Below are positions 1 through 64,000 of a stretch of DNA of 64,000 nt, in pieces. The notes under the pieces are model-generated. The model was not told the DNA's origin, did not search any database, and worked only from the letters and a program-made list of their open reading frames with translations. Origin of the DNA: Paramacrobiotus metropolitanus. Taxonomy: Eukaryota > Tardigrada > Eutardigrada > Parachela > Macrobiotidae. Position 1 is the stretch's first letter, and each line of letters begins with the position of its first letter. The DNA lies in contig NW_026570281.1 in assembly GCF_019649055.1 (NCBI RefSeq), positions 248,001 through 312,000 of the forward strand, in the 5' to 3' direction. The position numbers and the translations under genes are program-made.

Positions 1-47
1 CAACTCGCTTTGTCTGTTTGCTGCTTATGTACTGCATGCATTTGCAG

Positions 48-857
48 GTATCGTCACGGATATTTTTACAGCAGGCAGCGTATTCCGACGCCACCGACTA
101 GCAGTGGCAAGTTGCCCGCTTACCGTGCCAAAGGTTCGCTGAGCGCCAGCAGCATGCATTCCCTGCATCCCATTTCCGACCATCCGTCTTTCCAGCCGCC
201 GGCGTCTGGGCACTACGGAAACGCCTTGCACAACCATGGCTGGGCCAGTTCCCGGACGCCCTCCCTCTCCTCGACCGGTATCGGCGCTGCGTCGATGACG
301 CCGGCGCCCTACATCTACGGTTCAATTGGCAACCCTCTGGCCTCCTTCCGGTATGTAACACTGGCTCTACTGCGTCACTGAACTTTCGTCCCACCGGTTA
401 CACTTTTATCTTAAGCTCCTAACATATTGCAATCGTAGCCAAACCATAATTGTATGCATTGTTCGCTCGCAGCAGCAACTACCCGGTGGACATTGGTCCG
501 AAGCCTGAACGCGGCCGGATGAGCAGCTACGAGGAGCAAGAGATGTCGCTTAGCCTAGCGTCAGATGCCATAAGCTGCAGCGGTCGCCGCAGCGAGGAAG
601 TGCCCAAACGGCGGACCGCGGTAGACGCCGCTGAAATGGAGACTGACGGCGACGTGGACTGCCTGCCTGCCACCGAGTCTGACCCGCTTAGCCGTATAAC
701 CCGATCGACAGCAAAGACACGTCCACGCAGTCAGACCGCTTCGCAGTCGCCGGAATCGCAATTGCAAAGGCACCATCGAGCTGCAGCGACCACGGGCCAC
801 GCGTCCAGTATACATGCGCCCGACACGCCCACTTCCCTGGAACAGACCTATTTTTGA
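48..857 (+). CDS. C-terminal part of an unrecognised protein (last two exons)
   Basis: Two exons are visible. Exon 48-350 follows the acceptor tttgcag and ends before gtatgt; exon 473-857 ends in TGA. Joining them (CG|C, an Arg codon) gives an open frame of about 228 residues. The protein is low in complexity, rich in Ser, Pro, His and Thr, with no membrane segment or domain I recognise, so it looks like a disordered cytoplasmic tail. The last residues are Q-T-Y-F; T-Y-F fits a class I PDZ ligand (S/T-x-hydrophobic), which would suit the tail of a receptor or channel, but this is inference. The 5' part lies outside the window. The acceptor at 471-475 is a tandem NAGNAG. A poly(A) signal lies about 290 nt downstream. 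Confidence 0.6.
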
Positions 858-1148
858 TGCACCAGCAGTAATACTTCAGTACTGGGCTCTCGAACCTTGT
901 ATTGTTATTCCTCGTCTTTATTTATGCCGCATTAGGTGCCGTGATTGGTGTGAGGCCCTACGTTCGTTTTACCATCGTTCTACCATAACAATGGCAAAAC
1001 ATACGAGGGGCCTGGTGGCTAGTGTTCCTGTAGAAAACTAGTAGAAATTTTTTATCACGACGACGCTTTGTGTGCCATAGAACAGACGGAATTACTGCAT
1101 GTTCAGTTACTTACATAATACCACTCTTGCAGCAGTTTTCTTGCTTTC

Positions 1149-1154
1149 AATAAA
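1149..1154 (+). terminator. AATAAA poly(A) signal of the first gene
   Basis: This is the first AATAAA downstream of the stop codon at 857 on the same strand. It implies a 3' UTR of roughly 300 nt. Confidence 0.5.
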
Positions 1155-4100
1155 TGCAATGGGTGATCGCGCTGCATGGTATGGCAGAATTAAAGTTATT
1201 AGCATAGGCCACCTGAATTATTATTAAGCGAAATTTGTTTTGAACTCCATAAAAGCTCCAGAATGGACCAGCAAAAAGGAGGCTTCAAAAGGCAGCAGGC
1301 ATTGTATTTACAGTTACAGTACATACAATAAGCGAGGATTAAGCATTCACCGTATTACTATAACGCGCTCGATTGTATTCGTAGGTATGCGTAATGCTGT
1401 AAAGGTTGTGGTTTAATTTCGATCGTAGCCACGAATACTGCCGTTGCGGGATTACGTTAACTGTTGTGCAGTGGCAAAAACCGGTGACCTTTCTGGCACG
1501 CAGCCACATATATGGGTGCTGGCGCTTGAGCCTAATCTCGAGTAACAATCACCAGTTAGCAGTAAAAACTGCTCACCAAAACGTGTGGTTGTGGGCGTAA
1601 GAATACAACTTCCTTCTAGTACCAGAAAGGGACATCTAGTTACCCGTGCTGGGTTTCTATCCGTCTACGGGTACGCTTCCACGGCGTTTACGAGCTTCTG
1701 CATTTATGGAAACTTTGGTCCAGGGAAAACCTCTCGTCGAGCCTTGTCGACAATTTAATTAAGTTATCAGGCGCTGGCTGCCACACGCCTTTTACTGGGA
1801 CGAAGATCGTATATCTCCTCTGACAACATGCAGTACGGTTGTTGCGTATGCCGGGCAAAAGGTCAATTCGCTAACAGCGGAAATGTTCATTCCCACGCTT
1901 TACGCGATAGTAATTTGATGGGATTTTGTTGACCAAATAGACTTACGGGCGAATTAAAAAAAATGCGAATCCAAATGACCTTTGTTACGCACACGGTGCC
2001 CGCTACAGCCGGATAAGGCCAACGGAGGGCTGGAGAGCTAGATGGTTCCGACTGGGCAGTACGATTGAGAAGTTGGCTGGAGCCGTTTGAAGACTTTTTC
2101 CCCGCATTCCACAATGAGATGTTCTATTTTCATTTCTCTTTATCATTGACACATCCTTGTAACGGGGACATGTCGCTCGTGCGCGCAGATCTAGATTGCG
2201 TGCTGACTGCGCGTGAGATCGCGCCAATGTGACGAGTGTCTGGAGATTCAAGCACCTTGAAGATGGGAATAAATATGTACGCGTACGGTACGTAAATTAT
2301 ATATCCGTACATCTATCTTAACAAGAGCACTGTTTGCGTTGAGCCCGAGTAATCCCTATTGATTTCCGATGTAGGGAATTATGTTTTCTTAACCGGAAGC
2401 TGTTTAACATGCGAGTGCAGCGCCTGACGCTGAGCACATCCGCACTGCATGTAGGAATGTACGTATTGTACACACAATAGTCGATTATGTATGTTCTTAC
2501 AAATGCAACAAGCTTACATCCCAGCCACAGTGAAGATGTAAACGATGCCGGCACCTCTCCTCGGGACCCCATACTTAAGCCTATGCTTACACTGGCAAGT
2601 ATTTGCATAATAAATTGTCAAACAAATTCAATATTATTTGAATACAGGGTAATCCGCGTATGTGGGTTCTGTCTATTGTATTACGGTACAGATGTGCGCA
2701 GGTAACAATAAATACTATTGTTATACGACACGTAGTCGCTCTCCGCTTGCGCAATTGCTTTAAATACAGAGTAGTAAGGCACCGCAGTGACCGCACACAA
2801 AATTAATTACTGTACAAGCCCAGCACGGATGAATATTGGCCGATGACTATTAAAAAATAAGTAATTCCAAGGAGGTGTTGCTTTGCGGTCGCTTACAGAC
2901 TGTCATAATAATAATATTAATAAACCCGTACGTTTATTTAGCAATATTATGATACACTTTACATAGTTTAATCGAAACACTGACTGTTTACTTGTACATA
3001 CAGTACATAACTTCCAATGATGACTAATGTGATTATGACTAACGTGTTAAGTTACATGAATTTTTTACTTTGTACTGTACTCGTACTTATTGTTAACGAT
3101 AAGTAGCAGCCCAGATATATTTCGACTGTTCTTGGTCAAGTTGTGTTAGAACAGTGTGCATTCTTATCGCGTCCATGGTAACAAGCTTATGATTGACCAC
3201 TGGACCTAGACAAATGATTTTGGCAAAAAGTCAACAATCTTGGTTCCACCGCTACACCTAGAGAATTTTTATGTACTTTAAAGCAACAAAATTGGTGAAG
3301 TAGAAGCCGAGATCCTTTGCCTCAAAGGACAGGGCCGAAGTCCTGGCACAGATAATCAGTATTCATATAACTACTGCACTATCCTTGGTATATTGTAATT
3401 CTGTGCCAGATTACCGTCTGCTCACTGTTGTTGTCACAGGCATGAAGGTGTTGTTTTGCAACGTGTCACTTACATACCGTTAAAGTTTTGTATCGGTTGA
3501 TGGGAAAAAGCTTTGGTTTTTGCCTGTCTGAGTGTAAAATTTAATACGAGTACTACTTGTTTTGTACATGTGTTGCTACATAATATATGAACGGAAGATT
3601 ACACAGAGCTGGCCCGTACTTGTGCTAGAGCAAGCCGGAAGATGGGAAATTATTCAGACAGGAAATTACATGTTCATTTCGTTAGGAATCGTGATTGGCT
3701 CTCGCTAGATTTATCCCCGCAGTCCGATAGTTTTGCAGGCCTGTTGCTGATCAGAGAAATGATTTTTGGAGCGGAGAACGGTTATAACTCAGTTTCGTGC
3801 GGATACAGTTTGTCATTACATATGCTACTTATTACGTACACTGCAAAGGACCAAAGAATCACTACAATAATATATATCGGGTCGTATTCATGCAAATTAT
3901 TCGCGACATTAGCAAAACTTTTGTATATAATACATTCCCGTGTATATCGGCATTAGTCAGCAAAGAGGTTTGCCCCGGCGTCCAGTGCCGGGAAATGAAG
4001 TAATCATCCAATTCCAAATGACGGAGAACTGGATGGCGCTTTTGCGCATGCACAGGCCTAATTACGTAACATCAGCCATTTCCGCTTCCATTAACAATCC

Positions 4101-4528
4101 AATCTCCTAAATGCAGGGATGGCTGGCTGAAGAGATGCTGTTGCATTTGCCGTATGTAAAGGGCATACGTACTAACTACTACCCTAACCATGGGAGATGG
4201 GAGTGCGAACCTGCAAGACAACCGAAAATGCAGTACGCCCGTGATATATATGATTTTGTTCTCATAAGCTTTAAATCTTTTACTATCGACTACTATCCTA
4301 CAAGCCTACCTGCTATAATTGTAACAGGCAATTTCAAAAATATGAATAAAAATTATGAAATCAATCAGATTTTAAAATGGTTTAGAAAACACTGATATTG
4401 ATGGCATATGTGGGTGCAGCGCAGTGTAACGCTTGCAGGATACGTTATTAAATCAACAATCGTGTAGTGAATATCACTTAGCCAAGTTTCTACAACTTCG
4501 TTACCGGTTATGTCATGAACGTTTTGTT

Positions 4529-4606
4529 GTTGTTACCATAAAATAGGTAGGGTATACCTTATTTTATGGCAACAAAAACTGTTTTTTGTTACCATAAAAG
4601 CAACCA
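4529..4606. repeat. Three copies of a TTGTTACCATAAAA-type unit, two of them inverted
   Basis: A unit near 4531-4549 (tgttaccataaaataggta) is followed after a short loop by its near-perfect reverse complement (taccttattttatggcaaca, about 4555-4573). A third, direct copy (ttgttaccataaaa) lies at about 4587-4600. This could be the remnant of a small inverted-repeat element. No target-site duplication was recognised. Confidence 0.5.
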
Positions 4607-4956
4607 AAATTCAAATTCTATCCATCGTTTCAAGGTAGCGTATCTGATACTTACGATACTACGAGTATAGCATACGGGCTATTCACTGTAGTCTGTACAA
4701 ATACACAGTTATACACGTTTCCCCTACCAATTCCCAAATTGAATTAATTATAGCAACATAGAGCTATCGATCATCGATCCGTATTGAATTCTTTCTTTTA
4801 AAATCATATATAATTAATTAGTCCAGTAGGCTTCCTGCCGATCATGGGAGGAATTGGACAATTTAAACCGAGTTATTGCAGTTTCCTACAATTAAAGGAT
4901 AACACATGAATAGTAACTCCTTGAAAAATATATGGAGGAGAAGTATAGCTTGGGTT

Positions 4957-5017
4957 AATATCTATATATAGATATACAATAGATATCTATAATCTATATA
5001 TACATATAGATATAGAC
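4957..5017. repeat. AT-rich, self-complementary TATAGATA-type repeat
   Basis: The segment is built almost only from tatctatatatagatat-like words and is complementary to itself in several registers. It is simple-sequence DNA with no coding capacity. Confidence 0.5.
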
Positions 5018-7933
5018 TATTTAGCGGCTTAAACTGAGCATGTTTTGCTCTGCGCTCTTCCAATATTATTATGGAATATCGCTGTGAGTAAGCATTTTAA
5101 GGTTTAAAATTATTTTTGGTATTAATGAGTGCACAAAATCGTTTGCAAACCACGTTTTTAGAATGTTTTCCACTGACAAAAAGGTCATAGATAAACCTTA
5201 CAAGTTAGTAAACTGTAAAGGCAGCAAAGCACTGTAAACTGCGAGCATATGGGTGTGCCGGTGCTGTATGTTGTACATAGATTCGGGAGAGTTTAAAAAA
5301 GACAGATTCAAATTGAAGAATATGAACTGAAGGATTAGTGCTAAAATTAATCAGTACAAGGTACAAGCATAGGTATGCCGTACGCGTACAGTGCTAGTAC
5401 CTGATAATAAACTGAATTTTAAATGTATTCATTTTCTTCAAATCTGCAAGTGAAGTACTGATGGTGAGGCACATACAAATAGAATGCGGCACTGGTATCT
5501 TCAGTGCAAGCATTTGCGTTAGCTATCTCTGTAGAACCAGCAGTCTATGCTGACATGTTGACACTAAACGGCAACAATAATAATAAGTGTAATAATAATT
5601 ATTAAGTATTTGCTTTATCATTCGTTGTAAGTACGATTTAGCACCTGGTGCGTGTGCAGTTTAGCTATTATTTTATTACTTATTACGAATAACACTCGTA
5701 AAATTGTTCTATAATATTTACAGTTAATAGTATGGTTTAATATAAGCCATACGGTAGCCTTTCAAATTCACATGGCTCAACCGCAGCGAGAACACAGAGT
5801 GTGTAGTGTGTGGAACTATACCAACACTGTTGTATCAGTAGAGTACAATACGAACTACGGGCGGTATTAGCCGACGCAGGGCTTTATTCGCCATCAGCTG
5901 TCTTCATTTCCACTTTTGCAACAAGCAACTGACTGCCGCATGCTGTCTGCTCGGTGCTCATATTCTGTTGGCGTGCGATAAGCCGGCAAGGCACGCAAAC
6001 GACTTGACGCTATTTTTATAACTTCTGACTTTCTCAAAACGTTGGATGGCTGGATATTATTCAGTTCTCGCGATCGTGTGGTGCTGGCACGCTAGTGCAT
6101 CGTTGGCTCGTAACGTTCGCTTTACGGGTGCCATCCGAAAACTGCCTTTCCAGTGATTATACGATTCTGATCATGGGCTACTTTGTCCTCTGCGGAGATT
6201 AACAGCCAGCTGCTGTCTATTCGTGCCGGATGAACTGGTGAGTCCATGTAGAATTATTTATCATTTATTAACCAGCAACCAAGAGTATAGGTGCGTTTGT
6301 GCTGTAATTAGCCAGTGTTGTCGTTGATTCTCGACGACGCTGTCTGAATGTGACGGTGCAGTACCGATTATAAAGTGACTCCCGACCTTCTTGCCTTGAA
6401 TTCGAGAATCGAGACATATCGGTAGCACACATATAGATATAACATATTACTACATACGTTCGTGGTTGAAATATTGAGGCGCGGATGATGTCGTGATCAC
6501 TATGGACCGTTATCCAGTATCCTGCACGTTCGCGTTAACGCTTACGCATTAAGGCGTCGCCTTTTATTCCTGTTCCTTAAATACCATGTGATGTGCGGTA
6601 CATTAATTATAAGGTTTAGACGCCATCGCCGAGTGTAATTATTATAGTTAGTATTAGTTACCCTGACTTTGCTTGGGCGAAACCCACCGTGTAAATCCGA
6701 ACTCTCGATGGTCTAGCCGTATTGTTCAAATACTGTTAAATACTTTTCAATTTTTTATGTTTGCCCTGTGAGTGCGATTTCACTGCAGAGATTACAATAC
6801 TGGCACTACAGTATATTGTAGAACTACTTATTACTCTGTTAGCTGTAACTGTGTATTAACGGTAGCACAGTAAAATTCACTTTCCGCCGTCAGTACAACA
6901 CTTCCCTTTAACATTCGCGAACAGTATGCACTTGGGTCGCATTCGAGGGCTCTTCTCGCTGATGTTTTCCTTGTAAAGTATTTAGTATTGCAGAAATTTT
7001 CCCTAAATAAGCCGTCGCACATCGTCGTACAATACGCGAATTCATGCGTCTGCTGGCCGGCATCACTTGTTTTATTTTCCGGCTAACAAAAGTAGTCTTG
7101 TTTGCGATCGCGGTAAAATGTTTAGTACAGTATATGTAATGTTAACGCTCAAATGAAGCTGTTATCAGCTTAATTCTAGCAATACGCTGACGTAAAATTT
7201 GATTGTGAATGATTTTGCTATCATAGTACGCAGGATGGAATGCATAGTCGATTATAACACGAGCACGAGTATATTCTTTGATCTAGAATCGTTTTGTGTT
7301 TTCTTTCTGCTGTTTGGTTAGGGGTAGTTTTTGTTATTGTGATCAACAAACAGTGTTTAACTTTACCATTAAAAATTTTGTTATTAATTTAACTCGAATC
7401 CGAATCAAGAAGCAATACTTATAATAGTTATCAGAATATTACCCATACTCCTACGACTTGTACGTACTTTCACCGTGCATAAAATTTTTTAGACGTAAAA
7501 ATACCTTTGTTTTCTGATTATGTCCGTGATTTTATTCAGTAGAGCCGTTGTGACGGCGGTTATCGCGTTACAGTACGTAATTGATGGAATAGCAATTAAG
7601 TTTGCTTAACAATGAAATTAATATGTGTGACAGGGGTGGGGACCGTAAAAATGTGAATTGACACAAGCAAAAGAACATTTTAACATAATATTATTATTAT
7701 GACCCAATACAACAGATATTATATACATGCGATAGCTTACTTAACATATGGACCTGTACGTCGGTGCGACATGCATTACAAGATGGTTTATCAGTTGGTA
7801 TTGATGGTGCCGATTGAATTTGCAGCCGGGAAGCGATCGGCCACATCCGCATCCGCTTGCGCAGCTGTAGCGCCTGGCCAGCAGCTGCAGTACACGCGCC
7901 AGCCTCATTGTCACCCGCCGCCTCCGTAGAGAT

Positions 7934-10900
7934 ATGGCCAGTCCGTCTCCCTCGCCGGGACAGGAGCAGCTGCCGCTGGCTGGCCTGTCCACGGCCGCTC
8001 TGTCGGCGCTGGACGCCGAGCGGCCGATGCTGCCGGAGAAGAAGCATTCACTGTACGCTTATGCCCAACAGGGCATCATCCACGAGGAGGAGCGACTGGA
8101 GCTGAAACGAAGCGGTCTGTACCGCTTGCTGCCAACCTGTCTGCGCGTTAAGTTCGCCGAGCGGCAGCAGGAGGCGCTATACGAGGCCTACTATACCAGC
8201 CAGAAGCAGGGCGACCTGGTGGCCTTCGTGGTGGCGGCGTTGTGCCTGCAGCTCTTCTGCGTCATCCAGTACTCAACGCGCGGCCTGGACCTGCACCATC
8301 GCCCGGCCGAACGCGCCGCCCTCGTCTTCCTCATCCTGGCCTTTCTCTTCAACTGTGTGGTTGTGGCCGTCTACAAGCTGCAGATCGTCAAGTTAAAGGA
8401 GCAGCGCCGCTTCAAGCAGCTTTTCCCGCTCCTGGTCTTCGCTGTGCAGTACACGCAGTTCTTTCTCGACCTGTTGACCACGCACCACCCCCTCCTCCTC
8501 AGCGATGCCGTCTCTTTCCAGATCCTCTTTGTCTACGTCACGATGACGATGTTGCCGCTGCGCCTCACCGTCTGCTCACTGCTGGCTCTCCTCTCCTCGT
8601 TGGCGCTGCTCATTGTGCAGGGCGTAAAGGGCGTGGTCAGCTTCCAGGAGACGCCGTCACAGCTCCTACAAACCTCTCCCGATCGTCAGGTCAGTACTGC
8701 ATATTTAAAAGAGTACCGGACAGTATACTAATAATACGTATATGAGTGTACAATAATAACTCTAGTACCACTATACCAAAATGCCATCTGACTCACTAAT
8801 TGACTATGCTATACTGTGGCTGAATTGTTCGCACGGGGCAACCTTATGCTCTTTGAATTTTTAATTTTCCACAGTGGTGAGATTCAAGCGAAGCTCAGCT
8901 TATAATTTAACCGAAGGTGCTACCAGTTGATTCTACTGCTGAGAATTTCTACTCGTAGGTAGTATTACGTAGTGTGTCGAAACAAGGTGTTGAAACTATA
9001 CATAGGAGGGATTTTACATACTCTGTAGGGCTGTGCCGGCAGTGAAATTTTAACCATGCAGACTATTATGCGTAGAGTGTACTGCTCTGGGGTGTTTTCT
9101 TCCGACAGCGCCTGCTTTGCCGCTGGAGAAATAAACCAAAGGAGCGGCACTGCTCCACTGAACAGAGCCGCAAACTAACCGAGAATTTAGACACTTTACT
9201 GCGGAGCCAAACACGCTCCTGCAGAGATTTTGCATGAGAGCAAACATTTTTTTCTTTCTCCACCGGACTGAAAAGCGGAGCGACTGTGTTGTGCGGGATC
9301 TGAAGAGCGTGTTGACGCCGACTTGTCATCGATTGCTAGATTGCTACACCATCGTTCGGGCTAGCTATCTGCATTTGGCGCTAGCTGCTATTCTGTACAG
9401 CAGTATAAGTGGCACGGTTTCGTGCGGTGCGCGGCGCTGTGCGTCCCGTAACGAGGATGTAATTAGGCCATTGGCAAAGGGCGTAAATCAGGCAGAGCGA
9501 TGCGATGTGATGAGAAAACGTTGATTTCATTGCCGGCCCGGTGGACAGGGACAAGGGAGCTGCTTCGGCGTGTTTTCTGCCGGCAACGATGCTGACTGAC
9601 TTGGTTGGTGGGTAATGGGTATGCTATTCCACTGCGTACAGTGTTGCCGGCTGTTAAGCAGCTCAACTGAAATCACTTCCGTCGCTGCAGCTTAGCCATC
9701 CATCCGTCGCATCCGCATCTGCATTGACGTTGAAAGTCCCTTTCCCGAGCTCATCATCTTCAATCAACGCTTGACTAAGCAAAGCAGGCGCATTCCGCCA
9801 CAGGGCCTGCGTGATGGGTGCTCTGCTCACCGGCGCTGCGCCGACCGAACCGGTGAATGCGTTTATTGCTGAATTAAACCTCATTTGCTACGGCGGTAGA
9901 TGGTGATTTCCGCCCTGTCTCTTCCTTTCTCTTCCCAGAGCACATCTCTGGGAATAGGAGAACGGAATGGATTAGCAGCTGATGCGGTATTAACATTTGG
10001 TGTCCCAAGGAAATTACTGTGCGCTGGCGGAAAGAGGAGCGCGTAATCCCCGCTCACAATTGCCTCGCCATCCGCTCTGCGGTTGTCATGATCAGCGGCA
10101 ACATCCACAATTAGCATTGACGTACGGGGCCCGCTCATGCCTGCCAGCTAAAAACATCCAATTTGTTCAACGCATTTTCTGGGACAGGTCTGTACTGAGT
10201 AGGTTGAATGGATCAAGGGGAAACTGAAAGGGATCGGGATGCGGGCGTTAGTTCGGGCCGGGCTGAACGGGGGAAAGGAAATTAACAGGCCGGCTTCGGG
10301 ATGAACTTACTGGAAGAGGGCTTACCCAATTTTGCGGCAGGATACTTGAAACACTCGTTGCACCGCTGTGTTGATAGTGCTGCCTTAGACGCAACGTAAT
10401 ATTTTCTTTTGCCGTCCTTAAACGAACCGAATACATCTCGGCCGTGCAATCGACTGTTGGAATTTTTAACTTTCTGCCAATAACGCGAGCTGGAGAATGT
10501 AAACGTTGTTGCTTGCAATAAATGCATGCGGTTTGCGTGAAGATGATGCATTTAAGAGTAACACGAGAAGGTTAATATGGAGGTGAAGCACACAATGGGC
10601 GAACACGATCGGGCGCCAGGGATAAATATTGCACACTATGCATAGTGTGTGTCATGCAAATGCTATTATGCCGGCTCTGTCCTGGAACCGCTGGGAACTG
10701 GGGAAGAATGAGGCCGCTATATGAGTTATCGATTACACTGTCGGACAATTAAAGTTCATGACACGGTAATTCACAGCCTTTCCATTAGTGCATGCTCTCT
10801 GTGGAGCTACAATGTACTTATTGCAGTATGCACACCCTGCGCAAACGTATCATGCCCCGCACACGGGAAAAATTTGCATGTACATAGAAAAACTCAGCTA

Positions 10901-13900
10901 CGAGTGTTGCTACAAGAACTGGACGATGCAGCGGGATAATTGCGTTAGAGACTCGCCGACTCGGCAAGATTGTGTTGAATGTTGTTGCAACGTAAATCAA
11001 TTACGCTTTCACTTGCTATAAAAACATCCGTACACGAATATCCGTACAGCGACCGTGTATTCTGAAACCGGGTAGGCACTTCATGGCCAAATTGTCTCGG
11101 CTGCTCTTTTCCCGCCAAGATTTAGATGAGTAATAAACGGGTAACAACATAATAAAGAATAATTACGTGACTACCATGAAAGTGATTACCATCGGCGTTC
11201 GCCAGAATCGGATGGATACGATGGGATTTGGATGTCACTATTTTGTACTGTGAAGTAATGTAACAGCGTGATTCGTGGTAATGCACAATATTAGCAGTAG
11301 CGTTAACAATTCTGCATTTAACGTTCGAGGCCGGATACAAATCAGATAATACTGTACTGGAAGGACTAACATATGTAAATTAACCAACTTACATAGAGGT
11401 ATTTAATAGAGGTATATTAAATAGAAGTGATTTAATAGAGGTATTAACAGAGGTACTTGTACAATATTTAAGAGAGGTATTGTTGTATCCTAATTATAAT
11501 GATTGAGATTTACGAGCAGGAGCGCGCAAGCGCGCGCAATGATCTGCGATCGCCTAACATGATAATATCGCATGATTCGCATCTAACGTACAAGTACAAG
11601 TAGTTATTATTGTGGTGTAATTAAACCCTTCGCCATTACCACATGTTATGTTTTTACACCTGTCGCTTTGATACATTCACAGTGAGGTTAAAAAAGACTG
11701 CGTTTAGCAGAAACAATCAGTGGGATCACAATCAACAAGCTCATGCTTTCCCAAACTTTGCAGTTGTGTGCCGCCGCAGTGTTGTATTTTGGTTCTTGGA
11801 TACTGGGCATGATTGCGTCCTTCGTCTCTGATAAAAAACAGCGTCGTGCTTTCCGGCAGGCACGTGTCACCATTGCCATGAAGCTGATTATGGAACAGCA
11901 ATCACAAGAACAGGTATGTTACAATTTTGCTGTGATTTTCCATTATGTGTAAACGTACCACAAAAATAATTATGTGCCACACGAAGGCATGTATGTAAAT
12001 ACAATTTTACACGGTAGATCCATTCGCGTGCGCTCTGCATAGTGAGACCGGAAATTGAACGACGTTGCTAAACTTGGGAACCGAATGAAGTACTACTGGT
12101 CTACAGTACTTGCGGTTACTGCCAGTTATGTAAATAGTGAACACTGAACAGCAAGACATGCACTATACAGCGAGACGCCGAAATGGCACGTGTGGCACAT
12201 GATTGTTTATTTATTGTGTAGACTTCTTACTGCTTATATTGGATAATTTGGAAAGGGTAAGATTGCAGTTGTGCGATATGTAATGTAGTGCGATATGTAA
12301 CTTTTTCAGGAGCGACTGCTGTTAGCGGTTTTGCCGAAGCATATTGCCGGTGAAATACGGACAGATTTGGGGGCGATGGTCCATGGACAGTTCAAAAAAA
12401 TTTACCTGACTCGCTACGAAAACGTCAGTATTCTTTTTGCCGACATTGTGGGATTCACCGCCCTGGTAAGCACAATGCAGACTATGCGTGACCTTTGATA
12501 GTACAATATACGTTGTTTTGAGATAAGCCGCTCCTTGCAGAGAAATTTTTAATCCTAACAACCAGCAAATTGGGCTTCTTTAATCATTGTGAGCGTTGTT
12601 TTCGCCATGTGATACGCGTATCGAATGAGAGCAGGTTCATGTTGTTGGGTATGCAATTTCATACCGTAGACATCTTTGTGTCTATGCTGCATATTAATTT
12701 TATAAATTGGCACAGGAAAATGTAGCCACAACGCAGATGCACTGTGCAGCCGCAGCTTTTTGTTTGCATGTACAGAGTAGATCTGCTGAGCTTATTATGT
12801 AGGAAGTGGCGGACCGACATACACAAACGTAGTTAACGTACTTAGTACGAGTACTTACACGAGTTACACAGAAGATGAAGTAGCTGATTGATGGTAAAAA
12901 ATCAGTGTGGACTGTGTAGTAAACGAACGCATTGGGAATTCGTTGATCATAGTTCATTTTAGTGGCATCGTTAGCGGGGGGAGTGTAATCAGTGGTAGGA
13001 AACATTGTGTTGATTGCAGTGTGTAATGCTGAACCGGTGGTTGATTGCAGAGCTCCAACTGCACCGCCGCCGAGCTGGTGAAGCTGCTGAACAAGTTGAT
13101 CGCGCGCTTTGACAAATTGTCAGAGGTAAGGAAGCTGCCGGCGCGAATGACTTGTTGATTGTGTGATTTAATGAAAGTGGCGTTGATTGTGTCCTGATAG
13201 AAATACCACCAATTACGTATCAAAATCCTCGGTGACTGCTGTAAGTTCTTGTGTAAGCATGGCTTCCACCTTCTCATTATTCCATTATTCTGTTGTTATT
13301 CCATTACTTGTACTGTATTCCATACATTAATGGTGACGTACGCGTTCATACCAACTGGGCTTGGCTGTGCCTTTCTCACTTTCTGCGTAATCTTAATCTT
13401 CCTAATATACATACCACTTTAACTGTCATTACTGACGCTGGCCGGTCCGCTCCGCCTTGGCGCGGCGAGCAGGCGGCCGCTACTAACCATTGCCTAACCT
13501 TTGGCGTTGGCTGGCTCGTTTGCAGACTACTGCATCAGTGGCGCCCCGGAGCCCCGCAGTGACCACGCCGTGCTGTGCTGCCACATGGGCCTGGCCATGG
13601 TGGACGCCATCCGGGCGGTGCGCGAGGAGACACAGTCCAGTGTCGACATGCGCGTCGGCATCCACACCGGATCCGTGCTAGCCGGTAAGACAGTTGCATC
13701 AACAAGCTGTACTGCGCGCCGTATGAGGAAAGATAGGCAGACCTAGTCAGATGCAGATGAAGATGGTTGGATCAACTTGGATGCATGGTGCTGTGTGCTA
13801 TGCTGTTCCGCCTGATGGGCATCTGCCGGCAAGCGTTATGGTGCTGCCTGGGACGATGCAATGTCCTTGTTCAAGGGGAACCAAGCAGATAGTGATGTAT

Positions 13901-16900
13901 CGATAGCTTTTCCACCTTGGCGTGATGTATAGGCCTGTCTAGATACTGGCAGAAGCATCCGGGAATTGCTTTCATGCTTGAGAGCACGCGCACACTGCTG
14001 TTGCACATCCTGTGCCGGATCCACTTTCTCACTTAAGGCATCCCAACGCATTGCCTCAGTTCGCTTTTAAAAGGCTGTTAGTTATTTTCCCCTCTGAGGA
14101 CCACATGTTAACTCTGCGATAAATCCTCAGCATCGCCGAGAAAGAGCAATACGTAATCATGTGAAATTGATGTGCAAAATATTATTATTAAGGTGCTCCT
14201 TGTCGAACTGTAAAAGGCATACAAAATACGAGTTTGCCATTTCCGTGATGAGTGTCCTAATCTTAGCAAACTGAGACCAAAAGTGATTTTACATACGCAG
14301 TATACGAAAATGATCAGACAAGGTAGTTTCCCTTGGCAAGGTACTTGCCGGCAATTACGAAGGCCTTACACAAAAGGTTTCGTAGGACTTTTTATGTACT
14401 GTGCGCGCGATAATGGTTTGTAATTTGCCAAAGCTTGCTAAACTCTGGTGAATGTACGGATGTGTTGCAGGAGTCATGGGACAAAAGCAGTACGCGTACG
14501 ATGTGTACAGCAAAGACACCAAACTGGCAAACGCCATGGAATCGGGTGGAAAACCAGGGTAATGGCAGCGCGTAATACCGAAAGGGCTGAATGCAAATGA
14601 TGGCACGTGGTGCAGTTTGTTACTGTAATTTATGGTGGTGTACAGGTAACCAGTTTAAGTTGTGTACTGTGTACATTCTTAATGATTCTATCTAAGGCAT
14701 AGGCAGTGCGGTGAAGAATGAAGACATACAGTAGTTGTCGCGACGTAATTTAACTGTTGTATATCGGCATCCGTCCTTGCGCACTCTGATGGTAGTACAC
14801 GAGATAACGGGTTGGGCGTTGGCTTTGACAGGCGCGTACACATCTCGGCGACGACAATGGCTTGCATGAAGGGCGACGAATTCGAAGTGGAGCCGGGCGA
14901 CGGCGGAAGCCGCAACGAGGACATCCGCAAATCACACCTGGACACCTTCCTCATCGTCAGGACGCTGAAAATGGTCAGTAATTGTGAATAAAGATCAGTA
15001 GAGAACGGTGGTAGTCGGTCAAGTTTGACGCTGCACGCGTTCAGCGGAGTTGTCCAGGAAGACGGGGTACTGCGTATGATGACCGCATTTGTTGTCTTTG
15101 CAGTACCCGGAGGGAACGCTGGACGCCGACAAGGGCCGGCTGTCGGTGCAAAATGAGCCGGCACTGTCGACGCGGCGGGCCAGTCAGCGGCCGCGCAACG
15201 GTCCCGGCCACGGTGTCAGCAGTGGCGAAGCGGACTTCGACAACCGCCTGCTGCAGGCGCTCATTGAGCGCGAAGGCGCCACGTCAGTGCTTGACCACCC
15301 GCACCTTCCTTCATCGGCACAATTCGTAACCTTCATGGGGTGTTTTTCGCAGGCTGAAGAGCAAAGCCAACTATGTGACGTTGTCTTTCAATGACGCCAA
15401 GCTGGAGCAGGAGTACGCGGCTGTCCGCGAGAAGCTAGGCCCGGCTGTCATAAGCGCCAACTTCTTCGTCCTTCTTGTCTCCTGTCTCGCGCACGGCATT
15501 CTCTGGGATATGTGAGTACTCAGTATTTATTGGCCGGTTTCACTTTCCGACATCATGTGTTATCTTCGTCGACTTCAGAGTTAGAATATAATTACACAAT
15601 TCATACTCGTAGCATGCACAGTCCAGCATGTCGATGGGTTTTGTACGGTGCGGTACTAATGCTCCAGTGTAGGAAATGTAAAATAATGTCTGTGTTATAC
15701 TTTTACGAGTATTTTATGGCGTATGCTATAGGAGCCTTGGAACGGGTGTGGCGTACGGATTGGCCTTGCTGATCCTGCTCGGCATCTCGGTAGTATCTTG
15801 GGCAACCGTTAAGCGAAGGGTGAGTGAGTTTAATTGTTATGAAAAAGTCAAAGACCAATATGAGGAGCGCTACTTTAGTGCTACCTACGTAGTGTAGTGT
15901 AGTGCAGTATAGTGTTTTAGTGTTTAGTGCTCATGCTTCAAGATGAGCACTCTGTAGGTCTTCCCCTTGGGAGTAGTCAGGTTGGTGCAGTGGACGGAGG
16001 AGATCCCTTCCATCCGGTTAGCCTGGCTCCTGGCGGCGGTGCTGTGCGGCGTCGTGCCGGAGCTGGTGGACCGGGTGCGCTGCCAACGCGACGAAGATAG
16101 GCCGTCCTGCGAGCCGCCGCTCTTCTACATCCACTTGGTCACCTTCCTCCTGCTGGCCATAACCGTCCTTATGCAGATCGGCCACCTGGCCAAGCTGCTC
16201 ATGATGAGCGGCCTCGTCACGCTCCACTGCCTGCTGACGACGCTCGTGCAGCAGGAGGTATTCGACGCCGTCGACCGGCGCACGCTCAGCGACGAGCAGT
16301 ACATGTAAGTGCAGCTATAGCGACGCTACTGCAATATCCTCAATGTATCCATGCTTTATCTTATTGAGATCAGGGATACGCTGCGTCAAGGTTGAGAAAA
16401 CATTCTAGTTTTATGCGAATACAGTATGTAAACACAATGGTAGTGTGCGTGTTCGTTTGTAACTGCAGGGCCTTCCTGACGAAGTATGCCGCATGCTGCA
16501 TACTGGTGATCATTCTCTGTGCCTTATTCTGGGTTAATCGCCACGTAAGTCGCACCCTGTGTTACTCTGCATGTTTACGGCTACAATACGTTGATATTCA
16601 AAAGAAAAGTTTGAATGGCGGTGTTGTGATTACTGCTAACCGGTCAGTGAATGCGTGGGTATATCAGTGGTTGACCTTTTGAATGCAGATGGAAATTACG
16701 TCGCGGTTGCTGTTCGTTTGGAAGAACGAGTCGGACGCGCAGAAAACGCAGGTCACCGAGTTGCGGCGCAAGAACGAGGAGCTGGTCTCCAACATCCTGC
16801 CGCCGCACGTCGCCAAACACTTCCTCGGGCGCAACTTCACCGAGAACGACGTATGTTTCCGCGCAGTTGGTACTGTAATCTGATCAAATTAGTGCAGGCT

Positions 16901-18403
16901 TTGTTTTGTTTTGGCTTAAGTAACACGTAAAAACTCATTGATAAGCATTTAGTCGTACTCCTAACTAAAAATTGTTGTTCAGTGTTCACTTGGTAAGGTG
17001 CACTGCACCCGTTTTACATGTATGAGTAGTCCAAGGGTTGGTTCAGTAGGCACGCTCTGTTAATTGGCTATTATACACAGGACCCCTACAGCGAGCACCA
17101 CTCGGGAGTGGGCGTGATGTTCGCGTCTATGCCCAATTTCTCCGATTTCTACACGGAGGAGGGTGTCAACAACCAGGGCCTAGAATGTCTGCGCTTCCTC
17201 AACGAGGTCATCAGCGACTACGACGAACTGCTGGACGACGCGCGCTTCGAAGGCGCCATCACCAAGATCAAGACCATCGGGCCTACATACATGGTCAGTA
17301 TCTGTAAATCCGTTGTGCAATACGGTGTTATAACGTGTCGAGTGGTTACATGAAAACATTGTGCCAACAGGTGGCTAGTGGTCTGACCAACGCGGAAGTC
17401 TACGACCAACTGGCGGGAACCAGCGACACGCACCGCTGGCGACACCTGCACTTGCTGGTCAAGTTCGCCCTGGCCATGCAGGAAAAGCTCAAGCTAATCA
17501 ACGAGAATTCCTTCAACCAGTTCTACCTCCGTATCGGCATAAACCACGGCCCCATTTCCGCCGGGGTCATCGGCGTCCGCAAGCCGGTAAACGCACACGC
17601 TCATCCCTCCACATATAAATTACCGTTACAAACAAGCTTTACGTAACCATCTTCTAACCGAGCCCCGCACGTATAGTACTTGCACCGGCATTTTCTGAAT
17701 CTACTGGGTAACCAGAGTAGGCCCTCTGTTCGGCCAGGCGACACCCATATTAGACCAGTTGGTCACTCGCCGTTGGCCTGTTTTGCCTGTTAACTCCCGT
17801 AATAATTATTATTACGCACAATGTGAATTTTGTAATTATAAACCCTTTTTCTCGTAGTTGTACTTAAAAATTGCTTTAAAACTCTTTAATGCAGTCATAG
17901 CATACTGGACGTCAATTAATGCTTGCACAGAACAGGTGTGCTGTTAATTGTAGCTGTGGTAGTTGTTGCTGTAGTTGTGTGTTGTAGTTACAGACTTACA
18001 GTATTTGTGCTGTAGTAACAAGTGTAGTTGTACAACTTGCACTTGCACTTACCGTATGTATGCTTATTGTCAGCACTACGATATTTGGGGCAACACAGTG
18101 AACGTGGCCTCGCGAATGGAGTCGACGGGACAGCCCAACTCCATCCAGGTGACGGAGGAGACCATGCTGCTACTCAAACAATTCGGCTACCGCTTCGAGT
18201 CGCGCGGCCTGGTCTACGTCAAGGGCAAGGGCGAGCTGGCCACCTACTGCCTCCTGCCGCCCCCCGACGCCGCCGTCCCCGCCCCCGGGGGCGGGCCCGA
18301 CGCCGACCAGCAGCAACTCAGCTCAAGCAACCCCCAGCACGCCAACGCCACCGGAAACAGCCACACCCAACCGCAGCAGTACCGCAACAGCGCCGCTCTC
18401 TGA
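7934..18403 (+). CDS. Transmembrane adenylate cyclase, AC2/4/7-like
   Basis: Makes cAMP from ATP at the plasma membrane downstream of G proteins. Seventeen exons join in frame to about 1111 aa, the usual length: 7934-8689, 11764-11913, 12310-12465, 13051-13125, 13201-13240, 13526-13684, 14471-14558, 14832-14973, 15104-15282, 15353-15511, 15732-15819, 15958-16304, 16469-16544, 16689-16850, 17081-17293, 17371-17586, 18074-18403. Order: cytosolic N-terminus, first membrane block (about aa 95-280), C1 domain with FADIVGF (about 345) and KILGDCYYC, second membrane block (about 600-800), C2 domain with [30 protein letters not shown] and VKGKG. Both metal Asp residues, the adenine-site Lys and the C2 Asn/Arg are present. 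[14 protein letters not shown] and VKGKG resemble AC2/4/7 more than AC1/3/8. C2 carries Pro where the family has Ser after KTIG. Intron 1 is about 3 kb. The start is the only plausible Met before the conserved N-terminus; a 5' non-coding exon is possible. Confidence 0.95.
10632..10661. other. 18-bp perfect palindrome followed by an ATGCAAAT octamer, cyclase intron 1
   Basis: CACACTATGCATAGTGTG (10632-10649) is its own reverse complement. Five bases later comes ATGCAAAT (10654-10661), the classical POU-domain octamer. It lies in the first large intron of the cyclase, a common place for enhancers. Function is inference. Confidence 0.3.
11391..11479. repeat. Degenerate minisatellite, unit about TTTAATAGAGGTA
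   Basis: Five to six imperfect copies of a 12-16 nt unit lie in cyclase intron 1: acatagaggta, tttaatagaggta (twice), ttaacagaggta and tttaagagaggta, with one more degenerate copy. Confidence 0.6.
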
Positions 18404-19559
18404 TCTTCAAAACGCAATTTTCTGTCACTTCTTTTTATTGCCGACCAGAGTTTTTGTTGGGCGCGCAGTAGCGCACTGCACTGCGCGGGAGACGTTGCTC
18501 CACATGAACGCTTTGATCTCAGATTGTTGTCAAGAATAGTTTGATAGACATAGACAGAGACACTAAGTTGTTTGTAGTTTTCTGCCAGAGTAATTCCCAC
18601 TTTGTAATTGCCAGTGCATCATTGGCCAGTGCTTTTCTTGTGCATTTTGTTTGTTGTTCTTTTCTAGTCAGACCAGATTGACTTGTCCGGTGAGCGTGTC
18701 CAAAGACTACGACAATCAAATAAATTTTTACAGATTTTTATTGATTTCTTTTCTTCATGAACAGTATTCGCCTGTCCGTTTGCTAAATAAATAGGATGAC
18801 TTGTGTAATGTGAATTAATTGAACATACGGTAATTTAGTACTTAATTAATTGCGCACTGGGATCTAATGGTCAATGACGCATTTCGGCCCCTTACGTTCT
18901 TCAAGATAATTGATGATTGCTTTTTGCCAAACTATTTCCTTACCACGTTACACTGTAACTCTGTAAGACTTACAGCACAAATGATTTTACCATGTCCTAA
19001 CTTATTCAGTACGCTGAGACGCTCCGATGAATCATGACACACCCTTTTGGCTAAACGCTTCTCAGGCAGAAGCTACGTCTGCGTGGAATCAGCTGATATG
19101 CCAGCATTGATTTGTCGGGAAAAGTGCACCGGTAAAAACAACTGAATAACAGAATGTCGTTTCACTTTAGACCACTTGCCTGGAGTGGCCGCGGCAGCTT
19201 ATTTACTATGGCGGGCAACTGTTTACGAGGAGAGATCAAAGGAATGTCGGCTTAATCGCTGGCCGCGCGTGGCAATTTTTTCAGTTTAATCGCACCGCTG
19301 CCATACAGAAGCCAAAAATTATAAAGCACTAAACTATCAGTAAAAATGTAAAGTGTCAAAAAACACAACAGCGCAGCATGCAAATCGACAAATTACTGAC
19401 TCTGCACCGAATACTTTGTCTGCACTCTGCAGTTGCCGTCACCTACAGAATAAATACCTGAATAAGTCATCTAATACAAACAATACCACCCGGACCAAAA
19501 AGGAACGCACATCTAAATTCACAGCGAAAATGCCTAGCTGATCCTTGGATGGAAGAGGA
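18404..19559. other. Tail-to-tail spacer between adenylate cyclase (+) and OCRL (-)
   Basis: Holds the 3' UTRs of both genes. I see no other gene. The two candidate poly(A) signals (18719 on +, 18737-18742 on -) are so close that the transcripts may overlap. Confidence 0.6.
18719..18724 (+). terminator. AATAAA poly(A) signal of the adenylate cyclase
   Basis: First AATAAA after the TGA at 18401-18403, giving a 3' UTR of about 340 nt. A reverse-strand AATAAA (tttatt at 18737-18742) lies next to it and could serve the convergent OCRL gene. Confidence 0.6.
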
Positions 19560-21953
19560 TCAAAATATGGACCAAGACTCAAAACTATCGGCAGGCGGCA
19601 CCGGGGGCGGCGGAATCGGCACGCTCAGGGAACGTGGAAGAACAGGCTCGTCGTCCATCCGGTTACGCAGGAACTGTTGCAGGAAAGCCACCTTCTGCCG
19701 GGAGGCAGCCTGTTTGGCCTGCACGGGCGCGTTGCTAGTGGCACGGCCCGTCTCGACCATGGGAGCGGGGGGCTTGCCACCGTCGGGCGCCGGCTTCAGT
19801 ATCATGTCGGCGATGACTTCCAGCGTGCCGGTGTTGCCGTTAGGATGGCGCTGCCAATGTTTGTGCAGCTCCCGCAGCAGCACCATCAGCGCTTTGAAAG
19901 TCTCCCGGTGAACCAGTGGGAACTCCTGTAATACCGCGCGAGAGCTATCCCAGCGGGCGCCCACGGACAAACACCTGTGGTACTGACTGAAAGGGACCAG
20001 AGGCTCCGGGAGGACGTCGAGGAAGAGAAGCAGAGCCTCCGCCACCGAGTGGCCGCTGCCCGGGAGCGGCAAAGGCAGCCGCGCGTCCAAGTGGTCGCGG
20101 ATCTGCTCCATCTCATGCGACAGACCCGGTTGAAGGAACAAATCGGCTATCTCTGTAGCCGATACGTGAAGGTGCACCAACATGCGCCATATCTCCACGG
20201 GAATACCGGCCGGCGGAGGAAAGTGGTCAGGCGGCGTGGCCGCGGAGTGGGCGTCGGACTCTTGATCGAAGCTGATGAGAAGCTCCACGGTGGGTGGTGC
20301 GACGGCACGCATGGGATGGTCAGACTGGGCTAGTTGTTGCAGCGAGGTGCCAAAGCAGGAGGGCACGTAGCGGCCCTGGACGCAGATAAAAAAGTCTCGT
20401 CCACCTTGCAGCTTCAGCACCAAGATGTCGTCAATCTGGTCAGCACCCGTGGTCAGTTGCTGCACCGTTTTGCGATTGACCTCGATTTCCAGTTCCACGT
20501 CGGTCGTCTCACCGGGTGAGATCTTGCCGGTGCGCGGCGCGATGTTGATCCAGTCCTTGCAGACCTTGCGACTGCTTTGGCGGGCAGGTGGCGGCGTGAA
20601 AGCGAAGACCAGGGGCACCTGGCCGGTGTTGTGGATTGTGACTGAGCGCTTCACCAGCTGGAGAAAGGTCACATCGCCCAGCTGGAAATCGAAGGGCTGT
20701 ACTGTGGCAGCTGGAAGCAGGAGGTTCTCCTCGCGGTCGATAATCTTGAGAACATCCTCAAGGACACGCTTCTCCCGCGCCCGCTCCACCACGCGCACGC
20801 CCACTTCGAATAGCGCCACCACCGGCTTGTGGTCGCTGATGCGTAGCTGAGGCCGGCTGTCGTACACACGCTGTTGCACACAAGCGTCATCGCGAGCCTG
20901 CCACAACACACGATCGCACCAAGAGGGGATGCGGCTTTTCTCGCTGGAGTCCCACTGGTCGGAGCCCACATCGTATTTGTAGGTGGGTCGGAAGTGAATG
21001 GCACCCTCGCGGAAGCCCTGGAAGACGCGCTTTTGCTCCATCTGCTGGCGCAGTTGGTCGTGCTCGTGCAGATCAACGATGCGCTGCTGGTCGATGTGAG
21101 CCACCACGTCGGCGTGGGGCAGTGCGGCGATGCGGTAGTTGAAGTCTCCTAGCCAAAGCACCAGGTCGTGCTCCTTAATGCGCTTGGGAATCCAGTCACC
21201 GGCGTTTTGCGCCTGCAGATCCATGTGCGTGAACAACATCTTGCTGGACACAGCGCGGTAGTCCTCGTTGCGGCGCTCCACCTCCTCAGTGTGGGCGGCG
21301 AAATGGGCGGTGACAAAACAGAGCTCGCTGGTGTGGAAGTCCAGCCGCACTCCCACCCCGCCCTTGTTGCCCATCCAGCCCATGATGCCGGTGCCGATGA
21401 AGGCCGCGGAGACGTTGCTGACGTGCTGTGCCAGTGGCTCCAGCACGTACACCAGCAGCATGATGCCCACCAGCCGTACGAGTCGCAGCAACCGGTAATC
21501 CCCCATCCGCTTCAAGGAGGCAGTCACCGCCCGCCTCCACTCCTGCTCCTTCAGCGATGTCTCCAGAACGTAGGCGCGCTTGTCTAGGTCCAGCTCCTGG
21601 AAGCCGATGATGTAAAAGTGAGGGGGCTGGGGGCAGTCCGGGGGTGGCCGCAGCCAGGCGTCCAGGGCGTCGGCCTCTCGGGGCGGCAGCTGGCCGTTGA
21701 CGTTCCAGGTGGTCACGAACAAGTAAAAGGGCCGCTGGTCGCTGTACTCTTTTAAGCGCGCCCGCATACGCTCCTTCACCAACAGCTCCCGTGATTTCAG
21801 ACGGGCCTGGGCGGCGGTCAAGGGGGGTTCCGTCTCCCAAGGCTCCCCTTCTCCCGAGGATGTCGAGGCGTTAGAAGAGAGGGACTCGATCGGCTGTGAT
21901 TCAGGCATAATGTAGGATTTCATCGTCGAGCCGAAGCGACTCGGCTGCGACAT
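19560..21953 (-). CDS. Inositol polyphosphate 5-phosphatase, OCRL/INPP5B type
   Basis: Removes the 5-phosphate from PI(4,5)P2 and related lipids on endosomes, Golgi and clathrin-coated membranes. From the ATG at 21953 the frame runs 797 aa without an intron. The 5-phosphatase domain (about aa 70-400) has TWNVNGQ, GFQELDLDK, GNKGGVGVRL, WLGDFNYR, PSWCDRVLW and SDHKPV, so all catalytic boxes are intact. An ASH domain (about 430-540, with WINIAPRTG and DDILVLKL) and a RhoGAP-like domain (about 560-760, with SVAEALLLFLDVLPEPL) follow in the OCRL order. The N-terminal PH domain of vertebrate OCRL is not visible. The frame stays open upstream to a good acceptor (gattttccag), so the exon could instead start at 22041 and join an unseen 5' exon. 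One uninterrupted exon is odd next to neighbours with 4-17 exons. Confidence 0.93.
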   Translation of the reverse strand: MSQPSRFGSTMKSYIMPESQPIESLSSNASTSSGEGEPWETEPPLTAAQARLKSRELLVKERMRARLKEYSDQRPFYLFVTTWNVNGQLPPREADALDAWLRPPPDCPQPPHFYIIGFQELDLDKRAYVLETSLKEQEWRRAVTASLKRMGDYRLLRLVRLVGIMLLVYVLEPLAQHVSNVSAAFIGTGIMGWMGNKGGVGVRLDFHTSELCFVTAHFAAHTEEVERRNEDYRAVSSKMLFTHMDLQAQNAGDWIPKRIKEHDLVLWLGDFNYRIAALPHADVVAHIDQQRIVDLHEHDQLRQQMEQKRVFQGFREGAIHFRPTYKYDVGSDQWDSSEKSRIPSWCDRVLWQARDDACVQQRVYDSRPQLRISDHKPVVALFEVGVRVVERAREKRVLEDVLKIIDREENLLLPAATVQPFDFQLGDVTFLQLVKRSVTIHNTGQVPLVFAFTPPPARQSSRKVCKDWINIAPRTGKISPGETTDVELEIEVNRKTVQQLTTGADQIDDILVLKLQGGRDFFICVQGRYVPSCFGTSLQQLAQSDHPMRAVAPPTVELLISFDQESDAHSAATPPDHFPPPAGIPVEIWRMLVHLHVSATEIADLFLQPGLSHEMEQIRDHLDARLPLPLPGSGHSVAEALLLFLDVLPEPLVPFSQYHRCLSVGARWDSSRAVLQEFPLVHRETFKALMVLLRELHKHWQRHPNGNTGTLEVIADMILKPAPDGGKPPAPMVETGRATSNAPVQAKQAASRQKVAFLQQFLRNRMDDEPVLPRSLSVPIPPPPVPPADSFESWSIF

Positions 21954-23529
21954 GCTGCTACCGCTGCCTCTGGGGGGCCGCCTTGCAGTCAGGGGGGCCG
22001 CTGCTGACAGGAGGTATCGGGAGTCCAGGATCGGATTCTGACTGGAAAATCCCAATCAGCGCACTACTAACGCTGCCCTGATTGCCACAAGCCAACGAAT
22101 GCTACCGAGGATAGACAACGAGATCGACCACCGACAGGACCTGCGAATACAGCCATATCAACACCGACATCTGCCAGTGCATACTGTACCCAAATGACTT
22201 ATGGTATGTACCAGACTGTGCTGCAAGAAGCAGCGTTACGAATCGCGACTGATGGGAAACCGGTCCAACTTGACTCACCTATATTCGTATGGTGTCCGCT
22301 TTCCCAAACAAACTTCCTCAAAGTGAGCTTACGTATTTGCATCAAGAACGTGTCACACGCAAAAACAGTCCATTTCAGTAGCATATAAAAACGAGCGCTC
22401 GCAACTCATCAGACAAAATAACAATCTAAGATCACAGCAGATTCATCCGAAGCAAGAATCAGAATCATTTAGCACTTGCGTACGTATTGCCCAAATGGAA
22501 AGCTAACTTTAAATAAGTTTTAACGTTTTATTGTCACTTAAATTACTTAATTTATTATGTAGCCATAAATGCAAACGTTTTTTGCCGTGGGATCTGTGAA
22601 ACAAATCTGACAGTGCATGCGTGACTGCAGAGTTGACATGCCAGGGCGGACACGCTGTCGCCGGCAGATCGTGTGGGATGGGCCGGCGCTCGGCCGCTGC
22701 ACTACAACATGCTAACCAATAAGGAGCCGCCGGTTGTTCACAACTTCACAGGTTAAATGATTAATCTTGCTTTTACATTATTTATCAACTACATGCAAGT
22801 AATCATTACATTTAGCCTGATAAAAATGGCGATATGTTTTCGATAGGAGGACGAGTAACAATAATGCTCAACAATCAGTTTGTCAAACACCTTGCAACAC
22901 ATTGTCGCTCGCGTCTCCGATAACAGCGAAGTTGTCAAAGATTAACGCTGATCAAAGTTCGTAGTATCCAAAATTATTAGATACTAACTGGCTGAGGCTG
23001 CACAATCAGATGGCTTTTTAATTTTACAGGAGACTTGGGACTTAAAGCGAAAACAGTAGCAAAAAACGCACAGAAATAACAGCGTAAGCACATGAATTAT
23101 AAGTAAATGTTAGTTCGGCGTTATTGTGCAATCTTAAACAAAACAACCGCACACCGTTTATCGAAGGAAGCCTGATAAAAAGACAGGATAGTATACTGTA
23201 AAGAGGACCACCAAAACGAAGAGAAGCATGCAGCGTTAGCACAGTGCTGCACTGAGCAGCGGCACGCGCGAGGTAAGGTACAAAAAAGTTGGCTGAAATC
23301 AATGTTAAAGTGTCCCCAACGTAGAAGGCGCTGCACCAGATCCCATCCAATTATTTTGGGCGGCAGAAGCACATAACGGACTGGCAGCACCATGCGACGC
23401 CCAGTGAGTACTTAACCAACCAGTTAGTTTGGATCAGCAATTTAGTAGTGAAGAAAAGGAAAAGGCGAAGGAGGGGCGTTGCAGCAGAAGATTCAGTACA
23501 AGAACAACCGGTCAGGCGGGATTTCCGCT
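21954..23529. other. Spacer between OCRL and MBD2/3 (both -)
   Basis: Holds the OCRL upstream region and the MBD2/3 3' UTR. A possible short upstream coding exon on the minus strand (ATG near 22384, donor GTAAGC near 22332) does not join the OCRL frame with a matching phase. Otherwise I see nothing. Confidence 0.5.
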
Positions 23530-25348
23530 TCAGCAGGCGCGCTCTTTGTGCTGCTTGGCCATGAGAGCGCTGAGGTCTTGGCGCAGACGCTGCACTTGCA
23601 GTTCCTGCTCCTCGATCAGCTGCGGAGTGACCTTCATGGCCTAACGACGACAATAACGAATCTTATCATTTTACTTCCACTTGTAAGTGAACTACACCTG
23701 TAAGTGTACTGATGGTTATATAAACTGCTCCAAAAATGTAACGCAAAAATGTAACGAACAAACGAAGTCGTCATCGGCGCCTGCCGTTTGCAAACATGCA
23801 GCAGATGCACACTCAGCAAAAGGAAATATTTCTGAGTGATCAGTCAGTTAATGAATGCCTTACCACGGTCAAAGGCTGGTAGGGATTGACGTGGACGTCG
23901 GGATGGGAGCGCATCTTTTCCGCGGGCGCTGACTGGCCCAAGACGCTGCAGTTGTCGGAGCCCATGTAGCCCTGGTTGCTGGCGTTGTAGATGGCCGCCG
24001 CCAAGCTGGCGATAGCAGTCGAGTCGCGGATGATGCTGGTCGCCGCTGCAAACCAAACAAAACAATCAGTGAGCGGCTCTCTTCGAATAATATCTCTTTC
24101 AGTCCAAAACACATAGAAATTCCATGGGCTGATTATTGCGTGCACCTGTCTCTCAACAATACGGTTTTCACTTTCACGGATTCGCAGAAAATCTGAATAA
24201 GAAGCTGCGGTACAGTGGCACATTTAGCACGACCAGGAGTAAAGTTCTTGCGAGCCTTAAAAATGTAGCAATAACGGTGGCCTCAAACCTCACACGTTCC
24301 GAAACAACAGGTGCATTGCAAGTTACAACACACACCTTTAAAACCTTTAGGCAGCTGCTGCGTCCCCTTCAGATCCAGATCCATGTCACTGGCTTCGTAG
24401 TCCTCCAGGCGTTTCGCCCAGAACACCTGCCAACACCAGCCAAAATTAAATGAGGGTCACTTCACTTCCGCCAGTCAGGCCATCCAGTTCAACAACGTAA
24501 TTCTATCTGTCAAATTTAATCTGATATCTTCAGAAGGAAGTTAAGTAGTCAATTTTCGCCGAGTTTTCGGTTTATAAAACAGGATAAATGCAAATATAGC
24601 GCTTTTGCCTGTGGGATAAAACGGCTATACGCACGCAAAACTGGCTGCTGTACTTCGGCTGCGAACGTATAGTCCATCTGCACTCTGCAGGCCCAGTGTA
24701 CGCATAGCGAATACCGTGCGGATCAGGCTACTGCTATTACCGTACCTGCAAAGGCTTGGGCTTGAGGTTTCTGGGGAGGTGGGTGGTGATGGCCTTGGGA
24801 AGATCTCTAGCCTCACGGCAGACATTCTGTCCGGCGCTTTCCACCACTTTGACCTTCTGGTTATAGATGCAAGTGCACTGGCGCACCGGGGCCTCTAGCA
24901 GCTTCTGCAGCGTCGCCAGACTGCTTCCAGCGCCGTTGCGCGTGAGGGGGCCGCTGCGGGCGGCACTGTTGACGTGGGGCTTGCGCATCGCTCCACCGGC
25001 CCCGGGAGCACCCCCGGCCGCAGCGGCATTGCCGGAGGTGTAGGGGTAGTTGCTGAGCATCTTGCCCGTCTTGAAGTCGAGATTGGAGAGATCCAGGCGC
25101 GTGCCGAAGAAGCGCGCCAGGTCGGCTTTGGAGCGGAACTTGGTGCCGTCGGGCGCGTAGTAGTAGACCAGTTTCTGGCCCGGATTGACCACGCCCGCCC
25201 CCGAGCGGACCATCTCTTCGCGGTACCAGCCCTTGGGGAAGCCAGGGGCTTCCGAACGCTGCTTGACATACGTCACACCGCGCTCTGTCTTCCCGCAGGT
25301 CTCATCCGCGGGATCGGCCGCGAACAGCTGCCGCACAGCCTTGTCCAT
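23530..25348 (-). CDS. Methyl-CpG-binding domain protein MBD2/3
   Basis: Subunit of the NuRD/Mi-2 deacetylase complex in the nucleus. Four exons (25348-24746, 24426-24336, 24045-23864, 23640-23530) join in frame to 328 aa. The MBD is near residues 36-95 (GWYREEMVR, VYYYAPDG, KFRSK, LDLSNLDFKTGKM), followed by a Gly/Ala linker. Exon 2 starts with VFWAKRLEDYE, matching the FWEKRL block of MBD2/3. Exon 3 carries a segment (SIIRDSTAIASLAAAIYN) aligned with the family helix that follows PKGLQG. The last exon encodes the C-terminal coiled coil (LIEEQELQVQRLRQDLSALM) that binds p66/GATAD2 in other animals. MBD1, MBD4 and MeCP2 lack this C-terminal layout. The Asp that contacts methylcytosine appears replaced by Leu, while the neighbouring Tyr is kept. 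The gene is head-to-head with CWF19L1. Confidence 0.92.
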
Positions 25349-26733
25349 ATTTGATCAAGAGCGGGAGACGTGGTTCGGTGAACGACGAGAGGGCTACAAC
25401 CAGACAGACGAAAACAACAGTTATGGGGTGGCAGGGGTGCGAACGCTGTGATCGACGTCCAGGTGAAGGGAAATAAAATGGTAGATCCCGAAGCTGCAAA
25501 AACTATCAGATCATGGATCAGGTGGTACGATATTCCAATGACTGTGGCCGATATTATGATAATATCTCGCAACAGCCACGCCAGTTAGGCTCAATCTTCT
25601 TACACTCAGGCGCAAATCAGTTCACTGCCCACAAATGTATGCTTATTCCGAACCCTGGCTGGCAGACTACGAGATCACGCCACTTGATATTTTGATACAA
25701 GGAAAGTCGGCAGCGCGGTGGCTTCCCCTCGGCAGAGACTTATTGATAAGTCGAAGGCTCAAAGCAAAGTGACAGAGCTCAGATGCAGATCATCAGCCCT
25801 TTTCAGCGTCAGCGAACCGATCAAGCTTCTAATACCATCCAATACTAGCTATTTTCCAACAGTGCCCTGCAACGACCAACAAATACAGATACTTAACAGC
25901 AAAAGTTTCCAGTCTGCAATGAGGCTCACAATCTTACGCGCGGAATCCTCCTTCACATCCACCCAAGCTAAACACCACTGATACATAGGTAAGTACACTA
26001 ATAACACTCCAACGGCGAACTCCACTTCTTAAATCCACTATGCCAGCAAAAAATACACTGGTCACTAGATATAAGATAAGTACGAGTACAGACAACACTC
26101 GCACATTCTCGGTTCAGAACTTTGGGTTTCGGAATTAAGATACGAATATTAATGAACCAGAATTGAGAATGGGAAAGCAGTGTGCCATTCGACAAGTCAT
26201 TCGAAGTCTGCCTAGCGTGGAAAACTGAGAAAACCATCGAATCCGTGAATTTTTTCCTGTATTACCTATACTTCTATATGTACCGTAGGTCCGTAGTATG
26301 GTCACAGGACGGGTGCCATATTGCTAATTTTTACATTAGATAACCCCCACAGGCATCCAGTCACGTAAATTAGGGCCTTCAATAGAGTATTATAGTTTTA
26401 ATATATTGATTATGTGGAATAGCCGTGCATTGAAGTGCCTGGCGAAAATCTTTCGATTGGTCGGTTTATTTAGAAATTAAATAAACCGACCAATCGAAAG
26501 ATTTTCGCCAGGCAGCTTCAATTCGGCACGGCTGGCAGCTTGTTTTCGCAATCGCGTCACTGTAAACAGTCACTGCAGTGGTGTGGTGAGAAAAAAATTT
26601 ATTTGGCAGTACACAATACAGTAAGTACTTGATTAATTTTTTAAAATACTGTAGTAATCGTAACATTGATGGTTGAATATTTGGTAGAAGTCTTAATCGA
26701 CGGAACACAGGAGAACATCAATCCGCGACCAGC
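25349..26733. other. Head-to-head promoter region of MBD2/3 (-) and CWF19L1 (+)
   Basis: About 1.4 kb without coding exons. It must hold both promoters. Its main structure is the long inverted repeat at 26421-26533. I see no TATA box that I can assign. Confidence 0.55.
26421..26533. repeat. Fold-back element: 36-bp perfect inverted repeat with 5-nt loop
   Basis: Arms 26437-26472 and 26478-26513 are exact reverse complements around the loop gaaat. Pairing continues imperfectly outward to about 26421 and 26533 (agccgtgcattgaagtgcc against ggcagcttcaattcggcacggct). It contains no ORF. Candidates are a small fold-back transposon or MITE, or a transcribed hairpin. It lies about 200-300 bp upstream of the CWF19L1 start codon. 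Confidence 0.85.
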
Positions 26734-29383
26734 ATGGCGGGAAACGTGAAAATGTGAGTGAAGTGAGCTTTCTATTTTGGCCATTTCAGTACTGTTCAGT
26801 CTGTTTTACTGTGCTGTCCTTGTGAGTGGCGTTGGAAGTTTAGTGGAAACAATATAACGTCTAAAAATTATGTCTAAATGGCTGTTACACAGATTGGTGG
26901 TGGGCGACGTGGAGGGACGGTTCGCCACGGTCTTCTCCAAGATTAACGCGCTGCACAAGAAGAACGGACCGTTTGAGGTACTGCGTATACTATGCTAAGT
27001 CACACTGAAATTGTGACTGAATATCTCCACTGCAACTCTTGTGAGTGCTGTTGTCGTTGTGGAGCTGTGCTGAAAGGGAGTGTGTTGACAGGCGGTCTTC
27101 TGCGTGGGCAACTTCTTCGGCGACGACAACAGTGAATGGAGCCAGGTGCAGCAGTGTAGTTTGCAAAGTAAGTGTGACCAGGCAGCGTCAACTGTTGCCG
27201 TCCGCTTTGCGAAGACAGCCCTTACCTGTCTTACAGTCAACGTTGCCACCTATATTCTCGGTCCGATTTTCGCTGAGCACGTGCGCTTCTACGCGCAGCA
27301 GGAGGCGGGCGATTTGGCGCCCAACCTGACGTATCTCGGTGAGTGAGTCATGCTGCCGGTCGCGACTGGACCGTTGTTTTGATTTGAGCGGTTGAATGGT
27401 TTGCGGCAGGACAGCGCGGAATCTTCACCTTCGGTTGCGGCCTGAAGGTGGCCTACCTCAGCGGGAAGGAAGCCGCCGATCCCAGCAGCAGCGACGCCAG
27501 TGCCATTTCCTTCAACCAGCAGAGTGTCGAAGAGGTAGCCACCCTGGCCGGCGGCAACACCTGTCCCGGCGTCGATCTCCTCCTCACCTCGCAATGGCCC
27601 GCCGGTGTCGAAAAACTGGCGGGGCAAACGGTAAGGAGTGTCCGCTTCTAGCTGTGTTTGCGTGGAGAATGGGAAATTACAGTTTTTAGTAAGTATTTGT
27701 TGATGTCGTATAGAGCGTCGACTCGGCACAAATTGGATCGGGCTTAATTGCCCAGCTGGCACAGGCCATCAAGCCGCGCTACCATTTCGCCGGACTGACC
27801 GGGGTCTTCTATGAACGCCTGCCTTATCGCAACCACCAAGTGCTCGCCGAGTCCGCCGTTCATGTTACGCGCTTCGTCGGGCTGGCCAGTGCCGCAGCGC
27901 CTGCAAATCAGCGGGTACGTTTTCGATAATTTGTTTAAAAAACATGCTGTAAATAAATGCTTTGCATTGCTGCATGGTTACTACCTGCTTACATGTCTAT
28001 CATAGGTGTGCTGCTGTCTTTTCCTCCAATCAAATAATATTTGCCGTTGAATAATCAGATATGGTTGCAGTTTCTGTACGCCTTCAACGTTATTCCAATG
28101 GCGAAGATCTCCATGGCCGAGTTGCGGCGGCAACCGGAACAGAGCACTCCCTGTCCGTACGAGCGGAAGGTGTTGGCCACTAAGAAGGAGAAAATGGAAG
28201 ACGTGGTCAGTCGGCAGTACTTCTACGACGTGCTTTCTGGTCCGGCTCATGGAGGCAAGAGGAAGCATGACGCCGGCGACCGGTTTGGGGGAGGCAAGCG
28301 CGAGCGCCGCCAACACGATCAACGTAAGCGCATCTGCCTGGTAGTATCGCTTATTAATGTTATGCTACAGTAGAAGTTTTGTATTATAGAGGAAGAGGAG
28401 TCTTCATGTTGGTTTTGTCTCAGTTCGCCACAGGTGGAGAAACATCTGGTTGTCAGTGTCGGTCTACACGTGAGCATTGTGCTTGCTTCCTTAGCTTTAA
28501 AACTGTTAAAATGCTTTCTGTCACGGTAGACGTATGTGGCTTTGGCAAAAGGCGGGCTCAACGCCGAGCACGTTCTCATTTTGCCCATCACCCACCTCCG
28601 CTCCACGCCGGAGCTGGATGACGACGCGGTGGACGAGTTGGAGCGCTACAAAAAGGCCCTCGTGCGCTTCTTTGCGCAGCAGAACAAGTCCACCGTCTTC
28701 TTCGAGCGCAACTATAAGTCGAAGCACATGCAGCTGCAAGTGGTAGCCGTGCCCAGGCGGGAGCCCGAGAAGATCAAGGAGCTCTTCCTGCAGCGGGCCG
28801 AAGAGAACCAGCTGAAGCTGACGGAGATTCCCTCCCGCTCCGACCTCAGACAGGTGATGCAAGAATGACAGAAATTTTTCTGTTTTTGTCCAGAACAGCT
28901 CTGCATATCGAGAATCGCTGTGTTACTGGTGTGGCCACTGCAACGATATGCCGTGTGTTGTTCGCCTGTACCACGTCCAAAAAATATTAGTTTAATATGA
29001 TTCTGTATGTTAGAGTATGTTGATTGCAGATCATGAAGCCGGGCCAGACGTTCTTCTTCGCTGAGTTTGACGATGGCAGCAAGCTGCTGTACAAGATTGA
29101 TAAGAAGGGCTTTCCCTTGCAGTTTGGCCGGTGAGTATCATTTTTCCCTCAGCAGCATTACGTGAACAGTGGCGACTGGCTCTGCATCTGTGGTGCGTTA
29201 CTGAAATACAGTGTACTGCAAAAGTGACATGTGTTGGTTAGGGATGTGTTAGCCGGTCGGGCGATATTAAACGTCCCGGAGCGGCTGGAGTGGCGCGAGT
29301 GCCAGATCAGCAGGACGGAAGAAGAAGCCAACGCTGCTGCTTTCAAGTCGGCTTTCCGGCCCTACGATTTTAATTTCGAATAG
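26734..29383 (+). CDS. CWF19L1: CWF19-like protein 1
   Basis: Member of the CwfJ family linked to the spliceosome and lariat turnover. Eleven exons join in frame to 538 aa, the same length as human CWF19L1: 26734-26753, 26893-26977, 27092-27167, 27237-27338, 27410-27630, 27714-27914, 28059-28323, 28390-28469, 28530-28853, 29030-29130, 29242-29383. The N-terminal half is the metallophosphatase-like domain ([51 protein letters not shown]). CwfJ_C1 follows, with [17 protein letters not shown] and HVLILPITH. CwfJ_C2 ends the protein ([28 protein letters not shown]). Intron 27168-27236 is 69 nt, in frame and free of stops, so its retention would add 23 residues. No clear AATAAA lies within 400 nt of the stop. 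Confidence 0.96.
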
Positions 29384-31689
29384 CCCAGCCGGGAAGAAGC
29401 ACAGTGGATCATCGATCTCTGTAAGAGTGGGATCCCACCGATGCCTTCGTCTTGCGGCGGCTGAGACCAGATTCTCTTAATTAACTGGCCTCCGATTGCT
29501 GCTCAAACGTCAGTCGAATCCAAGAAGACCAGAAGCAGCAGTACTTGTTGGTTACGGTGATCTTGATTTTCTTTCCGACCGCTATAACCAGTTAAGATGA
29601 ATTTTTAAAAAAAGAAAGTCTCTTAACGCCGGGACGCTTTAAAACTATGGGCAGTTATTGCTTCGGTTTTGTATTACCTCAAATCTGTATCAGTGTGACT
29701 CATTTCTGTTCATAGTTGTAACACTGCAAAGCACCGGCTGCTTTTCATTATTGCCGTTCTTCTGTCCGGATTCATTTGTACATAAACAGTGATGATAAGC
29801 TGATAACCATGAGTTAGTAGTGAAGAAGTTTATCATACCACTAGAAGTGTAACACCGCAACAGCTATGGCAACACCTGTACAAAACTTTCTTTTGAAGAG
29901 TGAATTACGCGGTTGCAACGTTCTACGCTGGCCGCAGCCCATCCAATCGGAATCGATACAGCTGTATAGATATTCATTTACACTATCACTTTAATACGTA
30001 CTTAGTATTGTAAAGATTGTGGGACTACTGTAATGCTCAAGACGTTATCGGTTATGCAGCACAAGGATACTAACCGATAGACATGCATTGCCATTATGCA
30101 CGCATAGTCGGCATAGATGGAACTTTATGGTTAGTTCGGCCTTATCGTCGTTGATAGCGTATTGTGCAATAAAAATAGCAGCAATTGTGCTATATTAGTT
30201 AGGCTCAAAATTCAGTCATGAAGATTTCAGCGAAGGAAATCTGTGACACACGCTTAAAAAAATCGAACTTTGAACCTTAACAAACATCAAATAACTGCAC
30301 GGCAATGATGCATCACATATCTGCATCGAGCGGGCAATTTTGGGAGCGCAAAAACATGCGATATTTTGCTTTACGGTGTGCTTTCTTTCTAGTCTGCAAC
30401 TTTCTTTGCCGTTTGCACCTTACTGCTGCCTATATATTGCCTATCGAATTCAGTGCTTCAAATTAATTAAAAAAGATACTGTAATTAACGATTAATTTAA
30501 AACAGTTAATTAACGGTCGAGTTGCAAGTTAATAAACGCCAGCCGGTCAGCGAATTGATCAATACTCTGCACGCAATTTATCCGCAAAATTTTTAATTCT
30601 AATGAACCCGTAATTAATTAATTATTTTAATTAGACATTGTAACACGTCGTGGTAACTTATAAGTTCTGTTAGAGACTTATGCGCCCTACGCGCACTTTC
30701 TGGTTTACGCTACCAGAATGTGTTTGGATGAGCAATTAACACTAATTATAATGTTATTAATTAGTTATTACGATTCTGCACGTAGCAGTGTCGATGATGC
30801 CCGATAGGCGTTAGCATTATTTATTAATGGATAATTATTGAAGTGTACAGTTACGGTATATCGTAGTGAAATGTAAGCATTAAAATGTGTGCATATGAGT
30901 TTGTATGAGAAATATCCAAATTGGCGACTTTTACGCTCGAATATGCTACTCTCGAGTAGCTTTTTCTAGAGCAACATTTACGAATATTTGGGGCGTGGAT
31001 AGAAACGTGCAAAAGCCACATCATCGCAATATGGACCAGTTATGAGCGCTTATCTTATCTCGTGCGTTACTCAGCTTTTGCAGAAATCTCACAATTGCCA
31101 GGATTTACTAAATTTTCAGCCTATTTTGAACCGGACTATTGAAATAGCAGCAATTTCCCGAAAGCGACAGCAAAATTAATATTTTTGTAAGATCTGGCAC
31201 CAACCAATGCTGGTGGAAGTTCTGTAAAAGCTACGAAATCTGTCACGCGAGGCGGCCAGCTTATCGCTTTCACAGCGACGCGACAGCCAGTCACTGCGCA
31301 GAATGGGCGTGTCTGCGCTGTGGTCAAAGCAGCCGCCGCGCCGACCCAACAGTGTCTGTCGCCAGCACTATTGATAAAAAGGCGCTGACGTACGTACGTG
31401 TGCACAATGCCAATGCTGAATGAGTGGAGAATACAGAGAGAGCGCCGACCAGAACGATGTGGTCAGATAGAGAGACAGAGACAAACCGATCAGCAGCCCA
31501 CTGGCAAAACGCAATGCATACCAGTGTGGCTAAATCTAATCGCTAATCAGTACACGGTATTCAGTGGCACAGTTTCAAAGCAGCTGCACTGCATCGAAGT
31601 TGATTGAGCACAGTTATCGGTTGCGGGTGTTGTTGGGGTTTCTTTCTGTTTATTTGCTAATATTATCATGTTTTTGTTGCACATTGAGA
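29384..31689. other. Intergenic region between CWF19L1 and Axin
   Basis: About 2.3 kb containing the CWF19L1 3' UTR, a very AT-rich stretch with many TTAATTAA-type words (about 30450-30780), and the Axin promoter and 5' UTR near 31380-31689. No further gene is seen. Confidence 0.6.
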
Positions 31690-34168
31690 ATGAGTGAAAA
31701 AGGGAACGGACAGCGCAGTGCCACGGAGGAGGAACTGTGCTTGAAACTGGAGCAGAGTGTTCTGGATGCGGAAGCGCCTGATCGTGAGGACGGCGAAGAA
31801 GAGGAGTGTGTGTCGCCAGTCAGCGAGTTGGAGTGCGATGAGGCTGGAGGGGAAAGCATGGCTGACGTGCAACTGGCCAGCAGCAGCAGCAACGCTCAGG
31901 CTGTCTTGCGCCAGCAGTGTCGGCGCTGGACGGCGGCGCTGAAGAACGTCCTGGACGACGACGCGGGACGACGGCTCTTCCACCACTACCTGTACACGCA
32001 GGCCGCCACAGGTACGCCACAGTCTGCAAGTGATCTCACAAGTCGGCTTGTGTGTGCAGTGTGCTGGCGCCGACCATCATTGGCGGCTGGCTTTGCTATT
32101 ATGATCTCATTTGGCAACGAATGCATGAATCTTTTGCGGTGCCGCCGTAAAGTTTTCATCAGTTCGATCAGTGCTTTAGTAATAAGCATCTGCATCTCCC
32201 TTAAATCACCGTTCATTATCATTGCATATACTTGCTTTGCATGTACATTGTTTTTTCTAAATTATTATTAACGGGATAATGCCAATGTGCATGTACTGAT
32301 CATAATTATTAATCTCATGCATTTGAATGACTGCAACTAGCACTGTAATGGGACGCGATTTGAGATATTTTGCTATTTTAAACTGCATGATAATGTGGTA
32401 TACGGCTGTTGTGATTGAATGGGTGCGTATTGAATGAACGTCTGGAGTGAATGCTCATTGTGTGCAGGTGATGCCGCGGCCGTGCGGGAGCAGGCGGCCT
32501 GGTTGTTCTTCCTGGCCTGTGCCCAGTTAAAGGCCGAAACCGACCCCTCCGAGCAGCAGCGCCGTGCTCGCGCCATCTTCGAGCGTTTTGTGCGTGGCCC
32601 GCCGACGTCGGAGACGGTCAGTCTGCTGCACCCCACCGAGACGGAACTGCTGCGCCGCTTCCACGATCCCGACCGCGATGTGGACGACGTGCGGCGCGTC
32701 TTCGAGGCGGCACAGCGCGAGTGCAGAAGTCTGCTGGAGTGGAGCTGCTTCCCCGCTTTCAGGCAGTCCGCCTTCCTCCGCAATTGGATGCTGCAGCGTG
32801 TGAGCATCCATTTGATCCTGGATGTTGTCAGTAAAGGGTAACGATGTGGTGTTTTCATCTTGCAGGGTGTGCGTCCGGAGGAGATCTTGCCAACGGGCAC
32901 GGTTGCGGCGGATACGTCACCAACCAGCGATTATGTCGTGCAGGGAGCCAGTGGTCGACGATCGCAGGCAAGTGCGCCAGCTGCCGGTAGCGCCCCTGCT
33001 AGGTGAGGCTACTCGTTCGTATTGCGTTAAGAATCTCGGGATGATACATTTGGCTGATTGTGATTGCTTGCAGTCAGTTGGAGCAGGGACGCAGGCGCCC
33101 ACCAAGAGAACTCAGCGGTTACGCAATAACGATGATGGGTGATGACGGGATGACGCCGCGGGAGCGGCTGCGACCGGACGAGCTCTACCGCGACATGCGC
33201 GATGTGCCCCCGCCCCGACCGTCGGTACGGCGTTGTTGTTGAAGCATTAATGCATTGTCTGGTAGGTGCTACGTTGCTACAGGTACGGATGCCTGGCAGC
33301 GCCGCCCCTCCCGTTCCACCCCGCGCCCCGGATCCCCAGAGAAAGGCGGCCGCGCTGCAGCAACTTGAAAGTGTGAAACAGCGCTGTCTGCCATACTTAC
33401 AGCGCCACCACTCTCAGGACTCCCATGACGTCCTCCTGGCCCATGCTGACCGTACCGGCTCACCACCGGAGGGCGCCGGCAACGATGCGCAGTGGAATGC
33501 CAGTTCTCCAGCAGCTCAGCGGACGGAGACCAGCCGCCCTGGGCCCAATCAGCGCTCTGCGTGGATGGCCAGCGTAAGTGCCCAGATGCAACAGCGCTCA
33601 CAGCCCTGCACCACCGACTCCGGCCTGGGACGTAGCTCTGCCAGCGAGGCTTCTCGCGTACCGCCCACGCTGGGGCAACAGCGGCCAGTGCGCAGGGAGC
33701 AGCCTGTTAATCCGCGTCCTAACTATCCGTTTGTCGGTAAGTACTTAGTAAAGCGTCGATTAGTCTGGCCATATTGATACAGTAGCTATATTTTATTATG
33801 CAGGCGGCACAGCAGCAGCAGGAGTGCCGCGGGACGAGGTGTCGGTGATGTGGAAGCGCGACATGAACGGCGAGTGGTTCTCCACTAAGTATACGCGGCC
33901 GGTGATGGGTGGGCCCAACTGGCATCGAGAGATCCGCTTCGGCGACATCCGGCCGCTTCTGCCTGTAAAATTCCTGCAGGATCCCGCCGCCAAGTATGAC
34001 GAGCGAGTAAATGTCAGAAACCGTTCAGACTAATCGGTGTATGTTGTTTACAGGTTCTACTGCAAGTCGTGTGGTCCTCGCGGCAACGAAAAGGTGTGGG
34101 AAGAGATGCTAGATTTAATGACGCCGGTGCCGCTGTTCCAGGGTCAAATCCTCCTCGTTATCATGTGA
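31690..34168 (+). CDS. Axin-like Wnt scaffold (RGS and divergent DIX domain)
   Basis: Axin scaffolds APC, GSK3, CK1 and beta-catenin in the cytosolic destruction complex. Exons: 31690-32011, 32468-32799, 32866-33002, 33074-33224, 33283-33736, 33804-34006 and a last exon ending at TGA 34166-34168; about 566-570 aa. The start is the first in-frame ATG, after an acidic-region ORF with no other Met upstream. The RGS domain spans about aa 75-215 (RWTAALKNVLDDD, WLFFLACAQL, RARAIFERFV, CFPAFRQSAFLRNW) and fits the APC-binding RGS of Axin. A PQRKAAALQQLESVKQR segment resembles the GSK3-binding helix. The C-terminus resembles DIX: IRFGDIRPLL, then FYCK, EKVWEEM and VPLFQGQIL. The canonical junction 34006/34054 shifts the frame away from this DIX end. 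An AG 13 nt further on (exon from 34067) restores it but drops five residues. No clear beta-catenin-binding motif was found. Confidence 0.82.
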
Positions 34169-34573
34169 ATGCAGGGTATAACCGGCTTACACCCGATGCA
34201 GCTCCACGTGGATGCCATCCTCTTTGGTGTCAGTCCAGTGCCACAAGCTTTTACATTGGCTGTGATGAGCGTCATGTCCTTACGTGTGCGCTGAAGTGCA
34301 CCGTCGATATTCCAGAATTATATCATAATATTGTTTTCACCTTTTCTGCTCGTCTGTGTTCACAGTAATTTTTGTCATGGAGCCTCTGCTAACTGACTGA
34401 TCTGTATGGTCAGCTTATGTGATGGTGTGCTTCTTCCTTGCAATTGTTGTAGACCTCTGAATCCTGGGACCACTTTCTGTACAGTTTTTACACAGATTTT
34501 GACTACATCGCTATGTAGCGAACGTGAAATTTTGTATGAGAGCATTTATTTCTGGAAGATGAATGATTTACAA

Positions 34574-34579
34574 AATAAA
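34574..34579 (+). terminator. AATAAA poly(A) signal of Axin (second copy at 34823-34828)
   Basis: Two AATAAA hexamers follow the Axin stop by about 410 and 660 nt. The more distal one lies about 115 nt from the likely reverse-strand signal of LRP1. Confidence 0.5.
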
Positions 34580-34939
34580 CAATATGTATGCTAAATCTAG
34601 GTACGTATGCTAGTACTGTATACGTATTGCTGGTTATGGCGTCTTGTATGTATGACTAACTGGTACTTACTGAGTTACTGGCAGGCTGAAACCTGAAATC
34701 TATTTCTTCACAAAACCATTTCGGTTGTGAATACAAATAACTGTTTAACTTCATCGGCCGTGAACAAGTTTTAATGGAGTTTATAATGTAAGTGCCCGTT
34801 GGACAGCGTTATATCTATATGCAATAAATTGTTGAAGAGGCAAAGATCCATGTGATGTCCACTGAGAACTCGCTAGCAACAGTTTCCAGTGATTATATTC
34901 AGCTAAGTTTTGTACAGAGTAAGTGCAACATTAGGCATT

Positions 34940-34945
34940 TTTATT
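34940..34945 (-). terminator. AATAAA poly(A) signal of LRP1
   Basis: Reverse complement of tttatt, about 340 nt past the LRP1 stop codon on the minus strand. Confidence 0.5.
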
Positions 34946-35282
34946 TGAGAGTTTTCCACAAACGCGAAGCAAGCACGCATTCTGCAGCCGCGTCAACCGG
35001 TTACATCAAATTTGGAATGTCGCCAATTTCGACTACAATTACGTGGAAAGCAGGTTCAAACTCAAAAAACAAAAACAACATCAAACCAGTAAAAACAAAA
35101 AAAAACTAGATCTAAAAGCAGTTGAAAGATAAAAGAAACCAAGAGGGGCAAGAAGCTGCAGAAGACTATGCTAATGGAAGCCCAAATCACTGGCCAGCCG
35201 ATGGGTCCATCGATCAATCGCTGAAGTTTAGCTGCCTCGGCACCAGCTGTGAGATTAACGTTCTCAATTGCAAGAAGAGAAC

Positions 35283-35700
35283 TCATGCGAGCGCGTGGCG
35301 ATGCGGCTGACCGCGTGCCACTGCCGCTAGCCCGACCACGTCCAACTCCTCATCCTGCAGCAGCAGGCCGGCCTTCTCCGTGTCACTATTGCCCGGCCGG
35401 CCGCCGCCCCCACCGCGGAAGACATGCGACTCGTAGATGGGATTGGCAAAAGCCGCCTTGTCGGGATGCAACACGTCCTGCTCGTCCAGGATGTCATCGC
35501 CGTCTTTGAGATACATGGGATTACTAATCGCTGCCTGCATGCCGCCTCCACCACCCTCGGGCATATCCTCCATGAGAATGTGCCGGAAGGCCTTGGCCTG
35601 CTGTCGACGGCGCCAACCTACGCACAATCCGACCGCCAACAACAGAAGCAGCACCACAATCATCACGGGGTAAACGATCACCGCCGCCGAGCCTTCTTCG
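35283..35700 (-). other. LRP1: LRP1 membrane helix and cytoplasmic tail with two NPxY motifs
   Basis: A hydrophobic helix ([18 protein letters not shown]) is followed by basic RRRQQ and a tail of about 105 aa. NPMY is encoded at 35511-35522 and NPIY at 35433-35444. In LRP1 these bind PTB adaptors and drive endocytosis. An acidic stretch with LLLQDEE follows, then the stop. Confidence 0.92.
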
Positions 35701-38700
35701 CCCTTCGCGGCTTCCTCAGCGGCGTCCACGTCCGACAGGGTCGACTGACACTGTGCGCCCATGAAGGCGCTTGGGCATCTACAGCGATGCACTCATACTA
35801 CACCCAGAAATTCTCTGAACTGCAACAGAACGAACAGCTTACAAGCAAGTGGGATCATCGGACTCCGCTCCCGGCAGACATGTACCGCCGTTCTCGCAAT
35901 AGTCCACGCATTTCTCATGAGTCTCGCAGCGCTCACCCAGCCAGCCCACCGGACAACTGCAATACTCATACTTCGAAGGTTTTTTCATGGCGAAATACCC
36001 AAAAAGTTTCTTACTCGCAGCGGAAATTGGTCACCTCGTCCTTAACACATTTTGCTCCGTTTAGACACTGCAGTGCGTAGCAGTTCAACGCTTTTTCGCA
36101 CAGTGTCCCTGCAAGCGTGCCCGAATGTAATTCCACAAACAACCAGTTAAGAACGCGTAGGACATCCTGACAAAAGGCGCGAAGAACAAAAACCAACCTA
36201 CCACTGAATCCAGGAGGGCAAATGCATTTGTTGACCTGTCGGCCGTCTACCTTGACCAGGGGCCCGCAGGTGGCGTTATGCCGGCACGCGCAATTTTCGT
36301 CCACTTCGCAGCGCAGACCACTGCGCCCCGGAGGGCAGTTGCAGCGTGGTGGGACACCATGAATGCAATTTCCGCTCGCGCAATACGCCTGGCACAGATC
36401 CTTCTGACAGCGCTGTCCCGTGAAACCGATGCTGCAATTACACCGCGGTTTGCCGCCGGTGATGTGGCACGTGCCATCGTTCTCACACTTGAACGACTGG
36501 CACTCTTCGCAGCGATCCCCAGTGAATCTGCTGACAAAAGGAATGATTATCACTGAGAATCGTCTACCGATATGGAATCAAAAGGCTAAACGCACTCTTC
36601 CAGGCATCGGCATTTTTCCGCGCCGCTGGTGCTGTCTACATAACAGATACCGCCGTTCAAACAGCGTCCGCAGGGGCCCTCGCCCCATTCGCATTGATCT
36701 CCCGTGAACCCTAAATCACACTGGCAATAGGCGCGTCCGTCTTCGCCTTTGAAACAGCGACCACCGTTTTTGCACAGCTTGTCACACTGGTCCACCGGCT
36801 TCTCGCACTGCTGGCCGCTCCACCCGCTAAGACATCTGTGAATGCAGAACAAATTAATTTCCATTCCAGAAAGGAACACTGTGATGCACTGACTGGCAGT
36901 GGATCTGGCTGTCCGGACCGAGGCTGCAGGTGCCATTGTTCTTGCAGTGTGTCGAGCAAAGGTTGCTCTGACAGCGCTCTCCCGCGAAGGGCATCTTACA
37001 GCGGCAGCGTGGGACGGTGGTATTGCCCTGTTCGTCGAAGTAGCAGGCGCCGTTGTTGTAGCAGTATGTGGCGCACTTGCTCACGGCACACGTCGGTCCA
37101 GAATACTCAGCGCTGCATCTGCATTACGCAAAAACAAATAATAATCCATAAAACATTTAAAAAATGCAACAAAGAGACTAGAAAAGGAAACTCGTTCGCT
37201 TACCGACAAACAAATCCATTACCAGATAACAACTGCAGACATTTGCCGCCGTTCTGACAGGGCGGAATGCAGTTGCCGGGCGTGGCTTCACATCGTCTAT
37301 TCTGTTCATTGAAGATGGAGTAACCCGGACAGACGCACTTATATCCAGCTGGCGGCTCAGGCACGCAGACGCGCTGCCCTTCGCAGGGATTGGATTGGCA
37401 AAGCGCCGGCACTAATCAGAGTCAAACACTCAGCTGCTGCAAAAAGGCCGCCAGAAAGCACGACTTACACTGGCGATTTTGTTTGTGCTCCTGCACAATG
37501 AGCAATCGCGCTGGCCTCCGCAATCCCTTGGCTAGCAGAGTGGCATTGCCGGCACCCCACTTGTTAATCTTGAAGACGCTATGACTGGAGTACGTCGATA
37601 CGTACAGTTCATCCTCGAAGACGTCGATGCCATAGGGCTTCTCTTTTTCTGCTCACAGAAACCACATCAGTGATCACAACAGTCCCGTCCATCAAAAGTT
37701 TAAAAAAATCTTACCAAAGAGGGAGTGCTTGATAGAGCGCCGGTCCCTTCCCTCCAACGTGATGGTCTCAACCGATCCCGTTTTCGGATCGGCCCAGTAC
37801 AGACGCCGGTTGGCGTAATCAATGGCCATTCCCGTTGGGTAACGCAGGCTCGCTTGCGCCAACACGCGCCGATCACTACCGTCGTAGCGCGCGCGTTCGA
37901 TGCGCGGTCGCCCGGAGACGTCGCTCCAGAAGACGTAACCGGATTCCGGATCTACCACCAGATTGTACGGGTCCGACAATTCACTGGACACCACCGGACT
38001 GCGCAGAGATCCGTTCAAGAGAGCCGTCTCGATGTGCTTACTGTGCCCATCAACCCAGAAGAGCCGCTTGTTGACCCAATCCACAGCCACTCCGCGTGGC
38101 TCCACAACGTTCGATACCTATGAACAAAAATTAATCTAAATATCCAGATGGTTATCTTAAGCCTCCAGCAATGCAAAGTGCAAAGGACAAAATAACATGC
38201 CAAGATCATCGGTTTGCTGTGGTCAAAATCGGCTCGTTCTTTCCTTCGTTTGGGCACCGTCTGCCGGAAGATGCCATGATTGTCGCGGCTGCTCCAGTAG
38301 AGCACCGCGTCATTTCCCGACAAGATCTCCACATCCATAAAGGTCATCCGCTCCTCCTTAAAGGCCATTAGCGGCCGATAGTCCGCGCGTCGGTGATACG
38401 GATCCAGCCGGGTCAGTTGGCTGTGCTCGGACACCAGCAGATAGGCAGCGGCTCCCTCGGCGACACAAGTCTTATTTCTGCCGTGCATCAGCATTCGATA
38501 TCCGCCATCGCAAATACAGTTGAAGCTGTCACCGTTATTGTCCCAAGCACAGCGCTGCGAGCACAGCCCGTGGCGATCACAGGGATTTTCTTGATCAGGG
38601 CACGCCTCCTCGTCGCTGCCGTCACCACAATTATCAACCCCGTCGCACAATACCTTCTCTGACTGCAGACAGCGTCCATTAGCACAGCGATACCGACACT

Positions 38701-41700
38701 GATGACCCGGGCAATACAACTCATCCGATCCATCAGCACAGTCTTTTCGGCCGTCGCACTGCTGCCACGGCAGAATGCACAATCCACTGGCGCAGCGAAA
38801 CCGATCGGCGAAGCAGGGGAAACGCGCACACAGCCCAGGTTCCTCGTCGCTACCGTCGCCGCAGTCGTTATCGCCGTCACACAACCACGTTTTGGTAATG
38901 CAGCGTTTGTTTTTGCAGGTGTGCTCATCGGGTGCACACGTGTAGGCACAGTTGTTCTCATCAGAAGCGTCTGGACAATCGATCACCCCGTCGCACTTCC
39001 ACTTGGCTTGCACGCAGCCACTGCCATCGCGGCACGCTGTATAGCCTTCGGCGCAGGGCGATGTGCAGTTCAGCTCATCGCTGCCATCCTGACAGTCCGC
39101 CTCACCATCACACTGGAACTTGGCATCAATACAATGTCCGTCGCAAGCCACTTCGTTGGAGCCGCAGTTCATCTCCGGCTCGTAGCATTGCGCTTCGTCT
39201 GAGTTGTCGCCGCAGTCGTCCTCGTCGTCGCAGACCCATTTGCGCGAAATACAGCGGCTGTTGTTGCAGGTAAAGAAGGAAGTGGTATCGCAGTTCCCGG
39301 GCAGAAGACAGGCGTGCGGCCACTCATCAGACCCGTCCGAACAGTCATTGATGCCGTCGCAGCGGCGCGCCTCTTCGATACACTGTCGGTTGGCACAGCG
39401 GAAACTGTCGTTGCGTCCACAGGGCAGCATCGTACAGTTGATAGCCGGCATTTCGTCACTGCTGTCCGTGCAGTCGCCCACTCCGTCACATACCTTTTCG
39501 GAACCAATACACTGTCCGGTGCCGCACTGGAAGCGCAGCGGCGGCATGCAGTGCTTAGGCACGAGGCTTCCGCTGATGTTCCTAGTGCAGTTCGCTTCAT
39601 CTTCGCCTAGTCTGCAATCCGGACGACCGTCGCAGCGCATGGACATGGGAATGCAATGGTTAGACTGTGCGCACTTGAACTGGCTAGACAAGCAGCGATA
39701 AGAAGGACAATCGACCACCGAGCCGTCCTCGTCGCTTCCGTCAGCGCACTTAAAACGTTACAACCAACACATATGTCAGTTTAAACAAATAATTTCTAAC
39801 AGACTGCGCACCTGTTTTATGCCGTCACATATTGCCGTCGGATGTAGACAGCCTTTGCCGTCCACACACTGAAATTCGCCGGGTGTGCAGCCAAATCGAT
39901 CTCCACAGTTGAACCCGTTCACTTGCTCGTCGCTTCCATCTGCAAGAATATGATATAGCAAGTTTGGACAGTAGTATTTTACGGCGTCCCGTAACAAACA
40001 ATGCGTACGGCTGCAAATGCCTTAAATTAAGCATACCTCCGCAGTCGTCTTGGCCGTCACACACCCACCATTTCGGAATGCATTTAAAGGTTTGGAGACA
40101 TACAAACTGCGCCTACAGCGATTAGAAAATACCTTTAGCATCCATCATCTGTTAGCGGTGCTTTTAAGCAACGACACACTCAAACGGCGCAACGTACCTG
40201 TGAACAATTGGCCGCGCACGTTTTCATATCCCGCTGCAGTGCAAAGCTCTCAGGACAGGCACAAACCTTACCAACCGGTCTCTGGCTGCTATTGGTAGGT
40301 TTAAGCAGGCACAGATTGCTGCAGCCGCCGCCTTTGGCGCAGGGATTTGGGCCGAATGCCAGTGCAGCCTGTCGGAAGGGGTGGAACACCTGCAGATCCA
40401 TGGGACGATGCGAGGACGCTGACACTAGCACAGTCATATTGCGGCCGGTGAACTTGTGCGCCCGATGGATCTGTTTACTCTCCCAGTCAGTCCAGTACAG
40501 GAAATCCTCAAAGACACTCATCGCGAAGACGTGACCCAGTCGCTCCGTCGGCGTCTGGCTCTGCGAGTTACTACGAATGCGACGGCGGTTCTGCAGGTTC
40601 AAATCAGCCATTGCGATATAATCCAGATGCGCGTCTGCCCAGAAGAGTGTGTTGGTAACATAGTCGATGGTTAATGCATTAGGCCAGAACAGCTCCGTAC
40701 GGTCCAAAATGAGCCGAAAGGGCGGCGATCCGCCATCCATGGCCATTTTTCCAATATGGGCGTTCGTTCCCCAGTCTACAAAAGAAGTCTTCTTTCAAAT
40801 CATATATCAGCAAACGCCCCCACAATCGCTGCGACGTACCTGACCAGTAAAGGTAACCATGGTGCGGATCAACAACAAGCGCCCGGGGCTCGTGCAGGCC
40901 CTCCTTAAGCAGAATCTTTCGCCAGCCGCCGTCAAAGTTGGATACTTCAATGGTGTCACTACCCTTGTCGCACCAGTACAGGTTCTTCCCGATCCAGTCG
41001 ACCGCCATTCCGTCGGGGTTGGACAACGAGGAAGAGTGCAGAACCTTCACCTCGGGAAGGTGCGAAGCGTTGTGCTGATTAAGGCACAGTCGATTGATGG
41101 TGCTGCCGGTTGGCAGGACATCCGACCAGAAGACACACTGACTGTCCCAGTCAAAATCCACAGCCACCGCACTGGACAGGTTGCCGGCCAGCAGTCGCCC
41201 GCCTACCTGCGCAGTATCGCCCCGCAGTAACACAGTACGTACAGAATGGCGCACGGTATACAGCATGTTGGGCGTCACATCGGAGCTGGCCTTACACAGA
41301 CGGCCGGAGTCGATGGCGGTGTAGTTGTGAGCGCAGACACAGCGATAGCTGCCGATGGTGTTGTAGCAGAAGTGGCTACATGGGAAGCGCAGGCACTCGT
41401 TCTCATCCACGCATTGTCCGCTGCGGTTGCTCATCACGTAGCCCTGCGAGCAGTTACACCCGTATCCGATCCGCTTTTCTATGCACACGCCGTGCGGCCC
41501 GCAAGGGTTGGACTGACAATCGTCCTGGTCGCATCCCACTTCATCGCTCAGGTCCTGTCACAGCGCACAAATACAGTCAGCCAATAATGATACTTCCGCC
41601 TTTTTAATCCCAATACTTACCCCGCAGTCGTCAGCGTTGTCGCATACTAGAGATTCGTTCAAGCACTTTGCGTTATTGCAGCGAAATTCCGCAGGTGCGC

Positions 41701-44700
41701 ACTGCGTGCTGTCGGCATCCGTTGTTACCGCACTGGTGTTCGCAATGCGCCGCACATCACACATTTCCTTAATTTCATCTGTAGAATCTCCGCAGTCATT
41801 CTGCAAAGCAACAATGTGGACAGCTTCAGTCAAGTTTGGAAGCTACGTTTAACAATGCTAAATCAAGGTCTTTTACCAGGCCATCACAAATAAATTCCCC
41901 TGGAATGCAGCGATTGTTTCTGCAGCGGAATTCGTTCATTGCGCACCTCGACATGCCTTCTGCAAGTAGCATTTAATTTTTCATTTTGCAAAATTGTACA
42001 AGAGTTACCAGCCGGCTTACCGCATCCTTCTGTCTCATCGGATGTATCATTTTTGCCGCAGTCACTGTCACCATCGCATCTGTGCAGGAAATCAAAAATT
42101 AACCAGTCTCTGTCAGCAGCGACACCGGCAGTATTCATGGAACGCATACCTCCAGTCTGCCGGAATACAAAGGCCGGATGTTAGGCAGCGAAACTCACTG
42201 TCGGAACAGTTGGTCTTCTGGCACACCTCGACTGCTTCGTCACTCCCACCTGCGATGGAATCAGCACTTATATATTGTTTAAATACTCCGATTATGCCTT
42301 GACATTTAAAATGCACTTAAAGCAACCGCAAACAACTGCAATGAAACACGATGTCATTAAAAAAGCGCCATTACTATTCGCCTGCAACCGGCATCGCCTT
42401 CACGGCTCACATCGTGCCAGTATCGGTAAGGGCGATGTGGAAACGTGTACGTCACTGTGCTAAAGAGCTTGGCCTTGCTTTTCATCACGGACAGATGTGT
42501 CCCATCCCGTGATATGCGCCGATCTTCTTGACCGGATACCGTAATTCTCACTCACCAGGACATTCCGGCACACCGTCGCACTTCCAGACGGAAGGTATGC
42601 AGGATCCATCGGAACACTGGAAGGAGTTGGGTGGACACTGGCTGCTGCAATTGAGCTCATCCGATTTATCGTGACAGTCGGGCTCGCCATCACAGCGCCA
42701 GCCCGGCGGAATGCAACCTTGTCCGGTACTGCAGCGGAACCAGTCGTTGCTGCAGACCATCGACGGGGCCGCAGTGATGGCTGTCGTGCAGTTCTGCTCG
42801 TCAAAGTTGTCTCCGCAGTCATTGTCACCATCTGTCAGGAACATAACAAACCTTATAACCAAGCAAAAACATCTGCTGCGTTACATACCGCAAAGCCATT
42901 CCGGCAAATAGCACATCGACGAGTGCGGGCACGGGAGCATCTGTCGTCCATCCGGGGTGGTTTCGCAGTCTTTACCGGCGCAGCCGATTTCATCGCTGCT
43001 GTCCCCACAGTCCTGAAAGCCAAGACAACACCCGTTGGTCAATGATAACAGTTGAATCTTCCGTAGCGAAAAATTAAAAACATCGCACACTGTGATGCTG
43101 GCCCAAATCAATGAAGTAATTCGGCTATACAATTACAAACTGACCTGTTCTCCGTCGCAATGGTACTCGTTTTTTATGCATTCTCCGGTTGTCTTGCATT
43201 TGAACTCACTTTCATTGCACACTATTTAATGTCAGAAACAAGTCAGCAAGAGCAGCTCAGGATCAATTCTGATCGACAGCCACAAGCGGATGCATTAAAG
43301 CCTAAGGTTACCTAACTCGGCACTTCACGCTGCTTCTAAAAGTAATCTTCAGCTTACCGCAATCGCGTTCATCTGATCCATCACCACACTCATCGCGTCG
43401 ATTACAGCGCAGATTGTCGGGAATGCACCTCCTCGTTGTTTTACAAGCAAAAAATCCAGCAGAAACAGGGCAAACCCGGTATTCTGTCGAACATTTTGCA
43501 TGCCCTTGAATGATTTTTGCAACAAACCAAAATAAATCTTACTGCAGTAGTCGACGTTTTCATCGGCCCCATCCTGACAATGTCGTCGGCTGTCGCAAGT
43601 CAGCAACAGCGGGATGCATTGGCCATTGGATGGGCACTTGAACTGATCCGGTGGGCAACGCATCGGTCCGGCGTCACACGTCCCGTTGGGCAGCAGGGTG
43701 GCATTGTTGAAACAGTGACAGACAACGCCGGTGCCGTTCTCTGTGGGCACGCACATGTCTGAGCAGTTGCCGTTGTTCACGAAGCACGGATTCATCCGGC
43801 AGTCCTGACTGCTGTTGGCCACAGCTACGATGCCCATCGGCTGCCGTCCTAGGCCTTCGCGAATCTTCACCACGTCCAGACCGGTGTGCTTGTTGGCGCG
43901 TACGATGGCCCGCAGAATCCAGTCAGTCCAATAGATGTGCTCGCCAAAGACAGCCAATGCGAACGGATGTCTCACGTTTTCCCATAAAAGCACCTTCATC
44001 GGAGATTGCAAACCGTTCACTATTTTGGCACTGTTTACAGGAAAGATGAACGCGATGCAATAACATTTCTGTGCCATCACTGACCTTCCTGTCTCTGCCA
44101 TCAAAACGGCAGCGTTCAATTTTGTCTAGCAAGGCATCGGCCCAAAACAGGTACTGACTACGATGGTCGATGGTTATGGCATTTGGCGTTTTAATGTCCG
44201 TATCAATGATGTCCTCCAGTTGGCGACCATCGAAACCGGCTCTCTGGATGCTCGGTCGATCTTTATTCCAATTTGTCCAGTACAACATTCTACATGACAA
44301 CAAAAGAGAATCCTTGCGAAAGCGATCAAATGGCCAATTACATCAATTAATTCAATTGTCTAGAACTATAAAAGATGGAAGATTGTAACTTACTCTCTGC
44401 AGGCATCCAAAGCCAGATTACGCAGCTTATCCCCAACTGTCAACTGGATAACGCGCTGAGGTGAAGATGAACGGCCAGACCGACCAACCGACATGCGGAA
44501 AATGGAGGCATTGTTATAGCTGGTCCAGTATAAATTCGATGTCATGGAATCAAAAGCCAACCCTTCCGCAGAATGGATTCCTAAACAGTTTGCAAAATCA
44601 TAACTGTCACTTGTCTGACATACGTAAGCTGCTGACTACCGGTAAGAATATATACGAGTCTGAGAAGGTATGCACAAGCAAAACAAATTGCAAAGGCACG

Positions 44701-47700
44701 AAAATGCCATACAATTTCATACCAGATGCCATAATGCGAAAGTCCGTTCCGTTAAAGAAAACACTGCCGATCTCGCCCCGCTGGATATCACTATAGAAGA
44801 GCCGAGAATTGGCAAAATCAAAACCCAAACCGATGACATTGAGCATGAACGATGAGTTGCTGATGGGCGGCAGCGGATCATTCTTGTTCAGCTCGCCGGT
44901 CAGCGGGGCACTCTCCACACTCCGGCCACGCGAGTACAGCAGAAAGGACGAATGGACTGCGGAAGAACATCATACTGCAGAAGCCGTCTCTGTCTCATAA
45001 TGAATTGTTAACTTACTGTCGCAACTCTGTCCGTCCGGCGCTAAAAGTCCGTGAGCACAAGCACACTGGACCCCTGCAGACTTCACGGATGATGGACTCT
45101 TCGACTCAGGCAATGTATTCCCGATGAAGAAACACAGCTCTTCACAGCCTCCATTATTAACAGCACACGGATTGCTACCTGCAAAGATAACCAACAATCC
45201 AGATCGACGGTTTATATCACGAAGTACAAACCGAATAAACGCGGCAGTATAAACAGTGGATTTGTGCATCCGCTATTAACTGGCCGTTCCAAAATGAAAA
45301 TCACATCAAGTGTACCTTTTTGACGATCTTTACTGAAAATAACCAGGTCATTGACAGTTGCATTGAGATCTTGACGCACCACGGTTGCCGAGCGTAGATC
45401 AGCCTTATCCGCACGGTAAATTACTCCTTTTTGGTTGTTTCTGTAAATTATTGCTCAGTCACTAAGATCGCTATCAGTTCTCCGGCAACCGGCAGGCTGT
45501 CGCCTCGGACCGGCTCAACCAGTAAAAGAGTTTCGACGTACTTATCAGTCCAGTACAAATACTGCTGGAAAACAGCTAAGGCAGATGGGCTACCGGGCAG
45601 AGATTGTTCAACAGCACTGATCAAACTAATTCGACCGGAGAAGTCCAGGTTTGCCCGTCCTAAAGGAAGACAACTTCCGGGTCCTCTTTTACATTAGTAA
45701 CATCGTATCGTTCGCACAAAAAAAACTGAATTAACCTACCAATGAGATGTGCTAGGGCGTCGCACCAGTAAATGTGCCCCAGTTCATAATCCACCGTCAT
45801 GTCCGTGATCCGCCCGGACAACGTCAGACTGAACCGGCCACTTCCGTCCAAGAAAGCCCGCTCGATGCGGGGCCGGGTGGCGGCGTTGTCGCTCCAGAAT
45901 AAGTAGCTAAACGTGGCCAAGTACAGATATAACCAATCAGGCAACCACCCAGCAGGACAATCAAACACATTCTGACGAACAAGAGCATGCAGGAAGGAGT
46001 GTCATGCAGTAAGTAGGTTCATCAACCAAACGCCACAACTGTCAGCAACCGGATCGTTGACGTTCGCATGCAGCACAACATGGTCCTACCCTTTGGCGGG
46101 ATGAACCGCGATGGCTTTGGGTTGGTCCACTTTGTCGTACACCACGACATATCTGGAGGAGCCGTTTAAGCGGGCTACTTCGATACTTTTTCCTGCCGGA
46201 TTGGTCCAGTAGATGTTACCTGTGAATGAATACAATTCATCACTGCACTTTACCAAGCGAAAATCAGGGACGTTTCGGTGTTATACCGGCTATCCAGTCC
46301 AGCGCAATATCTTCGACGGAAGTGATTCCTTCCTGTAGGATCACTTGCCGGCCCGTCAAATCACGTCGTATGCGGTTTAGCGTCGACAATTTGGGATCAA
46401 CCCAGTAGATATACGAGTTCTCTTCAAAACAAATTTGACCGGTTAGGATCACCGCAGATGCACTTAACTAGGAGTGCAGCTACAAGGCAGCTCTGCCGAG
46501 TAAAAAGTTTTAAGTGAGTGATAGATGTACGAAAACAAACGCACCGGCCTCAAAATCCAACGCAGCAGCCAAAGTGATTCTCGATAAGGGCGGTAGAAGC
46601 TTCTCGGTTTGACTGATGTCCAGACTTATGCCATGAATCTGCATTGGAATGGCGCTTGTAGAGTTGAACACATAATTTTCATTGCAGCTTCACACATCCC
46701 CGGTAGGTCAACAATACTACTGTAATTTTTATTTGTCAACGTATCGATACCAAACCAAAACACACGCACCTGATTTCCCATTGAAAACAACAAAGTGGAG
46801 TTAATGGGCATACACGCTGTTGGCTGACCATCCTGTGAATGAAAGACATAACCGACGGTGCAGTTGCAGGTTCTGCCAGAAACAAATGACGGCAGACACA
46901 GTTGGGAGCAGCCACCGTTTCTTTCCGAACAAGCGTTGGACCCTTTAATCAATAATAACAGCTCCTTAGAAAACTATACTCTGTTAAATAAAAACACAGG
47001 CAATGCTTACCAGTTTGCACCTGCGGACTGAACATCTTCAAGCTGACGACGGGCAGATTATTGGACCGGATAACGGTGAAGTTCATGTCCGCCAAACGCA
47101 GTACCCCCACCGACAACTGCGGATGCCCCAACGCAATCAACAGACTATCGTCGTAATATGCAATCGCTAAGGGATTGCTCAGCTGCACAGCCGACAACGC
47201 CTCCACTTGTGGACACCGCCCTCGTGTCGCCTCCGCATGCAATGTCGGCAACCGGCAGAACTGAATCTCTTCCTCCACACGGCTGATCCAGTACAGAAAA
47301 CCCTGTCGCTTCCCGTATCCAAAGGTCAGACACCGTGGGAAATTGACGCCGCGAGCACCGGCGATCTTGGAGCCAGAAATGCTAGATGCCTCGTCAATGA
47401 ACACTCGCCGAGCGTCTCCGTTCATAGCTGACAGTTCAATGCGGTGCTTAGCGAACCCGATATCAGCCCAAACCATTGCACTGTGCAAAACACCACAAAA
47501 CGCATTCAATCAATAAAAACAGAGATCAAAACGGAGCTACCAACCCAGTAACAGAATCGACGGCAACGGATATAGGTGTTTTGATTCCATCTTTTACTAG
47601 AGTCTTCCGAAACTCTCCAGAAAGCGTAGACACAACGATTTCGCCCGATGTCGATGCTATACTCAGTTTTCCAGCAGTGTAATCAGCGGAAAATGTGGTA

Positions 47701-50700
47701 TAAATGTTTCGTGAAATCCAGTCAATGGCAATATCAGTCGGACGAGGCGTTCCTGCACAACCAGCCAGTTAGAGAAACAACTTCACGAACAGAACACAGA
47801 GAAAATGTCACCAGGTGAGTCAATAATGGTTTCGATAGAAGTTCCGTTGAGAAAGCCGCGTACGACGGTCTTGGCCTTGGTCTCCACCCAATAAACGCTG
47901 TCCGTCTGAACGTCGACTTCCATACTGGTGGCATTCTGCACGTTGATCACGGCCGGGATAAAGTTGTGATAGCTAGCATCAAGGGTGACGCCACGAATCT
48001 CCGTGCTAGCTGAGAAGACCATGAAGGTCCGAAAATCTGTAGAAACGATTACCATAAAGGCAACACCAACGGCGCTTTCTCTCTGATGGAAAATCTATCA
48101 GTTAGCGAGCCCAGCCTGTACTTACGCTGACACTGTGTCGTGCTGCCTTCCACAAATTTGGTCAAATGCGGGCACACACAACGCGCAGTTCCTCCCAGTC
48201 CAATTACGCACAAATGGGAGCACCCGCCGTTTTGATTCGCACACGGGTTGCTCACTAAAACGTTCGAATGATGCACTAGAACGAAAGCAGCTGGCTGATA
48301 TTTACCAGGAGAACTACAACTAACCTTTGGGCTGAAGGGAGGAATGCATTACGTGCAGGTCGAAAGGCTGTGTTGTCACCTGCACAACAGTCTCGATATT
48401 TGATCCATTCCACTTATTGGCCTGCCAAAGCATAAGTTCAGATTTTGCGGTAATTAAATCAGAAAGTTATTCAAACGGGCGACTGACTTTGTGGATAGCG
48501 TTGGTTCTCCAGTCGGTCCAGAAAACGTGCGAACCATACACAGCCAACGCAAAAGGATGCTGAATAAAATCTCCACCCCGCAGAATTTCGCGGAGATCGT
48601 GCCCGTCAATGTCCACGGTATAAATAGCATCCGAACTATGGGCAAAGTGTCTCAGAGACAGCACGAGTCCGCTATACGTACAATGCACGTAGATATTACG
48701 CCTACTCACTAGGCGTCAATCCAGTAAACCCGATGCGGCCGCATTTCCAGATCCATAGCCAAGCCGTTTGGCCAGCGGCCTCCCTTTACGCTGCTGACAT
48801 TGACCAGGACGCTGCGATTTTCCCCAGCCATCGACGCTCGCTCGATTCTGGGAAACTCAGGATCCCAATCACTCCAAAACAGCCACCTACGCAATTAATC
48901 CACATCTCATACCGTAAATAACACACAAATAACACACACAAATAACACACAAAAAACAAATAACATACATCTCATTCCGTAAATAACACACAAGTTATGC
49001 ATACCGCCAGCACATGGTATCACAGCTACAGTGTACCGAGACAGACGTTAGGCCTCACCCTTCTTGTGGATCCAAGGCGATAGCGCGGGGATTGTGCATG
49101 CTACCGGCAATGATGGTTCCGCGACGCTGGCCGTTTAATTTCGATACTTCGATCTGGTCCAGAGTGCTTTCCACCTTAGCGAGAAAAATATACAATACTA
49201 CCGCAGTCCATGTTGCTGATAGCCATTGAGCGTACCCAGTAGAGATTTTTAGCCACATAGTCGACGGCGATACCTTCGGCCGTCGGTATAGAATTTTCCA
49301 CTACCGTTTGGATATTGAAAACGGCTGCAATTTACGAAATCATTACAGAATATCGACAAAGCCCTACAGCAGTGATGCAGACCTGAATCAACAAGGCTGC
49401 CGGAGAAGATCTTGTCGTCAACAACATCCGTCCAGAATATCTGAAGCGGTTTAATTGTTGTTATTGAAGGAAATCCGACTGAACCCTACTTTATTTTCTA
49501 CCTGCTGGCGATCGCCGTCCCCAGTGTCATAGAGAAAGTCAATAGCGATGGTGTTGCGCAGAGAAGGCACCAGAACCGGCTGGATGTCTGGCTCGCGCAG
49601 GTTGAGCATGCGTATCTCGTGTCGGCTGGAGAATATCAGATAGGCGCTGCGGTTGTCTAATAGCAACAGCAGCTGTAAAAAAAATCTCCGAAGTAAAATG
49701 TTTGTGCAACATACCAACGCTATCGCATGTGAACTTGTCCTGCGCCAACTTGAACCCGGGGTAGCAATCACACACATAGCCGGTGCCCGTTGCCAGCGAG
49801 GCGCACTTCTGACTGCAACGGCCCCACAGCCAGGGATTGGAGCGGCCATCCGTGTCGGGACAGCCTTCCTTTTCTGTCAGTTAAACCATGCGAATTACCA
49901 ATTTTTATTCGATCAGTCGTTACTACGTCATACTTATGCAAGTGCGACTGTCTTCCGGATCCAAAGCGTAGCCAGCCGGACACAAGCATGTGAGTGTACC
50001 GTCGGGCAGCGGCTGGCAAGTGCCATTAATACAGGTGTCGATGTGGGCAGTACACTGTTTGTTATCTACAAAAACACAGGAACCATTCACACATCGAAAT
50101 CTACTCGTACTGCAAGTATATAATCAGTAAACAACAAATCTCTTACAGCACTGCGGGCCCTCATCACTGTGGTCGTCGCAGTGGAAAGTCCCATCGCAAA
50201 ACTTGTTCAAAGGCACACATAATCGCTCTTTGCTGCCACAAAGGCGCTCGTCGGGTTGACACTTCAATGCCTTTGTTTCTAAAGTGCAAGAAACAAGTGT
50301 TTTTAAATCAAACAAGTACTTCCGGTACGTGGTGTTACCGCAGCCCTTTTCGTCGGAGCCGTCTAAACAATCCACACTTCCGTCGCAGCGCCACTCTTTG
50401 AAAATGCAGCGCGAACGATCCTCACATGCAAACTCCTTTTCCTTATCACAGCCTACAACGCAGAATAAGGCACCGATCTATATGCAGTCCATCACTGCCA
50501 CGCGCAGAACACGTACCGCAGCCAAGCTCATCGCTGCCGTCTTCGCAATCTATGAATGCGTTGCAGATTTTACTTTTATTAATGCACGCTCCATCCCTGC
50601 ATCGGAAGTCGGTTGCGGCGCACTGGGTGCTCGGACTACCAGAGTCCCCTGTAGAGAGCACAACCACCACATCAAGCATCTTTTCGTCTATACTTACACA

Positions 50701-51850
50701 CTCGCTTACCGCAGCCAATCTCGTCCCGTCCATCGATGCAATCATACACACCATCACATTGCTTAAAACAGAAGAGTTTTCTAATAGATAAACAGATACC
50801 GGGGACCTGCAGCTAAACATACCTTCGTTAAAGGAAAACAGGAAGAAGTTTTGGCATTAGCAGGACAGAAGAAGTCCCGGTCTTTGTGGCAAGTGTTGCT
50901 GCAGTTGAGCAAGTTTTCGTCGGAAGAGTCGCGGCAATCAGCCTACAACGCACATCGTCCAGTAAATACTGTCATATAACGCTGGACGCTTTACTTACCC
51001 GACCGTCGCATATATACTGTAAAGGGATGCATCGACCGTTGGCGCAACGAAATTCCACAATGGTGCAAGGTCGATCCCGGACAGCCACTGCAAAGCAGAA
51101 AAACACGGGATGAATCTCGCTAAGATAAAAATGTTTTACCGACAATGCAGCAGCAGCTACTACTGCTAGTGACATAAAGTCGTTACTGTCTCGGTATCGG
51201 CAGCATAACCGCACGCATTTCTTGGATGCACGTCTCTCATCGGTATCTGAGTAACAGAGATAATCCGATAGTTATCAGGCGCGACTTACCACACGACGCA
51301 GGTTCATCCGCGCCGTCTTGGCAGTCCGCAATGCCATCACAGACGTAATTCTTTGGTATGCACGCCCGCCCACCATCGCAGCTTATCTCCGTGTTCCCAT
51401 TGCACGTCGACTGTGCAGCGTGGGAATCGCCTGCAAAGTACAAACAACCAAAATAAACCCCAAAAATGCGTCGACGGCTGTGTTATCCTAGAAAAGGCGT
51501 TTTACGCAAAGACCGACAAAACTGAGAAATGACTTCAAATGAAAGTCCAATTAAACATTTTGGCCAAACTCCCAAGAGAAATCCCCCAAAAGGGTGATGT
51601 GCCCAGAAATTTCAAAGTGCGAATATTTCCTGCTGTATTAATTTTAAATACGGTAGGGTTGCGGGGAAGCAGCCAGCATGCAAAGAGAAGTAAAGCACCT
51701 ACCAATTACTGCGGACACATCCGCGCGGGGAGTGTGGGTAGAAGCAAGGGATCCGGGGGACAGGACACCAAACAGCAAGAGGAAGACTGCAGTAATACTG
51801 TTGCAATTGCGGGCAAGACGAACGCTGCTCGCACACGCAGGGGCCTCCAT
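35283..51850 (-). CDS. LRP1: Low-density lipoprotein receptor-related protein 1 (LRP1) orthologue
   Basis: Giant single-pass endocytic receptor. The gene runs about 16.6 kb over roughly 45 exons, not all of whose junctions I fixed. Order from the N-terminus: signal peptide; 6 LDL-receptor class A (LDLa) repeats; 2 EGF; four YWTD propellers separated by single EGFs; 9 LDLa; 2 EGF; propeller; EGF; 11 LDLa; EGF; propeller; a run of EGFs; membrane helix; cytoplasmic tail with NPMY and NPIY. The string FANPIY, spaced like the LRP1 FTNPVY, and the many juxtamembrane EGFs separate it from LRP2/megalin, which has few. The 11-repeat last cluster equals human cluster IV, and the whole order equals human LRP1 from cluster II onward. 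Cluster I and the first two propellers appear absent. The start rests on the signal-peptide exon (51850-51703), whose phase fits the first LDLa exon (51430-51290). Confidence 0.93.
35700..37500 (-). other. LRP1: LRP1 juxtamembrane EGF repeats
   Basis: About nine to ten EGF-like repeats on several small exons, for example [83 protein letters not shown] and [10 protein letters not shown]. Human LRP1 has six, so this run looks longer. Confidence 0.8.
37570..38600 (-). other. LRP1: LRP1 EGF and last propeller, with basic patch
   Basis: [14 protein letters not shown], then a YWTD propeller ([46 protein letters not shown]). After the first blade lies KRRKER (38234-38251), where human LRP1 has its furin site. 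The donor of this exon is not clear. Confidence 0.8.
38600..40200 (-). other. LRP1: LRP1 third cluster: 11 LDLa repeats
   Basis: Eleven repeats. Most sit in one exon of about 1.5 kb that opens near 39749 (CADGSDED) and runs on into the propeller. Repeats include [39 protein letters not shown] and [13 protein letters not shown]. The count equals human cluster IV. Confidence 0.9.
40205..41545 (-). other. LRP1: LRP1 EGF pair, fifth propeller and EGF
   Basis: A calcium-binding-type EGF pair ([21 protein letters not shown]) precedes a YWTD propeller ([47 protein letters not shown]) and an EGF ([15 protein letters not shown]). This matches human propeller 7 and its flanks. Confidence 0.88.
41545..43790 (-). 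other. LRP1: LRP1 second cluster: EGF plus 9 LDLa repeats
   Basis: After an EGF ([14 protein letters not shown]) come nine LDLa repeats, from CPPDQFKC to CAPAEFRC, many split by short introns. Human cluster III has ten. One repeat is completed only if an exon starts after cgacag near 43489. Confidence 0.8.
43790..50067 (-). other. LRP1: LRP1 EGF pair and four-propeller block
   Basis: An EGF pair (about 50067-49725) is followed by four six-bladed YWTD propellers: about 49700-48330, 48055-46990, 46800-45290 and 44970-43790. Single EGFs separate them ([42 protein letters not shown]). Blade strings such as [44 protein letters not shown] and [18 protein letters not shown] mirror human propellers 3 to 6. 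Confidence 0.85.
48903..48993. repeat. Duplicated 26-nt unit with AC-rich simple repeat in an LRP1 intron
   Basis: catctcataccgtaaataac (48903 onward) recurs with one mismatch at 48968-48993. Repeated ataacacac words fill the space between. This is a local slippage-type duplication. Confidence 0.7.
50150..51430 (-). other. LRP1: LRP1 first ligand-binding cluster: 6 LDLa repeats
   Basis: Six repeats with six Cys each and the calcium-binding D-x-S-D-E type end, for example [26 protein letters not shown] and [13 protein letters not shown]. Two repeats are split by introns. By position before the four-propeller block it corresponds to human cluster II, which has eight. Confidence 0.85.
51703..51850 (-). 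other. LRP1: LRP1 exon 1: signal peptide
   Basis: ATG at 51850, then a hydrophobic core ([16 protein letters not shown]), then donor G|GTAGGT. The phase (1) matches the next exon, which starts GCGATTCCC and leads into the first LDLa repeat. This supports it as the true start. Confidence 0.75.
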
Positions 51851-52857
51851 TGCGCCGTCTTATTCTGCGTGGTGGCGGCTGGGGCGACGGATTCAGACAG
51901 CGCTTACTTCACAATACATGACACTCTCATAATCGCGTTACCATTCCGATGAAGTTCCATCTGTTGTGCTAGGACGTCTCGTCTCGCAATGGTTAGGGAA
52001 AGAAAAGATGGGCCAGCATGCAATCAAAACATTCACTTCGGAAGCTCGGGCTATCCATCCGCGGGCATCCACTCAGTGTTCAGGCATGACCCCACACGGG
52101 GCACATTTTCATAAGCCCTGCACTCATATCAACAGAATCCAGATTCCAGAAAATCTGAATTTTTCATAATCAGTCTAAACCTATATTTTCGGAAAAAGAT
52201 ACAAATAATAGAACCCACTAAGGCCTAGGCCACTACTGACTACTGCTTGTAAATTTGCAGCAAGCTTAATTTTTATTTTTTAGCACCTCCGAGTAGCATA
52301 ACGGGAATGTAAAAGTTTGTAACTGCCACCCGAGGCTTGAAATTGGCTAGTGGCCACTACTCTATGCAAGAATGGCCGGGCTAGCGCTTCAGTGTAACAC
52401 TTCGACTGCCAGCGGCTGCTCCCAAGAAACAAGTGGGATAACTTGAGGTCGTTGTTGTCTTTGAAAGATTACCGCCTGTCTCGTCCTATATACCTATTAT
52501 TGTATGTAAATAAAATATATTACATATACAGTGCATAATTACATATACTGAAGTATCTGCATGCCCGTCCACGTGCGCCTTCTGTTGGTAGCTTAGAATT
52601 TAAATTGTTTTACTGACTGATTAATCAGCAGTTTAATCATGCGCCTCTGCAGGCTGTGCTTGTATTTCGTTATATTGATAAAAACCTTAATTTTTGAAGT
52701 TTTTTCAGGTAGACACGGTATATTTATATAGATATGTCATCATCCACTGTCTCCGACTTGAAGTTATACTTGCACAGTAATAAACTGAACTGTTACTTAC
52801 TGCTACAATACCGTAATGAGAAATACGAGTATCATTGTGAAAAACATAAGTACAGTA

Positions 52858-52945
52858 TATACAGCTTGTCAATTACTAACGCAAGTAGCAAGTAGTCAAA
52901 GTAATGCAATTAGCAATAAGGACAAAGTATACAGCTTGTCAATTA
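52858..52945. repeat. Exact 18-nt direct repeat, 70 nt apart
   Basis: tatacagcttgtcaatta occurs at 52858-52875 and again at 52928-52945 in intergenic DNA. Confidence 0.7.
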
Positions 52946-53997
52946 GTCGCAGTGGCGATCTAATCGGTGTCGACCTATTTATTATTAATACATCTTGTTT
53001 ATGTGCAAACACTGACTGCAGCACGATGCCAGAACCCAAGGTCAATGTTTTGATAAGAAATGTTTATGGTACGTCGGGTACAGTACGGGTAGGTACAATA
53101 TACAGTACACACTGCATGCTAGCTGTATTGCACATCTTACAATAATAATTATTTTAATTATTAATTTTATAACCAGGGACCCAGGGTACATATAAGTAAG
53201 TACTGCAGCAGGTTATCACTATCGGCTTGTCTCGCAGTAATGAGGAGATTATAACGATTTCCTTCCAGGCACTTGCAAAACAAGATCACGCGCTCGCATT
53301 CTCCAGTGTAAAAATACATACAAGAACGTGTGTTCACCGGTTCGTCTTTTTGTACTGGTGAATTGTGCATTACAGTATCGTCAGCGTTTTTATAAATTCT
53401 TTTTAATTTTTATTATTATTATGATGCACGAGTATAACCGAGCGCAGTATTTTAACACAATTAAACACCGACGACCGACGAATACCCACCGTTTTGAAGA
53501 ATACAGTACTATAGCACTTAATTTATACAATGTATTGAACTGTTCTTTCTATTTTACACAGTACTGTACTTTTGAGTTATGCCGTCAAAATAACGCAAGC
53601 ATGCTCTGCTGCGCTTACCCGGAAATGCCAGTCGATCACTGGAAATCGGCCCGTATCCCCGCCTACGTTTTCCATACGCCGGTTCCATTGGCGGAAATGC
53701 GGGTGCTTCCCGTACGACGCTATAAATACATCATTAAATTTTATTCTACTGGATCGTTGCCAACACTGCTATCATCCAGACTCAAGAGCGTATCACTGCC
53801 GTACAAACTTTTGCCGATTGAAAAAATCGTAAACAAAGTCACTTCAATGTCATAACATGCATCGTGAACGGGAAACAAGCATACTTTGCTAGGTTGCTCC
53901 CAAGACCGTGTGAAAAACATGATAAAAATAGACGCATCGAGCAGGTTGGCATTTATTGAACATTTGCAGACCCCGTTGGAGTTCATACGCTGAGGCC

Positions 53998-54005
53998 TAT
54001 ATAAG
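53998..54005 (+). promoter_or_regulatory. TATA box (TATATAAG) of the repeat-exon gene
   Basis: TATATAAG lies 152 bp upstream of the start codon at 54157. A transcription start near 54030 would leave a 5' UTR of about 125 nt without an intron. It is the clearest core promoter in the window. Confidence 0.6.
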
Positions 54006-54156
54006 CGCTAAAGCCCGATAACAAGCCTCTTCAAAACATTTGCGCAACGGAAGTTGCTCTCCTCGTACACTGACAATTCGGATTATACTGCGAAGCACTT
54101 GAAAACTACAGATTCCCAATTTACAGCTAGTTGAACGTTTTCGAAAAGGAGAAAAA

Positions 54157-56401
54157 ATGGTTCTGGGCTGGTTTCAAACTCCTCTGAGTCGCGATCGCGC
54201 CAACTCCTTTTCGCGCCATGTAAGTGCACAAATTCCGGTCCCTGTGAGTGTAATCCATTTTCTCACCGCGTTGATTACGACTACGAGTACAGAAATACAT
54301 ATGTAATTACTGACTTTAATTGCTACATAATTATTACTTTGGGTCTGTTTACTAGTACTATTACAGCCGCATGATTATACATAGTACTGTATATCTCGTC
54401 TGTTATTACTTAAAACCTAACTATTAATAACTATTAATAATTTATAAGATTCAACGATATAACAAAGGCGTAGTGCTTTAATATATAATTTAATACAGAC
54501 TTGGTCAGTACGTACGAGTACATATTCAAAACGCTTGCTTGGGCTAAATTGCAAAATGGCCTTTTGTCCAAATAGAATCGCTATTGTATGTACGATAGCG
54601 AGTAGAATTCATTTTGCAGAAAAATGAATTACCATATTATCATGCACCGCAGATCTACTCTACGAGGTAGAGATGTGCGGGGCCAAATTAAAAGTGAAAA
54701 TTACTTTTAATTTTACACGTAATGCGATGTTTGTAAGTACCGTGCACGCAAATTTATTAGAATCCATGGTGTGTAGCAGGTGACCTTTACAGTACGCTGA
54801 TACCGCTTTTCATCCCTGGCTTCTTGAATTTGCACAGGAGAACGCAGCGGAGCCGGCGATTATTCAGGAGCAGTTGCAGAATCGGATCAATCAGGCCGAT
54901 CCAGCACCGGCGCAGCCGCAGCCACAGCGACGACGATCGATCTTCGAGCGCCGCGTTAGCCTCGGATCGGATCCCTTTAGCCGCGAGGTAAGGCTCCCAC
55001 AGCCCCCACTAAATCGCTGTATTGTACAGTGTACAGTGATCAGCAACCGATTTTGTATTTCATTCGCGTTAACCTAACAAACAAAGAGACTGACAAAAAA
55101 ACTACAGAAGAAAGTTAAGCGCTCGTAACACCATCTTAATTGTCAGTTGTGTAAATTTATGTTGGTTTGAATTGAAAATGTACATCGACCGTATACATGT
55201 AGGTTGGAAAAATATCCAATTAGTTAGAGATAAGTTTACATTAAAAACCACACAAGGCTTAGAAACTACAGATCCATAGAATATTACTCAACATAGTATA
55301 AGTAAAACTTTAGAAGTATGTACTGTACTTTGCATGACTGCATAAAATCTATTTGACTATGCAACTCTGAACGTTTGACTAGCAGAGCTGTTAGCAATAA
55401 GATAATAGTGTGTCGAGTCATTTAATTACGAGTACGGCATCCTGTATAAGTGAACGTCAGTATTTTTTCTTTTATAATTTATGTGTTTAAAGAAACGATT
55501 ATCGATTATTCGATTAAGGTACATTTTATTTTATATCGATATTAACTGTCAATACTATGTATTACTCACCATCAGTATAATTATTTATATTACTGTTTAG
55601 CGCACGTAATTTGATTGTAGGTAAAGATCGTTAAATTAATAGCTATGGACCTATTGCTCCATTATAAAAATCTTTAATTACTGCAGTATGCGGATCAGAC
55701 TGGTGACCTCTGGGTGGCCGAATGCGATCAAGGAGATGCGGCGCATATTGCGGAAGGACACCTGAGGACGGAAGCTCTGACGCGCCCGGTGCCACTGGGA
55801 GCCGACGAATTCAGCCGCGAGGTATTTCTGATTTTCTGACTGGTTACCAATCTACAGTGTAGTCCAGGTGCAAATTACGAAATTCACCCGTAATATTCTG
55901 CAGTACTTCGATGCCACTGAAGACAACTTTGTGGCCGAAACGGATTTGGGTGACTCGGGATATGTGCGCCGCAATTCGCAGACCGTTGTCGACTACGACT
56001 CACCGGAAGTCATTCGTCGCATCGGGGAAATGCTACGCCGACCAGTTCGCGTGGGCCACGACACTTTCAGCCAAGAGGTATGTACGAGTATTAAAGATGT
56101 AGCTCATTTGTGGTAGGTAATCAGGTAAACCTTACCAAAATTTCAATATAAAAACCGTTTTTCTTTCGTTACCTACTTATGCAGTATGCCCGCGAATTCG
56201 AGGACATGTGGCAAGCCACCGCCGGCAAGGGTCCATCCGGAAAATATACAATCGTTGAGCGCGTTATGAGCGAGGTAATCTGGATGAGTATTTGCATGCT
56301 TTAAGTAATCCAAACTAGCGCAACCATCATTACAGTATCAGCCGGACAATCGCAACGCTGAACAAGGAATGCCGCGTCGTCAGAGCATCTTCTCGCAATA
56401 A
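54157..56401 (+). CDS. Unrecognised 237-aa protein built from repeat-bearing exons
   Basis: I do not recognise this protein. Six exons (54157-54219, 54838-54987, 55687-55821, 55868-56077, 56185-56274, 56336-56401) join at phase 0 every time, and every exon is a multiple of three. Exons end in a related motif: SFSRH, DPFSRE, DEFSRE, DTFSQE, VMSE and finally SIFSQ before the stop. Exons 2 to 4 share a longer end, R-x-V-x-[LV]-G-x-D-x-F-S-[RQ]-E, and most following exons start with Tyr. No signal peptide, membrane helix or known domain is visible. The protein is hydrophilic and probably largely disordered, with one possible ordered part in exon 4. Exons look like products of repeated exon duplication. 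A TATA box upstream and two AATAAA signals downstream (56696, 56722) frame the gene. Intron 55822-55867 is only 46 nt. Confidence 0.75.
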
Positions 56402-56695
56402 GCGATCTGCGGGATGGATCTTCTACCGTACTTCAACATTTAGGGTGCCATTGGCTGAATGGCGCCGCATGTAAACACGTGTGTACTTGTACTTATTACC
56501 TGTCGAAATATTAGCTTTTCGATGGGCAAATTACTGTCCCATTCTTCAAACTGAAGCCAAGTGTGAATATTATCTACTCAGTTTAGCTTCCTCGCACACA
56601 AAACCGGTACAGTGTACATAGAAACGTATGGACGTCAGTTGTGCACTTCTCAGACTTGTTGATAATTTCCCGCACTTTTTAATGTGCTAGCACTT

Positions 56696-56701
56696 AATAA
56701 A
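56696..56701 (+). terminator. AATAAA poly(A) signal of the repeat-exon gene (second at 56722-56727)
   Basis: Two hexamers about 300 and 320 nt after the TAA at 56399-56401. Confidence 0.6.
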
Positions 56702-56833
56702 GTTGTACATAATCTGTATGCAATAAAGTGGCAAAATCAGTTCGTGATGCAGTTTTGAAAAATTTTGTCCAACATTTGAATACAAACAAATACTCAGTAC
56801 CAGAACACGGCTCTGTCGAATGCATTTCACTGA

Positions 56834-56984
56834 CTATTTCCGTATGCGGCCTCTCTTGGGCTTATTTGTAGCCCGAAATCCTGATTCCGACGGCACAGCA
56901 GCGGCGCCAGGTCTGGGTCGACCGTGGCCCTTACGATGCTTGGGCTTAGCCAATCTTCTCGCCATTCTTTCAAGAGATTTCAAC
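56834..56984 (-). CDS. Possible 3' exon of a small, very basic protein
   Basis: After a good minus-strand acceptor (ttttgttgtag) the frame reads LKSLERMARRLAKPKHRKG and ends KPKRGRIRK before TAG. From the internal ATG at 56965 this is 43 aa with about 16 Arg/Lys. The composition resembles the tail of a nucleolar or ribosome-assembly protein, but I recognise no family and found no upstream exon that joins in frame. It could also be spurious. Confidence 0.35.
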
Positions 56985-59089
56985 CTACAACAAAATTCCG
57001 TAAAATCAAAAGCTAGCCTGCGTGGAAATTATCACCGGAAAGCAGTACAGAGTAGCTTGATGTATCTAACACAACAACGAAAAGCTGCTGCAGAAATTGA
57101 CTACTGCTATTCACGAAACAAGATTAACCGCAACTTCGTTACGCGCAACATGAAATGCATCTTATATCAATATCACTTACTTTAACAGCACAAGAGTCAA
57201 ATGTTCCGATAATTAATTTTAAGAAAACTAGGCTCGGGAATCCTAATATAAATTGTGGAAATCGAAGAAGCGATCTCACAATTAACAGCGCAGATATATG
57301 ATGAGATTCGTAACGAAAATACCATAGTACTAGTAGACCCCGCGCAAACTGCGCGGAATAAATTAACGATAAATTGTTATTTACGGAAACTACAAAGGAC
57401 AAACCCATGACTACAAAATACAAATTTAGTTTAATTGAGCGGAGCGTATAATAATAATAATATAGTTTCACTGGCAGAGACAGACAGTATTTGCCATATA
57501 CCGTAGCTATTTGGTTGACTACTTATCATAACTTATGTGGTAAGTTTATTGTTTATTTTGGCCATAGTTCACTGACATATAAAATGTATTACAGTTTACT
57601 TATTAAATGTTTAAGGCCGCTTTGAAAGCATTGTCGCGTTCCGCTGACTTCAGATTTAACTTTAAATTAGACCCGAAAAATTTGACAATTTCGAGGAATA
57701 CATGTATGCCTTTTTTTGCAGTTATAAAACAAAGTTTTTAAGCCTTTTCCAAATCAATCAGCAGCATATGCTGGTCAGTTGTCAAGAACTACAAATAAGA
57801 AAGACTCCATAATTACCGGAATTTTTATAGCCGTATTACAGTACTTCTATTGGTTCAGATACCATTCTGAGCTTTGTTAAATTTTAGCCAGTGCGTTGTG
57901 ACCGACAAAACTATCCAGTGATACGACGGTACGACCACCGATGTTAACCTTTAGACCACTTAGAATAAAAATACTTTCCGGTGTCCAGTTTCCTCCTTCT
58001 GTTTACACACAAAACAATTTAACTTAATGAAGACTTCAAAATTTCGTTGTTTTCTTTGGTGAATCAATAATTAACGTCGACAACTTTAGCGCAGTGTCTT
58101 GGTTGCGACCCCCGCTGCAGGTAGGCGTCGCCTGTGCCTCCGCTTTCCGTTACGTACTTATAAAATTTTCCCGTGTTTTTTAGTTTTGACCTTTGATGGG
58201 AGATGATCTGACGGATTGCTTTATAGCTGGCGGAAAAAATAGATTAGAAAGCGGATAAGTTCGAGTTTTGAATCTTCTGTTTGTTTTAAATTTTTTAATG
58301 CTAAAAATGCGTTTTTTGTTTTAATAAAACCGTTTTTCTACGTTCCTAGGCCCGGCGGGACTGGGACTCGTTGTTTTGCCCAATGGTGTGGACTCATCAT
58401 TTCCAGTCGAACACCAAAATTCTCGAAATCGACTTTCAGTCTCTCACAAAATAATATGTTTATTGGCCATTTCCAAAAGAATGTTTATTGGCACGTCAGC
58501 ACGATATTATCAAAGCCAACCGCCCTGTGGAAGCAGTTTCAATATTAAATCTAATCAACCCGTTGCGAAAGGCAACTACTTTATCTTTGAAATTTGAGTC
58601 GATCCCACTTTCCAGAAGATTTCGCATCGCATGTTCAGTTTTTAAGAAACATCACTTTCAAAGCCTACATTTTTTGAAAACTAACTCTTAATAAAAATTT
58701 TATGGACTAAAGGTAATCGGATACCTAATGGACACCAAAGTTCCATCAAGTGTAGATGAATGCTTTTCCTGTGCTGTTCATGACGGTGGTGGCGTGGGTG
58801 GGTTTGCAGTGGTGGGTTCTCCACTTTTCCCATAAACTTTGTATGTTAAGATCTTTTAAGATTTTCTCTGAAACTTCGCACACTTTCAAAAAACTGACTG
58901 GTTTCTGCAAATCTGCAAACTAACGGCTATTAAATGACATATAGACATCACAGTTTGGTTCAGTGGCTCGCTCAAAAAAGGGAGACAGAAATGGAATTCG
59001 CTAAGGCTTATTTTATTAATATATAGGATTGTGGCGCAAAATAAAAAAAACAACAGAGCCTGCTATGCTTCGTTGTCGACATGAACAAC

Positions 59090-60040
59090 TTACTTTTTAG
59101 GGTTGCCCTGGGCTTTGGTCGCTGCAGACGACGGCAATTGCTTCCGACCATCTTCGCCAACTTCACCGGTGTTATCTGGGTGGTCAGCCAAGTCCTTGTG
59201 TCCAGGAATCTGAGGAAAGTCATAAAATTAATATTATGAAGGATCATGGTTTCGCGGCAGTGCAAAACTGCAGAATGTGGGTTCGCATATGAAGTGACAC
59301 AGAACTACGAAAGCCACCACGGCGGCGCCAAATGCCAACCATAGCAGAAAAGAAATACTTCGTTGTTGCGTCCTAGAAAGAGATCGTTGTGTGTTCCTTC
59401 CAACTGGCCCAACTGCCAAATGCGCACCGAGTGCGCCGGCATATCCAGCGTCATCTCTTCCGGTGGCTCCTCTTCGTTTTCCTCCGGCCGCTCTTCGTTC
59501 CACGCCAAGTCTGCATGCACACCTCTGCTGTGGCTTTCTTTTCGCTTCTGTGGAAATAAGCATTCAGTCAATGTTCCTTACAAAGTTAACCAAGCGATGC
59601 ATAGGCCGTGCATTTACCATGTCGCGAACATTCTTTCGTTCCTCCTTCAGTTTCTCTTCAATGTCGTGCTTCGCCTTTCTTCTTCGTTCTTTCTTTCTCT
59701 TTTGGAAACCCAGGAGGTAATCCCTACAAGAACGTTAGCCATGCTCTAACGTAGCGTTGATATTCTCAGGATCTCACGAATATACGACTGTGCGAGTATC
59801 AAGTCAGAATTCACTTTCAGCAACAGAAAAAACAGGCTAAGATACAGAAAACAAACATACCCAAGCACTCCGTGATAGCGCACCTAATTAACAGTATTTC
59901 TATATCTGTAATCATGCTTTCTGCATCTTCGCCGACGAAAATATGGGATAAATAAACTGCACTCATGGGATTAATCACCGTACGTACCTTCGTTTGTGCT
60001 CGTCAAACGTGATGCTCAAACCTCCTTTCCTTTTCCGCAT
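59090..60040 (-). CDS. NOL12: Nucleolar protein 12 / RRP17 family
   Basis: NOL12 (yeast Rrp17, fly Viriato) is a nucleolar RNA-binding factor in pre-rRNA processing. Four exons (60040-59988, 59723-59618, 59547-59359, 59209-59090) join in frame to 155 aa. The family core is at the start: LSITFDEHKRRDYLLGFQKR, followed by a basic coiled-coil helix (KKERRRKAKHDIEEKLKEE). Exon 3 has an acidic run (EERPEENEEEPPEE) and then TLDMPAHSVRIWQL, which aligns with the YDHPNHTVTVTTI block of the family. The tail is Lys-rich. It is shorter than human NOL12 (213 aa), mainly in the C-terminal basic tail. A poly(A) signal lies at 59012-59017. The gene is head-to-head with DAP, 629 bp apart. Confidence 0.85.
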
Positions 60041-60669
60041 TTTGAAGAAATCTCAAATTAAGGTAAGAAATTCTTCTTACAAAGAGCAAACTCCACTTAA
60101 AACAAAAGTAACGAAAAACCATGCAGTCGTGAATTCTGTATACGAAAGTGATAGAGCAACCTAAGTCAAAATTTTCACCAAAGGATAAATTTCCATAAAA
60201 AAACGGCAAACTGTGAAAATTTAAACTCCACAAATATAGATATAATACTTACATAATTATGTCCAAACCTGTCTGTCTGGTTTGGTCCAAATTTTTCAAT
60301 TCACTTTTGGACCTTACTTTTGGTACGCAGTGTTGGTACGGCATTTAACGTACCCAAGGGAGTGCGTTCGTATGTAGACGACCAAGGCGAACCTTCCGAT
60401 TCTCGCCGTATGCCAGTAACAAGCAGTAGCAGAAATAGAGTTCCTTACGGAATCACTACAGTAAGCGCTGAGTTTAGTGTGTAATTTGTTGTGGTGGAAT
60501 TTGCCAATCAGCTGAAAATTTTACCGTGAAGCCCGTCTGCGATTATGCGATACACATCTCCTTAGCCACGTAGAATTCATTTAGATTCGCGCAAATATTT
60601 TTCTGGAAATATCATATTCTTCTGTTTTTTTTTGTGACTGTGATTTTTTATTAAACTTAGCGACAAAGA
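60041..60669. other. Head-to-head promoter region of NOL12 (-) and DAP (+)
   Basis: 629 bp between two start codons, probably a shared bidirectional promoter. I see no clear TATA box and no further gene. Confidence 0.6.
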
Positions 60670-62103
60670 ATGTCGGACCGTACGGAGGAGACCGAAACTC
60701 GAGCGGGACATCCGCCAGCAAGTAAGTATCCTTCGCACGGATTAAGTTGCAGTATGCAGCTGTATTGTCATGTCGGCCTTGTATTCTTTCTCTGCCAAAC
60801 GTCAACATCATCTAAAACATTCTTCGACGGAATGATTAGATCACTTCTGCTTCGTACTTACTAGCTGCATCGTAATCGGGAGTTAATACGCTATTAATCC
60901 GATGGACATGTCGTTGCAGCTAAGGTGGGAGGCATGCGCATCACACAGCGCTCGCGATCTCCGGGAGCGGAAGGAGCGGCGGCGAGCAGCTCGGAGAACC
61001 CGCAGATTCCGCCGCAGGACAAGGAGGGAGGCGACACGCAAGTGCACGGAGTGGGGGGACTGCAGTCCCAGTAAGTAATGCACTGGTGCATGAATGGCGG
61101 ATGTGGGGTGTTTTGTCTTTTCTCAGTCTTTTGAGATCGTATGAGACCGACCTTTTGAAACTCCTTTATCTTATTATTCTTATAGGCCGAAAGATTTATT
61201 GGTGAAAGGGACCAGCGGAATTCCGGTCACAGCTAAGGTTAGTCTGTTTTTGTATTATGATTTCAGTAGCCCTAGGGTTTTCAAATATAAATAAAAAATA
61301 AATTTTTGCCATCGTTTGCCCTGTTCATGAATCATTTGTACTCTGCAGTTTACTGCTTACATATGAAAATGGACTTTTCGTTTTGCGTCTTCCATCTGTA
61401 CAAAATTGACAACAAGTAAAATAATGGTGCGAGTTGCGTTTATACGATATGTTAAAAATTATAATATGCACTCTAGGTGTTACCATAACTATTGCATTAT
61501 TAAAATAATACTTAATAATTTACTCGTATAGCTTCGTTAGTTACGTATGGGCGGTATCAGCTACAGTAATTTTCGAAAACATGATTTATGTTAAAGTTTG
61601 AGTGACAATGTCGGCGAAATACCTTGTGCAATAATTTTTGAGTTTAAAAAAGAATAAAGTGTGGATTGTTTATCAAAAATATTAAAGGCTACGTCGCCAC
61701 GAGTACGTACTTGTACTGAAATAACAGTACGAGACTGCAAGTTGGTACTTACTGTATCAGTATCATGAATTTTCTTTTTCGCTACCTCCGTTGCAACGGT
61801 AAGACGAATCTTACGTTAGACGGAGCGAACCTACATTAATTTGTTTTTTGTGTCGCAAAAAATACGAACCTATAATTACTATGAAAAAAGTTCAGTTTCT
61901 GATACATAACTAATCATAATATGCAAAAGATCTTGTGAATGTAGGACTTGGGCATGCACTTGGAAGGTGTGCGCCACACTCACGACAAAGGTTTCGACAA
62001 GAATCAACAGAACAGCACTAACTTCACGCCGCAGCAGCACGCGACGATGACTCGCCACGGGCAGCACATCAACGAGCCGCGCAGCCATGGCACCAACCAC
62101 TGA
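60670..62103 (+). CDS. DAP: Death-associated protein (DAP1/DAPL1 family)
   Basis: DAP1 is a small, disordered, proline-rich cytosolic protein that restrains autophagy and is regulated by mTOR. Four exons (60670-60721, 60920-61070, 61186-61237, 61945-62103) join in frame to 137 aa; human DAP1 is 102 aa. The family signature spans the first junction: ETRAGHPPA followed by TKVGGMRITQ, against the vertebrate ETKAGHPPAVKAGGMRI. The middle is Gly/Ser/Pro-rich and the end is rich in His, Gln and Asn, as in the family. An AATAAA at 62292-62297 ends the transcript. The long intron 3 (about 700 nt) is AT-rich with no other gene. Confidence 0.85.
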
Positions 62104-62578
62104 ACAGTTATCCCAGGCAAGCTTCCGGTGCGCCACATCAACACGACCAGGCGTTACGTTTTTGCTGTTCAACTTGATTCCGCAACGTTTTTTTACTTAT
62201 CTGAGTTTTAGCTAGCTAGCTGAGCAAGCTTTGCGTTTTACAACAGTTTTTGGATACATCCAGCTGTATGTTTTTTCAGTTCGTTGTAAGGAATAAACGA
62301 GAGGTCTAAATCGTTTGCCGCCACTAAAGATTCTGTTTTATGAACTGCTAACGAGGATCTGTCATGTACAGTACTCGTACTGTAATCCGTGATGTAGGAT
62401 CCATCTGACAAAACCATCTCGTAACAATTTATAGCAGCAAAAACGGCTTAAAAAGCAATGGAGTGAGATTACAATTATGCCGACGGTCGCACTGTTTCGC
62501 CGGTGCCGCAGCGCGAAAATTTTCCAGTACAGAAAAATAGAAAGATAAGTAACAAAAAGAACTTAGCAAACGGAGGAC
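62104..62578. other. Tail-to-tail spacer between DAP (+) and the 470-aa gene (-)
   Basis: Holds the DAP 3' UTR and the region past the minus-strand gene. It contains one copy of the GTACTCGTA motif at 62371-62379. No gene is seen. Confidence 0.6.
62292..62297 (+). terminator. AATAAA poly(A) signal of DAP
   Basis: First AATAAA after the TGA at 62101-62103, giving a 3' UTR of about 200 nt. Confidence 0.6.
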
Positions 62579-62584
62579 TTTATT
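62579..62584 (-). terminator. AATAAA overlapping the stop codon of the 470-aa gene
   Basis: On the minus strand GAA-TAA-AG contains AATAAA, with the stop TAA inside it. A T-rich stretch (ttctttttgtt) lies about 25 nt downstream, as a working poly(A) site would need. Confidence 0.4.
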
Positions 62585-63992
62585 CCTTACGAGCTGTGTG
62601 TCGCTCTGGACGCTCCCGCAGTGATTTTTTCCCGATGAAGCGATGTGCCGTCTTTTTGTTGCGCAGATTTCTCCCTGTCGGTTGCACTTGGCCATCGTCA
62701 TCTGAGATCATAATATCATCATCCGTTTCTGTATCGTCGGTATCCAACTCGTCCGTGGTGCTATGCTCGTCACTGCTACTGGAAGAGTCCGATGGAATCT
62801 GGATGACATCTGCACTTATCCGAGGAGCGCTTCCTCTGGCAGCATTTCCGCGTCTTGCGAGCAGCGCGGATCTTTTTGCCCGAACCGGCGGGTTCTGCAC
62901 CGACTTGGACCGCGTGACGCGCGTGCAATGACCACCCCCTTCCTTCTTTACCATGGCATCCCCTCGGCCACGGGCAGCCTGTTGGACTGGCTTATCGTCG
63001 ACTTCCTTCCTGCCTGCTCCGTCCGGCTTCCCCTTCATTTTCACAAATGCAGACGGTGGGGTGCTGGCACGCGGGCTCTTTTCTGCCGTCGCTCGCTTCG
63101 GTAAAAATACGGCGCGTTTCAGCGCTAAGGCCTTTCGAGGGGGCGTATCTTTAGGCGGCTCCGTGCTGGCCGCAACGGGGACGGTTGGCAGCGGTAGCGG
63201 AGCCACGACAACATCGTCTTCTACGGACGCTGCGGTCATAGGCTCATCTGCAAGAGTGACGACAGGAGCATTCTCAGTAATGGCCGCCACTGGACAGTCT
63301 TCTCCTCTCACCCACTGAAAATGCCCTAATCTGCGGAAAGGGACCTGCCCGTTGGAGTCCGACTGGGCGCTGACCAGGAATCGGTCCGCTTTATCCACCA
63401 ACACGGACAGCTCCCGCGACAGCTTCCCAGCTGTAATAGCAGACGGAGACGCCGATTCAACTGTACTGCCGTCAATGTCCATTGCGCGCAACGTACGCTG
63501 GAGCGCTTCCATCCACAGCCGCATTAAATGGAGCTGCAGCCGAGCCTTGGACAGGACTATGCTGGTTCCTCCAGTATGCGTCGCGGCCGTGGAATTCCCG
63601 TCGGAAACCGAGAAGCAAAACTGGCTGCCCTGTCCCTGCGCAGGATTATGGACCAGGATCACTGCGGGGATCTTGTCGCAGTCTTCCAGCATTCGCTGCA
63701 GAGTGACGGTGACTCGATCTGCAAGGTGGTCTTCTGCATGATTTTCATTGTTATGCGCACGGAGGATATTCTGCAACGCTGCAATACTCCGATTCAGCAG
63801 CGCTTTCAACGTCATGTGCCGCTGTACTGCATCTGTCCCCATTTCTCGGTTCTCATCTTGGCTTCCGCCTGCACCGTCAGGTCCCTTCATAACTGGCTTC
63901 ACTGCCTTGCTTCCAGCACTTAGCGCTGCGCCAGCTGATTTTGGACTGCTTCCATCCTGTCCTCCGGTTTCGTCGTTCAGCGATTTGTCCAT
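62580..63992 (-). CDS. Unrecognised intronless 470-aa protein with two SIM-like motifs
   Basis: I do not recognise this protein. The frame starts at ATG 63992, eight bases inside the window edge, so an upstream exon cannot be excluded. Residues about 60-240 are helical and moderately hydrophobic (LKALLNRSIAALQNIL, LQLHLMRLWMEALQRTL) and may fold. Residues 240-470 look disordered: Pro/Ala-rich, then Lys/Arg-rich (nuclear-localisation-like), then Ser/Asp-rich. Two hydrophobic cores sit in acidic or Ser-rich surroundings, VIQIPSDSSSSSDE (core at 62796-62807) and DDDIMISDDD (core at 62703-62714). These fit SUMO-interaction motifs. Together with the basic patches this suggests a nuclear protein. 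The stop codon lies inside an AATAAA hexamer (62579-62584). Confidence 0.75.
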   Translation of the reverse strand: MDKSLNDETGGQDGSSPKSAGAALSAGSKAVKPVMKGPDGAGGSQDENREMGTDAVQRHMTLKALLNRSIAALQNILRAHNNENHAEDHLADRVTVTLQRMLEDCDKIPAVILVHNPAQGQGSQFCFSVSDGNSTAATHTGGTSIVLSKARLQLHLMRLWMEALQRTLRAMDIDGSTVESASPSAITAGKLSRELSVLVDKADRFLVSAQSDSNGQVPFRRLGHFQWVRGEDCPVAAITENAPVVTLADEPMTAASVEDDVVVAPLPLPTVPVAASTEPPKDTPPRKALALKRAVFLPKRATAEKSPRASTPPSAFVKMKGKPDGAGRKEVDDKPVQQAARGRGDAMVKKEGGGHCTRVTRSKSVQNPPVRAKRSALLARRGNAARGSAPRISADVIQIPSDSSSSSDEHSTTDELDTDDTETDDDIMISDDDGQVQPTGRNLRNKKTAHRFIGKKSLRERPERHTARKE

Positions 63993-64000
63993 GGTGCCAG

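Follow-up and report, generated by a model that had tools for sequence, protein, structure and literature searches.

A tardigrade gene of tandemly duplicated phase-0 exons with a peptide motif split by introns, tentatively read as encoding a flexible motif scaffold

The tandem copying of symmetric exons is a familiar mode of gene growth, as in the genes for the titin I-band and for the fibrillar collagens. The six-exon gene described here, located at 54157-56401 on the plus strand of the analysed window, resembles these genes in that its repeat exons belong to one phase class and can be removed in frame. It differs from them in three respects: its repeat unit is centred on the exon join, its copy number is small, and no relation to a known family could be detected. 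That a small gene lacking known relatives should contain duplicated exons is not new in kind. Two further systems are of relevance for comparison. Tardigrades are known for desiccation-protectant disordered proteins (CAHS, LEA or similar), and like CAHS proteins the product of this gene is a hydrophilic, acidic tardigrade protein in which no Pfam domain was found; unlike them, it contains no CAHS motif, is nearly free of lysine and is encoded by six exons with internal repeats. The sequence R-R-x-S followed by a hydrophobic residue is the textbook PKA consensus. As in multi-site substrates of basophilic kinases, four R-R-x-S sites are present, three of which are followed by I or L, but here the sites are predicted ones and occupy non-equivalent places relative to the repeat. 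A literature search on exon duplication in tardigrades and on tardigrade PKA in anhydrobiosis returned nothing useful.

The window comprises 64 kb (contig C61, positions 248001-312000), and the genome searched is the 169.8-Mb assembly of 533 contigs to which it belongs. The features of the gene are listed in Table 1. After splicing the product is open throughout. The exons measure 63, 195, 135, 174, 90 and 66 bases (the stop codon counted in the last one) and are separated by introns of 573, 699, 82, 107 and 61 bases. A first-pass annotation had described all exons as multiples of three and all introns as phase 0. Both statements are correct, each intron is in addition of the GT-AG type, and all six neighbouring exons share one phase class. 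In a codon-usage model trained on a small number of frames from the receptor gene nearby, the claimed frame ranks top in exons 1-5, narrowly in some of them, and the two long introns are strongly negative. The TATA box reported earlier is indeed there, 152 bases upstream of the ATG. It is the sole basis for the suggestion that the gene could encode a highly expressed or inducible protein, and a search of the upstream 650 bases revealed neither a heat-shock nor a cAMP-response element in simple form. Rfam gave no match between 52000 and 58000 of the window.

Table 1. Positions of the gene features within the 64-kb window.
Feature	Position	Strand	Remarks
TATA box TATATAAG	53998..54005	+	Presumed core promoter; 8-mer occurs once per strand in the window
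Exon 1	54157..54219	+	MVLGWFQTPLSRDRANSFSRH; left half of join 1/2; claimed frame narrowly best of six by codon usage
Exon 2	54793..54987	+	65 aa, YADTAFHPW...RRVSLGSDPFSRE; start revised, other in-frame acceptor 54838; R-R-x-S at product residues 67 and 74
Exon 3	55687..55821	+	45 aa, YADQTGDLWVAE...RPVPLGADEFSRE
Exon 4	55904..56077	+	58 aa, YFDATEDNFVAE...RPVRVGHDTFSQE; homologue of exon 3 end to end; R-R-x-S at residue 153
Exon 5	56185..56274	+	30 aa, YAREFEDMWQAT...VMSE; head alone common to the repeat
Exon 6	56336..56401	+	YQPDNRNAEQGMPRRQSIFSQ and stop; C-terminal R-R-x-S at residue 233
Candidate poly(A) signal AATAAA	56696..56701	+	Second at 56722-56727

For exon 2 two in-frame acceptors are available. 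The first model used the one at 54838, which leads to a product of 225 aa. It was replaced when a head profile derived from exons 3-5 found the motif at 54793, in frame with exon 2 and immediately behind the acceptor ctttacag. The upstream acceptor is preferred because the 15 residues it adds open with YAD...W as in exons 3-5. The resulting head, YADTAFHPWLLE, matches the profile of the other three heads with a shuffle p of 0.0004, and none of 20,000 shuffles aligns as well with exon 3 alone over 18 residues. With exon 2 left out of the profile, 'YADTAFHPWLLEFAQENA' at 54793 ranks within the best 12 of the 64,146 positions of the window. A start at 54793 has the further consequence that every one of exons 2-6 opens with Tyr. 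The exon therefore most likely begins at 54793 and the predicted product comprises 240 aa instead of the 237 given earlier; the acceptor at 54838 may serve as an alternative splice site.

The homology between the exons is clearest for exons 3 and 4, which align over their full length (score 70, reached by none of 2000 shuffles), followed by exons 2 and 3 (score 46, again none of 2000). Exon 2 against exon 4 and exon 3 against exon 5 are matched by 16 and 8 of 2000 shuffles, respectively. Exons 2 and 5 have one or both ends in common with the repeat. Conservation lies in the tails (exons 2-4) and in the heads (exons 2-5); the middles vary. For exons 1 and 6, compared as whole exons, the match to the repeat is weak or absent. 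Growth of the gene by exon duplication, as proposed in the first-pass annotation, is thus borne out by alignments, profiles and joins for the neighbouring exons 2-5; in exons 1 and 6 the homology is weak or undetectable. We consider the gene anatomy together with the exon duplication to be very probable.

The exon ends listed earlier (SFSRH, DPFSRE, DEFSRE, DTFSQE, VMSE and SIFSQ before the stop) are all present, and so is the longer end common to exons 2-4. That end is however only the first part of the repeated element, which runs on into the next exon. The element is a motif of 25-31 aa across the exon joins, R-x-V-x-[LV]-G-x-D-x-F-S-[RQ]-E / Y-[AF]-D-x3-D-x-[WF]-x-A-E, with the slash marking the join. 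Three clear copies are formed by RRVSLGSDPFSRE with YADQTGDLWVAE (exons 2 and 3), RPVPLGADEFSRE with YFDATEDNFVAE (exons 3 and 4) and RPVRVGHDTFSQE with YAREFEDMWQAT (exons 4 and 5). A weaker copy, PLSRDRANSFSRH with YADTAFHPWLLE, is found where exons 1 and 2 meet. The copy at the join of exons 2 and 3 is identical in 19 of 31 positions to that of exons 3 and 4, and in 10 of 31 to that of exons 1 and 2. At the join of exons 5 and 6 no motif copy is recognisable, the score being no better than those of shuffles. Within the window the three tails score 47-50 with the tail profile (next best 19) and exons 3-5 score 50-61 with the head profile (next best 17), values which are high by construction as the copies themselves built the profiles. 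Judged from the joined peptides, the picture of the gene is one that shifts from motif-ending exons to a motif split by an intron.

The nucleotide differences among the tails of exons 2-4 are commonest at third codon positions (8 versus 3+3, 9 versus 4+3 and 10 versus 5+6). This excess points to selection on the tail peptide, which would be conserved as such since the differences gather at third positions. The DNA of the exon heads is too diverged to judge such a pattern. The exon-end pattern is also rare. The DNA pattern GANNNNTTYAGYCRNGAGGTR, which encodes D-x-F-S-[RQ]-E followed by a gtr donor, matches the whole 170-Mb genome at four forward sites, three of them in this gene; its reversed control matches once. 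The fourth match (L021) was rejected as a relative, being without a head or tail of the kind seen here.

We tentatively read the locus, with a confidence somewhat short of an even chance for the reading as a whole, as a tandem-exon-duplication gene for a flexible, multi-site-phosphorylated motif scaffold. A single-copy protein-coding gene would have expanded as one symmetric (phase 0-0) exon was duplicated in tandem. Every copy begins with the second half of a motif and finishes with the first half of the following one, with a variable linker in between. Splicing would unite the halves to three clear motifs and the weaker one at exons 1 and 2. The product may be a flexible cytosolic scaffold, in which the repeated motif, perhaps a short helix, could dock several copies of one partner. 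PKA or another basophilic kinase might then switch the binding by phosphorylating the R-R-x-S sites, and exon skipping might set the number of motifs. The functional part of this reading, the predicted flexible scaffold with docking motifs and several phosphorylated sites, is much more doubtful than the anatomy and the exon duplication, and a role in kinase signalling remains guesswork.

That any internal exon can be removed without a frame change, as noted earlier, is true arithmetically. In the computed joins the removal of exon 2, 3 or 4 brings together two halves of the same consensus, while without exon 5 the last motif would have exon 6 as its right half. The motif number could be tunable by skipping, because any skip of exons 2-4 restores an intact motif. 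The gene is a compact and readable case of gene growth by exon copying, in which the splice join lies in the middle of the motif, so that exon skipping keeps it. If several isoforms are expressed, it would offer a simple system for relating motif number to function; if there are none, a stress-tolerant animal still provides a well-delimited and testable gene for which no relatives are known. A long shot is a tardigrade-only family with splicing-tuned motif valency, whose kinase sites would gate assembly, possibly in entry into or exit from dormancy.

Of the kinase-site contexts suggested in the first-pass annotation, R-R-x-S stands out from the composition of the product, as R-R-x-S/T occurs above chance and only 2 of 50,000 shuffles reach the four sites seen. 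Only one of the four, however, lies within the repeated motif. The three others are outside it and need not share its function. For F-S-R alone we know of no kinase context. The product has a pI of 4.9 and a GRAVY of -0.83, contains 25 Arg and 2 Lys, and shows by reading no evident signal peptide.

The strongest rival is a structural, non-signalling repeat protein. The gene would equally be exon-duplicated, but the repeats would serve as structural elements of a single protein that folds or forms filaments (e.g. a cytoskeletal one), with no role for signalling or skipping. This is about as doubtful as the scaffold function itself. The conserved aromatics of the motif (F, Y and W/F) are spaced like a small packing core, and most exons are constitutively included by default, which suits such a protein. 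AF2, run on exon 4 with its sister exons, returned helices at low confidence (mean pLDDT 62, pTM 0.28); a prediction of this quality establishes neither disorder nor helix in exon 4. The hydrophilic overall composition argues in the other direction, as do the FoldIndex, which is negative across most 41-residue windows of the product, and the linkers between the motifs, which vary in length as well as in composition.

It is unlikely, but somewhat less so than the remaining alternatives, that the product belongs to a known animal family which has diverged past detection by sequence profiles. Small, fast-evolving, hydrophilic proteins are often missed by sequence searches, and the analysis was limited to searches of this kind, with the eukaryotic proteins represented by PDB and Pfam plus the own genome. 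Against such a family, Pfam gave no match better than E 0.15, even when each motif was scanned singly, and PDB none above chance. NCBIfam, scanned with the 225-aa version, gave no match at the curated threshold, and the prokaryotic, phage, GTDB and IMG/VR collections none above chance. The best hits, Pfam KorB_C (E 0.15), NCBIfam Lnb (0.1), a PDB aminotransferase (0.55-0.73), KempTIM1 (1.3) and phage matches (0.6), are all at chance level. No paralogue was found in the own genome with either the whole protein or the consensus peptide, and the latter recovered only this gene. A weak match to another locus (L015) lies in a frame next to a putative retroelement Gag frame and disappeared with the corrected protein. 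The gene thus keeps its description as unrecognised with respect to Pfam, NCBIfam, PDB and its own genome.

Slightly less probable still is a desiccation-protectant disordered protein (CAHS, LEA or similar), heat-soluble and induced by drying. The hydrophilic and acidic product would fit, and the genome is that of a tardigrade with CAHS-motif matches of its own. These were found with the sequences of CAHS motifs 1 and 2 taken from PMC11328126. Since the motif recovers 13 loci in other parts of the genome (best E 1.8e-9), the test is able to detect CAHS motifs, and these loci mark the genome as that of a tardigrade. In the present product, however, motifs 1 and 2 align no better than shuffles (p 0.72 and 0.43), BLASTP against two CAHS-motif frames of the same genome gives no match, and Lys amounts to 0.8% as compared to 5.7-7.4% in these two frames. 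That no simple heat-shock element was seen upstream likewise speaks against this reading. The CAHS reading fails on predicted motif content and composition. The at least 13 CAHS-motif matches come from 10 contigs, among which C4 carries three and C73 two.

That the likeness of the exon ends is an artefact of the splice-site consensus (GAG/gta, CAG/ta) on a chance gene model is scarcely credible. Splicing would account for the final E and for some of the donor match, but the likeness extends from 13 residues before the joins to about 18 after them, the homology of exons 3 and 4 runs end to end, and the signature is near-unique in the genome.

Some further observations were made in the gene and its surroundings. 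Intron 2 contains a dispersed repeat (55061-55210), pieces of which recur with 79-91% identity at about 14 other genomic places. The matches frequently form an adjacent pair in opposite orientation, reminiscent of a short inverted-repeat element. Divergent to the studied gene lies a large LDL-receptor-related gene with LDLa, LDLb and EGF domains (about 38015-51500, minus strand). Three more open frames are found on the minus strand of the window. That at 19560-22055 (831 aa) resembles by eye an inositol 5-phosphatase of the OCRL/INPP5B type. The frame at 24737-25354, also judged by eye, resembles a methyl-CpG-binding MBD2/3 protein, which would, if true, be of interest for DNA methylation in tardigrades. 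The third one (62580-63998, 472 aa) runs past the window edge and has no Pfam match. Elsewhere in the genome, at C14:1066177-1066566, an apparently intronless gene for a cytosolic fatty-acid-binding protein was noticed, the best solved relative of which is ReP1-NCXSQ.
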